Source of the DNA: a virus
Length of the DNA stretch: 40,710 nt
Virus record (IMG/VR): IMGVR_UViG_3300046689_000204
Coordinates: 1 to 40,710 of that record
Direction: 5' to 3' (one strand)
This document shows, piece by piece, positions 1-40,710 of the stretch (positions within the stretch are counted from its first letter, which is position 1; each line of letters begins with the position of its first letter). Below the pieces are notes generated by a model. It did no database searches. It was not told the origin of the DNA and saw nothing but the letters and a program-made list of their open reading frames with translations. Position numbers and translations under genes: made by a program.

Positions 1-14
1 ACCTTGGAGGATAC

Positions 15-296
15 GTGTCCCTTGAAACGACAGTGATCCTGCGTATGGCGAACGAGTCCAAGCGCACGCCTCCTAAGGCTTTTATCTCGCGTGAGCTTGC
101 TGTGCAGTTCTGTGATGCCCGCATGGGTTCGTGGAATGCAAAGGGCACAGTGTTCACCTTGAGCAAAGTAGAGCACGAAATGTGGAAGCCAGCCCCAAGC
201 CTGACTCCGGGCAAGTTGATGGATGACTTCGTGGATGGCGACGCGCTGGCGATCGCGGCAATCAATGCCTATGCGCCAATGTTGCGAGCCGCATGA
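15..296 (+). CDS. hypothetical phage protein, 93 aa
   Basis: I do not recognise this 93-residue protein. It starts at GTG, with a purine-rich TTGGAGG ribosome site four bases upstream, right at the window edge, so a longer upstream start cannot be excluded. It is soluble in appearance, with no signal peptide or membrane segment. The middle (about residues 25-60) is a mix of aromatic and charged residues that looks like a small folded domain. Its stop overlaps the ATG of the next tiny gene (ATGA), so it is the first visible member of a coupled run of small genes leading into membrane proteins. The position before holin-like genes suggests a late-operon role, but nothing defines the function. 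Confidence 0.6.
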   Translation: MSLETTVILRMANESKRTPPKAFISRELAVQFCDARMGSWNAKGTVFTLSKVEHEMWKPAPSLTPGKLMDDFVDGDALAIAAINAYAPMLRAA

Positions 297-364
297 AGTT
301 AGATTTGGCCTTTATCGGCGCGGTGATTATCTGTTTCTGGTGGAGAGCGAGGGGCTATCGGTGA
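293..364 (+). CDS. tiny single-TM peptide, 23 aa
   Basis: This 23-codon frame is nearly all one hydrophobic helix (LAFIGAVIICFWW) followed by a positive tail (RARGYR), the layout of a small membrane peptide with a cytoplasmic basic end. Its ATG overlaps the preceding stop (ATGA) and its TGA overlaps the next ATG (TGATG), so it sits exactly between two genes with translational coupling on both sides. Phages often encode such peptides near lysis genes, which makes a holin or antiholin accessory role possible. It could also be only a coupling leader. Short length limits confidence. Confidence 0.4.
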   Translation: MKLDLAFIGAVIICFWWRARGYR

Positions 365-663
365 TGCTTGACAAGCTGATTACTGCGCTGAACAAGATCA
401 ATCACAACCTCATGGTCATGTTCCTCTTCATCCTGGGCAGTGGCTTAGCAATCGTGAGCTTCCTGGTGATTGCTCATTATCCAAACGCAGATCACGACAT
501 TGAAAAGGGCCTGGCGGGATTGGGCGGAATCATTGTGGCCGGTGCCATGATGGCCTTTCGAGGTTCCTCCGACGCCTCACGCAGCACGCAAGAATCGGAC
601 GGCAGCACAAAGACAGAGCAAGCCAGCGTATCTGGCGATCCCGCTCCCCCTGAAGTCAAATAA
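364..663 (+). CDS. small two-TM membrane protein, holin-like
   Basis: This 99-aa protein has a short amphipathic N-terminus, one clear membrane helix (about residues 16-38), a charged loop (NADHDIEKG), a second Gly/Ala-rich hydrophobic stretch (about 48-66) and a hydrophilic Ser/Thr/Glu-rich tail ending in prolines. Two helices plus a charged tail in about 100 residues is the usual build of a class II holin, but no family-specific motif is visible. I chose ATG 364, coupled to the preceding stop. GTG 361 is equally possible behind GAGGGG. Upstream codons in the same frame overlap the previous genes and look non-coding. Other small membrane roles cannot be excluded. Confidence 0.55.
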   Translation: MLDKLITALNKINHNLMVMFLFILGSGLAIVSFLVIAHYPNADHDIEKGLAGLGGIIVAGAMMAFRGSSDASRSTQESDGSTKTEQASVSGDPAPPEVK

Positions 664-673
664 GGAGATTCCC

Positions 674-1045
674 ATGAGCTTTCTTGGCACGGTTGGAAAA
701 GATATCGGCGGCGTGTTCAAGTGGCTCGCAAGCCCAAAGGGTCAGGTTGTCGTGCAGACGGCTGGATCTGTTGCGGTAGCATTTGGGGCACCGGCCATTC
801 TTGTTACCCTTGCTGAATCCTGGATCACCAAGGCAATCACGATTGAGGCTATCGCAGTAGCTGCAGGCCAGAGTGCAGGGAATGGCGAACAGAAGGCTGC
901 GGCTGTGCTGAAAGAGATGGGGCCATTGGTAGCTGCTTACTTCCCGAACGCCTCACAAGAGAAGCTGACAAACGCCAATAACGCGATTGTGGCCTTCCTG
1001 AATGCTCTGTCGGCTGATGACACTCCAGTGGCGGCAGGCAAATAG
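674..1045 (+). CDS. hydrophobic Ala-rich hypothetical protein, 123 aa
   Basis: A strong TAAGGAG ribosome site precedes this 123-aa gene. The protein begins with an amphipathic stretch, then a hydrophobic Val/Ala-rich segment (about residues 26-48) and a second weaker one (about 52-66). The rest is an Ala-rich helical domain with conserved-looking asparagines near the C-terminus. It could be a membrane-associated lysis accessory or a minor structural protein. It is co-directional with the holin-like gene ten bases upstream and the TM protein immediately downstream, which favours a shared lysis or late-membrane function. I do not recognise the family. Confidence 0.6.
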   Translation: MSFLGTVGKDIGGVFKWLASPKGQVVVQTAGSVAVAFGAPAILVTLAESWITKAITIEAIAVAAGQSAGNGEQKAAAVLKEMGPLVAAYFPNASQEKLTNANNAIVAFLNALSADDTPVAAGK

Positions 1046-1046
1046 G

Positions 1047-1250
1047 TTGAACTGGAGCGCATGGGGTCCAACCATAGTGGCTGTATGCACTGCGATCTAC
1101 ATTGCAGGCCAGTTCTCATGGGAAGTGAAGGAACATGGCAAGCGCCTGGACGGGCATGACGTGAAGCTGGATAGCCACGGCCAAGCGATTACACGCATGG
1201 AAGCGTGGAAGGAAGGCTATAACGCTGCCTCGAATCGCAGCAAGGATTAG
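1047..1250 (+). CDS. N-terminal TM plus hydrophilic tail protein, 67 aa
   Basis: I start this gene at TTG 1047, one base after the preceding stop. The only in-frame ATG (1002) lies well inside the neighbouring gene. The product has one membrane helix (about residues 9-24) followed by a charged, heptad-like region with repeated HGKRLDGHDVKLDSHG units. This resembles phage XhlA-type or holin-accessory proteins in size, although those usually carry the helix at the C-terminus. Its TAG stop overlaps, on the other strand, the TAA of the converging small gene (shared TTAG at 1247-1250), so the two operons meet with no spacer. Confidence 0.5.
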   Translation: MNWSAWGPTIVAVCTAIYIAGQFSWEVKEHGKRLDGHDVKLDSHGQAITRMEAWKEGYNAASNRSKD

Positions 1251-1462
1251 CGCCTACCTTCGTGTTTCGGGCAGGCAGCAGCAATATCCCGAGATCCGAA
1301 CAAACCTCCACACTTCGGGCAGGTATGCAGGACTTTAGGACGACCACCGGCACGAGTCTTACGCTTTTGGTTATCCCACGCGGCAACAACTGATTTAACG
1401 ACTTTCCGCTCCCCTTTATCGAGAGAGCGGAGCCATTCGCGGATTTGATCGTGGTCGGTCAT
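1247..1462 (-). CDS. small zinc-ribbon-like protein, 71 aa
   Basis: The N-terminal half is a short charged helical region (MTDHDQIREWLRSLDKGERK). The C-terminal 25 residues hold CPKC, then fourteen residues, then CPKH, a plausible Cys3His zinc site. I chose the ATG at 1462 because it has GGGAG seven bases upstream and overlaps the stop of the preceding - strand gene (ATGA). The frame stays open further upstream but without support. It is the last gene of a three-gene - strand cassette that interrupts the late operon. A DNA- or RNA-binding or adaptor role is possible. The family is unknown to me. Confidence 0.55.
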   Translation of the reverse strand: MTDHDQIREWLRSLDKGERKVVKSVVAAWDNQKRKTRAGGRPKVLHTCPKCGGLFGSRDIAAACPKHEGRR

Positions 1463-1620
1463 CGGTTCACTCCCGCGCGAACATCTTGGATATAGGAGAT
1501 GTCTTCCTCGTCCTCGGGTTCGCATTTGCATTTCGCCCAAACGTGCTGACATTCCGGGCAATAATCGCGTGGATCGTCATCGCTGGGCGGTTCGGTTGTC
1601 TTCCAGTCATCGTAGGTCAT
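1459..1620 (-). CDS. acidic Cys-containing microprotein, 53 aa
   Basis: This 53-aa gene is easy to miss but has an excellent ribosome site (GAGGAGG four bases before ATG) and ends in an ATGA overlap with the next gene. The protein is strongly acidic (runs such as PSDDDP and EPEDEED) around a CPEC...CKC cluster that could bind one metal ion. The acidic surface would suit a DNA-mimic or protein-inhibitor role, but that is speculation. It sits between two other tiny - strand genes behind a strong promoter. Confidence 0.5.
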   Translation of the reverse strand: MTYDDWKTTEPPSDDDPRDYCPECQHVWAKCKCEPEDEEDISYIQDVRAGVNR

Positions 1621-1640
1621 TGTTCCTCCTCTGCCTCGCT

Positions 1641-1841
1641 TCAGTAATTTAGTGCTGCCGATACGTAGACTTTGCCAATGTCGAAACGGGATGCAATTCG
1701 CAACACATCCTCGACCATTATTTTGTGTGAGCTAGAACCTTCAACGTGGATCTCAACTGAGTCAGGGTGAGTAGCGATCACTACGCGGGAATAACCATTC
1801 GCCTTGATTGCCTTCCTTAGCTCTCTAACTGTATCGCTCAT
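1641..1841 (-). CDS. hypothetical protein, 66 aa, first gene of minus-strand cassette
   Basis: The 66-aa product alternates short helices and strands (VRELRKAIKANGYSRVVIAT, then EIHVEG, then a helix and KVYVSAALNY), a small alpha/beta fold. GGAGG lies eight bases before the ATG. It is the promoter-proximal member of the three-gene - strand cassette (1841 down to 1247), with a near-consensus promoter directly upstream. That arrangement suggests expression independent of the phage late operon, for example in a lysogen. I do not recognise the family. Confidence 0.55.
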   Translation of the reverse strand: MSDTVRELRKAIKANGYSRVVIATHPDSVEIHVEGSSSHKIMVEDVLRIASRFDIGKVYVSAALNY

Positions 1842-1869
1842 TTGTGTTGCCTCCTTGCTTACAAATACG

Positions 1870-1898
1870 AGATTAGATCAACAACAGTAGTTTGTCAA
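1870..1898 (-). promoter_or_regulatory. sigma70-type promoter for the 1841-1247 minus cassette
   Basis: On the - strand, TTGACA (1898-1893) and TAATCT (1875-1870) are separated by exactly 17 bases. The expected start is near 1863, leaving a leader of about 20 nt that contains the GGAGG site of the first gene. A weaker + strand pair, TTGTCA (1892-1897) and TATTTT (1914-1919) with a 16-base spacer, overlaps the same -35. The two directions could therefore compete, but the + strand element is uncertain. Confidence 0.65.
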
Positions 1899-1931
1899 GA
1901 GGGAAATGAGATTTATTTTCGGGAGGGTTCA

Positions 1932-2126
1932 ATGGCGAAGGCTCGCATCGAATTCATACCCGGCTGGGGCTGGACACTGCGCACCGATACCGCGATACAG
2001 CACACTGATTCACTTGCAGCGGCCTGCGATGCATTCCAGAACAAACGCAACACCGAAGCTATCCAGGTGTGCTTAGACATTTACCAGGCTCGCATGGGGC
2101 AGATACAGACATTGGGACGGGCATGA
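1932..2126 (+). CDS. hypothetical protein, 64 aa
   Basis: This small gene begins at ATG 1932, five bases after a GGGAGGG ribosome site. The open frame extends upstream to 1842 but there crosses the - strand promoter and has no ribosome site. The protein has a strand-rich N-terminus with tryptophans (GWGWTLR) and a helical C-terminal half. It is the first + strand gene after the - strand cassette and ends in an ATGA overlap with the next gene. Function unknown. Confidence 0.55.
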   Translation: MAKARIEFIPGWGWTLRTDTAIQHTDSLAAACDAFQNKRNTEAIQVCLDIYQARMGQIQTLGRA

Positions 2127-2305
2127 GCTGGGACGGCTTCCTTGAAACCCCCATCGGCACGTTTGAATACGAATACCGGCAGGCTTTTGAAAACTGCGAT
2201 GCGGCTCGGATTCAGTTCAAGATTGCGCTGGAGAAGATCAGCGAAGCCGAAGAGCAGCTCAGGCAGGCTAAGGCACGGCTGGAATTGAAGAGGAGTCTTA
2301 GGTAG
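2123..2305 (+). CDS. small coiled-coil protein, 60 aa
   Basis: I start this at ATG 2123, which overlaps the previous stop (ATGA). An upstream in-frame ATG lies inside that gene. The C-terminal two thirds form a charged coiled coil (AARIQFKIALEKISEAEEQL onward), after a short aromatic N-terminus. It ends three bases before the methyltransferase gene. Its small size and coiled coil suggest a protein-protein contact role in the replication or packaging region. No family is recognised. Confidence 0.5.
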   Translation: MSWDGFLETPIGTFEYEYRQAFENCDAARIQFKIALEKISEAEEQLRQAKARLELKRSLR

Positions 2306-2308
2306 CAA

Positions 2309-3502
2309 ATGGGGAGTTTTGCGGTAGCCAATAAAAAGCTGCACGAACTGAAGCCGGACACAAAGAACGCCAACAAGGGAACTGAGCGCGGCCAGCAGAT
2401 GATCGAGGCCAGCCTGCGGAGTTATGGGGCTGGACGCTCAATCCTGATTGACAAGAACGGGCGGATCATTGCCGGCAACAAGACGGCAGAGAACTTCGGC
2501 GCGATCGGGTTAGAGGATGTGCTGGTCGTCCAGACAGACGGCACGAAGCTGGTAGCGGTGCAGCGCATGGATCTGGACTTGAACGATAAGGCAGCGCAGG
2601 AATTAGCCATTGCGGATAACAGGGCCGGCCAGGTATCGCTGGATTGGGATATCAGCGTTCTCAAGGAGTTGGACGTTGATCTGGCTAAGTTCTGGTCAGA
2701 GGACGAGTTAGCGGTATTGCTGGCGGACAAAGAGCCTGCGGAGCTGTTGACAGATGAGGATGATGTTCCGCCTGTGCCGGAGGAGCCGGAGACGGTTCTG
2801 GGCGATTTGTATGTGCTGGGCAATCATCGGCTGCTGTGCGGGGATAGCACCAGCATTACCGATGTGGAGCGGCTGATGGATGGGCAGAAGGCGGATATGG
2901 TTTACACCGACCCGCCGTATGGTGTGCAGGTTGTCAAATCCGGCATGGTTGGTGCGGACTTTGGCGTAGCAAAGAAAGGCGCGTATCAGCCTATCGCTGG
3001 CGATGATTCGACGCAGGCCGCGCTTGACTCTTATGCGCTTTGTGTTGGGCTTGGCATCGAGACGCTTGTTATCTGGGGCGGAAATTACTTCGCAGATAAG
3101 CTGCCCGCTTCAAGTTGCTGGATTGTTTGGGATAAGCGAGCGGATAGCGGTATCGTCAACACCTTTGCAGATTGCGAGTTGGCTTGGACGAATAAGACGA
3201 GCCCAGCCAGAGTCTATCGGCAACTGTGGAACGGCATGATTAGGCAGGGCGAGCATGACAAGCGCGTTCACCCGACACAGAAGCCCACTGCTCTAGCTGA
3301 ATGGTGCTTTGACTTGTACAGCAAAGAGGGAAGCAAAGTGCTAGACCTATTCGGCGGCAGTGGCTCAACCATGATTGCAGCCGAGAAGACAGGCCGCTCC
3401 TGCTACATGATGGAGATGAGTCCTGCATACTGCGACGTAATCGTTCGACGCTGGGAGGAAGCGACGGGCAAGAAGGCGGTGAGACGTGGCACGACCCCGT
3501 AA
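2309..3502 (+). CDS. ParB-like domain fused to a beta-class DNA methyltransferase
   Basis: The first about 115 residues match the ParB/sulfiredoxin-like domain often fused to phage methyltransferases (RSILIDKNGRIIAGN followed by the LAIADNRAG segment). A linker rich in Glu and Pro follows, then the methyltransferase. Motif IV DPPYG is at residues 201-205, HPTQKP at 321-326, and the AdoMet-binding LDLFGGSGST at 345-354. The catalytic motif before the FxGxG motif is the order of the beta class. DPPY favours N6-adenine or N4-cytosine methylation, but the target site cannot be read. Methylation may protect phage DNA from host restriction or mark it for packaging. The end overlaps the small terminase gene by 17 bases. 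The ribosome site is weak, so the exact start is less certain. Confidence 0.88.
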   Translation: MGSFAVANKKLHELKPDTKNANKGTERGQQMIEASLRSYGAGRSILIDKNGRIIAGNKTAENFGAIGLEDVLVVQTDGTKLVAVQRMDLDLNDKAAQELAIADNRAGQVSLDWDISVLKELDVDLAKFWSEDELAVLLADKEPAELLTDEDDVPPVPEEPETVLGDLYVLGNHRLLCGDSTSITDVERLMDGQKADMVYTDPPYGVQVVKSGMVGADFGVAKKGAYQPIAGDDSTQAALDSYALCVGLGIETLVIWGGNYFADKLPASSCWIVWDKRADSGIVNTFADCELAWTNKTSPARVYRQLWNGMIRQGEHDKRVHPTQKPTALAEWCFDLYSKEGSKVLDLFGGSGSTMIAAEKTGRSCYMMEMSPAYCDVIVRRWEEATGKKAVRRGTTP

Positions 3503-3815
3503 AGAGATAGACGAGGACAAGTTAGAGCAGTTGGCCTCGCTGGGGCTGTCGAACGCCGAGATCGCTGCAGTTCTGGATGTTTCGCCGGACACGATAGAGC
3601 GCAACTACCGCGAGACGCTGGACTGGGGCAGGAACAAGCGCAACGCCAGCCTGCGGCGGAAGCAGTATGAGGTTGCGATGAGCGGGAATCCGACGATGTT
3701 GATTTGGCTGGGCAAGCAGTTCATGGATCAGAAAGACAAGCAGGAGCATACGGGGCCGGAAGGTGGACCTATTCAGTTCACTGTGACCCGCGCAGGAGCT
3801 AAGGAGAAGGCTTAG
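3486..3815 (+). CDS. terminase small subunit-like HTH protein
   Basis: This 109-aa protein has a helix-turn-helix at about residues 13-40 (LASLGLSNAEIAAVLDVSPD then TIERNY), followed by a helical region (KRNASLRRKQYEVAMSGNPT) and a flexible C-terminus. That is the common build of phage small terminase subunits, which recognise the packaging site and load the large subunit. The start is GTG 3486 inside the methyltransferase end. One small gene separates it from the large terminase, which supports the call. A transcription-factor role is the main alternative. Confidence 0.75.
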   Translation: MARPRKEIDEDKLEQLASLGLSNAEIAAVLDVSPDTIERNYRETLDWGRNKRNASLRRKQYEVAMSGNPTMLIWLGKQFMDQKDKQEHTGPEGGPIQFTVTRAGAKEKA

Positions 3816-3818
3816 ATT

Positions 3819-4010
3819 ATGGAGCAATTTGCGTATCATTCGGGCGAGTGGGAGGGCTGGAATCAGTTCCTATGGATACGTAGCTGGTATGGGATCGAGA
3901 TTCCTCTCTTCAAGCTCACATGCTCGCGGGGCCATAAGTTAGACTCTCCCATTGACCTGCCTGTTAGTGAAGTGGGTAAGCGCTGCATAGAGTGCGGGGC
4001 TCGCCGGTAA
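3819..4010 (+). CDS. small zinc-ribbon-like protein, 63 aa
   Basis: The 63-aa product has an aromatic N-terminal half (many Trp and Tyr) and a C-terminal CSRGH ... CIEC arrangement that could hold one zinc ion. It begins three bases after the small terminase stop, behind GGAGAAGG, and ends five bases before the large terminase. Placement between the two terminase genes suggests a packaging accessory, but no direct evidence supports that. Family unknown. Confidence 0.55.
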   Translation: MEQFAYHSGEWEGWNQFLWIRSWYGIEIPLFKLTCSRGHKLDSPIDLPVSEVGKRCIECGARR

Positions 4011-4014
4011 AACT

Positions 4015-5646
4015 TTGTACGACATTCACCTTCAGCCCGCACAAGGCGAGCTGCTAGACCTGATAGAGCATCATCGCGCAACGGTAATAGGCGTAGGCGG
4101 CGGGCGTGGAGCGGCGAAGAGTGGCGGTGCCGATCGCGTAGCCCTGGCATTGATGATGGAGCGGCCCGGCTTGGTCTGTTGCATTGTGATGCGCAACTAT
4201 GACCAGGTTAGGAAGTATCACGTTGAGGCGATGCTTCGGGACTTTCCAGTTCTGGAGCAGTATTACCGCAAGACAGATTCGAAGCTAAAGATTCCGGTTG
4301 GCGGAACGCATTCTGAGCTTGATTTCAGTTATGCGGAATCGCTGGAGGACGTGAAGCGGCGGTTCAGGTCAGGTAACTACGGGCTGATCGTGGTAGACCA
4401 AGCGGAACAATTTTCTTGGGAAGAACTAAGTGAAATGGGCTTGGCTGCCCGTTCGAAGCTGGGTACGGCCAAAATGATCCTGCTCTTCAATATGGGCGGA
4501 ATCGGCATTCAGGATTTACGCAACAGGTTCGGCCCGCAGAAGAGATTCAACGAGAACGAAGATCCGAACGACTACACGTTCCTGCATGTATTCCCGCAGG
4601 ACAACGTTGAGTGGTCACGCAGCGAGTTAGAAGCGGATGGGCTGACTGAGGATGATTACTATGGCTGGACAGACCAACAGCGATTCGACTACTTCACAAC
4701 CCGCAGCGCCTATGGGCGAAAGCTCAATGCCCTCGATGACGCAACTAGAGCTCGTGACCTACTCGGTAGCTGGGAATCTCTTGAAGGCGCGTATTTTGGG
4801 AGAGTTTTCGATTATAAGGCAACCCTCAAGTCGTCTGAAGTTGCTGAGGGGATAATTCGGCAGTGGGATTCGCGCTGGCTGTCTACCGACTGGGGCAAAT
4901 CTCACTTCTGCTCGACGCACTGGCACGGCAAGTCCTTGCTGAGCCCAAGCGAGGTAAAGAAGTGGCTGGGCTGGGATGTACCGCGAGCGCTGAATGTGGT
5001 AACGACGTACCGGCGACTGATTGTGAACGAGCAAACTAGCTCGCAGGTAGCCGCGGCGCTGATTCAGAAGACGCCACAGTATGAGCGGGAGAGATTGAGC
5101 CGCTACCCATTTTCGCCGGAGCAGTTTGGTGAGCGTGACTCGGAAGATACAGTTCCGATCATCATTGGCAGGGAACTGGCGAAGTATGGGATGCCACACC
5201 CCGAGCAGGCAGACAACAGCCGCAAACCTGGCTGGCAGTTGATGTACGAGCTGCTGAATAACACGCGCATCTGGGCAACACCACCCGAGCAGCGCACGGC
5301 AGAGATGGAAGCCGAGGCCGGCGATACGGCGTGGATCATCTCTTCGGAGTGCCCTGAGGCGTTGGAGACCATTCCGGTGCTGATGCGCAACGTCAAGGAC
5401 TTGGATGACGTTGTGAAGACGGACAAGGGCATGGCTGTACTGGCAATGGACGTAGCCGACGACCTGCGGTACGGCTTGCAGTCAATGCTCGGCGCGGGTC
5501 GCAAGCCTGACAAGGTGATTCACGGCGAAGCACAGCACGCACGGATTCAGAAGCAGGATTACCAGGCGGCATACATGGCAGAGATTACATTCAGGGCGCA
5601 GCAGAATGGCCCGGAGTTTCAGGTGAGCGGGAGGCGACGACGGTGA
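4015..5646 (+). CDS. terL: terminase large subunit
   Basis: This is the ATP-driven packaging motor and headful or site-specific nuclease. The Walker A loop GGGRGAAKS is at residues 28-36, the Walker B-like LIVVDQAEQF at 124-133 and a coupling-type LLFNMGG at about 156-162. The C-terminal RNase H-like nuclease begins with STDWGKSH (Asp at about 292) and ends with ADDLRYGL (Asp at about 482-483). The 543-aa length is normal for the family. Two points are unusual: the Walker A ends AKS rather than GKS, and Walker B carries DQ where DE is usual. I use TTG 4015 because the conserved N-terminus begins right after it, although the ribosome site is poor. The next gene overlaps the stop. Confidence 0.92.
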   Translation: MYDIHLQPAQGELLDLIEHHRATVIGVGGGRGAAKSGGADRVALALMMERPGLVCCIVMRNYDQVRKYHVEAMLRDFPVLEQYYRKTDSKLKIPVGGTHSELDFSYAESLEDVKRRFRSGNYGLIVVDQAEQFSWEELSEMGLAARSKLGTAKMILLFNMGGIGIQDLRNRFGPQKRFNENEDPNDYTFLHVFPQDNVEWSRSELEADGLTEDDYYGWTDQQRFDYFTTRSAYGRKLNALDDATRARDLLGSWESLEGAYFGRVFDYKATLKSSEVAEGIIRQWDSRWLSTDWGKSHFCSTHWHGKSLLSPSEVKKWLGWDVPRALNVVTTYRRLIVNEQTSSQVAAALIQKTPQYERERLSRYPFSPEQFGERDSEDTVPIIIGRELAKYGMPHPEQADNSRKPGWQLMYELLNNTRIWATPPEQRTAEMEAEAGDTAWIISSECPEALETIPVLMRNVKDLDDVVKTDKGMAVLAMDVADDLRYGLQSMLGAGRKPDKVIHGEAQHARIQKQDYQAAYMAEITFRAQQNGPEFQVSGRRRR

Positions 5647-5960
5647 TTTTGTTCATTATCTTCATGGCTGGCTTGGTCATATTCACCCTCGGAGTGCTAG
5701 TTGGTACATCGCTCACTCCTGGCGAGCGTGAAGCGGCATGGGTGGCGAAGGATGAACAAGAGGCCCGCGAGGAAAAGGGTGTCCAGATTATGCGGGGATT
5801 GCTTGACGACCCCATTGCGCGGAAGATTGGTGAAAACGCACAGGCGTTCAACGTCACCGGCAAGCCTCGCCACTCGCCCTGGAAGACCAGGCGCAAAGAG
5901 CTTGAGGCAGCAGCCCGCACCAAGCGTAAGAAGCTCGAATCCTTTCAGGAGTATGTGTAA
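5643..5960 (+). CDS. N-terminal TM protein with charged tail, 105 aa
   Basis: One strong membrane helix (about residues 2-24, IIFMAGLVIFTLGVLVG) is followed by an 80-residue, highly charged, mostly helical tail ending in a Lys/Arg-rich stretch. It starts at GTG 5643, overlapping the terminase stop. A spanin or membrane anchor is conceivable, but position between terminase and portal is not typical for lysis genes. No family recognised. Confidence 0.55.
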   Translation: MILFIIFMAGLVIFTLGVLVGTSLTPGEREAAWVAKDEQEAREEKGVQIMRGLLDDPIARKIGENAQAFNVTGKPRHSPWKTRRKELEAAARTKRKKLESFQEYV

Positions 5961-6079
5961 TGGCGCTGGCAAAGCAGGCATGCAGGATCATCGTGGCAGC
6001 CATTCATGAGCGCCGTTCCTATACGGTTCAGGAGCTGGAAGTGTTGAGCAGGGCAAACAGATTACTGGAGGCTGCATAG
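5960..6079 (+). CDS. small helical protein, 39 aa
   Basis: This 39-aa frame is overlapped by its neighbours at both ends (TAATG upstream, TAGTG downstream), the same packed coupling seen throughout this region. The product is Ala-rich and predicted helical (RIIVAAIHERR, then QELEVLSRANRLLEAA). Function is unknown. Support comes from the coupling and the lack of any gap otherwise. Confidence 0.45.
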   Translation: MALAKQACRIIVAAIHERRSYTVQELEVLSRANRLLEAA

Positions 6080-6234
6080 TGGCTAAACTCTTCGCGGCAA
6101 AGATGGACACGGCAGACGCCATGCCCAAGCTTCCCACGGCTGGAATTCAGAAGCAGGGCTTCATCAAGAAGTTCAAGAAGCCTGAGGCTGTGCCGGTCAA
6201 GGGTGGGCTGGTCAAGAGGCTTACGGGCAAGTGA
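6079..6234 (+). CDS. small basic protein, 51 aa
   Basis: The frame begins at GTG 6079, overlapping the preceding TAG, and its end overlaps the next GTG start. The 51-aa product is strongly basic, with Lys-rich runs (FIKKFKKP and GGLVKRLTGK), prolines and no hydrophobic core. It could bind DNA or an acidic partner. I recognise no family. Confidence 0.45.
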   Translation: MAKLFAAKMDTADAMPKLPTAGIQKQGFIKKFKKPEAVPVKGGLVKRLTGK

Positions 6235-6422
6235 ACGAAGCCGCGAGGTTCAAAGATGGCGAGTCGTACAGTTCGTGCGATGGTGGCGAGACGTGGTTCC
6301 AAATGGGTAGAGGCTCTGCGCCCAAGGGAGTCAATATCAAACATGTCGGCCCCCGCATGACGGTTTCGCGCGTGGACACAGAGCGAAACATAATCTACTA
6401 CGTGGCGGAGCCCTCTAAGTGA
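6231..6422 (+). CDS. hypothetical protein, 63 aa
   Basis: Starts at GTG 6231 and ends in a GTGA overlap with the portal gene. The 63-aa product looks like a compact beta-rich domain (repeated short strands with aromatics, such as GGETWFQMGRG and NIIYYVAEP). Small beta proteins just before portal genes occur in many phages, but the role here cannot be read from the sequence. Confidence 0.5.
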   Translation: MNEAARFKDGESYSSCDGGETWFQMGRGSAPKGVNIKHVGPRMTVSRVDTERNIIYYVAEPSK

Positions 6423-8638
6423 ACGAAGAAGCCGTAGAGCAGCCACTAGAGGAAGAGCAGACCGGCCCGCCATCCCTTGACGGCGATGAAGACCTGCAGC
6501 GTGCGGTGCTGTCCAAGATCCGCGAGCACAACGCCAAGGGCAAAGCCAACCGCATGGCCGAGGTGGAGAACGCACGCGACCAAAGACTCTACTATCGCGG
6601 GATTCAGCAGTTCTGGTGGAACGAAGACGAGCAGAACGTTGTATTTGAGTCGGACGATGACTCGCCATATGATCGCACGTTCAACATCTTCCAGGGTTAC
6701 GGCAAGATATTCCAGTCCACCTTCATGGGCGCACGTCCCAAGGTCAGGGCTGAGGCGGATGATCCGTTCAATTCGACCAGCATAAGGAATACGGCGAAGG
6801 CGCAGACTTACGAGCGCGTCTATCGCAAGTTCAACGACACGCCAACCCAGCAGCTAGAAGCGGCACGGCTGATGTGGACAGATGGCCGGATTGTTACGCG
6901 CACCTCGCAGCGTGACGGCAAAGAGATTACCGAGTTCTGGGGCGTGCTTGAGGCGCGTGTTCCCATTACGGCGAAGGATGACATTGAAGTACCGCTAAAG
7001 AATTGCCCGTTGATTGAGTTAGAAGACGAGTTCCCGATTGTGCAGATGAAGCGCGACGTGGGAGACAAGCAGAACAGCAAGGGCGAAGAGATTCGCAAGA
7101 AGATTTCGAGCGGCAACGGTGACAGCTACGAGCGCAATGCACGGCTGGCAGTCAAGCGGCAGGCGGGAACGGACACGAGCCTGGACGCGACAACTGGCGA
7201 GGATAACTACGGGCTGGCCACAAAGACGTGGAGCTACATGCGGCCTGAGTTCTACGAGCACTTTCAGGAAGCAGACAGGGTAGAACTGGAGCAGATGTTC
7301 CCGACAGGCCTTTGCCTGATTCGTTCCGGTGATATCTACCTTGAGAGCTATCCGTGCGAGATTGATGCAGAGCTGGACGTAATCCACGCACTGCCGGGCG
7401 ATGGCATGAGCAGGCCGAGCATTGGCGCAACCACGATGCCGCTGCAGGACGCCTACAACACAAGCAAGAACCTGATTGAAGAGCAATTCGATCACGGCAT
7501 CCCGACAACGTACTTCGACAAGCGCAGCGACATTGATGGGCTGAACAAGTCACGCGAACAGCCGGGGCAGAGCAGGAAGGCAACCGGAGTCGCAGGGCAA
7601 CCATTGGAGTCGCTGTTCTATCAGACGATTCCGGTCAACCCTCCACAGCAGCTCTTCAACTATGCGGAGAACCTTCGCGGTCCAGAGGCGCAGTTTGTTT
7701 CAGGCCAGCAGCCAGCACTGTTCGGTGCTGAGATGCAGGACCAGAAGACAGCATCAGGCTATGCACAGGCCCGCAGTATGGCACTGGGCCAGATGGCGAT
7801 TGTCTGGAAGCCGTACACGGCATGGTTTGCGCGAGAGATGACGCGGGCGGTCAGGATGGCTTCGAATCGCCCCGACGAAATCAAGACAACCCTCCCGGCA
7901 CAGCGTAAAGGTGGCAAGCCTGAGGCGGTAAAGCTTTCGCCTGCTGACCTGGTTGGGCTGTCGTTCACCAATGAGTCAGACGAGAACTTCCCCGAGACGT
8001 GGACGGAGAAGAGCAACAAGGTGATGAACCTGCTGCAGATGGGCGGCGAGGTTGCAGATTGGGTGTTGCAGGAAGAGCCGGACAACCTTTACATGCTCAA
8101 GCAGCTTATCGGGCTTGAGGAGTTGGTGATTCCTGGCGAGGACATGCGGAACAACGTGCTTGCGGATATTGCGCAGATGGAGCACGAGGCACCACAGCCC
8201 GACCCTACGCAGATGCCACAGGCAGCGTTACCAGTTCCTGGTGCGCCTCCGGTCCAGCCTCCGCTGGTGAGCAGCATTCAGCTAGATCCTGACTACCTGG
8301 AAGATCAGGATTACGAAGTTGGCTGGAAGACGGTGAAGCATTGGGTTCAGTCGGCAGTAGGGCAGGAAGCCAAGGTATCGAACCCGGCATGGTTTGAGAA
8401 TGTGCGGCTCTATGGCCTTGAGTACAAGAAGGGCATGGAAGCTGCACAGGCGGCGAAGGCCCAGGCAAACCAGCCTCCGCTTCCGCCGGATTTACCGAAG
8501 GTGGCGATTCCTTACGACTCGCTGCCTCCGGGTGGAAAAGTTCAGGCCGCGGCGAAGGCGGGCATTCAGTTGACGCCAGAGGATGTACAGCAGGCGGCGA
8601 TACAAGACGCGGCGCAGAACGCGCCCGCAGGAGTTTAG
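6419..8638 (+). CDS. portal protein
   Basis: The 739-aa length is typical of portals of P22-like short-tailed phages. The acidic N-terminus is followed by a charged helical region with RLYYRGIQQFWW, then mixed alpha/beta domains. A long helical region (about residues 460-500, QKTASGYAQARSMALGQMAI) fits the central tunnel-lining or stem part. The C-terminal about 120 residues are Pro/Gln/Ala-rich and likely extended. Position after terminase and before the scaffold-like and capsid genes supports the assignment. The portal is the dodecameric DNA channel at one capsid vertex. The call rests on size and order plus these features, not on one diagnostic motif. Confidence 0.8.
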   Translation: MNEEAVEQPLEEEQTGPPSLDGDEDLQRAVLSKIREHNAKGKANRMAEVENARDQRLYYRGIQQFWWNEDEQNVVFESDDDSPYDRTFNIFQGYGKIFQSTFMGARPKVRAEADDPFNSTSIRNTAKAQTYERVYRKFNDTPTQQLEAARLMWTDGRIVTRTSQRDGKEITEFWGVLEARVPITAKDDIEVPLKNCPLIELEDEFPIVQMKRDVGDKQNSKGEEIRKKISSGNGDSYERNARLAVKRQAGTDTSLDATTGEDNYGLATKTWSYMRPEFYEHFQEADRVELEQMFPTGLCLIRSGDIYLESYPCEIDAELDVIHALPGDGMSRPSIGATTMPLQDAYNTSKNLIEEQFDHGIPTTYFDKRSDIDGLNKSREQPGQSRKATGVAGQPLESLFYQTIPVNPPQQLFNYAENLRGPEAQFVSGQQPALFGAEMQDQKTASGYAQARSMALGQMAIVWKPYTAWFAREMTRAVRMASNRPDEIKTTLPAQRKGGKPEAVKLSPADLVGLSFTNESDENFPETWTEKSNKVMNLLQMGGEVADWVLQEEPDNLYMLKQLIGLEELVIPGEDMRNNVLADIAQMEHEAPQPDPTQMPQAALPVPGAPPVQPPLVSSIQLDPDYLEDQDYEVGWKTVKHWVQSAVGQEAKVSNPAWFENVRLYGLEYKKGMEAAQAAKAQANQPPLPPDLPKVAIPYDSLPPGGKVQAAAKAGIQLTPEDVQQAAIQDAAQNAPAGV

Positions 8639-9919
8639 ATGGCAGAAGAGACAGTTCTAGAGAGTCCCGAGCTTGAGACGCCTGAGGTTGAAGTTGGCGG
8701 CGAAGAGACGGTTGAGCAGCCGGACGAAGTAACAGAGCTCGGCGAAGAGCAGCCGGAAGGCGAAGAGCCAGCAGAAGACGACCTAGACACGCCGGATGAA
8801 GAGGAAGACCCCAACGCGCCTCCGGTAGTAGCCGATGGCCGCAAGATGCCGGACGGGCTCAAGAAAGCCATAGCAGGTATCAAGGCAACGAACCCCGAGG
8901 CGGCTAAGGCAATCAAGGGGCTTTACTGGTCAGATCAGGAGTACCGCGCAGCCTTCCCAAAACCTGCCGATGCCGTAGCAGCGAAGAATCTGATTGAAGA
9001 GATTGGCGGGCCTGAAGGAATTCAAGGCATCACCGCAGAGCGCGAAGAGTGGCAGCAGATTGACAAGGATTTCTCAGAAGGAAAGCCTGAGTTCGTCAAA
9101 GGACTGGCTGAAGGCAATCCCGAAGCATTTCTGAAGACCGCGCCGCACGTTATCAACGAGTTTGCGCAGCGAGCACCCGAGCAATATCAGTATTACGCGA
9201 ACAATGTAGCTGTGAACACGCTGGCAAGTGCCGGCCTGTCGCTTGATTCACTAGCAGCGGCTTATCACAAGTTCAGCGACAACCCGCAGGCGCAGGCAGT
9301 GATTGCCGACGTACACAATGCACTCGTCGGGCTGAAGGAAAAGGCTGCTGCATTCGAACAGAAGCGCGTCGATCCCCGCGAAGAGCAGTTGAAGCAGCGG
9401 GAGCAGCAGTTCGAAGAGAAGCGCAGAGCAGACTTTGAAGGCAGCGTAGCTTCTCAGGCTGAGAAGTTCCTGGCTGAGAAGATGCAGCCGGAGATTGACC
9501 GCATCGTGGGAACGCGCAAGGTCGATCCTGAGGCCATGAAGGGCTATCAGGAGATGGTGCAGGCCAAGGTCATGAAGATGCTTGGCGAGGTGAAGGGCTT
9601 CGAGGCAACACTGGAGGCTCACTACCGCACCGGAGACGCTGCCAAGTCTGTGGCCTACGTTCAGAGTCAGTACAACCGCATTCTGCCGGTCGCTGCCAAG
9701 GTAATCGAGCCGTTCCTGAGAAACATCGCACCGGGCGCAGCAAAGCCTGTGGCAAAGAACCCCGTAACCGGAGCAAGACAGCCTTCCGGGCCGGGCGAAG
9801 TTGTGCTGAAAGAGATGCCCGATTACTCACAGATTGACTTCAACAAATGCACCGTGGCCGATGTGATGCAGGGTAACGCAATTCTGAAGAACGGCAAGAA
9901 GGCAAGCGGGTGGGCATAG
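8639..9919 (+). CDS. scaffold-like or capsid assembly protein
   Basis: The 426-aa protein opens with about 60 residues that are extremely acidic (Glu/Asp/Pro-rich), then becomes mostly helical. There is a pronounced charged coiled coil at about residues 235-285 (LKEKAAAFEQKR onward) and a basic end. Acidic, coiled-coil proteins between portal and capsid genes commonly act as internal scaffolds that guide shell assembly and are later lost. AGGAG precedes the ATG at the end of the portal gene. No protease motif is visible, so self-cleavage is not indicated. An internal head protein is the alternative. Confidence 0.7.
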   Translation: MAEETVLESPELETPEVEVGGEETVEQPDEVTELGEEQPEGEEPAEDDLDTPDEEEDPNAPPVVADGRKMPDGLKKAIAGIKATNPEAAKAIKGLYWSDQEYRAAFPKPADAVAAKNLIEEIGGPEGIQGITAEREEWQQIDKDFSEGKPEFVKGLAEGNPEAFLKTAPHVINEFAQRAPEQYQYYANNVAVNTLASAGLSLDSLAAAYHKFSDNPQAQAVIADVHNALVGLKEKAAAFEQKRVDPREEQLKQREQQFEEKRRADFEGSVASQAEKFLAEKMQPEIDRIVGTRKVDPEAMKGYQEMVQAKVMKMLGEVKGFEATLEAHYRTGDAAKSVAYVQSQYNRILPVAAKVIEPFLRNIAPGAAKPVAKNPVTGARQPSGPGEVVLKEMPDYSQIDFNKCTVADVMQGNAILKNGKKASGWA

Positions 9920-10267
9920 GTGTTCTTCCTCTGGCTGATTCCATTCGTGCCATTCATATTCGGCCTATGGGCTATCGAACGCAAGCTCAACAAACTTGAA
10001 CACAGAACACACCGACTGGAGATAACAATGTCCGCAGACCGCGCAGCCCTCGACGCCAAGATTCAGGAAGTAGCAGCGAAATATGACACCACGATTGCCG
10101 ACATCAAGGCGGTCATCGCCGCATTGCAGGCCAAGATTGGTACATCGGCAGACTTTCAGGCTGAGGTTGATGCCCTTCAGGCGGTAGTGGATAAGGAAAC
10201 CTCTGACGATCCCGGCGCACCGGTTGTGACGCCCGCACCGGTTGACGAGCCCGCACCGTCTGCCTAA
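9920..10267 (+). CDS. coiled-coil protein with possible TM N-terminus and internal start
   Basis: Read from GTG 9920, directly after the preceding stop, the protein has a membrane helix (about residues 2-17), a basic linker, a coiled coil and an acidic Pro-rich tail (115 aa). An in-frame ATG at 10028 has a much better ribosome site (GGAG six bases upstream) and would give a soluble 79-aa coiled-coil protein starting MSADRAALDAKIQ. Both forms may be made, or only the shorter one may be real. The location between scaffold-like and capsid genes suggests head decoration or assembly, but this is inference. Confidence 0.6.
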   Translation: MFFLWLIPFVPFIFGLWAIERKLNKLEHRTHRLEITMSADRAALDAKIQEVAAKYDTTIADIKAVIAALQAKIGTSADFQAEVDALQAVVDKETSDDPGAPVVTPAPVDEPAPSA

Positions 10268-10573
10268 CAAGTTTACGGGGTAGTAGTCAAAGGTCACCGA
10301 CCGGGAAGTTCGCACAAACGAACCTGGAAGCACTGATGATGAGCCGCTGCGAACGCGGCAGCCCCGCCATAAGTTTCGTCACCAACGACAAGGCGATTTC
10401 CGGTAGCGTAAGCCGGGCCGCAAGGCAAAAACGTTCATCGCAATGTCGGACGTGACACCGTAACACCCGCACCACAATTCAAAACGATTCGCTGCAAGGT
10501 CCATACACAGCAGTGCCCAGGCTGCGCCATTAGGCGGAAGGGGTGACCAGCAAGCACACCAACAGGTGTCTTC
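10268..10573 (+). other. 306-nt untranslated region with serial hairpins before the capsid gene
   Basis: This is the longest gene-free stretch of the tightly packed structural region. I find no supported coding frame in it. Four short inverted repeats follow in order: 10301-10327 (GTTCG/CGAAC extended by CCGG/CTGG with a bulge), 10343-10359 (GCCGC/GCGGC), 10365-10395 (CGCC/GGCG enclosing TCGT/ACGA) and 10400-10416 (CCGG/CCGG). A last hairpin lies at the capsid ribosome site. It could be a cis-regulatory leader, a small RNA, or a decayed gene or intron. No known RNA family is recognised. Confidence 0.45.
10556..10569 (+). promoter_or_regulatory. hairpin covering the capsid gene ribosome site
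   Basis: ACACC (10556-10560), loop AACA and GGTGT (10565-10569) form a five-base-pair hairpin ending four bases before the capsid ATG. The only Shine-Dalgarno-like bases for the gene (AGGTG, 10564-10568) lie in the loop and 3' arm, so folding would hide them. This could tune capsid translation, but the stem is short and the effect unproven. Confidence 0.35.
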
Positions 10574-11854
10574 ATGGCTGCTTCTAACACGTCCAATGTA
10601 ATTGGACTCCAGAAAGAGAAGGTTCTCAGCAACCTTCCTAAGTTGTTCCTCATGGGCGAGGACAAAATCTTCACCCAGATTATGAGGAACGGTGGGCTTG
10701 GCTCGGTTCCCGTGTCCAAGCGTTCTCTCCGCATCCCGCTCCAGGTTGCCCCCGGTGGCAAGGGCAGGATCGCCAACTTCGACGGTGGCACGCTTGGCCG
10801 TGGTGGTTCGATCAACACGGTGCCTGGCTTCGTCTCCACCAAGGGCTTCGTCTGGGCGCTTGAGTCCACGACTGAAGCGTATTGGGGAACCGACTCGCAG
10901 GAGAAGTCCATTGCTTCGCTCACCGCTCTTGAGCAGGCGCAGCAGATGGAGAACTTCAAGCAGTTCCTTGATGCTCTCTTCTTCGCCTCGAACGGCGTTC
11001 TCGGCGTAACCACTGCCGTAAGCGGCTCGGGTCCATACCTCGCCACGATTGCCAACGCGAATAACTTCTACATCGGACAGGATGTACTGGTCTATTCGGC
11101 GCTTGGCGGGACGAACCGTGCGACCGGCACCATCACTGTGACCGCGGTCGACGCCAACAACAAGCAGGTAACCCTTACCGGAACCCTGACGAGCTTTACC
11201 GCTGGCGACTTGCTGATTGCTGACGGTACGGGCGCTGTTGCAGGTGCTTCGCTTTCGAGCATCTACGACTACCACGTCTCGGCCAACACCGGAACGATCC
11301 TCACACTCAACCGCTCGGACTACCCCGGCCAGCTCAACATCTCTGCGATTGCAGCAGGTGGTGCGTTGACTACGGTTCTGGTTCGGGCCATGTTGCAGTT
11401 GTCCATCCGCAAGATTGGGACGAACAACGCGCAGTTGCTGAACTCCCTCAAGTTCATTGTGGGTGTTGAGCAGGCGGCGGCATGGGAAGCGGCTGGCACG
11501 TCCATCTCGCAAATCTTCCGTCCGCAGAGCGGTTCAGGGCTGAAGACCTTCGACGGTCTGCCTGAGACCACGCCGAACACGATGGCCGGACGCGAGCTGA
11601 TTACCCAGCTCCACGGCGACCCGACCCGCGTTGACTCCATCCTCCTGAAGAACTGGGGACTGGCGACAACGAAGCAGCTCGGGCCGTACTCGCCTCCTGG
11701 CTCCTCGCAGACTGTCTTCCCGGTCGTTTCGACCACGGACGGCTCTGTCGTGGCCTCCAACCTGAAGTACTGGGCACTCGAAGCAGACGTGTTCTGCATC
11801 AACCCGCGTCAGGAATCGGCCCTTACCGGCCTCACCATTCCCACCAACCTGTAA
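10574..11854 (+). CDS. major capsid protein
   Basis: The 426-aa protein has the position and size of the main shell protein. A helical N-terminal arm (QKEKVLSNLPKLFLMGEDKI) leads into mixed alpha/beta regions. A beta-rich inserted segment follows at about residues 165-230 (GQDVLVYSALGG through TAGDLLIADG) that resembles the insertion domains of HK97-fold coat proteins. Codons are more C/G-ending (GGC, CTC, ACC) than in neighbouring genes, as expected of a highly expressed gene. A strong terminator follows directly. The HK97 fold itself is inferred; no sequence signature proves it. The ribosome site is weak and may be held in a hairpin. Confidence 0.78.
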   Translation: MAASNTSNVIGLQKEKVLSNLPKLFLMGEDKIFTQIMRNGGLGSVPVSKRSLRIPLQVAPGGKGRIANFDGGTLGRGGSINTVPGFVSTKGFVWALESTTEAYWGTDSQEKSIASLTALEQAQQMENFKQFLDALFFASNGVLGVTTAVSGSGPYLATIANANNFYIGQDVLVYSALGGTNRATGTITVTAVDANNKQVTLTGTLTSFTAGDLLIADGTGAVAGASLSSIYDYHVSANTGTILTLNRSDYPGQLNISAIAAGGALTTVLVRAMLQLSIRKIGTNNAQLLNSLKFIVGVEQAAAWEAAGTSISQIFRPQSGSGLKTFDGLPETTPNTMAGRELITQLHGDPTRVDSILLKNWGLATTKQLGPYSPPGSSQTVFPVVSTTDGSVVASNLKYWALEADVFCINPRQESALTGLTIPTNL

Positions 11855-11860
11855 CCCTGA

Positions 11861-11889
11861 GGGGCTTGCTTCGGCAGGCCCCTTTTCTT
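11861..11889 (+). terminator. rho-independent terminator after the capsid gene
   Basis: GGGGCTTGC and GCAGGCCCC form a nine-pair stem (one G-U pair) closed by a TTCG tetraloop (11861-11882) and followed by TTTTCTT. It begins seven bases after the capsid stop. It would reduce transcription into the downstream tail genes and so raise the ratio of capsid to tail mRNA. Confidence 0.85.
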
Positions 11890-11899
11890 CAAGGCATAC

Positions 11900-12517
11900 A
11901 TGAAAATTCCCCTGCGCGACGGCAAATCGACGCCGGAGTTCATTGAAAAGATTCTCGCTATCTTCGGCACCAATCCTTACGGTGAGCCGAACTTCCGCCT
12001 TATCTGGTCGGAGAGAAAACAGATTTGGTTTCTGGGTGAGATCGCACCCGAATATGTCTACCTCGAACCGTGCTGGATTCTGGAGACCTGGCTTACAGGA
12101 CAGCAGTGCGCAGGCCCGCTGGCGAACTGGAATGAAGCGCTGGAAGCCGTCGTCGGGGAGTACCCGAAGGAAGGGCTGTATTTCTTCTGCACGAACTTCC
12201 CGCAGGATTGGACGCCTTCAGAGAATAACGTCCGGCTATTGGCGAAGGGCATTGAAATGTCGCGCCATCTGCCACTGGAGCAGCGTGCTGCTGCGATTCG
12301 TGAATCTTTGCAAGCCAAGGAGCGCGAAGGCATCGAGAAGACCGCGGATGCGATTGTCGAACTCTTCGACTCAGCGGCAATGGGAAGAATTCAGCAGGGC
12401 GTGAGCGGACCCAAGAACACTTTCCGCACGCCTGAAGACTTCGAGCGCGATCAGGAACGCATTGGCGTACATACGGACGCACGACTGCCCAAGCAGGGCG
12501 GCAAGGTTCTGAACTAA
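11900..12517 (+). CDS. hypothetical structural-region protein, 205 aa
   Basis: This protein follows the capsid terminator, with AAGG seven bases before the ATG. It is a soluble mixed alpha/beta protein rich in tryptophan and aromatic residues in the first 110 residues (NFRLIWSERKQIWFLGE), followed by a charged helix (about 125-150, RAAAIRESLQAKEREGIEKT) and a flexible, polar tail. I do not recognise it. Head-completion or connector-related roles fit the position between capsid and tail genes. Confidence 0.6.
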   Translation: MKIPLRDGKSTPEFIEKILAIFGTNPYGEPNFRLIWSERKQIWFLGEIAPEYVYLEPCWILETWLTGQQCAGPLANWNEALEAVVGEYPKEGLYFFCTNFPQDWTPSENNVRLLAKGIEMSRHLPLEQRAAAIRESLQAKEREGIEKTADAIVELFDSAAMGRIQQGVSGPKNTFRTPEDFERDQERIGVHTDARLPKQGGKVLN

Positions 12518-12526
12518 GGAGAAATC

Positions 12527-13207
12527 ATGGTTGCAATGGAAATGCAGCAAGGCTCAATTAACCACGGGCGCAGGTCGGTTGAGAGGTTGGACCCGCGTAC
12601 TCTGACGGGCGAGCCGCTACACATCTTTAACATCTACTCGAATGAGTACACCATCAATCTCGGCACATGCGGCCTGTGGTACATCCCAGCCTGCCCCGAA
12701 GGGCGGGAGTATGTTCGTGCTCCGAAGGCTATCCCCGGAACGATGGAGGAGAACTATCCGCACTTCACCGATGGCGAGGAGTTCCGCGCGCGGGCAAGAG
12801 TCGCAGACGACATTGCAGTAGCCATCCTGGGCACCGACCGCCCAGAGGAAAACATCGCCAACTTCGGCGTCTTCGTTTCGCATAACGCCAAGCCGACACC
12901 GCAGGAGATCGCTGCGGCCAAGAAGCTGCTCATTCCGAAGCTGCAGAAGCAGATTGCACAGGCTGACCAGTACTTCGCGTCTGTCGAGCCGGGCGAGCGC
13001 AAGAGCGTCTACGACGACAAGTTTCTGAGGGCGGCGCGGTATCTGAATATCAAGAAGCCGTGGATGAGCGAGGCGGCGGAGATGTCGGTGTGCCCGTTCT
13101 GCTCGGTTGCGGTAAGTCCCAATGCGGCCATCTGCTCGGGTTGCAATCAGGTTATCAACCAGACGAAGTTCGACGCCATCAAAGCTCGCGTGGCAGGGGC
13201 CAAGTAA
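12527..13207 (+). CDS. hypothetical protein with C-terminal zinc ribbon, 226 aa
   Basis: AAGGAG precedes the ATG. The first about 110 residues are beta-rich, with turns and aromatic residues. A helical region follows (about 125-150, EIAAAKKLLIPKLQKQIAQA), then a compact zinc ribbon with CPFC and CSGC about thirteen residues apart (residues about 188-206). Zinc ribbons in phage head or neck proteins can stabilise a fold or bind nucleic acid. It sits between two presumed connector-region genes and is probably co-translated with them. Function not recognised. Confidence 0.6.
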   Translation: MVAMEMQQGSINHGRRSVERLDPRTLTGEPLHIFNIYSNEYTINLGTCGLWYIPACPEGREYVRAPKAIPGTMEENYPHFTDGEEFRARARVADDIAVAILGTDRPEENIANFGVFVSHNAKPTPQEIAAAKKLLIPKLQKQIAQADQYFASVEPGERKSVYDDKFLRAARYLNIKKPWMSEAAEMSVCPFCSVAVSPNAAICSGCNQVINQTKFDAIKARVAGAK

Positions 13208-14026
13208 GTGCCGCTTACTGACGGGCCTCCTGGGTCTCAAGTTTTCTACACCACAACCGACATCCTGAACTTCGCTCGCATCCTTGTGAACGATGCTCAG
13301 GGTGGGTTGTCGGGGCAGGAACTGTCAGACGACAAGCCGTATACCTGGCCGCTGCTGAACCTGTGCTATGGGCGGCTGGCGAACTGGCTGGAGGATAACA
13401 ACGTCGAGTCGGCAATGTATGCCGAGGCGATTATCCAGTTGCCTGTGAGCGCGACGTATAACGACCCTTCGGCACAGTCGCGGCTGGGCTATGACGGCTT
13501 TCAGGATGCCGCGGGGAACTTCTACGATACTCCCTCTGTCCCTCCTGACATGCTGGAGCCGTTGCAGATGTGGCAGCGGCCCACAGGTCAGAACGTCCCT
13601 TTCTACGAGATGAAGCAGCAGTTGGGAGGGCTGGGCAACGCATGGAACTACGGGTGGAATGGTGGGACATACGGCTCGGTTTATGGGTCATGGGAGTTCC
13701 GTCAGAACAGTATTTATATCTTGGGCGGGGCGTATCAGCCAACCGACCTCCGCATAAGGTACGTGCCTTCGGTGGTGGAGTTGACGCAGCCGACCGCGGA
13801 GAATCCCGACGTTCCGATTATCTGGTTCGCCAAGGCTGGAGAGGCTTTGGCTTACATGATTGCGGCTGAGTTTGCCGAGATCCGCAATGCCCCGAACGCG
13901 GCCGCGTTGCGCATGAAGGCGAATGCAGAACTGGAGATCATCGCCAACCGTTCTGCCAAGCGCGAGAACCGGGCGCAGACAAGGAAGCGGGGCTACGGCT
14001 TCGGGCGTAGGCGGCGGACGCTTTGA
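13208..14026 (+). CDS. head-tail connector or tail adaptor candidate, 272 aa
   Basis: Begins at GTG directly after the preceding stop, with AGGGG upstream. The N-terminal half is largely helical with an early DILNFARILVNDAQGG segment. A Gly/Tyr/Trp-rich loop (about residues 140-165) and a strand region (LRIRYVPSVVEL) follow, then a C-terminal helix and a strongly basic end (KRENRAQTRKRGYG onward). Helix-rich proteins of this size between capsid and nozzle genes are usually portal-bound adaptors of short-tailed phages. That assignment rests on order and composition. Confidence 0.55.
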   Translation: MPLTDGPPGSQVFYTTTDILNFARILVNDAQGGLSGQELSDDKPYTWPLLNLCYGRLANWLEDNNVESAMYAEAIIQLPVSATYNDPSAQSRLGYDGFQDAAGNFYDTPSVPPDMLEPLQMWQRPTGQNVPFYEMKQQLGGLGNAWNYGWNGGTYGSVYGSWEFRQNSIYILGGAYQPTDLRIRYVPSVVELTQPTAENPDVPIIWFAKAGEALAYMIAAEFAEIRNAPNAAALRMKANAELEIIANRSAKRENRAQTRKRGYGFGRRRRTL

Positions 14027-17000
14027 CAGTAAAGATTCAGGCGGCTGCATACAGCCAGTTCAATGGCCTGCGCACCGATACCCCGCCTTCGAACTGCCCC
14101 GCGGACCATTCGCCGGACTGCTCGGACATGGTGTTTGTGCCTAACGGCATGGCTACGCGCAACCCCTTCCGCGCAACGGTCACGCTGCCGCAGGAGATCG
14201 TCTACCGCAAAGAGTTTCTGTGCAAGGACGGCACGACGCAGGTAGTGGCGTTAGGCATCAATGGCGCTTTGTATGTGGTTCGCGCTGACGGTTCGTATAC
14301 GCAGGTGGATGCCGTTACGCCGGGCAGCAAGGTCAACTCCGTGACCGCCTACGGGCGCGAGTACATGGCCTTCTTCAACGATAACGGCCCATGTGACGCT
14401 CCGCGGCAGTGGGATGGCCGGAACCTTGCCCGAGTCTCACAGGGAGGCCCAGGGGCAGCGCCCTCGTTCTCCGCTGTGGCTGTATCGGGCACGACGTATG
14501 AGATTTCAACCATCACGCAGCCCGCTCCGGGGTTTCCCGGCCAGCTTGGGAACTTTGATGGCATATTGCAGTCTTCAGGGCCGGGTTCAACCGCTGTCGG
14601 CAACGTGGTGACGGTTTACACCGCCAACGCACGCGCAGGGCACTTTCCTGGTGGCGATCCTGTCCTAACGGCGGCCTTCAACTCAGGGTTTCCAGTCAAC
14701 GTGGTGTTTAGCGGCCTTTCTGATGAGTTTGGGCCTTACAACGGCACGCAGTTGGTTACTTCGATTGGAATGGGCGTTCCACCCTTTGCCGGAGCCACGG
14801 CGGAGCGCTGGTACATCACGTTTACGGTCGACAACAGCTCTGCGCACAACCGCGGCGGCATCAACGCAGGCATCACAGGGCAGTACCAGATAACATGGGC
14901 AACCCTGACGATGGCAACGCCGGTTCCGGGGCTTACGGCAGGCTCTCAGGTGCCGATTTCCGGCGCTTCGGTGGCGGATTACGACAACACCTGGACGATT
15001 ACGCAGACATTGGACTCTGGCACGCTGCGCATCACGCAAACATCACTCTCGGGCGGGACGGCAACCTATCATTACGCTGTTTCATCGGGCGCGAACCCGA
15101 CCGCAGGGCAGACCATCACGATTACGAACACGCTGAACGCCAACGGCTCGCTGAATGTCGAAAATCGAGCGATTGACGCGGTTGTAGGCGGCTCCAGCGG
15201 GACATTTACGATCATCGGCTTCGATCCTTCGGTAACTTTCCCCAATACGGTTGAGACGGGCAGCGGAGAGACCGCGGGGACGCAGTTTATCTTCGACCCG
15301 GCGGCGATTTTCGGGGATTCTACGGGCGGGGAGATAGACTTTGCCGGAAATGCCCCAGAGATGGCCTCTGGAACACGGCTTGCAGTGGCGTTTTTCATTA
15401 CTGAAACTGGATTGACGACCGCAGTAGGGCCGATTGCCAAGTTCACCCTGCCCTCGAACACGAGCGCGATTGCTTTCTCCGGTCTTCCGATTGGGCCGAA
15501 CAACGTAGTCGCTCGCGGAATAGCCTTTACCGGAGCCAATGGCGGGAATTTCTTCTTTCTGCCCATCGTTCCGCAGGTCAACGGCGTGGTTCTGGGGACA
15601 TCTACGGTGGTGAACGACAACACGACCTCGTCGGGGACGATGAACTTCACCGACCAGGCGCTGTTCGGCGGAATTGCGATTGATATACCGGGCAACAATC
15701 TGTTTCAGCAGGTCGCGCTGAACCTTCCGCGTGGCGTGAACTGGTACGGTGACCGGATGCTGTGGATTGGCGAGGCCAACACGGTCATCGGCTTCCTGAA
15801 CATGGGCATGGATGGCGGAACGCTGTCAGGGCAGACCGGGCCTCTAGGCTGGACGCGGGTGGGTACTCCCTCGATTTCGCAGACGGGCTTTATGCCGGTG
15901 CTGGGCGGGCCTGGCACTATCTCGCAGCCCGCGGCGAAGACTTTGCAGGGCGCGGCGATTCTGCAGCCGAATCTGCGGTATTCGTTGCGGGCGTGGCTTT
16001 CGAACGGTTCGATTACTGCAACCATCAGTTCAGCCAGTACAGGCTTTTCTTCCACCGCTACATTGACGGGCATCAACTACGTCACGGCGAACTTCTCGGC
16101 TGCTATGCCAGCAACTATTCCCGATGACATGACGTTCAGCGTGGAGCTCGGCGTAGTGCTAATCCGTGACATGCAGATGATCTATGCCGACAACCCGAAC
16201 CGCAACCCTGTGGCGCGGATGAGTTACGTGCAGAATCCCGAAGCTTACGATGCGGAGACGGGCAACATTGGCCCGAATGATGACAGCACGGAGTTACGGG
16301 CCACGTTTGAGCAGTCGGAGTCATTGCACTTCGTCACGCAGCGCGGCATCTATTACGTGCGGCAGATTGGCAACACCGAACCCTCATCATGGTTCCCGAA
16401 TCGAATTGCTGACAAGTGCGGAGCCCTCAACTCCAACGCTGTGGTTACGGGCAGGGGTTGGGCGCTCTGGTGTGGGCAGGAAGGAATTCAGTGGTTCACT
16501 GGTTCGATCCCGGATAAGGTCTCGGCGACGATTGCCCCAACCTGGCGGAACGTCGCCAACGTGCTGAACATCTACGACGACCCAGACTTTGAGCGGGTGT
16601 ACATCGCCTATGTAGACAAGCAGGGAACGAAACGCGGGCTAGTGGCTGACTATCACGAGGTTGCTTTAGGCGGAGCGGTGAAGTGGTGCCCGTGGAATAG
16701 ACCTTTTGACTGGGTTTGCGATTCGGCAAGCGGGACCATCTTCGTTATCGGCCCGACGTTCTACCGTTTGGATACAGCAGAGGGTACGACAGACGACAAC
16801 CTTGGAGACATTGGCGGCTATTACGTCTTCGCTGCAGCAGGGAGTTCGGCTTGGCAGAAGAACTACTCGCAGGCGTTCTTTGAGATTGCGGGTTTGGGGC
16901 TGCTGACGCCGTTTGTCTATGCGTCGACGTTGGACACCATCACCGAAACGCTGAAGGGGCAGCAACTGAGCACGCTGATTGATTCGGTAGCAGAGTGGCC

Positions 17001-17124
17001 GATGAATACACGCGGCAGGAAGCTGTGGGCGAAGCTGGGGCAGACGGGTGTTAGGTACAGCCTAAACAGCGCAACGATTGTGTATACGCCGGACCCGAAC
17101 GCTCCAGTTTCAGGGGTGCGCTAG
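14023..17124 (+). CDS. large beta-rich tail hub or nozzle candidate, 1033 aa
   Basis: The start TTG 14023 overlaps the previous stop. The N-terminal part (about residues 60-125, VVALGINGALYVVRADG) and the C-terminal part (about 760-950, SLHFVTQRGIYYVRQ and GIQWFTGSIPDKVS) contain blade-like repeats typical of the beta-propeller nozzle and stabilisation proteins (T7 gp12 and P22 gp10 types). In between are long Thr/Gly/Ser-rich beta segments that may be inserted immunoglobulin-like domains. The size is larger than those family members, so the central insert seems extra. It likely forms part of the short tail tube. Fold-level confirmation is missing. Confidence 0.6.
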   Translation: MTVKIQAAAYSQFNGLRTDTPPSNCPADHSPDCSDMVFVPNGMATRNPFRATVTLPQEIVYRKEFLCKDGTTQVVALGINGALYVVRADGSYTQVDAVTPGSKVNSVTAYGREYMAFFNDNGPCDAPRQWDGRNLARVSQGGPGAAPSFSAVAVSGTTYEISTITQPAPGFPGQLGNFDGILQSSGPGSTAVGNVVTVYTANARAGHFPGGDPVLTAAFNSGFPVNVVFSGLSDEFGPYNGTQLVTSIGMGVPPFAGATAERWYITFTVDNSSAHNRGGINAGITGQYQITWATLTMATPVPGLTAGSQVPISGASVADYDNTWTITQTLDSGTLRITQTSLSGGTATYHYAVSSGANPTAGQTITITNTLNANGSLNVENRAIDAVVGGSSGTFTIIGFDPSVTFPNTVETGSGETAGTQFIFDPAAIFGDSTGGEIDFAGNAPEMASGTRLAVAFFITETGLTTAVGPIAKFTLPSNTSAIAFSGLPIGPNNVVARGIAFTGANGGNFFFLPIVPQVNGVVLGTSTVVNDNTTSSGTMNFTDQALFGGIAIDIPGNNLFQQVALNLPRGVNWYGDRMLWIGEANTVIGFLNMGMDGGTLSGQTGPLGWTRVGTPSISQTGFMPVLGGPGTISQPAAKTLQGAAILQPNLRYSLRAWLSNGSITATISSASTGFSSTATLTGINYVTANFSAAMPATIPDDMTFSVELGVVLIRDMQMIYADNPNRNPVARMSYVQNPEAYDAETGNIGPNDDSTELRATFEQSESLHFVTQRGIYYVRQIGNTEPSSWFPNRIADKCGALNSNAVVTGRGWALWCGQEGIQWFTGSIPDKVSATIAPTWRNVANVLNIYDDPDFERVYIAYVDKQGTKRGLVADYHEVALGGAVKWCPWNRPFDWVCDSASGTIFVIGPTFYRLDTAEGTTDDNLGDIGGYYVFAAAGSSAWQKNYSQAFFEIAGLGLLTPFVYASTLDTITETLKGQQLSTLIDSVAEWPMNTRGRKLWAKLGQTGVRYSLNSATIVYTPDPNAPVSGVR

Positions 17125-17649
17125 ATGGCAAGGTTTCAGGTTCCGAACAAGGGTTACATTCGCAACAAGGATAGCCAGTTGGGTAATGCGTTGGAGAAGA
17201 TAGAAGACGCCATCAACGCACAGGCAGACCAGGGCAACACCGACCCGACCGGAGCGCAGCAGGCAGCACCATCAGCCATTAGCCAGATGAGCGTGACCGC
17301 TGCCGATGGGATTCACGACATTCAGATCACCGACAATGCTCCGGCGTATCGTGGCATCAACTATTTTGCTTACTACTCGCAGACGCCTGACTTTCAGAAC
17401 TTCCACAAGATTGATATGGGAGCATCGCAGAATCACCGCGTCTTTCTGGGGCCGGGGAAGTATTACTGGAAATCGAATCATGCCTATCCCAGCTCGCCAC
17501 CTTCGACAGACGTGTATCACGGCGGCTCAACACCGGAGGCAGTAGGAACGGGATCGCATATCGGGCCTCCGATGCAGCAGAACCAAGGGACGGCGGCGTT
17601 TGGGGCAACGACTTATAGAAATTCTTCTATACCGCCAATTCGCAAATGA
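17125..17649 (+). CDS. tail-associated beta-rich protein, 174 aa
   Basis: Begins at ATG right after the previous stop. A short helical N-terminus (about residues 15-35) leads to a Thr/Ser/Gln linker and a domain with ITDNAPAYRGINYFAYYSQT, which resembles a fibronectin type III-like strand pattern, then a Gly/Pro/His-rich tail. Such small adhesive or bridging proteins often sit on tail tubes. It ends in an ATGA overlap with the GNAT-like gene. No family recognised. Confidence 0.5.
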   Translation: MARFQVPNKGYIRNKDSQLGNALEKIEDAINAQADQGNTDPTGAQQAAPSAISQMSVTAADGIHDIQITDNAPAYRGINYFAYYSQTPDFQNFHKIDMGASQNHRVFLGPGKYYWKSNHAYPSSPPSTDVYHGGSTPEAVGTGSHIGPPMQQNQGTAAFGATTYRNSSIPPIRK

Positions 17650-18032
17650 TTAGAGAGTTTCGCGCATCGGATGAGCCGATTCTTAGAAAGCTGCACGCAG
17701 AGCAGGGATTCGATTACGAGTTTCCCGACCTGAGCCAGTTTGAAGCGGTGCTGGTTGCGGTGGATGAGAATGATCTTCCGGTGCAAGCGGTGGCGGCGCG
17801 GAAGACAGTTGAGGTTTACATGCTGGGAGATCCGAAGTGGAGAACCCCGGCGTGGCGGTTCGATGTGCTGAAGCTGCTGCATGAGGGGATGCGGCGGTTT
17901 CTGTTGCAAAAGGGATTTACGGATGCGCATTGCTGGATTCCTCCAGTGGTGGAGAAGGCATTCGGCAGGCGTCTGGTAAAGCAACTTGGGTGGGTGAAAT
18001 CGCGGTGGCAATCGTACTGCAAATATCTGTGA
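17646..18032 (+). CDS. GNAT-like acetyltransferase fold protein, 128 aa
   Basis: The protein starts with the GNAT-like pattern MIREFRASDEPILRKLHAE, followed by a strand of hydrophobics (VLVAVDENDLPVQAVAARKT), a helix and a C-terminal region ending in GWVKSRWQSYCKYL. The overall layout resembles N-acetyltransferases that move an acetyl group from acetyl-CoA. A clear acetyl-CoA Q/RxxGxG/A loop is not obvious, so activity may be lost. GNAT-like proteins occur beside tail genes in several short-tailed phages. It overlaps the preceding stop and is followed by ejection-like proteins. It may be a virion protein or an enzyme that modifies one. Confidence 0.55.
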   Translation: MIREFRASDEPILRKLHAEQGFDYEFPDLSQFEAVLVAVDENDLPVQAVAARKTVEVYMLGDPKWRTPAWRFDVLKLLHEGMRRFLLQKGFTDAHCWIPPVVEKAFGRRLVKQLGWVKSRWQSYCKYL

Positions 18033-18047
18033 TGGTGGGGGTTTACT

Positions 18048-18614
18048 TTGGCGCGTGATACGGCGGCAGCGGCGGGACAAAATTCGAAGACTGCGCAGGG
18101 GATGGCGGGGAGTTACGGAGACCGCGCCTCAAGCACGTACAACATCCTTACGCCAACTCTGAACAAGATGGCGACGAACCCGCAGGGGTTTGACCAGCAG
18201 ACCATGAACAACATGAACACGGCGGCGCAGCAGTCGATTGGCGGGGCCGTGGCGGGCACGGTGGGGCAAGGGAACCTGCAGGCAGCGCGTACCAACAATG
18301 CGGGCGGGTTTGCTCCGGCTGCGACTCAGGCGGCGCATGATGCTACAGCGCAACTGTCAGACGCGGCGCTGGGCGTGCAGAACCGCGACGCCATGCTGAA
18401 GGAACAGCACCGCTCTGAAGGCATCTCCGGCCTTGAGAATATGTACGGAACGAACGCGAGCGCGGGAGAGAATGCGCTCGGCTTATCCAACCAGTCACTC
18501 CAGACACAGAGCCAGGCACGGCAGAATGGATGGCTTCAGAACACGCTGGGCGTCTGGAATCAGATTAACAATAGCGCAGCCGCGGCCGCTAAGTTGATGG
18601 GAGGTGGAGCATAA
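18048..18614 (+). CDS. ejection or internal virion protein candidate, 188 aa
   Basis: This Ala/Gln/Asn-rich, helical protein begins at TTG 18048 behind a G-rich ribosome site. It has repeated small-residue segments (GGAVAGTVGQGNLQAARTNN) and a C-terminal Ala-rich helix ending GGGA. Such composition matches internal virion proteins of P22-type phages that enter the cell ahead of the DNA. TAATG overlap links it to the next, larger gene of the same character. Confidence 0.55.
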   Translation: MARDTAAAAGQNSKTAQGMAGSYGDRASSTYNILTPTLNKMATNPQGFDQQTMNNMNTAAQQSIGGAVAGTVGQGNLQAARTNNAGGFAPAATQAAHDATAQLSDAALGVQNRDAMLKEQHRSEGISGLENMYGTNASAGENALGLSNQSLQTQSQARQNGWLQNTLGVWNQINNSAAAAAKLMGGGA

Positions 18615-20113
18615 TGGGCAATCCTCTTATTGACGATTACAAGCGCCTGCAGCGTCTCCCCGTTCCCGATGTGAACATGGCAGCCATGCCTGCGGCTGCA
18701 CCTCCTCCCTCTCCTCCAGTGGGGCCGAACCCGCTAACAGGCGTTGTCTCGCCTGCGCTGTCTGTGCTGAAGCAGCCGAATCAGGCAGCGCAGAACACGC
18801 AAGATAACCTCCTGCTCCACCAAAACGAACTGAAGAGGCTAGACAGCAGCGGCTCGGGGATTTCGCAGATCCAAAACAAAGGTCTGCGAACAGCGGCACG
18901 CATCGGTGACACAGCGTTACGCATCCTCCTTCCCGGAGCAGAGGCCCTAACCCCTGGAACAGAAGGGAACCATCAGCGTCTGCAAGGCGTCGAGCGGGCA
19001 CGCATCGGGCAAGACATCGGCAATGAGCAGAACCTTGCTCAGGTTGGACAGACTGAGGCAAACACCAATTACCTCAATCAGCGGCCTGATATTGAGGAAG
19101 CAAAGATAGAGCAGAAGCACCAGATGAGCCTCGACAGGCTCGCCGGTGTTGCGGCTGCTCGCGGCCTGAAGATGACCACCGGGCCCGATGGAATTCCCAC
19201 GTTCGAGGACGACCACGAGTCACAGGCATTCAAGGACCATCAGGCGCTCTCGGCAATGCACCAGGCGACCGCAGACAAGTCTGCCATCATGGCCGATATC
19301 CAAAAAAACCACTACATCCCCGGTACGCCAGAATGGACCGAAGCGCAGAGAAAATTGCAGCAGGTAGACCAAAAGCTGCAGGTTGCGATGGGGAGCCTAG
19401 GTCTGCGGGCAAAGGGCTTGCAGCTTCGCCAGAACAACCAGAACGCCGATTTCTACGGCACCGGACCCGATGGCAGTCCGCTTCCGGGTACGCCTCAGAT
19501 CACCGACGACCAGGGCAACGTTACCAACCTCGGACGCAGGAACGCGAACACGGCAATCAGGCAGCAGGGCAAGGTTGTTACCTTCAACGACCTTTCCGGC
19601 TCCGTGACGCATCTCCGCGATGCAATCAAGGCATATGAGGCGACGGGCGGCGACCTTTCCGACGCAACCCTCGCAGCGGCGGCGGCAGACCCGAATTCGA
19701 CAGTCGGCAAGATCATTCAGGGCAAGCTGGTTACCGGAGGGCTTTCAAAGGAAGCAATCAACCTCCTCAATGCCCAGCGGCAGACGATGGAGCAGGCGGG
19801 CATTCTGCGCTCTACAACGGGCGGAACGTCTTCAGAGGCTGGAGCGCAGCGCATCTTGGAAGTTGTGCCGAAGTTCGGCAGCGATACCAACGCGAGCGCA
19901 TACAACAAGCTGAACCAGCAGGAAGAAGTGCTCAGGCGGCTTGCTCCAGGTCAGGTTGGCGTTACGGGCGGTGCGGGCGTGAAGCACAGAGGCGGCGCGG
20001 GCGGCGGCCAGACGTACAAGCAGACCGCATCCGGGCAGGGCGGTCACAAGATTGGCTCCAACGATGGCGGCAACACTTGGTTTGATGTGCAGACCGGAAA
20101 GGAAGTGAAATAG
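18614..20113 (+). CDS. ejection or internal virion protein candidate, 499 aa
   Basis: A Pro-rich N-terminus (about residues 20-45) is followed by long helical, Gln/Asn/Ala-rich stretches (for example about 125-165 and 195-260) and a Gly-rich C-terminal part. No enzyme motif is visible; in particular I do not see a lysozyme or transglycosylase signature. Size, composition and order (second of three such genes) fit phage DNA-ejection proteins that build a channel across the envelope. The GTG of the next gene overlaps the stop. Confidence 0.55.
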   Translation: MGNPLIDDYKRLQRLPVPDVNMAAMPAAAPPPSPPVGPNPLTGVVSPALSVLKQPNQAAQNTQDNLLLHQNELKRLDSSGSGISQIQNKGLRTAARIGDTALRILLPGAEALTPGTEGNHQRLQGVERARIGQDIGNEQNLAQVGQTEANTNYLNQRPDIEEAKIEQKHQMSLDRLAGVAAARGLKMTTGPDGIPTFEDDHESQAFKDHQALSAMHQATADKSAIMADIQKNHYIPGTPEWTEAQRKLQQVDQKLQVAMGSLGLRAKGLQLRQNNQNADFYGTGPDGSPLPGTPQITDDQGNVTNLGRRNANTAIRQQGKVVTFNDLSGSVTHLRDAIKAYEATGGDLSDATLAAAAADPNSTVGKIIQGKLVTGGLSKEAINLLNAQRQTMEQAGILRSTTGGTSSEAGAQRILEVVPKFGSDTNASAYNKLNQQEEVLRRLAPGQVGVTGGAGVKHRGGAGGGQTYKQTASGQGGHKIGSNDGGNTWFDVQTGKEVK

Positions 20114-21528
20114 TGCCACTGCCGAAGGGTTACACGCTGGACGCTGGGCCTAAACTTCCTCCGGGTTATACGCTAGATCAATCGTCTCCGTCATCAGTGG
20201 CGGGCGCTGGCGACTACGGCGTACCGCAGTTGGCCGGTCATCCAGCGGCATCCATGACGCCTGCCATTCCCGGCTATGACGCCAACCCCGGACCCGTAAC
20301 GAACTTCGCCAAGGGCGCGGTAAAGGGTGCGGCAAGTACGGCAAACAGCCTAGGCCACCTCGCGGTGCCTGATTGGGCAGTCAATGCAGCGGGTGGAGAT
20401 GCCAACGCCATCAACAAGCGGGCCGATGCGCAGTTAGCGCCTCACGGCACGGCTCAGGCTATCGGCAAAGGAGCGGAGCAGGTTGGCGAGTTTCTAGTCC
20501 CAGGTCTAGGGGAAGAGGCAGCAACTGCCAAGCTGGGGAAATTTGCACCACTAGGCCGCATGGCTTATCAGGGGCTAACCTCGGGCGCGGTGAATAAGCT
20601 TCAGGGTGGCGATTTCTCGACAGGCGCCGCTACCGGACTGGTTGGCGGCGCACTAGGAGAGGGCTTGCGTTCCGTAGCCCCGAAGATTGCAGAGTCTGCG
20701 TTGAACATCCGCAAGCTGGACCGCGCATATAAGGGCAGCGGCGCAATTGGGCGGGCCATCCTTGACGAGACGGCGGGGTTTACTCCCGCCGCAGTATCCG
20801 ACAGCGCGGAGGGCGTTCTGGGCAAATTGAACCCCGAACTGGAGCATATTGTCGGCAACGGCGGAACTTCTCCCGTGAACATGGCCGGGCCGCGAGCAGT
20901 TATTGACTCTGCAAGGAATACGGCCATTGCTCGCAACGCGGCGGGAAGCTACAAGCAACTAGAGCCGATGGCAAGGCATTTGACTGAAGAGTTCGCCACG
21001 GGTGCGCCAATTCCGTCCGTCCTTAGGCCGATGGATGCACTCAACCTAAAGCGCGGTTTCGGGGAAGAGTTTATCCATCACTGGAATCCTGAAACGATGG
21101 CTGGGACAAAAGGGACAGCGGCAAAGGTCTATCACGAGCTTGCCAATGAGATCCACACTTCAGTACCTGGCAGCGCGGCGATCGACACCCGCATTTCGAA
21201 CCTGATTCCCGTAGCTAAACGAGCAGCAAGCGAAGAACTGAATGCTCCGACAACGCAGAAGCTGTTCCATAAGTTTGCCGCACCCACCGGGGCGCTTATC
21301 GGCGGAATTACCGGAGGCGAAGAAGGATACAAGCACGGAGGGGTTACTGGAGCAGTTGGCGGTGCTGCGGCTGGTTTGGTTGCTCCAATGTTGCTAGCTT
21401 CCCCAACCGGTCAAATGGTGCTCGCTCGCGGGTTCAATTCGGCGGGTGGTCGCAATCTGCTGTTCTCTCCGCTCAAGGGCGGCGCACTTCAGCTAAATCG
21501 CCCCGGTAACAAGGCAGACAACCAATAA
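20113..21528 (+). CDS. ejection or internal virion protein candidate, 471 aa, with C-terminal hydrophobic region
   Basis: The first 25 residues contain two copies of an LPxGYTLD unit (LPKGYTLD and LPPGYTLD). The body is Ala/Gly-rich and helical. The C-terminal third has glycine-rich hydrophobic stretches (GALIGGITGGEEGYKHGG and GAVGGAAAGLVAPMLLAS) that could insert in a membrane. It is the last of three ejection-like genes. Membrane-active glycine zippers fit a role in forming a DNA-conducting pore. The end overlaps a small - strand gene on the opposite strand. Confidence 0.55.
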   Translation: MPLPKGYTLDAGPKLPPGYTLDQSSPSSVAGAGDYGVPQLAGHPAASMTPAIPGYDANPGPVTNFAKGAVKGAASTANSLGHLAVPDWAVNAAGGDANAINKRADAQLAPHGTAQAIGKGAEQVGEFLVPGLGEEAATAKLGKFAPLGRMAYQGLTSGAVNKLQGGDFSTGAATGLVGGALGEGLRSVAPKIAESALNIRKLDRAYKGSGAIGRAILDETAGFTPAAVSDSAEGVLGKLNPELEHIVGNGGTSPVNMAGPRAVIDSARNTAIARNAAGSYKQLEPMARHLTEEFATGAPIPSVLRPMDALNLKRGFGEEFIHHWNPETMAGTKGTAAKVYHELANEIHTSVPGSAAIDTRISNLIPVAKRAASEELNAPTTQKLFHKFAAPTGALIGGITGGEEGYKHGGVTGAVGGAAAGLVAPMLLASPTGQMVLARGFNSAGGRNLLFSPLKGGALQLNRPGNKADNQ

Positions 21529-21672
21529 CGCGACTGCGGCAAAGAAAAAGTGGCACGTTTCGCGTGGCCAACTCTTCTTAGTCATGACCTCGACCGCGAC
21601 TGCCCAAAGCGAAAAGTAAAGAAATACGCCCAGTAAGAGCAAAAGGAACATGGTGGCCCCTCGGAGCACCAT
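21493..21672 (-). CDS. small two-TM membrane protein, 59 aa
   Basis: On the - strand, between the ejection and tail-fibre genes, an ATG with GGGAG four bases upstream opens a 59-aa frame. Helix one is MFLLLLLGVFLYFSLWAVAV (after a short basic start) and helix two is FFFAAVALLVVCLVTGAI, joined by a basic loop (TKKSWPRETC). Two well-formed helices are unlikely by chance, although hydrophobic frames do occur opposite Lys/Glu-rich DNA. A later start at the internal ATG (GAGGGG upstream) would give 52 aa. It could be a holin-type or exclusion protein. It follows another tiny TM gene by one base. Confidence 0.42.
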   Translation of the reverse strand: MVLRGATMFLLLLLGVFLYFSLWAVAVEVMTKKSWPRETCHFFFAAVALLVVCLVTGAI

Positions 21673-21673
21673 T

Positions 21674-21790
21674 TTACTCCCGCCCCTGCCCATTGCGGGG
21701 GTTTTTATGCGGCCAACGCATGATTCTGCGGCGCACATAGCTCCCTAGGACGACTGCGGCGATCAGCAGTGCAACCCATATGACGGCCAT
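21674..21790 (-). CDS. tiny single-TM protein, 38 aa
   Basis: This 38-aa frame has one clean membrane helix (VIWVALLIAAVVLGSYV) followed by an Arg-rich cytoplasmic-type end (RRRIMRW) and a polar tail. Its stop lies one base before the ATG of the next - strand membrane gene, suggesting a two-gene unit. The ribosome site is weak, so the start is uncertain and the call tentative. A + strand terminator is embedded in the same DNA. Confidence 0.33.
   Translation of the reverse strand: MAVIWVALLIAAVVLGSYVRRRIMRWPHKNPRNGQGRE
21683..21706 (+). terminator. rho-independent terminator after the ejection genes
   Basis: CCCC-T-GC (21683-21689) pairs with GCGGGG (21695-21700) around a CCATT loop, followed by G and TTTTT (21702-21706). 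It lies 155 bases after the end of the ejection block and about 110 bases before the tail-fibre cassette, separating the two on the + strand. Confidence 0.65.
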
Positions 21791-21816
21791 GCGGCCAAGA
21801 CTAACAGAGGAGAACT

Positions 21817-22989
21817 ATGACGCGATTCCCGAAATGGGTACTGTTGCTGGCCCTTGCTGCACCGATGTACGCGCAGACGCTGGGAAGTTACACCGCGAAC
21901 GCCACGCAGCCCGCCAATAACGTGCCTGCTGGTGCTGCGGCGGCCATTATGACGGTGCCCTTTGCCACCATTACGGTGTGTGCCTACCCCGCGGTGAATT
22001 CGCCATGCACTAATGCGGTGCCCATCTTCTTCGACCAGGCGGGAGCGCAGCCCCTTACTCAGCCGATCACGACAGACGCGACGGGCCGCTTTGCCTTCTG
22101 GGTGGCATCAGGAACCTATTCCTACAGCGTAATGAACCAGGCAGGCGCGGTGGTGGGGACATACCCCTTTACAGTAGGCGGGACAGGTGGGGGTGGCTCG
22201 GGCTGCACGCTTGGCTCGGTTCCCGATACGGCGGTGGTCTACAACAATGCCGGAAACTGCGCAGGGTCTCTTAATTTCATAACCAATAGCACAGGCAATG
22301 CTTATATCAGCGGCGGCGGCAGTCTGGAGGTAGATTCTCCGACTTCTGGAAGTGATTATTGGCTATTCAACGGGGACCACACTTATGTGCAGTCCGACGC
22401 TCATGGGCCAATCCTGCCGGGAATTGATTTCATCGTTTCAGACGCTTACTTTACAGGACCGGGTACTGGAATAATCCCCATTTTCATCAGCTATGACGTG
22501 GAGCGAGATGGAAAGAATGGTATCGGTGTTGAGGTTATCGGCGGGGCTGGAGGAGCAGCCAACAGCCTTGTTGGAGTAGAAGTTGACGCCCTTGCTGTTC
22601 CGGGTTCGGTAGTTAATGCCACGGGGTATTTTGCAGGGATGCGCGGCGATGTAGCGAGTGGAGAAGAATTCAACTACATCGCTGAAACTAGAAATGGTGG
22701 AACACCATCAGCAGGTTATTGCGATTTCATGGCACGAGATAGTGGAGTTCATACACTCCACGAATCCCTCGGCTGCGGCCCAACCCACACAAACACCTTC
22801 AACGGCACAGTCCAGATATCTACGGCAACATTCTCCACCCTCCCTGCTTGCATTAGCGGATTGGAAGGAACGATGCGCCCTGTCACCGACTCCACAACGA
22901 ACACGTGGGGCGCGACGATCGCGGGCGGAAGCACGAATCACGTCCTCGCCTATTGCGACGGATCAGCTTGGACTGTAGCGGCTAAGTAA
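21817..22989 (+). CDS. secreted tail-fibre-like protein with signal peptide, 390 aa
   Basis: A GAGGAG ribosome site precedes the ATG. The N-terminus is a typical Sec signal: basic start, hydrophobic core (VLLLALAAP), then MYA-Q as likely cut site near residue 19-20. Residues about 25-125 form a module found in phage tail fibres, with [19 protein letters not shown] (strand and aromatic pattern) and an ending GTYPFTVGG, followed by a Gly-rich hinge. The remainder is beta-rich, with paired cysteines near the C-terminus. It is paralogous to the next protein in this module. Location after virion genes indicates a receptor-binding fibre, but a signal peptide is unexpected for a cytoplasmically assembled tail. 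Confidence 0.7.
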
Positions 22990-23015
22990 CACCCCAACCC
23001 CACACAGAGGTCATA

Positions 23016-25607
23016 ATGAAACTTCTCCGCTACGCCGGACTCTTCGCGGCGCTCGCTGTAACCTGCCACGGGCAAGGCTTCCGCTTCGATACGCGGGTTA
23101 CGACGGTTGCGACCAATGTACCCACAGGCGCGAGTGCTCCGGTACTGGCCTATTCCAAGGCCAATATCAAGGTATGCACCACCTCTGCCTGCTCTTCGCT
23201 GGCGACCATCTATCTCGACCAGGCGCTGACGGTGCCGACCAGCAGCCAGTTCCTGACAGACACGGCGGGTCGGTTCGGGTTCTGGGCGGCGACGGGCACC
23301 TACTGGTATCAGGTTTCGACCACGCGGGGAGTCATTGGGACGTATCCAGTCACGCTGGGCGGTTCGGGCGGTGGTGGTGCGGGTTCGGTTACGAATGTTG
23401 GTGGCGGATCGCCGCTGTTTGCTGTCTCCAACCCAACGACTACGCCAAGCCTGAACCTGCAGAATGCCGCGGCGCATACCGTCTTCGGCAACCGTACCGC
23501 AGGCAGCGCACTGCCAAGTTTCTTTACCCTGACATACAGTGATATTTCAGGCAGCATCCCACTCTTCGGCTCCGCGAATAGCGGCGCTGTTCCGGCTTCG
23601 GGCGGCGGAACGAGCAACTTCCTGCGGGCTGACGGATCATGGGCACCTGCGGGCGGCGGTGGCGGTGGGGCTACCTTCCCCGGCAGTCCTGGTGTCGTCT
23701 ACAACACTTCGGGTGTAGCCAGCCGTAATGCAACTTTTACCGACATCGTTCAACTCTGGGCAAGCGGTTCCTGCACTGGATTCCTCAAGGCAGATGGAAC
23801 CTGCCCGATCATCCCTTCGGCGGTCACACCAATCCAGATATCCATGCCGACCTCTACGATCTCGGCTAACTCCTGCACTGGGGCTGCAACAGCATCCATG
23901 CCAGGCGTAGTTTCCTCTACGGCCTTCGCTGCTGCCTTCAGCACAAGCCCAGCGGGAAGCGGATGGGATGGAGGGCTGGAGTTTCAAGCATGGCCCTCGA
24001 CAGATACAGTCAACTGGCGGGTATGCAATCACACCGCATCCAGCATTACACCCACCGCAACGATTCTCAACCTTGCCGCGGGCGGCGGCGGAGGTTCGGG
24101 TGGGGGAAGCGTAACCAGCTTCTCTGCGGGTGCGCTATCTCCTCTGTTCACCACTTCGGTGGCAACGAGCACGACCACGCCATTCCTTCAGTTCAATCTT
24201 AGCAATGCGGCGGCGCATCGGTTCTTCGGCAACAACACCGGCTCGACGGCAGCCCCAGATTATGTGCAGATCCAGTACGGCGATCTTGGCGGCACGGTGC
24301 CGACGTGGAACCAGAGTACGACGGGCAACGCGGCCACAGCCACGGCCCTGGCTTCGGCTCCGACGCTCTGCCCGCTAGGTCAAGCACCCACGGGCGTTCT
24401 AGCCAACGGCAATGCTACGGGCTGCGCTGTAGCTGGCGGAATCTCTGGCCTGACGACGGGGTATATTCCAAAGGCCGCGTCCTCCACCTCGATTGCAAAT
24501 TCACACCTTGACGATGGCGTAACCACTGCCAGCACGATCACATCCACAGAGCCTATTGTCGTCAACGCTTCGGGCAATGGCTTTGCCGCGGTGGAAGGAA
24601 CCGCACCATCTGGTGTAGCGTCCAGCGATCTGCTCTATCCCGACTCCACGGCTCACCGCTGGGTGATGAACAACAACAACGCCGGGGCGGTGAAGGCGGT
24701 CGGCATTGCGTCGGCGGGAACCTCCGGCCATTCGGTAGTTCTAGCCTCTAATGGAGTTGACATTGTAGATGGCGGTGCCCCGAGTTCCTCGGGCTTTCCC
24801 ATCACCCTAGGTTCAACCTCCGTCGCGGCGAGCAGCACGACCACAACCATCGCAGGACTCACCCTAACTGCCCCGACATTCACGACGCCTGCATTGGGAA
24901 CCCCCGCATCGGGTGTACTGACGAACGCAACGGGCCTCCCCCTCAGCACTGGCGTAACGGGCAACCTCCCAGTGGCTAATCTCAACAGCGGAACCAGCGC
25001 GTCAAGCTCTACATTTTGGCGTGGCGATGGTACGTGGGCAGCCCCCGGAGGAGGCAACGTCTCCAACACGGGCACCCCGACAAGCGGGCAGGCTGCTGAG
25101 TGGACGAGCGCAACGGTCATTCAAGGCGTAACCGTGACCGGTACGGGAAACTACGTGAAGGCCACCTCGCCTACGCTGGTAACCCCAATCCTCGGGACTC
25201 CGACATCTGGAACGCTCACCAATGCAACAGGACTACCCATCAGCACCGGAGTATCAGGGCTTGGAACTGGCGTAGCGACTGCCTTGGCAGTGAATACGGG
25301 TACGGCGGGAACCTTCGGCGTATTGATCGCCAGCGGAACGTCTGCACTCGGAACCAGCGCGATCGCTTCAGCGACTTGCGCAACGGTAGTCACAACGACA
25401 GCAACAGGCGCGGCGTCCACTGACGCGATCACCTGGAACCCTAACGCTTCTATCAAAGCTGTTACGGGCTACACGCCAGCGACCACTGGCGGCCTGACAA
25501 TTGCCGGATATCCGACAACGAATGCGGTCAACTGGGATGTTTGCAACTGGACTTCATCGAGCATTACCCCAGGAGCCGTAACCCTGAACTGGCGGGTCGT
25601 GCGATGA
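23016..25607 (+). CDS. large secreted tail-fibre-like protein with signal peptide, 863 aa
   Basis: Begins behind GAGG with a signal-like N-terminus ([12 protein letters not shown]). Residues about 22-120 repeat the fibre module of the preceding protein ([19 protein letters not shown] then GTYPVTLGG). Several shaft-like repeats follow: AAAHTVFGN and AAAHRFFGN units, FLRADGSWA and FWRGDGTWA knots, and two [15 protein letters not shown] units. Two related beta domains appear, one near the middle and one at the C-terminus ([14 protein letters not shown] and [14 protein letters not shown]). This is the mosaic build of long tail fibres. The stop overlaps the next ATG. Its repeats imply a trimeric shaft, and function is likely receptor binding or display. 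Confidence 0.7.
24893..25254 (+). repeat. diverged direct repeat encoding fibre shaft units
   Basis: The coding DNA around 24893-24955 and 25191-25254 carries two diverged copies of one unit (protein [20 protein letters not shown] and [20 protein letters not shown]). Bases differ at third positions, so this is an old duplication kept for the protein repeat and not a recent tandem copy. Confidence 0.7.
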
Positions 25608-26644
25608 AGAAATACTTATTCGCGCTCTTCCTGTGCGCTACGCCTGCATTCGCGCAATACGTCCCCGCCGGGGCCGTGTTCCCGACTGCCGTCGCCACGG
25701 TATGCCCCAGCATCTCCATCGGTGGCGGCAATATCCGAGAGTTCTGTACATCCTCTGTCACGTGGCACGCGGCTACGAATGGCTCGGCCATCACGGTTGC
25801 TGCGATTGGCGCAGGCGGCGGTGGCTGTGGTGGCGGATTAGCAGGTGGAACGAATGTTACCGGAGGCGGTGGTGGCGAGTACAGAGTCGACAGTGTCAGC
25901 TACACGTCAACTTCCAACATCACTGTAACCATAGGTTCGGCGGGAACAGGCGGAACGACCTCAGGCACGGGCGGCAATGGAGGTGACTCATCATTTACCA
26001 CTTCGGTAATCGCTAAGGGCGGCAAGGGTTGTGACGGTACGAGCACCCCGGCAGCAGGCGGAACAGGCGGGACAGGAGCTACGCACTTCAACGGCGGAGC
26101 AGCCGGAACCACTGCTTCTCACTCGGCATTTGGCGGCGGTGGAGGAGCGGCTGGGCCTAATGGAGTAGGCGGGGCCGGCGGTCCCGGCAATACAGGTAGT
26201 GGGGCCAACGGAGCGGCAGGTGGTGGCGGTTCGGGTGGTGGTGCAGCAGGTAGCGGGCCTCCCGGAAATGCCAATATTGGCGGCGGCGGCGGTGCAAACT
26301 ATACGGCATCGCAAGCCGGAGGCGCAGGCTCGAACACGCTTGCCGCTGGAAATGGCACCGGAGATTCGAATGGCGCATCGGGTGGCGGTGGTGGAACAGC
26401 ACAGGGTGGAACTGGCGGAAAAGCCTTTGCTGGAGGCAATGGCGGCGCTGGACAAGAGTGGGATGCTACTCACGGCTCTGGCGGTGGCGGTGGTGGTGGC
26501 GGCGGCTCGTCTGTGGGCATTGGCGGAGATGGCGGGACTGGTGGATTGTATGGCGGCGGTGGTGGCTCTGGTGGGTTCAGGTCAACGAATGGATTAGGTG
26601 GGCCGGGCGGACAAGGGATCGTTGTAATCACCTACCACCCTTAG
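25604..26644 (+). CDS. secreted glycine-rich adhesin-like protein, 346 aa
   Basis: The start ATG 25604 overlaps the previous stop (ATGA). The 18-residue Sec signal ends in TPAFA-Q. After a short Cys-containing region, residues about 65-335 are dominated by Gly runs ([28 protein letters not shown]) with Ser, Thr and Ala. The C-terminus ends [10 protein letters not shown], a common cap of glycine-rich tail proteins. Glycine-rich cores of this type build polyglycine II bundles in the S16 gp38 adhesin. A distal fibre-tip adhesin is therefore likely. The frame reads through without interruption. Confidence 0.65.
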
Positions 26645-26802
26645 CGCATTAGCCCGCCCAGCGAGGAAAAGGCCCGCACGAATCTGTGCAGGGCGGTAGG
26701 GGATGCCACCAAGTAAGTCAGGGTAGCGGCACTGACTGCTAACGAGATGGAAAACAGGTGTTTAGGCATCGGCGGTTCTGAGCGTATCACAGGAGGCATT
26801 TC

Positions 26803-27258
26803 ATGGGCGTCAAAATAATCATCCTCTGGATGGCGGTGACGTTGCCTGCCTGTGCCCAGACGTGGACGAAGGTTGCGGTAGAGAACCCCGCCACAACGGT
26901 AACGCTGCCGTCTGGTGCCGCCTATCGCTTCGGCGCGACCGCGAGCACCAGCGGGGCGTGTGGGGCGCTGGGATGGCTCTCTGGCTTCTCTACCGGGGTT
27001 CCTCTTCCTGCCTATTACACCAGCTTCGCCTGTGATCCCGCGCCGAATGTGGTGAAAGAGCTGGACGTTCTGCAAACAGCCTCTCCGCAGACGGTAAAGC
27101 TGACGACCAATGGGCAGACCTCCACTGTGACAGTACCCGCGGTTGCTGTGACTCAGGGCGCAACGAAAGCCACGGTTGTAGCCACGTTTACCTGCACAGT
27201 CAACCTCTACTCGGACGGCTCTTATGCCTCCACCTCCTGCACAAAGGCTGGCAAATGA
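26803..27258 (+). CDS. secreted Cys-containing protein, 151 aa
   Basis: GGAGG precedes the ATG. The N-terminus (IIILWMAVTLPACA-Q) is a signal peptide; LPAC could also be read as a weak lipobox. The mature part is beta-rich and Thr/Val/Ala-rich, with cysteines spaced through it (GACGAL, FACDPA, FTCTVN and SCTK) that could pair outside the cytoplasm. Its stop overlaps the start of the large spike-like gene (ATGA), so they are probably made together. It may be a fibre or spike partner or chaperone. Function not recognised. The 158 bases before it hold no supported + strand gene. Confidence 0.6.
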   Translation: MGVKIIILWMAVTLPACAQTWTKVAVENPATTVTLPSGAAYRFGATASTSGACGALGWLSGFSTGVPLPAYYTSFACDPAPNVVKELDVLQTASPQTVKLTTNGQTSTVTVPAVAVTQGATKATVVATFTCTVNLYSDGSYASTSCTKAGK

Positions 27259-30200
27259 AAAAGCTCCTGCCGTACCTCGTAATCATTTACTCCTGCCTTG
27301 GATGGGTAGCGCAGGCTCAGGTTGTCGTAACCACCCCGCCATATAGCAAGTACAACTATCCCGGCCATGTGCTTGCCGGTTCGGAGCGTCAAGAGCTTGC
27401 CCGCGTATGGGGCGGCAACGCGCAATGCACCGCCTACAGCTTCAGCGGAAGCGTCCTGACCCTGACCTGCAATAATACCTACACCGCGGGCGATGTGGTC
27501 TGGGCCAATGGCTTTACTTCGTCGGCGCTGGCGTATCTGAACTATCACCCATATACGATTGTCTCCCGCACGGCTACGACCATTGTGCTGAGTTACAGCG
27601 GCGGCTCAGGCTCGGGGACGGAGGCTAATGCCTTCCTCTTCAAGACTCAGGGCGCGGGATACACGGGCTTGGGTACTGCGGAGATTATCAGCACGGGCAG
27701 CGACGCCTCCGAAACCTTTCGGCTTTACAGCGAAGATCACACCGCTGATTCCGGCCTTGTGGCTCATCCGACCATCGCGCATGTGCCTGCATACTTCAAC
27801 TTTCAGGTTGGGCCGGTTGCGGGCGTTACTTCGACCACCGGATCAATCACAAGCAGCAACTTCGCCATCCATTCCACGGTTGAGTTTGACGTGAAGTGGA
27901 CAAGCGACGACGACCCCACCAAGTTCAGCCTTCACCACTACGTTGTAGGCGCGAACGGCGGCGGCTATGCAGGCGTGCTCGGCAAAGCGTTCGCCAGCCC
28001 CGGCTTCAGGAATGTCTTTACTGATCGCTATATCCCGCTGAAGGGCGAGGTCTACGGCAACACCGATCAGCACATGGACTGGACGATTGTTTCGGCTCCA
28101 GGCGGCGGTGATGCAACTCTGGCTTATGGCACCTTCCCACAGCCCGTCTTCTACTCGGGAACCGTAGCGGGGAAGTACTACATCAAAGCCTGCCCGCACG
28201 TCGATTCGTCCACCAACGCCTGCACTGAAATCACCATCAATGTGTTTGACCACACGACCCTGCCCGCTGCCAATGCGGACAAGGCCGAGCAGGTTCCTTG
28301 CCCCGCTGGGAATACGGATGGCGTGACGTGGGGAACCATCTACGAGATTGGTCCTACGCAGACCTATCACAGCCTGCTGGATATTCCGCAGACGCTTGTT
28401 GGCCCCGTAAAAGTAAGACTGCACAATGAGGGAGCGAACGGAAGCCCCACCGAGTACCACAATCAGGTGCAGATAAACACACCTTCGGGCGGGCCATTCA
28501 CGAACCGCAAACCAGCCTTTGAGCTGTGCGGCGTGCCCAATCCCACGACGGGTGAACTGCCAATCATCGACGGCGCTAATGCCACGGTAAATTCATGGGC
28601 TTCGCCGTACATTGTCGGCCCTTATGCGCTGTTCGGCCTCACCAACGCCAGCGTCGGATTCGGAACCTTCAATGGGCAGACACAGCCATTTTCTTATGTG
28701 CTAATCTCCGGCGTTCACGTTCGCAACGTAACCCCTGGTTACAACTACAACGCCGTTACTGGCGGGACTGCCGCATGGGGCGGTTCAATGGGCATCCGGC
28801 CTACTGGTATTCAGAACTTCAACAAAATCGGTGTTCATGACGAGAGGGTTGCCAATTCAAACTTCGATGACTGCAACCCCCAGCAGAGCGGATGGCAGGC
28901 TTGCTCAATAGACACTTTTTATGAAGGCAACCACATGGAGGCATATGGGAGTAACGGTTCGTTCCTCGACCACCCCTTCTATCTGCAGGCCGATCGCGCT
29001 GCTGCCTTCCTGAATCTTGAGGACGGGTCGGTGGCGGGATCTGAGGGAACCTCATTCTTCTCTGACCGCGGCTCGCGTAGCTTCCATATGTACAACCGCC
29101 TCCAGCCGACTGGCTCGAACACATCAGCAAGCTATGGCGGAGGGCACTCAGAGCGGCAAGATTCTTACAACTATGACAATGAGGACGAGTTCTATGGCTA
29201 CCAGGGAGCACCGAACTGCAACACGCTCTACGCCAGCGCCCCGTTCTGCCTTGGCGTAACCGGAGTCAACCCGGTTGACTGGTTTGCGGCTCGACTGGAA
29301 GAGCACGCGCAGACTGACTTCGTTATCGGCAACGCGCTCTATTATCAGTACGGCGTGGCTGCTATCGGTTCGGCCATGACGCACAACTTCGAGTCATTCC
29401 AGACCTATGCTTACCCCGCCGCCGCCTACTATCCCGGCAACCTGACCCAGAAGCAGTGGGTTAGCTACAACACCATCATTTACAACCCCACGGCGATGGC
29501 TGCCGGAGGAATTCGGACGTGGGAGAACATCAGGGTTGGGTTCGCTGGCCTTGAGCCTCCAGACAGATGGTTCTGGCCTTTCTACTATCCCCAAGACTTT
29601 TGGGCCAACAACATCATGCCCAGCTATGACAACACCAACTGTCAGGCTGGAGGCATTGGCACATGCAACGCCTTCACGTATCTGGAAACCGCATTTGTCA
29701 GCTTTCAGAGCAACATGACGACAGCGGGCGGCTATACCCCCGGCTCAACTGTCAACGTCACCTATTCCAACGCGCCACCTCAGGCTGGTCTCTATATCGA
29801 GCCGAGCTTCTTTGATGTATGGGGCAACCCCGATCCAATCAATAAGCGATTGAACGGCTGGACGGCACCGAACTTCATCAATTACTCCATCTATCCGGTC
29901 GACCTGTCCTCGCTAAAGCTCGTTTCTGGCTCTCAGGCCATCGGGCAGGCCACACCGCTGACGGGTGTGGCGGCGATGTATCCGCCCCGCTTCAACGCGG
30001 TGGACGCGAACATGAGTCCGTTTACCCTGCGCACAGACCTCACGACGCTGGGAGCCTATGACCCGAGCGGCGGCCCTACGGTGGTATCTATCGCGGTAAC
30101 TCCTAATCCGCTATCGACGCCAGTCAGCACGAGCGGAACGCTGGTCTGCACGGCGACCCTGAGCGATTCATCTACGCGGGCCTGCTTCGCCCCAGCCTGC

Positions 30201-30404
30201 ACGTCCACCAATACGGGCAGCATGACCATCTCGGGCCTCAACTGGACGGCTACAAGCACGCCTGGGACGGGAACGCTGAACTGCACGGCTGAGAGCCTGA
30301 CCGCGCCTGGAGATGCCTTTACGGTGACCGGAGCCGCGCCGACTCAGACCATGAAGATAGGCGGAAACGTGTCGTTTTCAGGGTCTGTAGCAATCCAGCA
30401 ATAA
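27255..30404 (+). CDS. large secreted tailspike-like beta-helix candidate, 1049 aa
   Basis: The Sec signal (about residues 1-22) ends WVAQA-Q. Residues about 25-330 are beta-rich domains. Residues about 370-800 hold many turn-rich strands with Asn and Gly (for example QPFSYVLISGVHVRN), which suggests a right-handed parallel beta-helix like those of tailspike depolymerases. Catalytic residues cannot be named. About 940-1030 is a bacterial immunoglobulin-like domain (VVSIAVTPNPLS onward). There are many cysteines, unusual for a cytoplasmic virion protein and in keeping with export. It is the largest protein of the window and closes the fibre cassette. It could cleave surface glycans or act as an adhesin. 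Confidence 0.62.
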   Translation: MKKLLPYLVIIYSCLGWVAQAQVVVTTPPYSKYNYPGHVLAGSERQELARVWGGNAQCTAYSFSGSVLTLTCNNTYTAGDVVWANGFTSSALAYLNYHPYTIVSRTATTIVLSYSGGSGSGTEANAFLFKTQGAGYTGLGTAEIISTGSDASETFRLYSEDHTADSGLVAHPTIAHVPAYFNFQVGPVAGVTSTTGSITSSNFAIHSTVEFDVKWTSDDDPTKFSLHHYVVGANGGGYAGVLGKAFASPGFRNVFTDRYIPLKGEVYGNTDQHMDWTIVSAPGGGDATLAYGTFPQPVFYSGTVAGKYYIKACPHVDSSTNACTEITINVFDHTTLPAANADKAEQVPCPAGNTDGVTWGTIYEIGPTQTYHSLLDIPQTLVGPVKVRLHNEGANGSPTEYHNQVQINTPSGGPFTNRKPAFELCGVPNPTTGELPIIDGANATVNSWASPYIVGPYALFGLTNASVGFGTFNGQTQPFSYVLISGVHVRNVTPGYNYNAVTGGTAAWGGSMGIRPTGIQNFNKIGVHDERVANSNFDDCNPQQSGWQACSIDTFYEGNHMEAYGSNGSFLDHPFYLQADRAAAFLNLEDGSVAGSEGTSFFSDRGSRSFHMYNRLQPTGSNTSASYGGGHSERQDSYNYDNEDEFYGYQGAPNCNTLYASAPFCLGVTGVNPVDWFAARLEEHAQTDFVIGNALYYQYGVAAIGSAMTHNFESFQTYAYPAAAYYPGNLTQKQWVSYNTIIYNPTAMAAGGIRTWENIRVGFAGLEPPDRWFWPFYYPQDFWANNIMPSYDNTNCQAGGIGTCNAFTYLETAFVSFQSNMTTAGGYTPGSTVNVTYSNAPPQAGLYIEPSFFDVWGNPDPINKRLNGWTAPNFINYSIYPVDLSSLKLVSGSQAIGQATPLTGVAAMYPPRFNAVDANMSPFTLRTDLTTLGAYDPSGGPTVVSIAVTPNPLSTPVSTSGTLVCTATLSDSSTRACFAPACTSTNTGSMTISGLNWTATSTPGTGTLNCTAESLTAPGDAFTVTGAAPTQTMKIGGNVSFSGSVAIQQ

Positions 30405-30463
30405 CTCATTTGTTATGAAGTCCTGCTGTTTTTAGAGCCTAAAGGTTGTGCCAAGGGGGTTCT

Positions 30464-31762
30464 TTGCCAACACCGCGACTGTCTGAAGCAAAGATGCGGG
30501 CAGTAGAAGCAGATATCCGATCACGCCAATTCAGCAGAGACCAGATCCGGCTCCGCAATGGGGTGGGGAGCAGCACGATTGACGATATGAAGCTAGCGAT
30601 GGGACTCTCAGGGCCATACAAAGACCCCGGAGCGGTCTCACGGCCTCCTGTAGACGAACTAAGACAGTCCGACGAAATCAACGGCGACAACTGGACTATC
30701 TCACTCCCAAAGACGCGCATCTGCACGCTCGACCAACTGGTAGAGCACTGCAAGATTGATTTGCAGATATGGGAGGTTGAGCGGTTCGTCTGCAACAAGT
30801 GGGAGGTTGGGGCCAAGGTCAATGACAAGCTGGTTGCCGAGCCGCTGTTTCAAATAAAGGCATGGCTAAAGCAGAAGCGGCACATCGTTGACGCTAGGGC
30901 TGAGATTGAGGCACTGAAGGCCGAAGCCAAGAAGCACATGTTTGTCCCGAAGCCTGTCATCTACACCACGCAGGACTCAGACAATCTGCTGGAGCTTTTG
31001 ATTCCTGACCTTCATGCGGCCAAGCTTGCATATTCCAAAGAGACAGGCTTCCAGAACTACGACACCGGCATTGCTATAGAGACCTACGACCGGGCGATAG
31101 ACAAGCTGATTCAGAGGGCATCCAGAGCCAATATATCCAGGATTGTGCTCGGTGTAGGCAATGACGTATTGCAGGCCGACAACGTCCAGGGCACGACATT
31201 CGGCGGGACGAAGGTAGACGTAGACTCCCGCTATCGCAAGAGCTACAAGGAAGTCCGCATCATGTTCTGCCGGAACATCGAGAAGCTGCGCATGATCGCT
31301 CCGGTAGACGTGAAGCCTATACCCGGAAACCACGACACTCTATCAACCTTTACTCTGGGCGATTCCCTTGAGTGCAAGTTTGACGGCTACCCCGATGTGT
31401 TCGTAGACAACCAGCCTATCCCCCACAAGCTAGTCGCCTGGGGCAAAGTGCTCCTCGCCCTGATGCATGGTGACAAGGGTAAGCAGGCCGATTACGGTAT
31501 CTGGCTGGCTACAACCTACCCCGAGCAGTTTGCAGCAGCCCTTTTCCGCGAGATCCATGTGGGGCATAAGCACACCGTCTCTCTAGCGGAGAAGTTTGGA
31601 ATCAGGGTTAGGGGCTTCGGCGCTTTGTGCCCTCCTGATGAGTGGCACGCCAACAACCTATTTACCGGCAACCTGCGCATTGCTGAGGGCCTTGTGTGGA
31701 ACAAGCACGAGGGCCTGACCAATCATTTCTTCCACACCGAAATTGATGAGAGGGCCGCATGA
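30464..31762 (+). CDS. calcineurin-like metallophosphoesterase
   Basis: The product has the metal-binding motifs of this superfamily in order: LLIPDLHAAKL (DxH), GVGNDVLQAD (GDxx-like, here GND), IPGNHDTL (GNHD), LALMHGDK (histidine) and HVGHKHT (GHxH). The first about 50 residues look like a helix-turn-helix (SRDQIRLRNGVGSSTIDDMK), so DNA may be the substrate, as for SbcD or Mre11-type nucleases. I start at TTG 30464 because AAGGGGG lies four bases upstream; an earlier TTG at 30446 lacks a ribosome site. The stop overlaps the next ATG. It lies between the fibre cassette and the attachment site. Confidence 0.85.
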   Translation: MPTPRLSEAKMRAVEADIRSRQFSRDQIRLRNGVGSSTIDDMKLAMGLSGPYKDPGAVSRPPVDELRQSDEINGDNWTISLPKTRICTLDQLVEHCKIDLQIWEVERFVCNKWEVGAKVNDKLVAEPLFQIKAWLKQKRHIVDARAEIEALKAEAKKHMFVPKPVIYTTQDSDNLLELLIPDLHAAKLAYSKETGFQNYDTGIAIETYDRAIDKLIQRASRANISRIVLGVGNDVLQADNVQGTTFGGTKVDVDSRYRKSYKEVRIMFCRNIEKLRMIAPVDVKPIPGNHDTLSTFTLGDSLECKFDGYPDVFVDNQPIPHKLVAWGKVLLALMHGDKGKQADYGIWLATTYPEQFAAALFREIHVGHKHTVSLAEKFGIRVRGFGALCPPDEWHANNLFTGNLRIAEGLVWNKHEGLTNHFFHTEIDERAA

Positions 31763-31968
31763 TCGGCTTCGGCGATACGGTCAAAGACTGCGTAACGGGC
31801 TTCTGTGGGGTAGCCGTGGAGCGCGTCGAATACATCGCCGGTGGGGTGATGTGGGGAATTCAGCCAAGGCTGAGTGAAGAAGGGGAGCTGCAGGAAGTGC
31901 AGTATTTCCCCGAAGAGCGGCTGATTCTGTCACTGAAAGAGCTTCGATCCATCAAGAGCGGAAACTAG
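31759..31968 (+). CDS. hypothetical protein, 69 aa
   Basis: A 69-residue protein coupled to the metallophosphoesterase by an ATGA overlap. It has a beta-barrel-like pattern of short strands (DTVKDCVTGFCGVAVERVEY and GGVMWGIQPRL) and a C-terminal charged helix. It resembles small phage proteins of unknown role. The two cysteines are six residues apart. The function cannot be inferred beyond association with the preceding enzyme. Confidence 0.6.
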   Translation: MIGFGDTVKDCVTGFCGVAVERVEYIAGGVMWGIQPRLSEEGELQEVQYFPEERLILSLKELRSIKSGN

Positions 31969-31976
31969 GAGTAACA

Positions 31977-32156
31977 GTGGTAGCCATTCAAGATTCAACT
32001 AAAGTAGATCGCCGCCACTGCACGCTGGTTCTGCAGGAGTTTACCGACATAGACGAACGGCTGTCACGCTACCTTGGGCCGAATCACCTGATACGCAAGG
32101 ATTTGGCGCGGCTGATGGGGGATCTGAGGCAAAAACTAGGGCCAATCGGTTCGTAG
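31977..32156 (+). CDS. small basic helical protein, 59 aa
   Basis: The frame starts at GTG 31977, with AGGAG ending six bases upstream, and runs 59 codons. The protein is helical and rich in Arg and Leu (DERLSRYLGPNHLIRKDLAR), with no hydrophobic segment. It is the last + strand gene before the attachment site. A DNA- or protein-binding role is possible; no family recognised. Confidence 0.55.
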   Translation: MVAIQDSTKVDRRHCTLVLQEFTDIDERLSRYLGPNHLIRKDLARLMGDLRQKLGPIGS

Positions 32157-32208
32157 TCCCCTGATTGACCCTTGACACTTCTAAATTTGGCGTAAGTCGT
32201 TGATTCAT

Positions 32209-32255
32209 TGGTTGCGGGGGTAGGATTTGAACCTACGACCTTTGGGTTATGAGCC
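32209..32255 (-). other. attP: attachment core: 3' part of a tRNA(CAU) gene
   Basis: Read on the - strand, the sequence contains the anticodon loop CTCATAA, the 3' anticodon stem CCCAA, the variable bases, a perfect five-pair T arm (GTAGG/CCTAC around TTCAAAT), the acceptor 3' strand CCCCGCA and an encoded ACCA. The 5' side of the anticodon stem is GTAGG and does not pair well, and no D arm or 5' acceptor strand follows, so this is not an intact tRNA. Integrases of this family recombine at such tRNA 3' ends. The core ends near 32255. Since phage genes lie on both sides, it is best read as attP. Confidence 0.78.
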
Positions 32256-32349
32256 TACATGTTAACTGATTTCATTGATCTTATTTGCTTCCAATGCAGC
32301 GTTTTCGATTAGGTTTCGCGCGTAGTCAGAATTAGTTGTCCCCCGCGAG

Positions 32350-32368
32350 ACCCTCGCTACTTGAGGGT
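32350..32368 (-). terminator. hairpin at the end of the minus operon
   Basis: ACCCTC and GAGGGT pair in a six-base stem around a seven-base loop, overlapping the stop of the last - strand gene. No T-run follows, so it may be a weak or rho-dependent end, or an mRNA-stabilising hairpin. Confidence 0.25.
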
Positions 32369-32839
32369 TGCTTCGGTCCAAACTACAACCTTGGCGACTC
32401 TCGGGTCATCGGGCAAGTTGAACGTCTTCTCCATCTTCATATCAGGAAACTGTCCGTCAAGACTGTTCGCGTAATCTGTCTTTAGAACAGTCCCATCCGG
32501 AGCGATTATGTTCCAGTGCCACGCGACATAGCGGAGTTCGCCATTGCATTTATTGGTGGTGTACATCGTGCCGGTTTCCCCATCGAGATAGGCGCGATCA
32601 ATGATGAGGCAGCTCTTCTTGAGGATGATGAGGTCTACTGGCTTTGTTAACTCGCCATTGACCCCGACGCGGTTGTCCATGCGACCCTCGACGCGCTGAA
32701 TCTTCTGCCAGTCAATCAATCCGGTAAAGAACGCCAACCACATCAGGGCAGCCCCCGCCAGTGCTCCGGGGATAAGAGCAAAAAAGAACATCCCAATTCC
32801 GCCAGTTACCTTGACTTCGGTGCTAGTTGCCTCACTCAT
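32357..32839 (-). CDS. membrane-anchored protein downstream of integrase, 160 aa
   Basis: One strong membrane segment (about residues 15-40, GMFFFALIPGALAGAALMWL) is followed by a beta-rich soluble domain with two cysteines. It starts at an ATG overlapping the integrase stop (ATGA), with a strong AGGAGG site inside the integrase gene. It is therefore translated with integrase. Membrane proteins in this position are often lysogenic conversion or superinfection exclusion factors, but no specific family is recognised. It ends 102 bases beyond the attachment core. Confidence 0.6.
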   Translation of the reverse strand: MSEATSTEVKVTGGIGMFFFALIPGALAGAALMWLAFFTGLIDWQKIQRVEGRMDNRVGVNGELTKPVDLIILKKSCLIIDRAYLDGETGTMYTTNKCNGELRYVAWHWNIIAPDGTVLKTDYANSLDGQFPDMKMEKTFNLPDDPRVAKVVVWTEATLK

Positions 32840-33957
32840 GCCTTCCTCCTAATCATCTCCACAACCCTGTCATTAGCCCCGCGCAGGCCGTCTACTTCCT
32901 TCCCGCCATAGCCGAGCGTCGTTCTGATGTCTGAGTGCCGCATCAGCCGCTTCTGGACTTCCATAGGCAGGTCAAGCCCGCGCATCATGTGCCTGTAAGT
33001 GTGCCTGAAGGCGTGCCAGCCCAGCCCGTAGATGCCGACCTTGCGACCGGCAGGCTCAAGGTGCCAGCGCAGCAGGGAATCACGATGGAACGGCCTATTA
33101 GTGACAGGCGAGCCGAATAGCCAGCCGTCGATCACAGGCTCGTCTGCCTTCCACTTCACCAGCGCGGCAATCAGGCTTTCATGCAGTGGCAGGTCATCAT
33201 TAGATGCCAGCGTCTTGGTCTCGTCCTGATGCTTGCCGACTACGGAGCGGTTGATGACCAGCGAGCCATTTATGAGGTCGATATCCTCCCACCGCAGGCC
33301 AAGAATCTCAGACGCCCTCAGCCCTAAGCACATGCCTAGCTGCGCCATCATTGCGACTCTGGGAGGCAGAATCTCCATGAGCTTGTGATACTGCTCGACG
33401 GTCAGGATGAGCTGCTTGCGGGTCGGTGCCGGTCTGCCCTTGATTCTCAGCAGGCCCATTGGGTTGCGCTGCAGATCCATTCCGCCGCGCCTGATGATCG
33501 ACTCAAACAGGACATGCAGCGTGGCCTTCATGTGCTGCTTGGACTTCTTCGAGAACGGCCCACCTTTGCGCTTCTCCAGGCTATTCAGCCACTGCTCGAC
33601 GGCGATAATGTCCCGCGCCATTGTTGGCGCTGCCAGCTTGCCCCACTTGCCCCGTATCAATTCAAGGTAGGTCTTCAGGCTGCGCTGCGTGCTCTCTCTC
33701 GCGGGCATGTCCTCAGCCTTGTAGAGCTCGATGGCTTCGGCAATGGTGATGCTTCGGCCTGCAGATGCGATATTCAGCGACTGCCGTATCTTGTCAGCCT
33801 CAGCCTCGGCTAGAGACTTGGTGGGGAGGGCCTTGATGTCGCCAAGGATGACAGAGCGGTAACGCTTGCCTTCCTTGTAGCGGAACGCCCAGACAGCAGG
33901 GGTGTCGGCGCGAGGCTTGAGGGTTACGGAGCCACGCTGGTAGCTATGCCTTCGCAT
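32836..33957 (-). CDS. int: tyrosine-family integrase
   Basis: All catalytic residues are present in the 373-aa product: Arg214 (GLRASEIL), Lys248 (DETKTL), His315/Arg318 (HAFRHT), His341 (MRHSD) and Tyr350 (TTLGYG). The N-terminal about 60 residues are an arm-binding-type domain, and residues about 70-170 are a core-binding SAM-like domain. I start at ATG 33957, with GGAG seven bases upstream; the frame is open further upstream but overlaps the preceding gene. It would catalyse integration and excision at the tRNA core 0.6 kb away. It is the penultimate gene of the long - strand operon, so its expression may be tied to the recombination genes. Confidence 0.93.
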   Translation of the reverse strand: MRRHSYQRGSVTLKPRADTPAVWAFRYKEGKRYRSVILGDIKALPTKSLAEAEADKIRQSLNIASAGRSITIAEAIELYKAEDMPARESTQRSLKTYLELIRGKWGKLAAPTMARDIIAVEQWLNSLEKRKGGPFSKKSKQHMKATLHVLFESIIRRGGMDLQRNPMGLLRIKGRPAPTRKQLILTVEQYHKLMEILPPRVAMMAQLGMCLGLRASEILGLRWEDIDLINGSLVINRSVVGKHQDETKTLASNDDLPLHESLIAALVKWKADEPVIDGWLFGSPVTNRPFHRDSLLRWHLEPAGRKVGIYGLGWHAFRHTYRHMMRGLDLPMEVQKRLMRHSDIRTTLGYGGKEVDGLRGANDRVVEMIRRKA

Positions 33958-34144
33958 CGGGCGGCTCCGGTAATGGCATCCAATGGCTAGGGGCGGAAGT
34001 GGGCCACCAGCCATCAGAATCTCTAAAGCGGTTCTCCTTAGCATCCATCCATACCTGGTAAATTACCCTTACTGTAGGCATGAATATGAGAACCTTGCGC
34101 CCATTCTCAGGCAACTCCTGTTTCACGCTAATCCACTCACTCAC
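33944..34144 (-). CDS. DUF551 domain protein, 66 aa
   Basis: The product has the DUF551 hallmarks: an MSEWISVKQELPENG start, a central hydrophobic strand (KVLIFMPT) and the terminal HWMPLPEPP. The family is common in phages and has no established function. Its ATG overlaps the stop of the HTH gene, and the integrase start overlaps its own end, so the three are co-translated. Confidence 0.8.
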   Translation of the reverse strand: MSEWISVKQELPENGRKVLIFMPTVRVIYQVWMDAKENRFRDSDGWWPTSAPSHWMPLPEPPDAKA

Positions 34145-34353
34145 GACGCCACCGCCTTCTCTACTGCCGCATTGACTTCTGAAATCCTAAACAGCAGGAA
34201 CCGCTTTTTGCCCATGCCCATATTACGGGCTGGAATCTGACCGCGCCGCACCATTGTTCTGACATGGATATCGCTGCACCCTAGATGCCTGGCGATTGCC
34301 TTTGCGTTTACCCACGGCTCTTCCGGTTGCCGGATCGGTTGCACATCAGCCAT
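34141..34353 (-). CDS. small HTH protein, excisionase-like
   Basis: I start at ATG 34353 with GGAG upstream. The 70-aa product contains a helix-turn-helix of the excisionase/AlpA type: WVNAKAIARHLGCSDIHVRT, MVRRGQIPARNMG, and a positively charged wing with KRFLLFRISEV. Small HTH proteins of this kind bind DNA at attachment sites and direct integrase toward excision, or act as regulators. Being two genes before integrase strengthens an excisionase role. The stop overlaps the DUF551 start. Confidence 0.7.
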   Translation of the reverse strand: MADVQPIRQPEEPWVNAKAIARHLGCSDIHVRTMVRRGQIPARNMGMGKKRFLLFRISEVNAAVEKAVAS

Positions 34354-34885
34354 TGGCCTTCTCCTTAGCAAGCTCTGCGCGTGCGGCGCGTAACTCAACA
34401 AGCGCATTGCCGGCCCGTTTATTCTCCGCAGATGCGTTACGCTCCCACTGATCGCGGTTCTTGGTCATTGCTTCCAACGCCCTCTCGCACACCCGCAGCC
34501 TCTCCCTCAACTCAAACCGCTCCTCGACCGTAGCCGCGTCCATTGCGGACTGCTCGTTTTCGCGGACCAAGGCGGCGTTCTGCGCGGCGGCTAACCTGGA
34601 TTCGAGCGCAGCGTACATGCGATCACTGAATGGCTTACCGCGCAACCTCTCTACTTCGGCTTCCAACTCCGCTTCGCGTTCCAGAGAGGCGGTTAGCTGA
34701 GACTCGCGCCTGAATAGTTCCTGCTGGCAATCAATTGAGATAGTCACGAACCGCGCCGGATCGTTCTTGGCTATCTCAATGGCGGCTTCCTCGCCGGAAA
34801 AGCAAATACGGCGAGCCGCTGTAGCGCGTTCTTCAGCACTGAAGCTTCCCAAATCCGGCAACGTCACTCCCCTTGCTTCATTCAT
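34346..34885 (-). CDS. long coiled-coil protein, 179 aa
   Basis: I chose ATG 34885, with GGGGAG five bases upstream; the open frame upstream overlaps other genes and has no coding character. About residues 50-170 are strongly helical, with heptads of Glu, Arg, Leu and Ala (REAELEAEVERLRGK, then VEERFELRERLRVCERALEA). The N-terminus is less ordered. It is probably a DNA-associated or scaffolding protein. The family is unknown to me. Its end overlaps the HTH gene by eight bases. Confidence 0.6.
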   Translation of the reverse strand: MNEARGVTLPDLGSFSAEERATAARRICFSGEEAAIEIAKNDPARFVTISIDCQQELFRRESQLTASLEREAELEAEVERLRGKPFSDRMYAALESRLAAAQNAALVRENEQSAMDAATVEERFELRERLRVCERALEAMTKNRDQWERNASAENKRAGNALVELRAARAELAKEKANG

Positions 34886-35072
34886 TGCGGCTCCCCTTCG
34901 GCTCGTATTCATGGTCAAACGGCTTACTCCCCCGTCCATACCCGTAGAATGGGCCATGAACCGCCGTGTGCTTGGGACACCCACAGACACACATCCCGCA
35001 GCAGCATCTTTTTGGATTGGGGCAATCATTTAAATCAACCGCTCCGCTCACTCCCCTTGCTTGGGTGGTCAT
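34878..35072 (-). CDS. cysteine-cluster protein, 64 aa
   Basis: Seven cysteines lie in about 16 residues (CPNPKRCCCGMCVCGC), with a histidine soon after (PKH). The rest is polar with aromatic residues. The cluster could bind one or more metal ions (zinc or iron-sulfur), or form disulfides. It starts at ATG 35072, which overlaps the upstream stop, behind GGAG eight bases away. Function unknown. Confidence 0.55.
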   Translation of the reverse strand: MTTQARGVSGAVDLNDCPNPKRCCCGMCVCGCPKHTAVHGPFYGYGRGSKPFDHEYEPKGSRNE

Positions 35073-36016
35073 CGGCTTGGCTCCTGCGCTGGCTTTGGTG
35101 CGGTGCGCTTGAGTGCGCCGATTTCAATTACGATTTGCCGCCTGAAATCATTACCGATCAGCCCGCTTGAATCGACATACTCAACGGCAGTGTCCACGCC
35201 TTCATTGAAGGCCGCAACTTCCCAATCCTCCCAACCGGCAGGGGCAGACGCAGCGATTGCTTTTGCCCATCGTGCTCTATCCGAATCCTCTAACTCATCC
35301 CACTGCGTAGATTGGGGGCCGGTCATGTTCCACACGTCCCACGATTCCTTCAAGCCATGCGAACCGGCAGGGGCAGATTGTGCAACGTTCCACAGATCGC
35401 ATAGCCGTTGCGCATTGGCATCTTGCGGCAGGCCAGCACCAAACCCTCGAATCTCTGCGAACATCGTCGGGCCTTCTAGAGTCTGAAGGAAGATGTAGCC
35501 GTGATCGTCGCAAAATAGCTTGCCATTGCTTGGCTCACTCTCCCCCTGTCTGCTACGGAGAGCGGCTTGCCATGCTTCCCGAGCAAATACTCGAACTACC
35601 GCCGTGGCATGGGGGTGCGTTGAATTCCACCACTCCTCAAACGCCTCCGGTTTAGCAGGCTGTGGGGGATTCGGCTCAGTCAGAGGGTGGCTGGGCACTC
35701 CGTCATAGCACACACGTTTTCCTGTTGGGCCATAGGGCACCCCCCTAGCGGGTTCGGCTACTTGACCCGGAGCTATCGGCCATTTATCTTTCGTTGGCTG
35801 TGTGATTTGCTCCATAGCGTTAGCGGGTTCGGCTACGGCTGGAAACGCTCGCTCGCATCCCATCTGGTCCGAGTCCTCATGAACCCAACCTTGCGGGCCT
35901 TTGCTGATTGCATTCCCGCATCCTTCGCAGCGCTCATAGTCCGGCCACACAGCCAACACCCTCTCGCGGTCACCCAACGCCTCTAGCTTCTTGTATGCAT
36001 CGCCAAACTGGTTCAC
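35069..36016 (-). CDS. hypothetical mosaic protein, 315 aa
   Basis: Starts at GTG 36016 behind GGAGG that is part of the preceding gene's end. Residues about 30-55 contain a CxxC (CEGCGN) with a nearby Cys and His (HEDSDQMGC), a zinc-finger-like site. The remainder combines Pro-rich linkers with short helical blocks (EEWWNSTHPHATAVVRVFA, then EAWQAALRSRQ). Repeated AEPAN/AEPAR and SAPAGS/SAPAGW units suggest linker-joined modules. I recognise no family. It is located between the nuclease and the Cys-cluster gene. Confidence 0.55.
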   Translation of the reverse strand: MNQFGDAYKKLEALGDRERVLAVWPDYERCEGCGNAISKGPQGWVHEDSDQMGCERAFPAVAEPANAMEQITQPTKDKWPIAPGQVAEPARGVPYGPTGKRVCYDGVPSHPLTEPNPPQPAKPEAFEEWWNSTHPHATAVVRVFAREAWQAALRSRQGESEPSNGKLFCDDHGYIFLQTLEGPTMFAEIRGFGAGLPQDANAQRLCDLWNVAQSAPAGSHGLKESWDVWNMTGPQSTQWDELEDSDRARWAKAIAASAPAGWEDWEVAAFNEGVDTAVEYVDSSGLIGNDFRRQIVIEIGALKRTAPKPAQEPSR

Positions 36017-36019
36017 AAA

Positions 36020-36700
36020 CTACCTCCGTTCCAATTGAAATCCGTTGGCTAACTTAGCCATTGCTAAACGAACGCATCCGTCCCATAAAAGGCTGTCGTC
36101 CGTCGTTCCAAAGTCGTGAAAGTCGAAGCCGCCCTCTTTGTTGACCTGTACGATCCCCCGACTTGGGGCTTCACCTGTTCCTTGGAGTTCATGCCAAGCC
36201 TCATCAAACTCCGTAGCGCACACGTAGCTTTGCGTTTGGCAGCGCCAGGCGAGCAGCTTTTGAGCCTTTGCTTTGCCGTACTGCTTGGCTGTGGTCTTAG
36301 CGTCAAGGATGTACGGGACACCATTGACAAGCCCGCGAAGATCAATCGTGCAGCCGATAAGTTGCGAGGTCCCATCATGTTCATAAACCAACTGCGTCTC
36401 TAATCCGCCGATTGGCTCAAAGTTGTGCTCCGTGCGGAACTTCATGTATCCGCGAAAGTAGGGGACAACCTCGTCTGGCATATCAGGAACGTCCCCGTCT
36501 TCCTCGAAATACTGGATAGCGAGATGCAACTGAGTCCCGCGCCATGAAGCATGGTCAAGCACTGCCTTAGGGATTCCGCTATAGTCCGACAGCCCGTTTA
36601 GGGAGATGATGTCGGATGTTGCCAGCACAAACTGCCCCGGTACGCGGTAAGTGTGCGTCTCTTCGCAGAATGTATGTTCGAGAATCACTTGGCCGCCCAT
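36020..36700 (-). CDS. PD-(D/E)XK nuclease, recombination exonuclease candidate
   Basis: The catalytic pattern is visible: an acidic residue in GCTIDLRGL, then YILDAKTT (the D-x-K of the family), then a Gln/Tyr-bearing helix (WRCQTQSYVCA). This is the RecB/Cas4-like nuclease layout in a 226-aa protein. With the Bet-like annealing protein directly upstream, it likely forms a Red-type pair in which the nuclease trims ends to single strands. ATG 36700 overlaps the bet gene by 16 bases and has a poor ribosome site. GTG 36688, overlapping the bet stop, is an alternative start. Confidence 0.78.
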   Translation of the reverse strand: MGGQVILEHTFCEETHTYRVPGQFVLATSDIISLNGLSDYSGIPKAVLDHASWRGTQLHLAIQYFEEDGDVPDMPDEVVPYFRGYMKFRTEHNFEPIGGLETQLVYEHDGTSQLIGCTIDLRGLVNGVPYILDAKTTAKQYGKAKAQKLLAWRCQTQSYVCATEFDEAWHELQGTGEAPSRGIVQVNKEGGFDFHDFGTTDDSLLWDGCVRLAMAKLANGFQLERR

Positions 36701-37641
36701 TCGCAGTGCTGCTCGTACTCAGACCGGAGAATTTCGCCCGTAGTGTTGTATCCCTTGATCGCCAGGTAGTTGTTGATTTCCGCCTTCGTTTTGCCTGAAC
36801 CCATCGCAATGCCGAAGAAGCGTTTTGCCTGAGCCTCAGAGATTACGGGACCAGGCTTGCGGACTCGCGGTTCAGGTGGGGCTGGTGCCTCAAACCCGTA
36901 GTCTCGCGCCGCCTCTTCCATGTGAGTGTCGTAGTCGTTTGGCTCCTCAGCGTCGGGATTTATCGGAGGAACTGGCTTCTGTGCTCTCTGCGTGTTCTGT
37001 TGCGGGGCAATGTACTCAGGGAGGGCCGGGGAATCCGCCTGCGCCATCTCCTCGGTGGTGTAGAGGCCGCTCAGATCCGCAGGGAACGCTTTACGCAGCG
37101 CAAGAGCCTCTGCGCACTTGCCCAGCATCAGGAATGGCATCTTCTGCCACATCGGGCCACCAGCGTTGTACTCCGTCCAGCGAGCCGTAGCTGTGAACTC
37201 TGCCACTTCCATGCTGGTAGGAGTCCAGCCGACAACCTTCTTCACTGTCACGCAAGCCGATGCGGGGAACTTAGTTCCCTCATCCACCACATAGGTTGGA
37301 TCAGAGATGCCGGCCAACTTCCCGGTACGGTCTGCGATTACCCTGTACCCGTCAATGGCGGTCTGGATGGTCATCTTGCCGCCGCGCTTGATTGCATAGA
37401 TTTGACGAGCAAGCGGGTCAAGACCTGTGCGCTTGGCTGTGTAAAGGAAAAGCTCAAGCTCATCGTCTGTCGCGCCTACCGCTATGGTGCGCTTGATAAG
37501 TTCGATCTTCTCGCGGGAGAAATCCTGGTCTCGCGGCCTGATGGCTACGGGTTCAGTTCGTGCTATCGCTGTGGTTTGCATGGTTCCTTCCTTCGCATCA
37601 AGTACGGCATGGCTTGCAACTAACTGCTCGTGTACGGTCAT
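36685..37641 (-). CDS. bet: Bet-like single-strand annealing protein
   Basis: Phage recombination protein of the lambda Bet/RecT group. Residues about 40-120 carry its signature, with VGATDDELELFLYTAKRTG, LDPLARQIYAIKRGG and MTIQTAIDGYRVIADRTG, followed by the sheet region and WQKMPFLMLGKCAEALALR. The C-terminal about 100 residues are Pro/Glu-rich and then a small helical domain, probably a partner or SSB-contact region. I start at ATG 37641 because GGAGG lies just upstream in the previous gene's end; ATG 37581 (behind AAGGAAGG) is also possible. It works with the nuclease next to it. Confidence 0.9.
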   Translation of the reverse strand: MTVHEQLVASHAVLDAKEGTMQTTAIARTEPVAIRPRDQDFSREKIELIKRTIAVGATDDELELFLYTAKRTGLDPLARQIYAIKRGGKMTIQTAIDGYRVIADRTGKLAGISDPTYVVDEGTKFPASACVTVKKVVGWTPTSMEVAEFTATARWTEYNAGGPMWQKMPFLMLGKCAEALALRKAFPADLSGLYTTEEMAQADSPALPEYIAPQQNTQRAQKPVPPINPDAEEPNDYDTHMEEAARDYGFEAPAPPEPRVRKPGPVISEAQAKRFFGIAMGSGKTKAEINNYLAIKGYNTTGEILRSEYEQHCEWAAK

Positions 37642-37643
37642 GG

Positions 37644-37862
37644 CTACCTCCACATCTTTTCCAACTGCTCTATCTCCTTGCGGCGTGCCTTCTGCTCGTT
37701 CTCCCATCGGTCGCGCTCGATACGCTCCATGTAAGCGTCGAACTCTTCGTTTAACAGCCGATCTCGCGAATGCCAGGCAGCGCAGGCGAGGAATCCGCAC
37801 ATGGCCGCAAGGAAGCTAAAGGCTGCCGGGTTGCCGTGATACAGCGCGCGAAGGTAGTTCAT
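37644..37862 (-). CDS. N-terminal TM coiled-coil protein, 72 aa
   Basis: One membrane helix (about residues 13-29, FSFLAAMCGFLACAAW) is followed by a charged helical tail (EFDAYMERIERDRWENEQKA onward). Start ATG 37862 overlaps the preceding stop (ATGA). A type III-style membrane protein with a cytoplasmic coiled coil could anchor replication or act as an exclusion factor. No family recognised. Confidence 0.55.
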   Translation of the reverse strand: MNYLRALYHGNPAAFSFLAAMCGFLACAAWHSRDRLLNEEFDAYMERIERDRWENEQKARRKEIEQLEKMWR

Positions 37863-38137
37863 TGAGCTATCTCCTCCCACGTTTTAGGCTGACGCTTCTT
37901 GAGCTTGGTGATTACGCCACGGAGAGCATTATTCTTGCGCTCTAGCCCTCTGCGTCGGTCCTGTTCTTCCTTCCACCACTTGTAGTAGAGGTCGCGGTCA
38001 TTCAGGAGATTGGCATAATTTGCGGCCATCTTCTCGGCGGCATCCGCGATGCGCTGGAAGCTGCCCATGTTGATCTCTGTAATGTTCGGGGCTTCGCTGG
38101 CGCTCCAGCCTTTCTTGCTCGCATCTCGATGTGTCAC
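37859..38137 (-). CDS. helical charged protein, 92 aa
   Basis: I chose GTG 38137, which has GGAGG seven bases upstream and overlaps the stop of the preceding 56-aa gene (GTGA). The product is helical and charged (AAEKMAANYANLLNDRDLYY, then KWWKEEQDRRRGLERKNNAL) with a basic region before its end. It may form a coiled-coil dimer. Function unknown. Confidence 0.55.
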   Translation of the reverse strand: MTHRDASKKGWSASEAPNITEINMGSFQRIADAAEKMAANYANLLNDRDLYYKWWKEEQDRRRGLERKNNALRGVITKLKKRQPKTWEEIAQ

Positions 38138-38304
38138 TGAAGCACCTCCGTTACATTCGGATCGCAAATCCCATCCGCATCTCCATCTCCAATCGACCGA
38201 AACGCCCCGCATGGGCAAAAGATAACGGCTGACGCCATGCCGAATGCAGGCAGGAAGTCAACCTCTGAATCAAAGGTGTGCGTGTGCTTTCTGACGACAA
38301 TCAT
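38134..38304 (-). CDS. small protein with CxC motif, 56 aa
   Basis: A 56-codon frame fills the space between two coupled genes exactly: its ATG overlaps the upstream stop (ATGA) and its TGA overlaps the next GTG. The product begins MIVVRKHTHTFDSEVDF and has a Cys-Pro-Cys near its middle (FCPCGAFR), a possible metal ligand pair. The exact fit in the operon is the main support. Function unknown. Confidence 0.52.
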   Translation of the reverse strand: MIVVRKHTHTFDSEVDFLPAFGMASAVIFCPCGAFRSIGDGDADGICDPNVTEVLQ

Positions 38305-38486
38305 GCGGCCTCCATTGTGTGTTCGCAGTCTCCGCCTTCTTTGCGGCAGCTAATGCACTCCTGCACCCAAACGCCGTCATAGTTCACGTCGTGCGAGTTG
38401 GGCCATGTGCGCTGCTGTACCGGCAGGGCGATGCGCGTGGTTACTTCGTGGATGAGGTCTAGGGAGTGGAGCATGGTGTCGATCAT
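38301..38486 (-). CDS. hypothetical protein, 61 aa
   Basis: This 61-aa protein overlaps its neighbours by ATGA at both ends. It has an N-terminal helix (MLHSLDLIHEVTTRIALPVQ), a Trp-bearing polar middle and a CISCRKEGGDCEH segment, with CxxC and a Cys/His pair that could bind zinc. Function not recognised. Confidence 0.55.
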   Translation of the reverse strand: MIDTMLHSLDLIHEVTTRIALPVQQRTWPNSHDVNYDGVWVQECISCRKEGGDCEHTMEAA

Positions 38487-38689
38487 TTGAGGGCCGCCCT
38501 AAATTCACGGTCCTCTTGCTCCTGCTTATCCTTCCGCACGATCTCCCACGACTCCCACACGTTGCGGATGAAATCCTTGACTGTCATGTTGGCGTCGTAA
38601 GCCTGCTCAACGGCCTCGTGGATCGCATCCTCGATGTGCGTAGGGCGAACCACTTGAAAGTCCCACGTCAACCCAAGGGGCTTACTCAT
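38483..38689 (-). CDS. hypothetical helical protein, 68 aa
   Basis: The 68-aa product, coupled by ATGA at both ends, is helical (THIEDAIHEAVEQAYDANM, then KDFIRNVWESWEIVRKD) with a basic/acidic end. Small helical proteins of this kind in an early operon may be DNA-binding or inhibitory. No family recognised. Confidence 0.55.
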   Translation of the reverse strand: MSKPLGLTWDFQVVRPTHIEDAIHEAVEQAYDANMTVKDFIRNVWESWEIVRKDKQEQEDREFRAALK

Positions 38690-38982
38690 GCCGCTGCCTC
38701 CGCATCGCTAAACTCGCCCCGCGTTGCCTCTACCGCCTCACGCAGCTCCTTGTATGCCGCTGCTACGCGCACATCGGTCTGAGCCAGGGATTCGGCCTCG
38801 GTTACGAAGTTGATGGACTCAAGAACGAAATCGCGGGTGGATATTCCCTGCTGGTTGGAATTGCTCATCGAGAACACAATTAGGCCATCGGCATCAACGA
38901 CGTGAATCTGGCTATGCTGCATTAGCCTGTAGGGAAATGGCTGAGGGGGTACGGTGCACGGATCGAGTGTGGGAACGTTCAT
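38686..38982 (-). CDS. hypothetical protein, 98 aa
   Basis: GAGG lies six bases before the ATG. An N-terminal Pro-rich stretch leads to a beta region with HVVDADGLIVFSMSN, a pattern seen in small phage proteins, and a helical C-terminus (VAAAYKELREAVEATRG). Its stop overlaps the next ATG. No cysteine cluster or membrane segment. Function unknown. Confidence 0.55.
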   Translation of the reverse strand: MNVPTLDPCTVPPQPFPYRLMQHSQIHVVDADGLIVFSMSNSNQQGISTRDFVLESINFVTEAESLAQTDVRVAAAYKELREAVEATRGEFSDAEAAA

Positions 38983-38985
38983 GGC

Positions 38986-39099
38986 TTACCTCGCTAGTAG
39001 GGTTGAGAGATGGTTGAAGGCGTGGACGATGGGCGCTGCAAAGTCTGCCAGCGTAAGCATCAGAATCAGAATCAGGAGAAAGAGGGCAGACCGGGTCAT
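38986..39099 (-). CDS. tiny TM peptide, 37 aa
   Basis: This 37-aa frame overlaps the stop of the wHTH gene (ATGA) and has a strong GGAGG five bases before its ATG. It contains one hydrophobic helix (ALFLLILILMLTLADFAA) followed by a short polar end. As the second gene of the operon, it would be made early and inserted in the inner membrane. A signal-peptide-like reading (cut after DFAA) is possible, but little would remain. Confidence 0.5.
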   Translation of the reverse strand: MTRSALFLLILILMLTLADFAAPIVHAFNHLSTLLAR

Positions 39100-39365
39100 T
39101 TGCGCCTCCGGGCTGCACGTTTGCCCAGTTCGGTAATGGTTAGGCTGCGGTGTACGTTAGCGGTGGCGGCCAGGATGCCCTTACGGATCAGCCGGTCAAT
39201 CGTGCGCTTGGCTGTGGATTTGCTGCGCTCCACGTACCGAGCGATTTCGTCATAGCTGGGGGAGTTGCCGAATTTCTTGATATGGCCCGCAATGGCCTTC
39301 AGAACAGCAACTTCTTCCTCTGAGAGCCTTGCTGATATATGTCCGTCGTAGATAGGTGTCTTCAT
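39096..39365 (-). CDS. LexA-N-terminal-like winged-helix regulator, 89 aa
   Basis: The protein matches the DNA-binding domain of LexA-type repressors in pattern: LSEEEVAVLKAIAGHIKKFG, then SPSYDEIARYVERSKSTAKR, a recognition helix and a wing with GILAATANVHRS. The C-terminal peptidase domain of LexA and CI is absent, so RecA-driven self-cleavage is not expected. I start at ATG 39365; it has no ribosome site, but the predicted transcript starts within a few bases of it, as for leaderless lambda cI. The longer open frame upstream crosses the promoter and the divergent gene. As first gene of the operon it may autoregulate it. Confidence 0.72.
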   Translation of the reverse strand: MKTPIYDGHISARLSEEEVAVLKAIAGHIKKFGNSPSYDEIARYVERSKSTAKRTIDRLIRKGILAATANVHRSLTITELGKRAARRRK

Positions 39366-39374
39366 CGCAAAACA

Positions 39375-39403
39375 ACTATCGGGCATTGGCACGTTTGTGT
39401 CAA
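39375..39403 (-). promoter_or_regulatory. promoter of the minus-strand early operon
   Basis: TTGACA (39403-39398) and GATAGT (39380-39375) are spaced by 17 bases on the - strand. The expected start, six to seven bases below the -10, is within a few bases of ATG 39365, which gives a leaderless or nearly leaderless first message. No other clear promoter is seen before 32357, so it probably serves the whole operon. Confidence 0.65.
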
Positions 39404-39449
39404 GAACATTCTTGAAAAAAATGCGATTAGTTAAAAATGCACGGATAGT
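39375..39449. promoter_or_regulatory. candidate operator repeats in the control region
   Basis: A related motif, ATGC followed by 0-3 bases and GAT(T)AGT, appears three times: ATGCGATTAGT (39421-39431, +), ATGCACGGATAGT (39437-39449, +) and ATGCCCGATAGT (39386-39375, -), the last covering the -10. Repeats of this sort beside a repressor-like gene suggest operators. The spacing varies, so the evidence is modest. Confidence 0.35.
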
Positions 39450-39490
39450 GATGCAAATTAAAGATTCTTCTTTTTCAGGCAACTTTTTGA

Positions 39491-39540
39491 TTGCTTGCCG
39501 TCGCTCAGGGGTGTACTGTTTGGGTTCTGTGAGACAGGAC
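39491..39540 (+). promoter_or_regulatory. possible rightward promoter with dyad
   Basis: A weak -35-like TTGCTT (39491-39496) and -10-like TACTGT (39514-39519) are 17 bases apart. Just downstream, at about the expected start, is a 17-base imperfect dyad GTTCTGTGAGACAGGAC (39524-39540). The dyad may be a regulator site. The promoter itself has only partial matches. Confidence 0.3.
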
Positions 39541-39562
39541 GCGCGATTGGCGAAGGAGGATA

Positions 39563-39763
39563 ATGGTTCTATGGCGCCACTGCGCCCGGAGCCTTCCCTT
39601 GAAAAACTCGCTGATCGTTGCCCTTGCCGTGGTTTTGGGTCTGAGCTGCGTTGCCGCTGCCAAGCCTGCCGTTCCCCCGCCCACAACCTCACAGGCTCAA
39701 GAAGCAATCCCGGTCCCGCTTTGCAATCCGGACGACCCCTGCACGCCTGGCGGCGTCAATTAG
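39563..39763 (+). CDS. exported Pro-rich peptide, 66 aa
   Basis: GAAGGAGG precedes the ATG. A basic N-terminus and hydrophobic core (SLIVALAVVLGLSCVAAA) form a Sec signal; the LGLSC stretch is also a possible lipobox (LSC without the usual Gly/Ala). The mature part is short, Pro-rich and ends with two cysteines (LCNPDDPCTPGG) six residues apart. It is the first rightward gene from the divergent control region and precedes the 7-TM gene by 22 bases. Function unknown; phage cargo or lysis-related lipopeptide are options. Confidence 0.58.
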   Translation: MVLWRHCARSLPLKNSLIVALAVVLGLSCVAAAKPAVPPPTTSQAQEAIPVPLCNPDDPCTPGGVN

Positions 39764-39785
39764 GGCCCTCCGTTAAGGGGGAATT

Positions 39786-40568
39786 GTGCTTTCTAACCGC
39801 TGGTTGACCTCGCTCTCATGGATTGAGGTCGGCGTGATCGCCATTGCGCTCGTTTTGGTTGCGCGTAAACCAAAGCTCTGGGCGCAATGGCCTTCGTGCT
39901 GCCTCTATGTTCTGGTGGAGTTTTCCCGCAATATCGTGCTGATGGTGTGGCTATACCCTTCAAGCCACCACCGCGCCTCGACGCTTACCTACTGGATCAG
40001 TCAAGGCGTTCTGTCGCTACTGCGGCTGTGGATCATCGTTGACATTCTGAAGTCATTTCCCGGCCTCGACTTTATCCCCCGAAAGTTGCATCTCTTTGTC
40101 GCCGTCGTCGGGGCGACAATCGTTCTTTCCTCAGTCTGGTATTGCCATCAGGCATATATCACCCCGATGACGCAATTCAAGCAATCTATCGTGCTTATCA
40201 ATCAGTCTGTAAGCATCGGCTGGGCCGTGTTTGGGATAGCACTGCTAGGCTCAATCAAGCTGTTCAATATGGGATGGGAACCGCGAGGGGCGGGCGTTGC
40301 CTGCTGTCTCTTCGTGCGCGTCTGTACGGATCTACTGGTAGCAAAGCTGTATGCCTCACAAACAAGGAATGTAAAAGTCTCAGGCATGTTCATTGATACA
40401 TTTTGTTCGATTGTGCTCTATGTCTCCTGGTCTTGCCTGCTGGTAAGACCGCTTAAGTATCACGACCGCGCCCTGGACGAGTTTGACGCGGAAACCCTGG
40501 ATGGTAATTTTTCAAAGCTGCTAACGACGCTCAGTCTTGGGCAGAGAAAGTTAAGGACTGAACGATGA
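39786..40568 (+). CDS. seven-TM membrane protein, 260 aa
   Basis: A 260-aa integral membrane protein starting at GTG 39786 behind AAGGGGG. Seven hydrophobic segments are visible (for example VGVIAIALVLVA, GVLSLLRLWIIVDIL, LFVAVVGATIVLSS and FIDTFCSIVLYVSWS), with a charged cytoplasmic-type C-terminal tail (about 225-260). This build resembles an expanded group of unannotated membrane proteins in Terriglobia genomes, which suggests host-derived cargo. Its base composition is less G+C-rich than that of the virion genes. The stop overlaps the next ATG. No enzymatic motif recognised. Confidence 0.65.
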   Translation: MLSNRWLTSLSWIEVGVIAIALVLVARKPKLWAQWPSCCLYVLVEFSRNIVLMVWLYPSSHHRASTLTYWISQGVLSLLRLWIIVDILKSFPGLDFIPRKLHLFVAVVGATIVLSSVWYCHQAYITPMTQFKQSIVLINQSVSIGWAVFGIALLGSIKLFNMGWEPRGAGVACCLFVRVCTDLLVAKLYASQTRNVKVSGMFIDTFCSIVLYVSWSCLLVRPLKYHDRALDEFDAETLDGNFSKLLTTLSLGQRKLRTER

Positions 40569-40710
40569 GGAACCTTCTTGTCGGTTTAATTGCTGTATTG
40601 CTCTTGAATCTAATGCCTTGGCATGGTGCCATTGAAAACTCCGACGATCTAATCAATCGCCGCCCCGCCGATAAATATGAAGATTTATGCGATTTCGCTA
40701 CGGAAGGAGA
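40565..40710 (+). CDS. truncated exported protein, N-terminal part
   Basis: The gene starts at ATG 40565, overlapping the 7-TM gene stop (ATGA), and is cut by the window end after 48 codons. Its N-terminus (LLVGLIAVLLLNLMPWHGA) looks like a signal peptide or membrane anchor, followed by a charged segment (SDDLINRRPADKYEDLCDFA). The coupling suggests it works with the 7-TM protein. The full length is unknown. Confidence 0.55.
   Translation, partial: MRNLLVGLIAVLLLNLMPWHGAIENSDDLINRRPADKYEDLCDFATEG

What the first reader, a model, noticed from the sequence alone, without database searches (positions are those of the whole stretch)
21817..30404. Five consecutive tail-fibre/spike-like genes, each with its own Sec signal peptide
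The proteins at 21817, 23016, 25604, 26803 and 27255 all begin with a basic-hydrophobic signal ending in a small residue followed by Gln (MYA-Q, CHG-Q, AFA-Q, ACA-Q, AQA-Q). Two share a fibre module, one is a glycine-rich adhesin type and one is a 1049-aa spike candidate, and several have many cysteines. Phage tails are assembled in the cytoplasm, so systematic export of fibre-like proteins is unusual. Possible readings: proteins displayed on or shed from the lysogen surface, adhesins attached to virions after lysis, or exclusion/adhesion factors built from fibre parts. A fresh or unreported mode of fibre deployment is an inference; the shared signals are visible.
Basis: partly seen in the sequence, partly recalled or inferred. 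Interest (0 to 1): 0.85.

Follow-up and report, generated by a model that had tools for sequence, protein, structure and literature searches.

The report
Phage tail spikes with export signals
A soil phage, and many relatives including two cultured phages of Acidobacteriota bacteria, put the cell's export tag on their host-recognition spikes, which suggests that the spikes wait outside the cytoplasm and join the virus only when the cell bursts; this is an inference that one mass-spectrometry experiment on a cultured phage could test.

Summary
All five genes start with a Sec signal peptide ending in a small residue followed by Gln, at starts backed by Shine-Dalgarno sites or stop-start overlaps; none of the 16 preceding genes checked (methyltransferase, packaging, virion) does. 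It is not a quirk of one contig. A near-twin keeps all five signals and has exchanged two for unrelated ones. Two isolated phages of Tunturiibacter (Acidobacteriota), Tunturi_1 and Tunturi_2, carry the same five-signal layout. The new finding is what follows the signal in genes 1 and 2: a domain modelled as the head-binding domain of P22/Sf6/Pam1/Pan3 tailspikes. Homologues of this domain in Serratia, Klebsiella and E. coli phages sit at the protein's very start, without signal and without cysteines; the exported versions carry a cysteine pair (unbiased scan: 10 signal+cysteines, 6 neither, 0 mixed). Most likely these are receptor-binding spikes that are exported, cut before Gln, disulphide-bonded in the periplasm, and attached to virions at lysis. 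Export is well supported; attachment after lysis is inferred. I found no published description. The lysogen-surface reading is weakened, not excluded.

The parts
21817..22989 (+). Gene 1: exported tailspike/fibre, 390 aa (signal + head-binding domain + C-terminal tip module)
   Evidence: ORF; signal; domain; tip
21817..21873 (+). Gene 1 Sec signal peptide, [19 protein letters not shown]^Q
   Evidence: SD site
21874..22191 (+). Gene 1 tailspike-type head-binding domain with Cys55/Cys64 pair
   Evidence: AF2 model (pLDDT 79); Foldseek/VIA top hits Pan3, P22, Sf6, Pam1 tailspikes; Cys invariant
22822..22989 (+). Gene 1 C-terminal fibre tip module (about 55 aa), shared with 70 viral loci and 6 Acidobacteriota MAG loci
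23016..25607 (+). Gene 2: exported fibre, 863 aa (signal + same head-binding domain, Cys54/Cys59)
   Evidence: matches Tunturi_1 gp13
23016..23072 (+). Gene 2 signal peptide, [19 protein letters not shown]^Q
23073..23375 (+). Gene 2 head-binding domain
   Evidence: in alignments A3, A5, A6; hhalign of A3 to A2 95.1%
25604..26644 (+). Gene 3: exported glycine-rich adhesin type, 346 aa; signal [17 protein letters not shown]^Q (25604-25654)
   Evidence: PF21722 E 2e-7; phrog_863 tail E 2e-9; signal
26803..27258 (+). Gene 4: exported small protein, 151 aa; signal MGVKIIILWMAVTLPACA^Q (26803-26856)
   Evidence: similar size and position to Tunturi_1 gp16 (150 aa) just before the large last gene, but no significant sequence match
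27255..30404 (+). Gene 5: exported large protein, 1049 aa; signal MKKLLPYLVIIYSCLGWVAQA^Q (27255-27317); C-terminal part matches Tunturi_1 gp17
   Evidence: (33% over 114 aa, E 1e-5); fold unknown

Best explanation
The five genes encode the phage's receptor-binding apparatus, built for export. Shown: each has a Sec-type signal, kept in a near-twin even where its letters were exchanged. Shown by sequence and model: genes 1 and 2 start, right after the signal, with a tailspike-type head-binding domain, the part that docks a spike on a short tail. Inferred: the proteins cross the inner membrane late in infection, signal peptidase I cuts before Gln (which may cyclise to pyroglutamate), the cysteine pair forms a disulphide in the periplasm, and spike-less virions in the cytoplasm meet the finished spikes at lysis and dock them through the head-binding domain. 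Genes 3-5 would be further adhesins or enzymes docking on the first spikes or on the tail.
For: Signals 5/5 against 0/16 preceding genes. In the near-twin, gene 5 is 97% identical after the signal but 11/22 within it, gene 3 is 79% against 6/23, and both still carry signals. Across relatives, 37/64 tip-bearing fibre ORFs have a signal against 60/566 other ORFs (P 4e-17). Tunturi_1 and Tunturi_2 have five signal-bearing genes between tail and lysis genes; Tunturi_4 has two. Head-binding fold of gene 1: best hits Pan3 (E 2.4e-4, Z 9.8, 2.2 A over 80 residues), P22, Sf6, Pam1; tblastn of a signal+domain protein finds Serratia, E. coli, Klebsiella and Erwinia tailspikes over the domain only. Cysteine pair tracks the signal: unbiased scan 10 to 6 with none mixed; ten signal-less isolate homologues have none. 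Within one phage, the exported copy has both cysteines and its signal-less paralogue has Ala at both. [quoted passage not shown] that tailspike addition is the last step is my own knowledge).
Against: No virion proteomics was found for any of these phages, so presence in particles is unproven. Genes 3, 4 and 5 show no head-binding domain, and gene 5's model failed. The immunoglobulin/prealbumin-like fold is common: unrelated rows reach Z 7-8. Tunturi_3 has fibre genes without signals, so export is not obligatory in this host. The signal calls come from my own rule, not SignalP. Tip-bearing exported proteins also occur in Acidobacteriota chromosomes next to polysaccharide genes, so parts of these proteins can serve outside virions.
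Confidence: 0.55

Rival explanations
1. The proteins are exported to act free of the virion: polysaccharide-modifying enzymes or adhesins released around the infected cell, like the exported tailspike-like enzyme WceF of Pantoea, helping progeny spread through biofilm.
For: WceF is a Tat-exported bacterial protein with a tailspike fold in an exopolysaccharide operon (PMC7949094). Acidobacteriota chromosomes carry signal+tip proteins next to polysaccharide genes (L014 pectate-lyase fold beside a flippase family; L012 near GDP-mannose dehydratase). Tunturi_2 gp14 is annotated pectin lyase. Genes 3-5 have no recognised docking domain.
Against: Genes 1 and 2 and Tunturi_1 gp12 keep a head-binding domain, of no evident use to a free enzyme; the domain profile A2 rang in 0 of 396 Acidobacteriota genomes (an empty answer is weak). 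The window and Tunturi_1 show no other spike or fibre gene that I could recognise. Lysis would release free enzyme without any signal.
Confidence: 0.22
2. The proteins are displayed on or secreted around infected cells or lysogens to occupy receptors and exclude other phages (superinfection exclusion).
For: The window phage encodes an integrase; receptor-binding proteins in the envelope could block receptors. Several different adhesins would cover several receptors.
Against: Same layout in Tunturi_1 and Tunturi_2, clear-plaque isolates with no annotated integrase. The genes lie in the late virion region. No outer-membrane anchor was recognised. The docking domain has no role here.
Confidence: 0.1
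3. The hydrophobic N-terminus is not an export signal in practice: it stays on as a membrane- or tail-binding segment and assembly is cytoplasmic.
For: Known tailspikes assemble in the cytoplasm; no N-terminus has been measured.
Against: Full n-h-c layout with small residue at -1 and Gln at +1 in most cases (36/47 with an AxA-Q type junction); same +1 preference as host chromosomal signals (Q commonest, 19/58). Signals are swapped between twins while their class is kept. The cysteine pair accompanies the signal.
Confidence: 0.08
4. Cargo unrelated to the phage life cycle: host secreted proteins picked up by the phage, or a chimeric contig.
For: Host chromosomes hold proteins with the same tip module.
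Against: Same order and position in a near-twin, and similar arrays in more distant viral contigs and in sequenced isolates. Genes 1 and 2 have the docking domain.
Confidence: 0.05

Closest known systems
Podovirus tailspikes with a head-binding domain (P22 gp9, Sf6 gp14, Pam1 7EEQ, Pan3 9VYG)
   Same: Genes 1 and 2 start (after the signal) with a domain modelled (gene 1) or aligned (gene 2) to this fold, and lie in the tail end of the virion gene module of a podovirus-like genome
   Different: Sec signal in front of the domain, a conserved cysteine pair in it, no proven virion location, C-terminal parts unlike P22 gp9
N-terminal domains of enterobacterial tailspikes and fibres (Serratia Hera and MQ-4, E. 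coli ep3, Klebsiella KA2-1, Erwinia TropicalSun)
   Same: Homologous N-terminal domain (tblastn E down to 4e-9 in signal-less isolates)
   Different: There the domain begins about 15 residues after Met, without signal or cysteine pair
Tunturi_1 and Tunturi_2 gp12-gp17 (Tunturiibacter phages, PMC11924767)
   Same: Five signal-bearing genes in the virion region; gene 2 resembles gp13, gene 5 C-terminus resembles gp17
   Different: Gene bodies mostly unrelated in sequence; the signals are not mentioned in the paper's main text
WceF of Pantoea stewartii
   Same: Tailspike-like protein carrying an export signal
   Different: Tat signal, bacterial exopolysaccharide operon, not a phage gene
Bacteroidetes Q-rule proteins and Q-rule genes of Porphyromonas gingivalis phages (PMC5837995, PMC10367356)
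   Same: Phage genes with Sec signals exposing Gln
   Different: Those phage genes are of unknown function and in Bacteroidota; here they are spikes with a docking domain in phages of (probably) Acidobacteriota

Membership tests
Sec/SPase I exported proteins | Basic n-region, hydrophobic h-region, small residues at -3/-1 | tested here: met
   5/5 genes by a rule checked on E. coli
Sec/SPase I exported proteins | Measured cleavage and periplasmic location | not testable with these tools
   needs N-terminal mass spectrometry or fractionation
Tailspikes with P22-type head-binding domain | Head-binding domain fold at the mature N-terminus | tested here: met
   genes 1 and 2 only: model of gene 1 pLDDT 79, tailspike top hits; gene 2 by alignment to it; profile link to tailspike domains
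Tailspikes with P22-type head-binding domain | Same domain in genes 3-5 | tested here: inconclusive
   no sequence match found; gene 5 model failed; genes 3 and 4 not modelled
Tailspikes with P22-type head-binding domain | Present in the virion, trimeric, on the short tail | not testable with these tools
   no proteomics or cryo-EM found for these phages
Tailspikes with P22-type head-binding domain | C-terminal beta-helix glycan-binding or hydrolysing part | tested here: inconclusive
   no Pfam match for genes 1, 2, 5; L014 host protein with the same tip has a pectate-lyase fold
WceF-like exported tailspike enzymes | Twin-arginine signal | tested here: not met
   no RR motif in the five N-termini
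WceF-like exported tailspike enzymes | Encoded in a polysaccharide operon | tested here: not met
   virion gene neighbours
Q-rule proteins | Gln at +1 after SPase I site | tested here: met
   5/5 in the window; 36/47 fibres with an AxA-Q junction
Q-rule proteins | Host with glutaminyl cyclase | tested here: inconclusive
   PF05096 in 42/149 Acidobacteriota genomes, 3/14 control genomes; exact host unknown

The most novel reading that the evidence does not exclude
A widespread group of soil phages finishes its virions outside the cytoplasm: spike-less particles are built inside, while disulphide-bonded, Gln-capped spikes wait in the periplasm and dock only at lysis. The spikes' export signals follow the host's own cleavage preference, and their docking domain has a cysteine pair only where the protein is exported.
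Probability: 0.45. Interest if true: 0.93.

Novelty: new variant of a known kind. Interest (0 to 1): 0.86.

Why it matters
Tailed phages are taught to assemble entirely in the cytoplasm. A virion-docking domain behind a Sec signal, with a disulphide-type cysteine pair only in the exported forms, suggests that some phages split assembly across the inner membrane. That would explain how phages can use oxidatively folded receptor-binding proteins, would add an extracytoplasmic last step to virion maturation, and would mean that annotation pipelines calling such genes 'secreted adhesins' or host genes miss the spikes of soil phages. Cultured phages with purified virions exist, so it is directly testable.

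Tried and rejected
Tail_P2_I synteny test in 297 Acidobacteriota genomes: only 13 hits, too few for a controlled comparison, and from memory of such hits many may be injection systems rather than prophages. tblastn of window genes 1 and 5 and of L077, L066 and L042 fibres against annotated phages: no match. Domain profile A2 in 396 Acidobacteriota genomes: no hit, uninformative without a positive control. AF2 of gene 5: pLDDT 27, discarded. Manatee Spring phages that match a piece of Tunturi_1 gp17 show no signals. Considered and rejected: wrong start codons, lipoproteins (LPAC in gene 4 and VTC in gene 2 are not proper lipoboxes), Tat signals (no RR). My SP rule called L163 and L170 positive from windows inside the domain; these were treated as false.
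Full report
WHAT IS THERE. The window is a 40.7-kb virus record, podovirus-like from its gene content, with a methyltransferase, terminase, major head protein and tail-side proteins on the + strand and an integrase on the - strand. The five genes lie where tail fibres or spikes are expected: after the last virion genes and before a DNA-repair-type exonuclease gene. All five N-termini are Sec-type signals with Gln at +1. A rule-based detector found all 13 genes that I count as secreted proteins or lipoproteins among 45 annotated E. coli genes, with one false call, an inner-membrane protein, at or above score 27. It here and 0/16 of the preceding + strand genes (2309-21528; methyltransferase, packaging and virion genes). 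Starts are supported by Shine-Dalgarno sites or ATGA overlaps.

CONSERVATION OF THE SIGNALS. The near-twin contig (L002/L009) keeps signals on all five genes (its gene 4 was missed by the first version of the rule but has the same sequence class). Gene 5 is 97.3% identical outside the first 22 residues but 11/22 within them; gene 3 is 78.6% against 6/23; both remain signals with Gln in the same junction region. Exchange of one signal for another, with the function kept, is what selection on export would give.

HOW GENERAL. The C-terminal tip of gene 1 (alignment A1) was used to scan 2.9 million viral contigs (70 loci) and 84,980 genomes (six loci, all Acidobacteriota MAGs). Of 64 tip-bearing ORFs, 37 have a signal (27 with Gln at +1) against 60 of 566 other + strand ORFs (43 with Gln); Fisher P 4e-17. 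Many of those 60 look like neighbouring fibre genes from the gene lists, where arrays of about four or more signal genes appear (L031, L053, L077); I did not classify them one by one. Tip-bearing ORFs without a signal often have fibre-like N-termini. In L025 the signal-bearing fibre directly follows a baseplate wedge protein, a structural protein and a short tail-fibre protein. Host assignment of the window to Acidobacteriota is an inference from the six MAG loci and the Tunturi matches.

CULTURED PHAGES. Tunturi_1 and Tunturi_2 (Tunturiibacter, Acidobacteriota; PMC11924767) each have five signal-bearing genes, gp12, gp13, gp14, gp16 and gp17, in the virion region before the endolysin. Four of the five in each show A^Q. 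Window gene 5 matches gp17 (33% over 114 aa, E 1e-5) and gene 2 matches gp13 (E 5e-6). Tunturi_4 has two such genes (gp113, gp114) beside fibre genes without signals; Tunturi_3 has none among the genes checked. The isolates gave clear plaques, and recombinase or integrase genes were annotated only in Tunturi 3-5. The searched terms for signal peptides, tail fibres and mass spectrometry do not occur in the paper's main text. Tunturi_5 was not examined.

WHAT FOLLOWS THE SIGNAL. In genes 1 and 2 a domain with an invariant cysteine pair follows directly (A3). It aligns with a second set (A2) by profile comparison, probability 95%, E 3e-8. A2 matches tail spike chains of 9VYG (E 0.009) and, weakly, the Pam1 tailspike head-binding domain 7EEQ (E 0.32). 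A tblastn of a signal+domain protein against annotated phages hits Tunturi_1/2 gp12 and the N-termini of tail spike or tail fibre proteins of Serratia, E. coli, Klebsiella, Erwinia and others, over the domain only. The AF2 model of gene 1's domain (pLDDT 79) has as its best Foldseek matches, ranks 1 to 22, tailspike head-binding domains or tail complexes of Pan3, P22, Sf6 and Pam1; the best has E 2.4e-4, and Z 9.8 at 2.2 A over 80 residues. Unrelated prealbumin-like rows reach Z 7-8, so the fold alone would not decide; fold, sequence and position agree.

THE CYSTEINE TEST. In the scan with A2 (pattern containing one of the cysteines, so biased for it) 32 of 32 loci had a signal directly before the domain. 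A scan with the second half of the domain, which contains no cysteine (A4), gave after removal of duplicates 10 loci with signal and both cysteines and 6 with neither (1 in 8008 by chance; the script's single 'C1' mark for signal-less L163 lies upstream of that gene's start). Ten isolate homologues have neither. In contig IMGVR_3300047160_014297 (L007/L027) the signal-bearing fibre has both cysteines and the next gene, a signal-less spike with the same domain, has Ala at both places. Cysteine pairs that appear only with export signals are what disulphide formation in the periplasm would produce; the disulphide itself is inferred.

GLN AT +1. In four sampled Acidobacteriota genomes Gln is the most frequent +1 residue by a Gln-blind rule (8/21, 3/12, 3/12, 5/13; tied in one), against 2 of 13 in an E. 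coli region. The published Q-rule is for Bacteroidetes (PMC5837995); the words Acidobacteri- and Proteobacteria do not occur in its main text. Plant-type glutaminyl cyclase occurs in 42/149 Acidobacteriota genomes. So the phage signals look fitted to the host's cleavage preference; pyroglutamate is a guess.

MECHANISM. Best reading (0.55): exported spikes that dock at lysis. Its steps: export (strongly supported), cleavage before Gln (supported by pattern), disulphide (supported by association), docking by the head-binding domain (supported by homology and model for genes 1 and 2), docking after lysis (inferred, because virion and spike are on different sides of the inner membrane until then). 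Rivals are free-acting exopolysaccharide enzymes or adhesins (0.22), exclusion factors (0.10), uncut N-termini with cytoplasmic assembly (0.08) and cargo (0.05).

LIMITS. No SignalP was available; gene 5's model failed; genes 3-5 lack a recognised docking domain; hosts of most contigs are unknown; no proteomics was found. The literature search covered only open-access papers.

Noticed in passing
L014:1539-3113 and L012:4183-6162: Acidobacteriota chromosomes carry signal-bearing proteins with the phage tip module beside polysaccharide genes (flippase family, GDP-mannose dehydratase); L014 has a pectate-lyase fold. Possible exchange between phage spikes and host exopolysaccharide loci, as in Pantoea WceF.
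   Followed up: partly
L101-L120 (host chromosome samples): Acidobacteriota signal peptides prefer Gln at +1 (19/58 by a Gln-blind rule), suggesting that a Q-rule-like preference reaches beyond Bacteroidetes.
   Followed up: partly
window 17646-18032; L011:7382-7810: A short acetyltransferase-like gene sits inside the virion gene module; genes annotated acetyltransferase sit similarly in Tunturi_1 (gp34) and Tunturi_3 (gp5, gp22).
   Followed up: no
window 30446-31762: DNA-repair-exonuclease-type gene directly after the spike cluster; genes with the same annotation occur in the virion-to-lysis region of Tunturi_3 (gp29) and Tunturi_4 (gp23).
   Followed up: no
L007:9206-12879: One phage has an exported and a signal-less paralogue of the same spike docking domain side by side, with the cysteine pair only in the exported one.
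   Followed up: yes
L025:5903-6502; L125:11201-11641: Short signal-less fibre-like proteins directly before the exported fibre; they may be cytoplasmic adaptors to which the exported part docks.
   Followed up: partly
window 21493-21738 (-): Small hydrophobic ORF on the opposite strand in the gap before the spike cluster, unknown.
   Followed up: no
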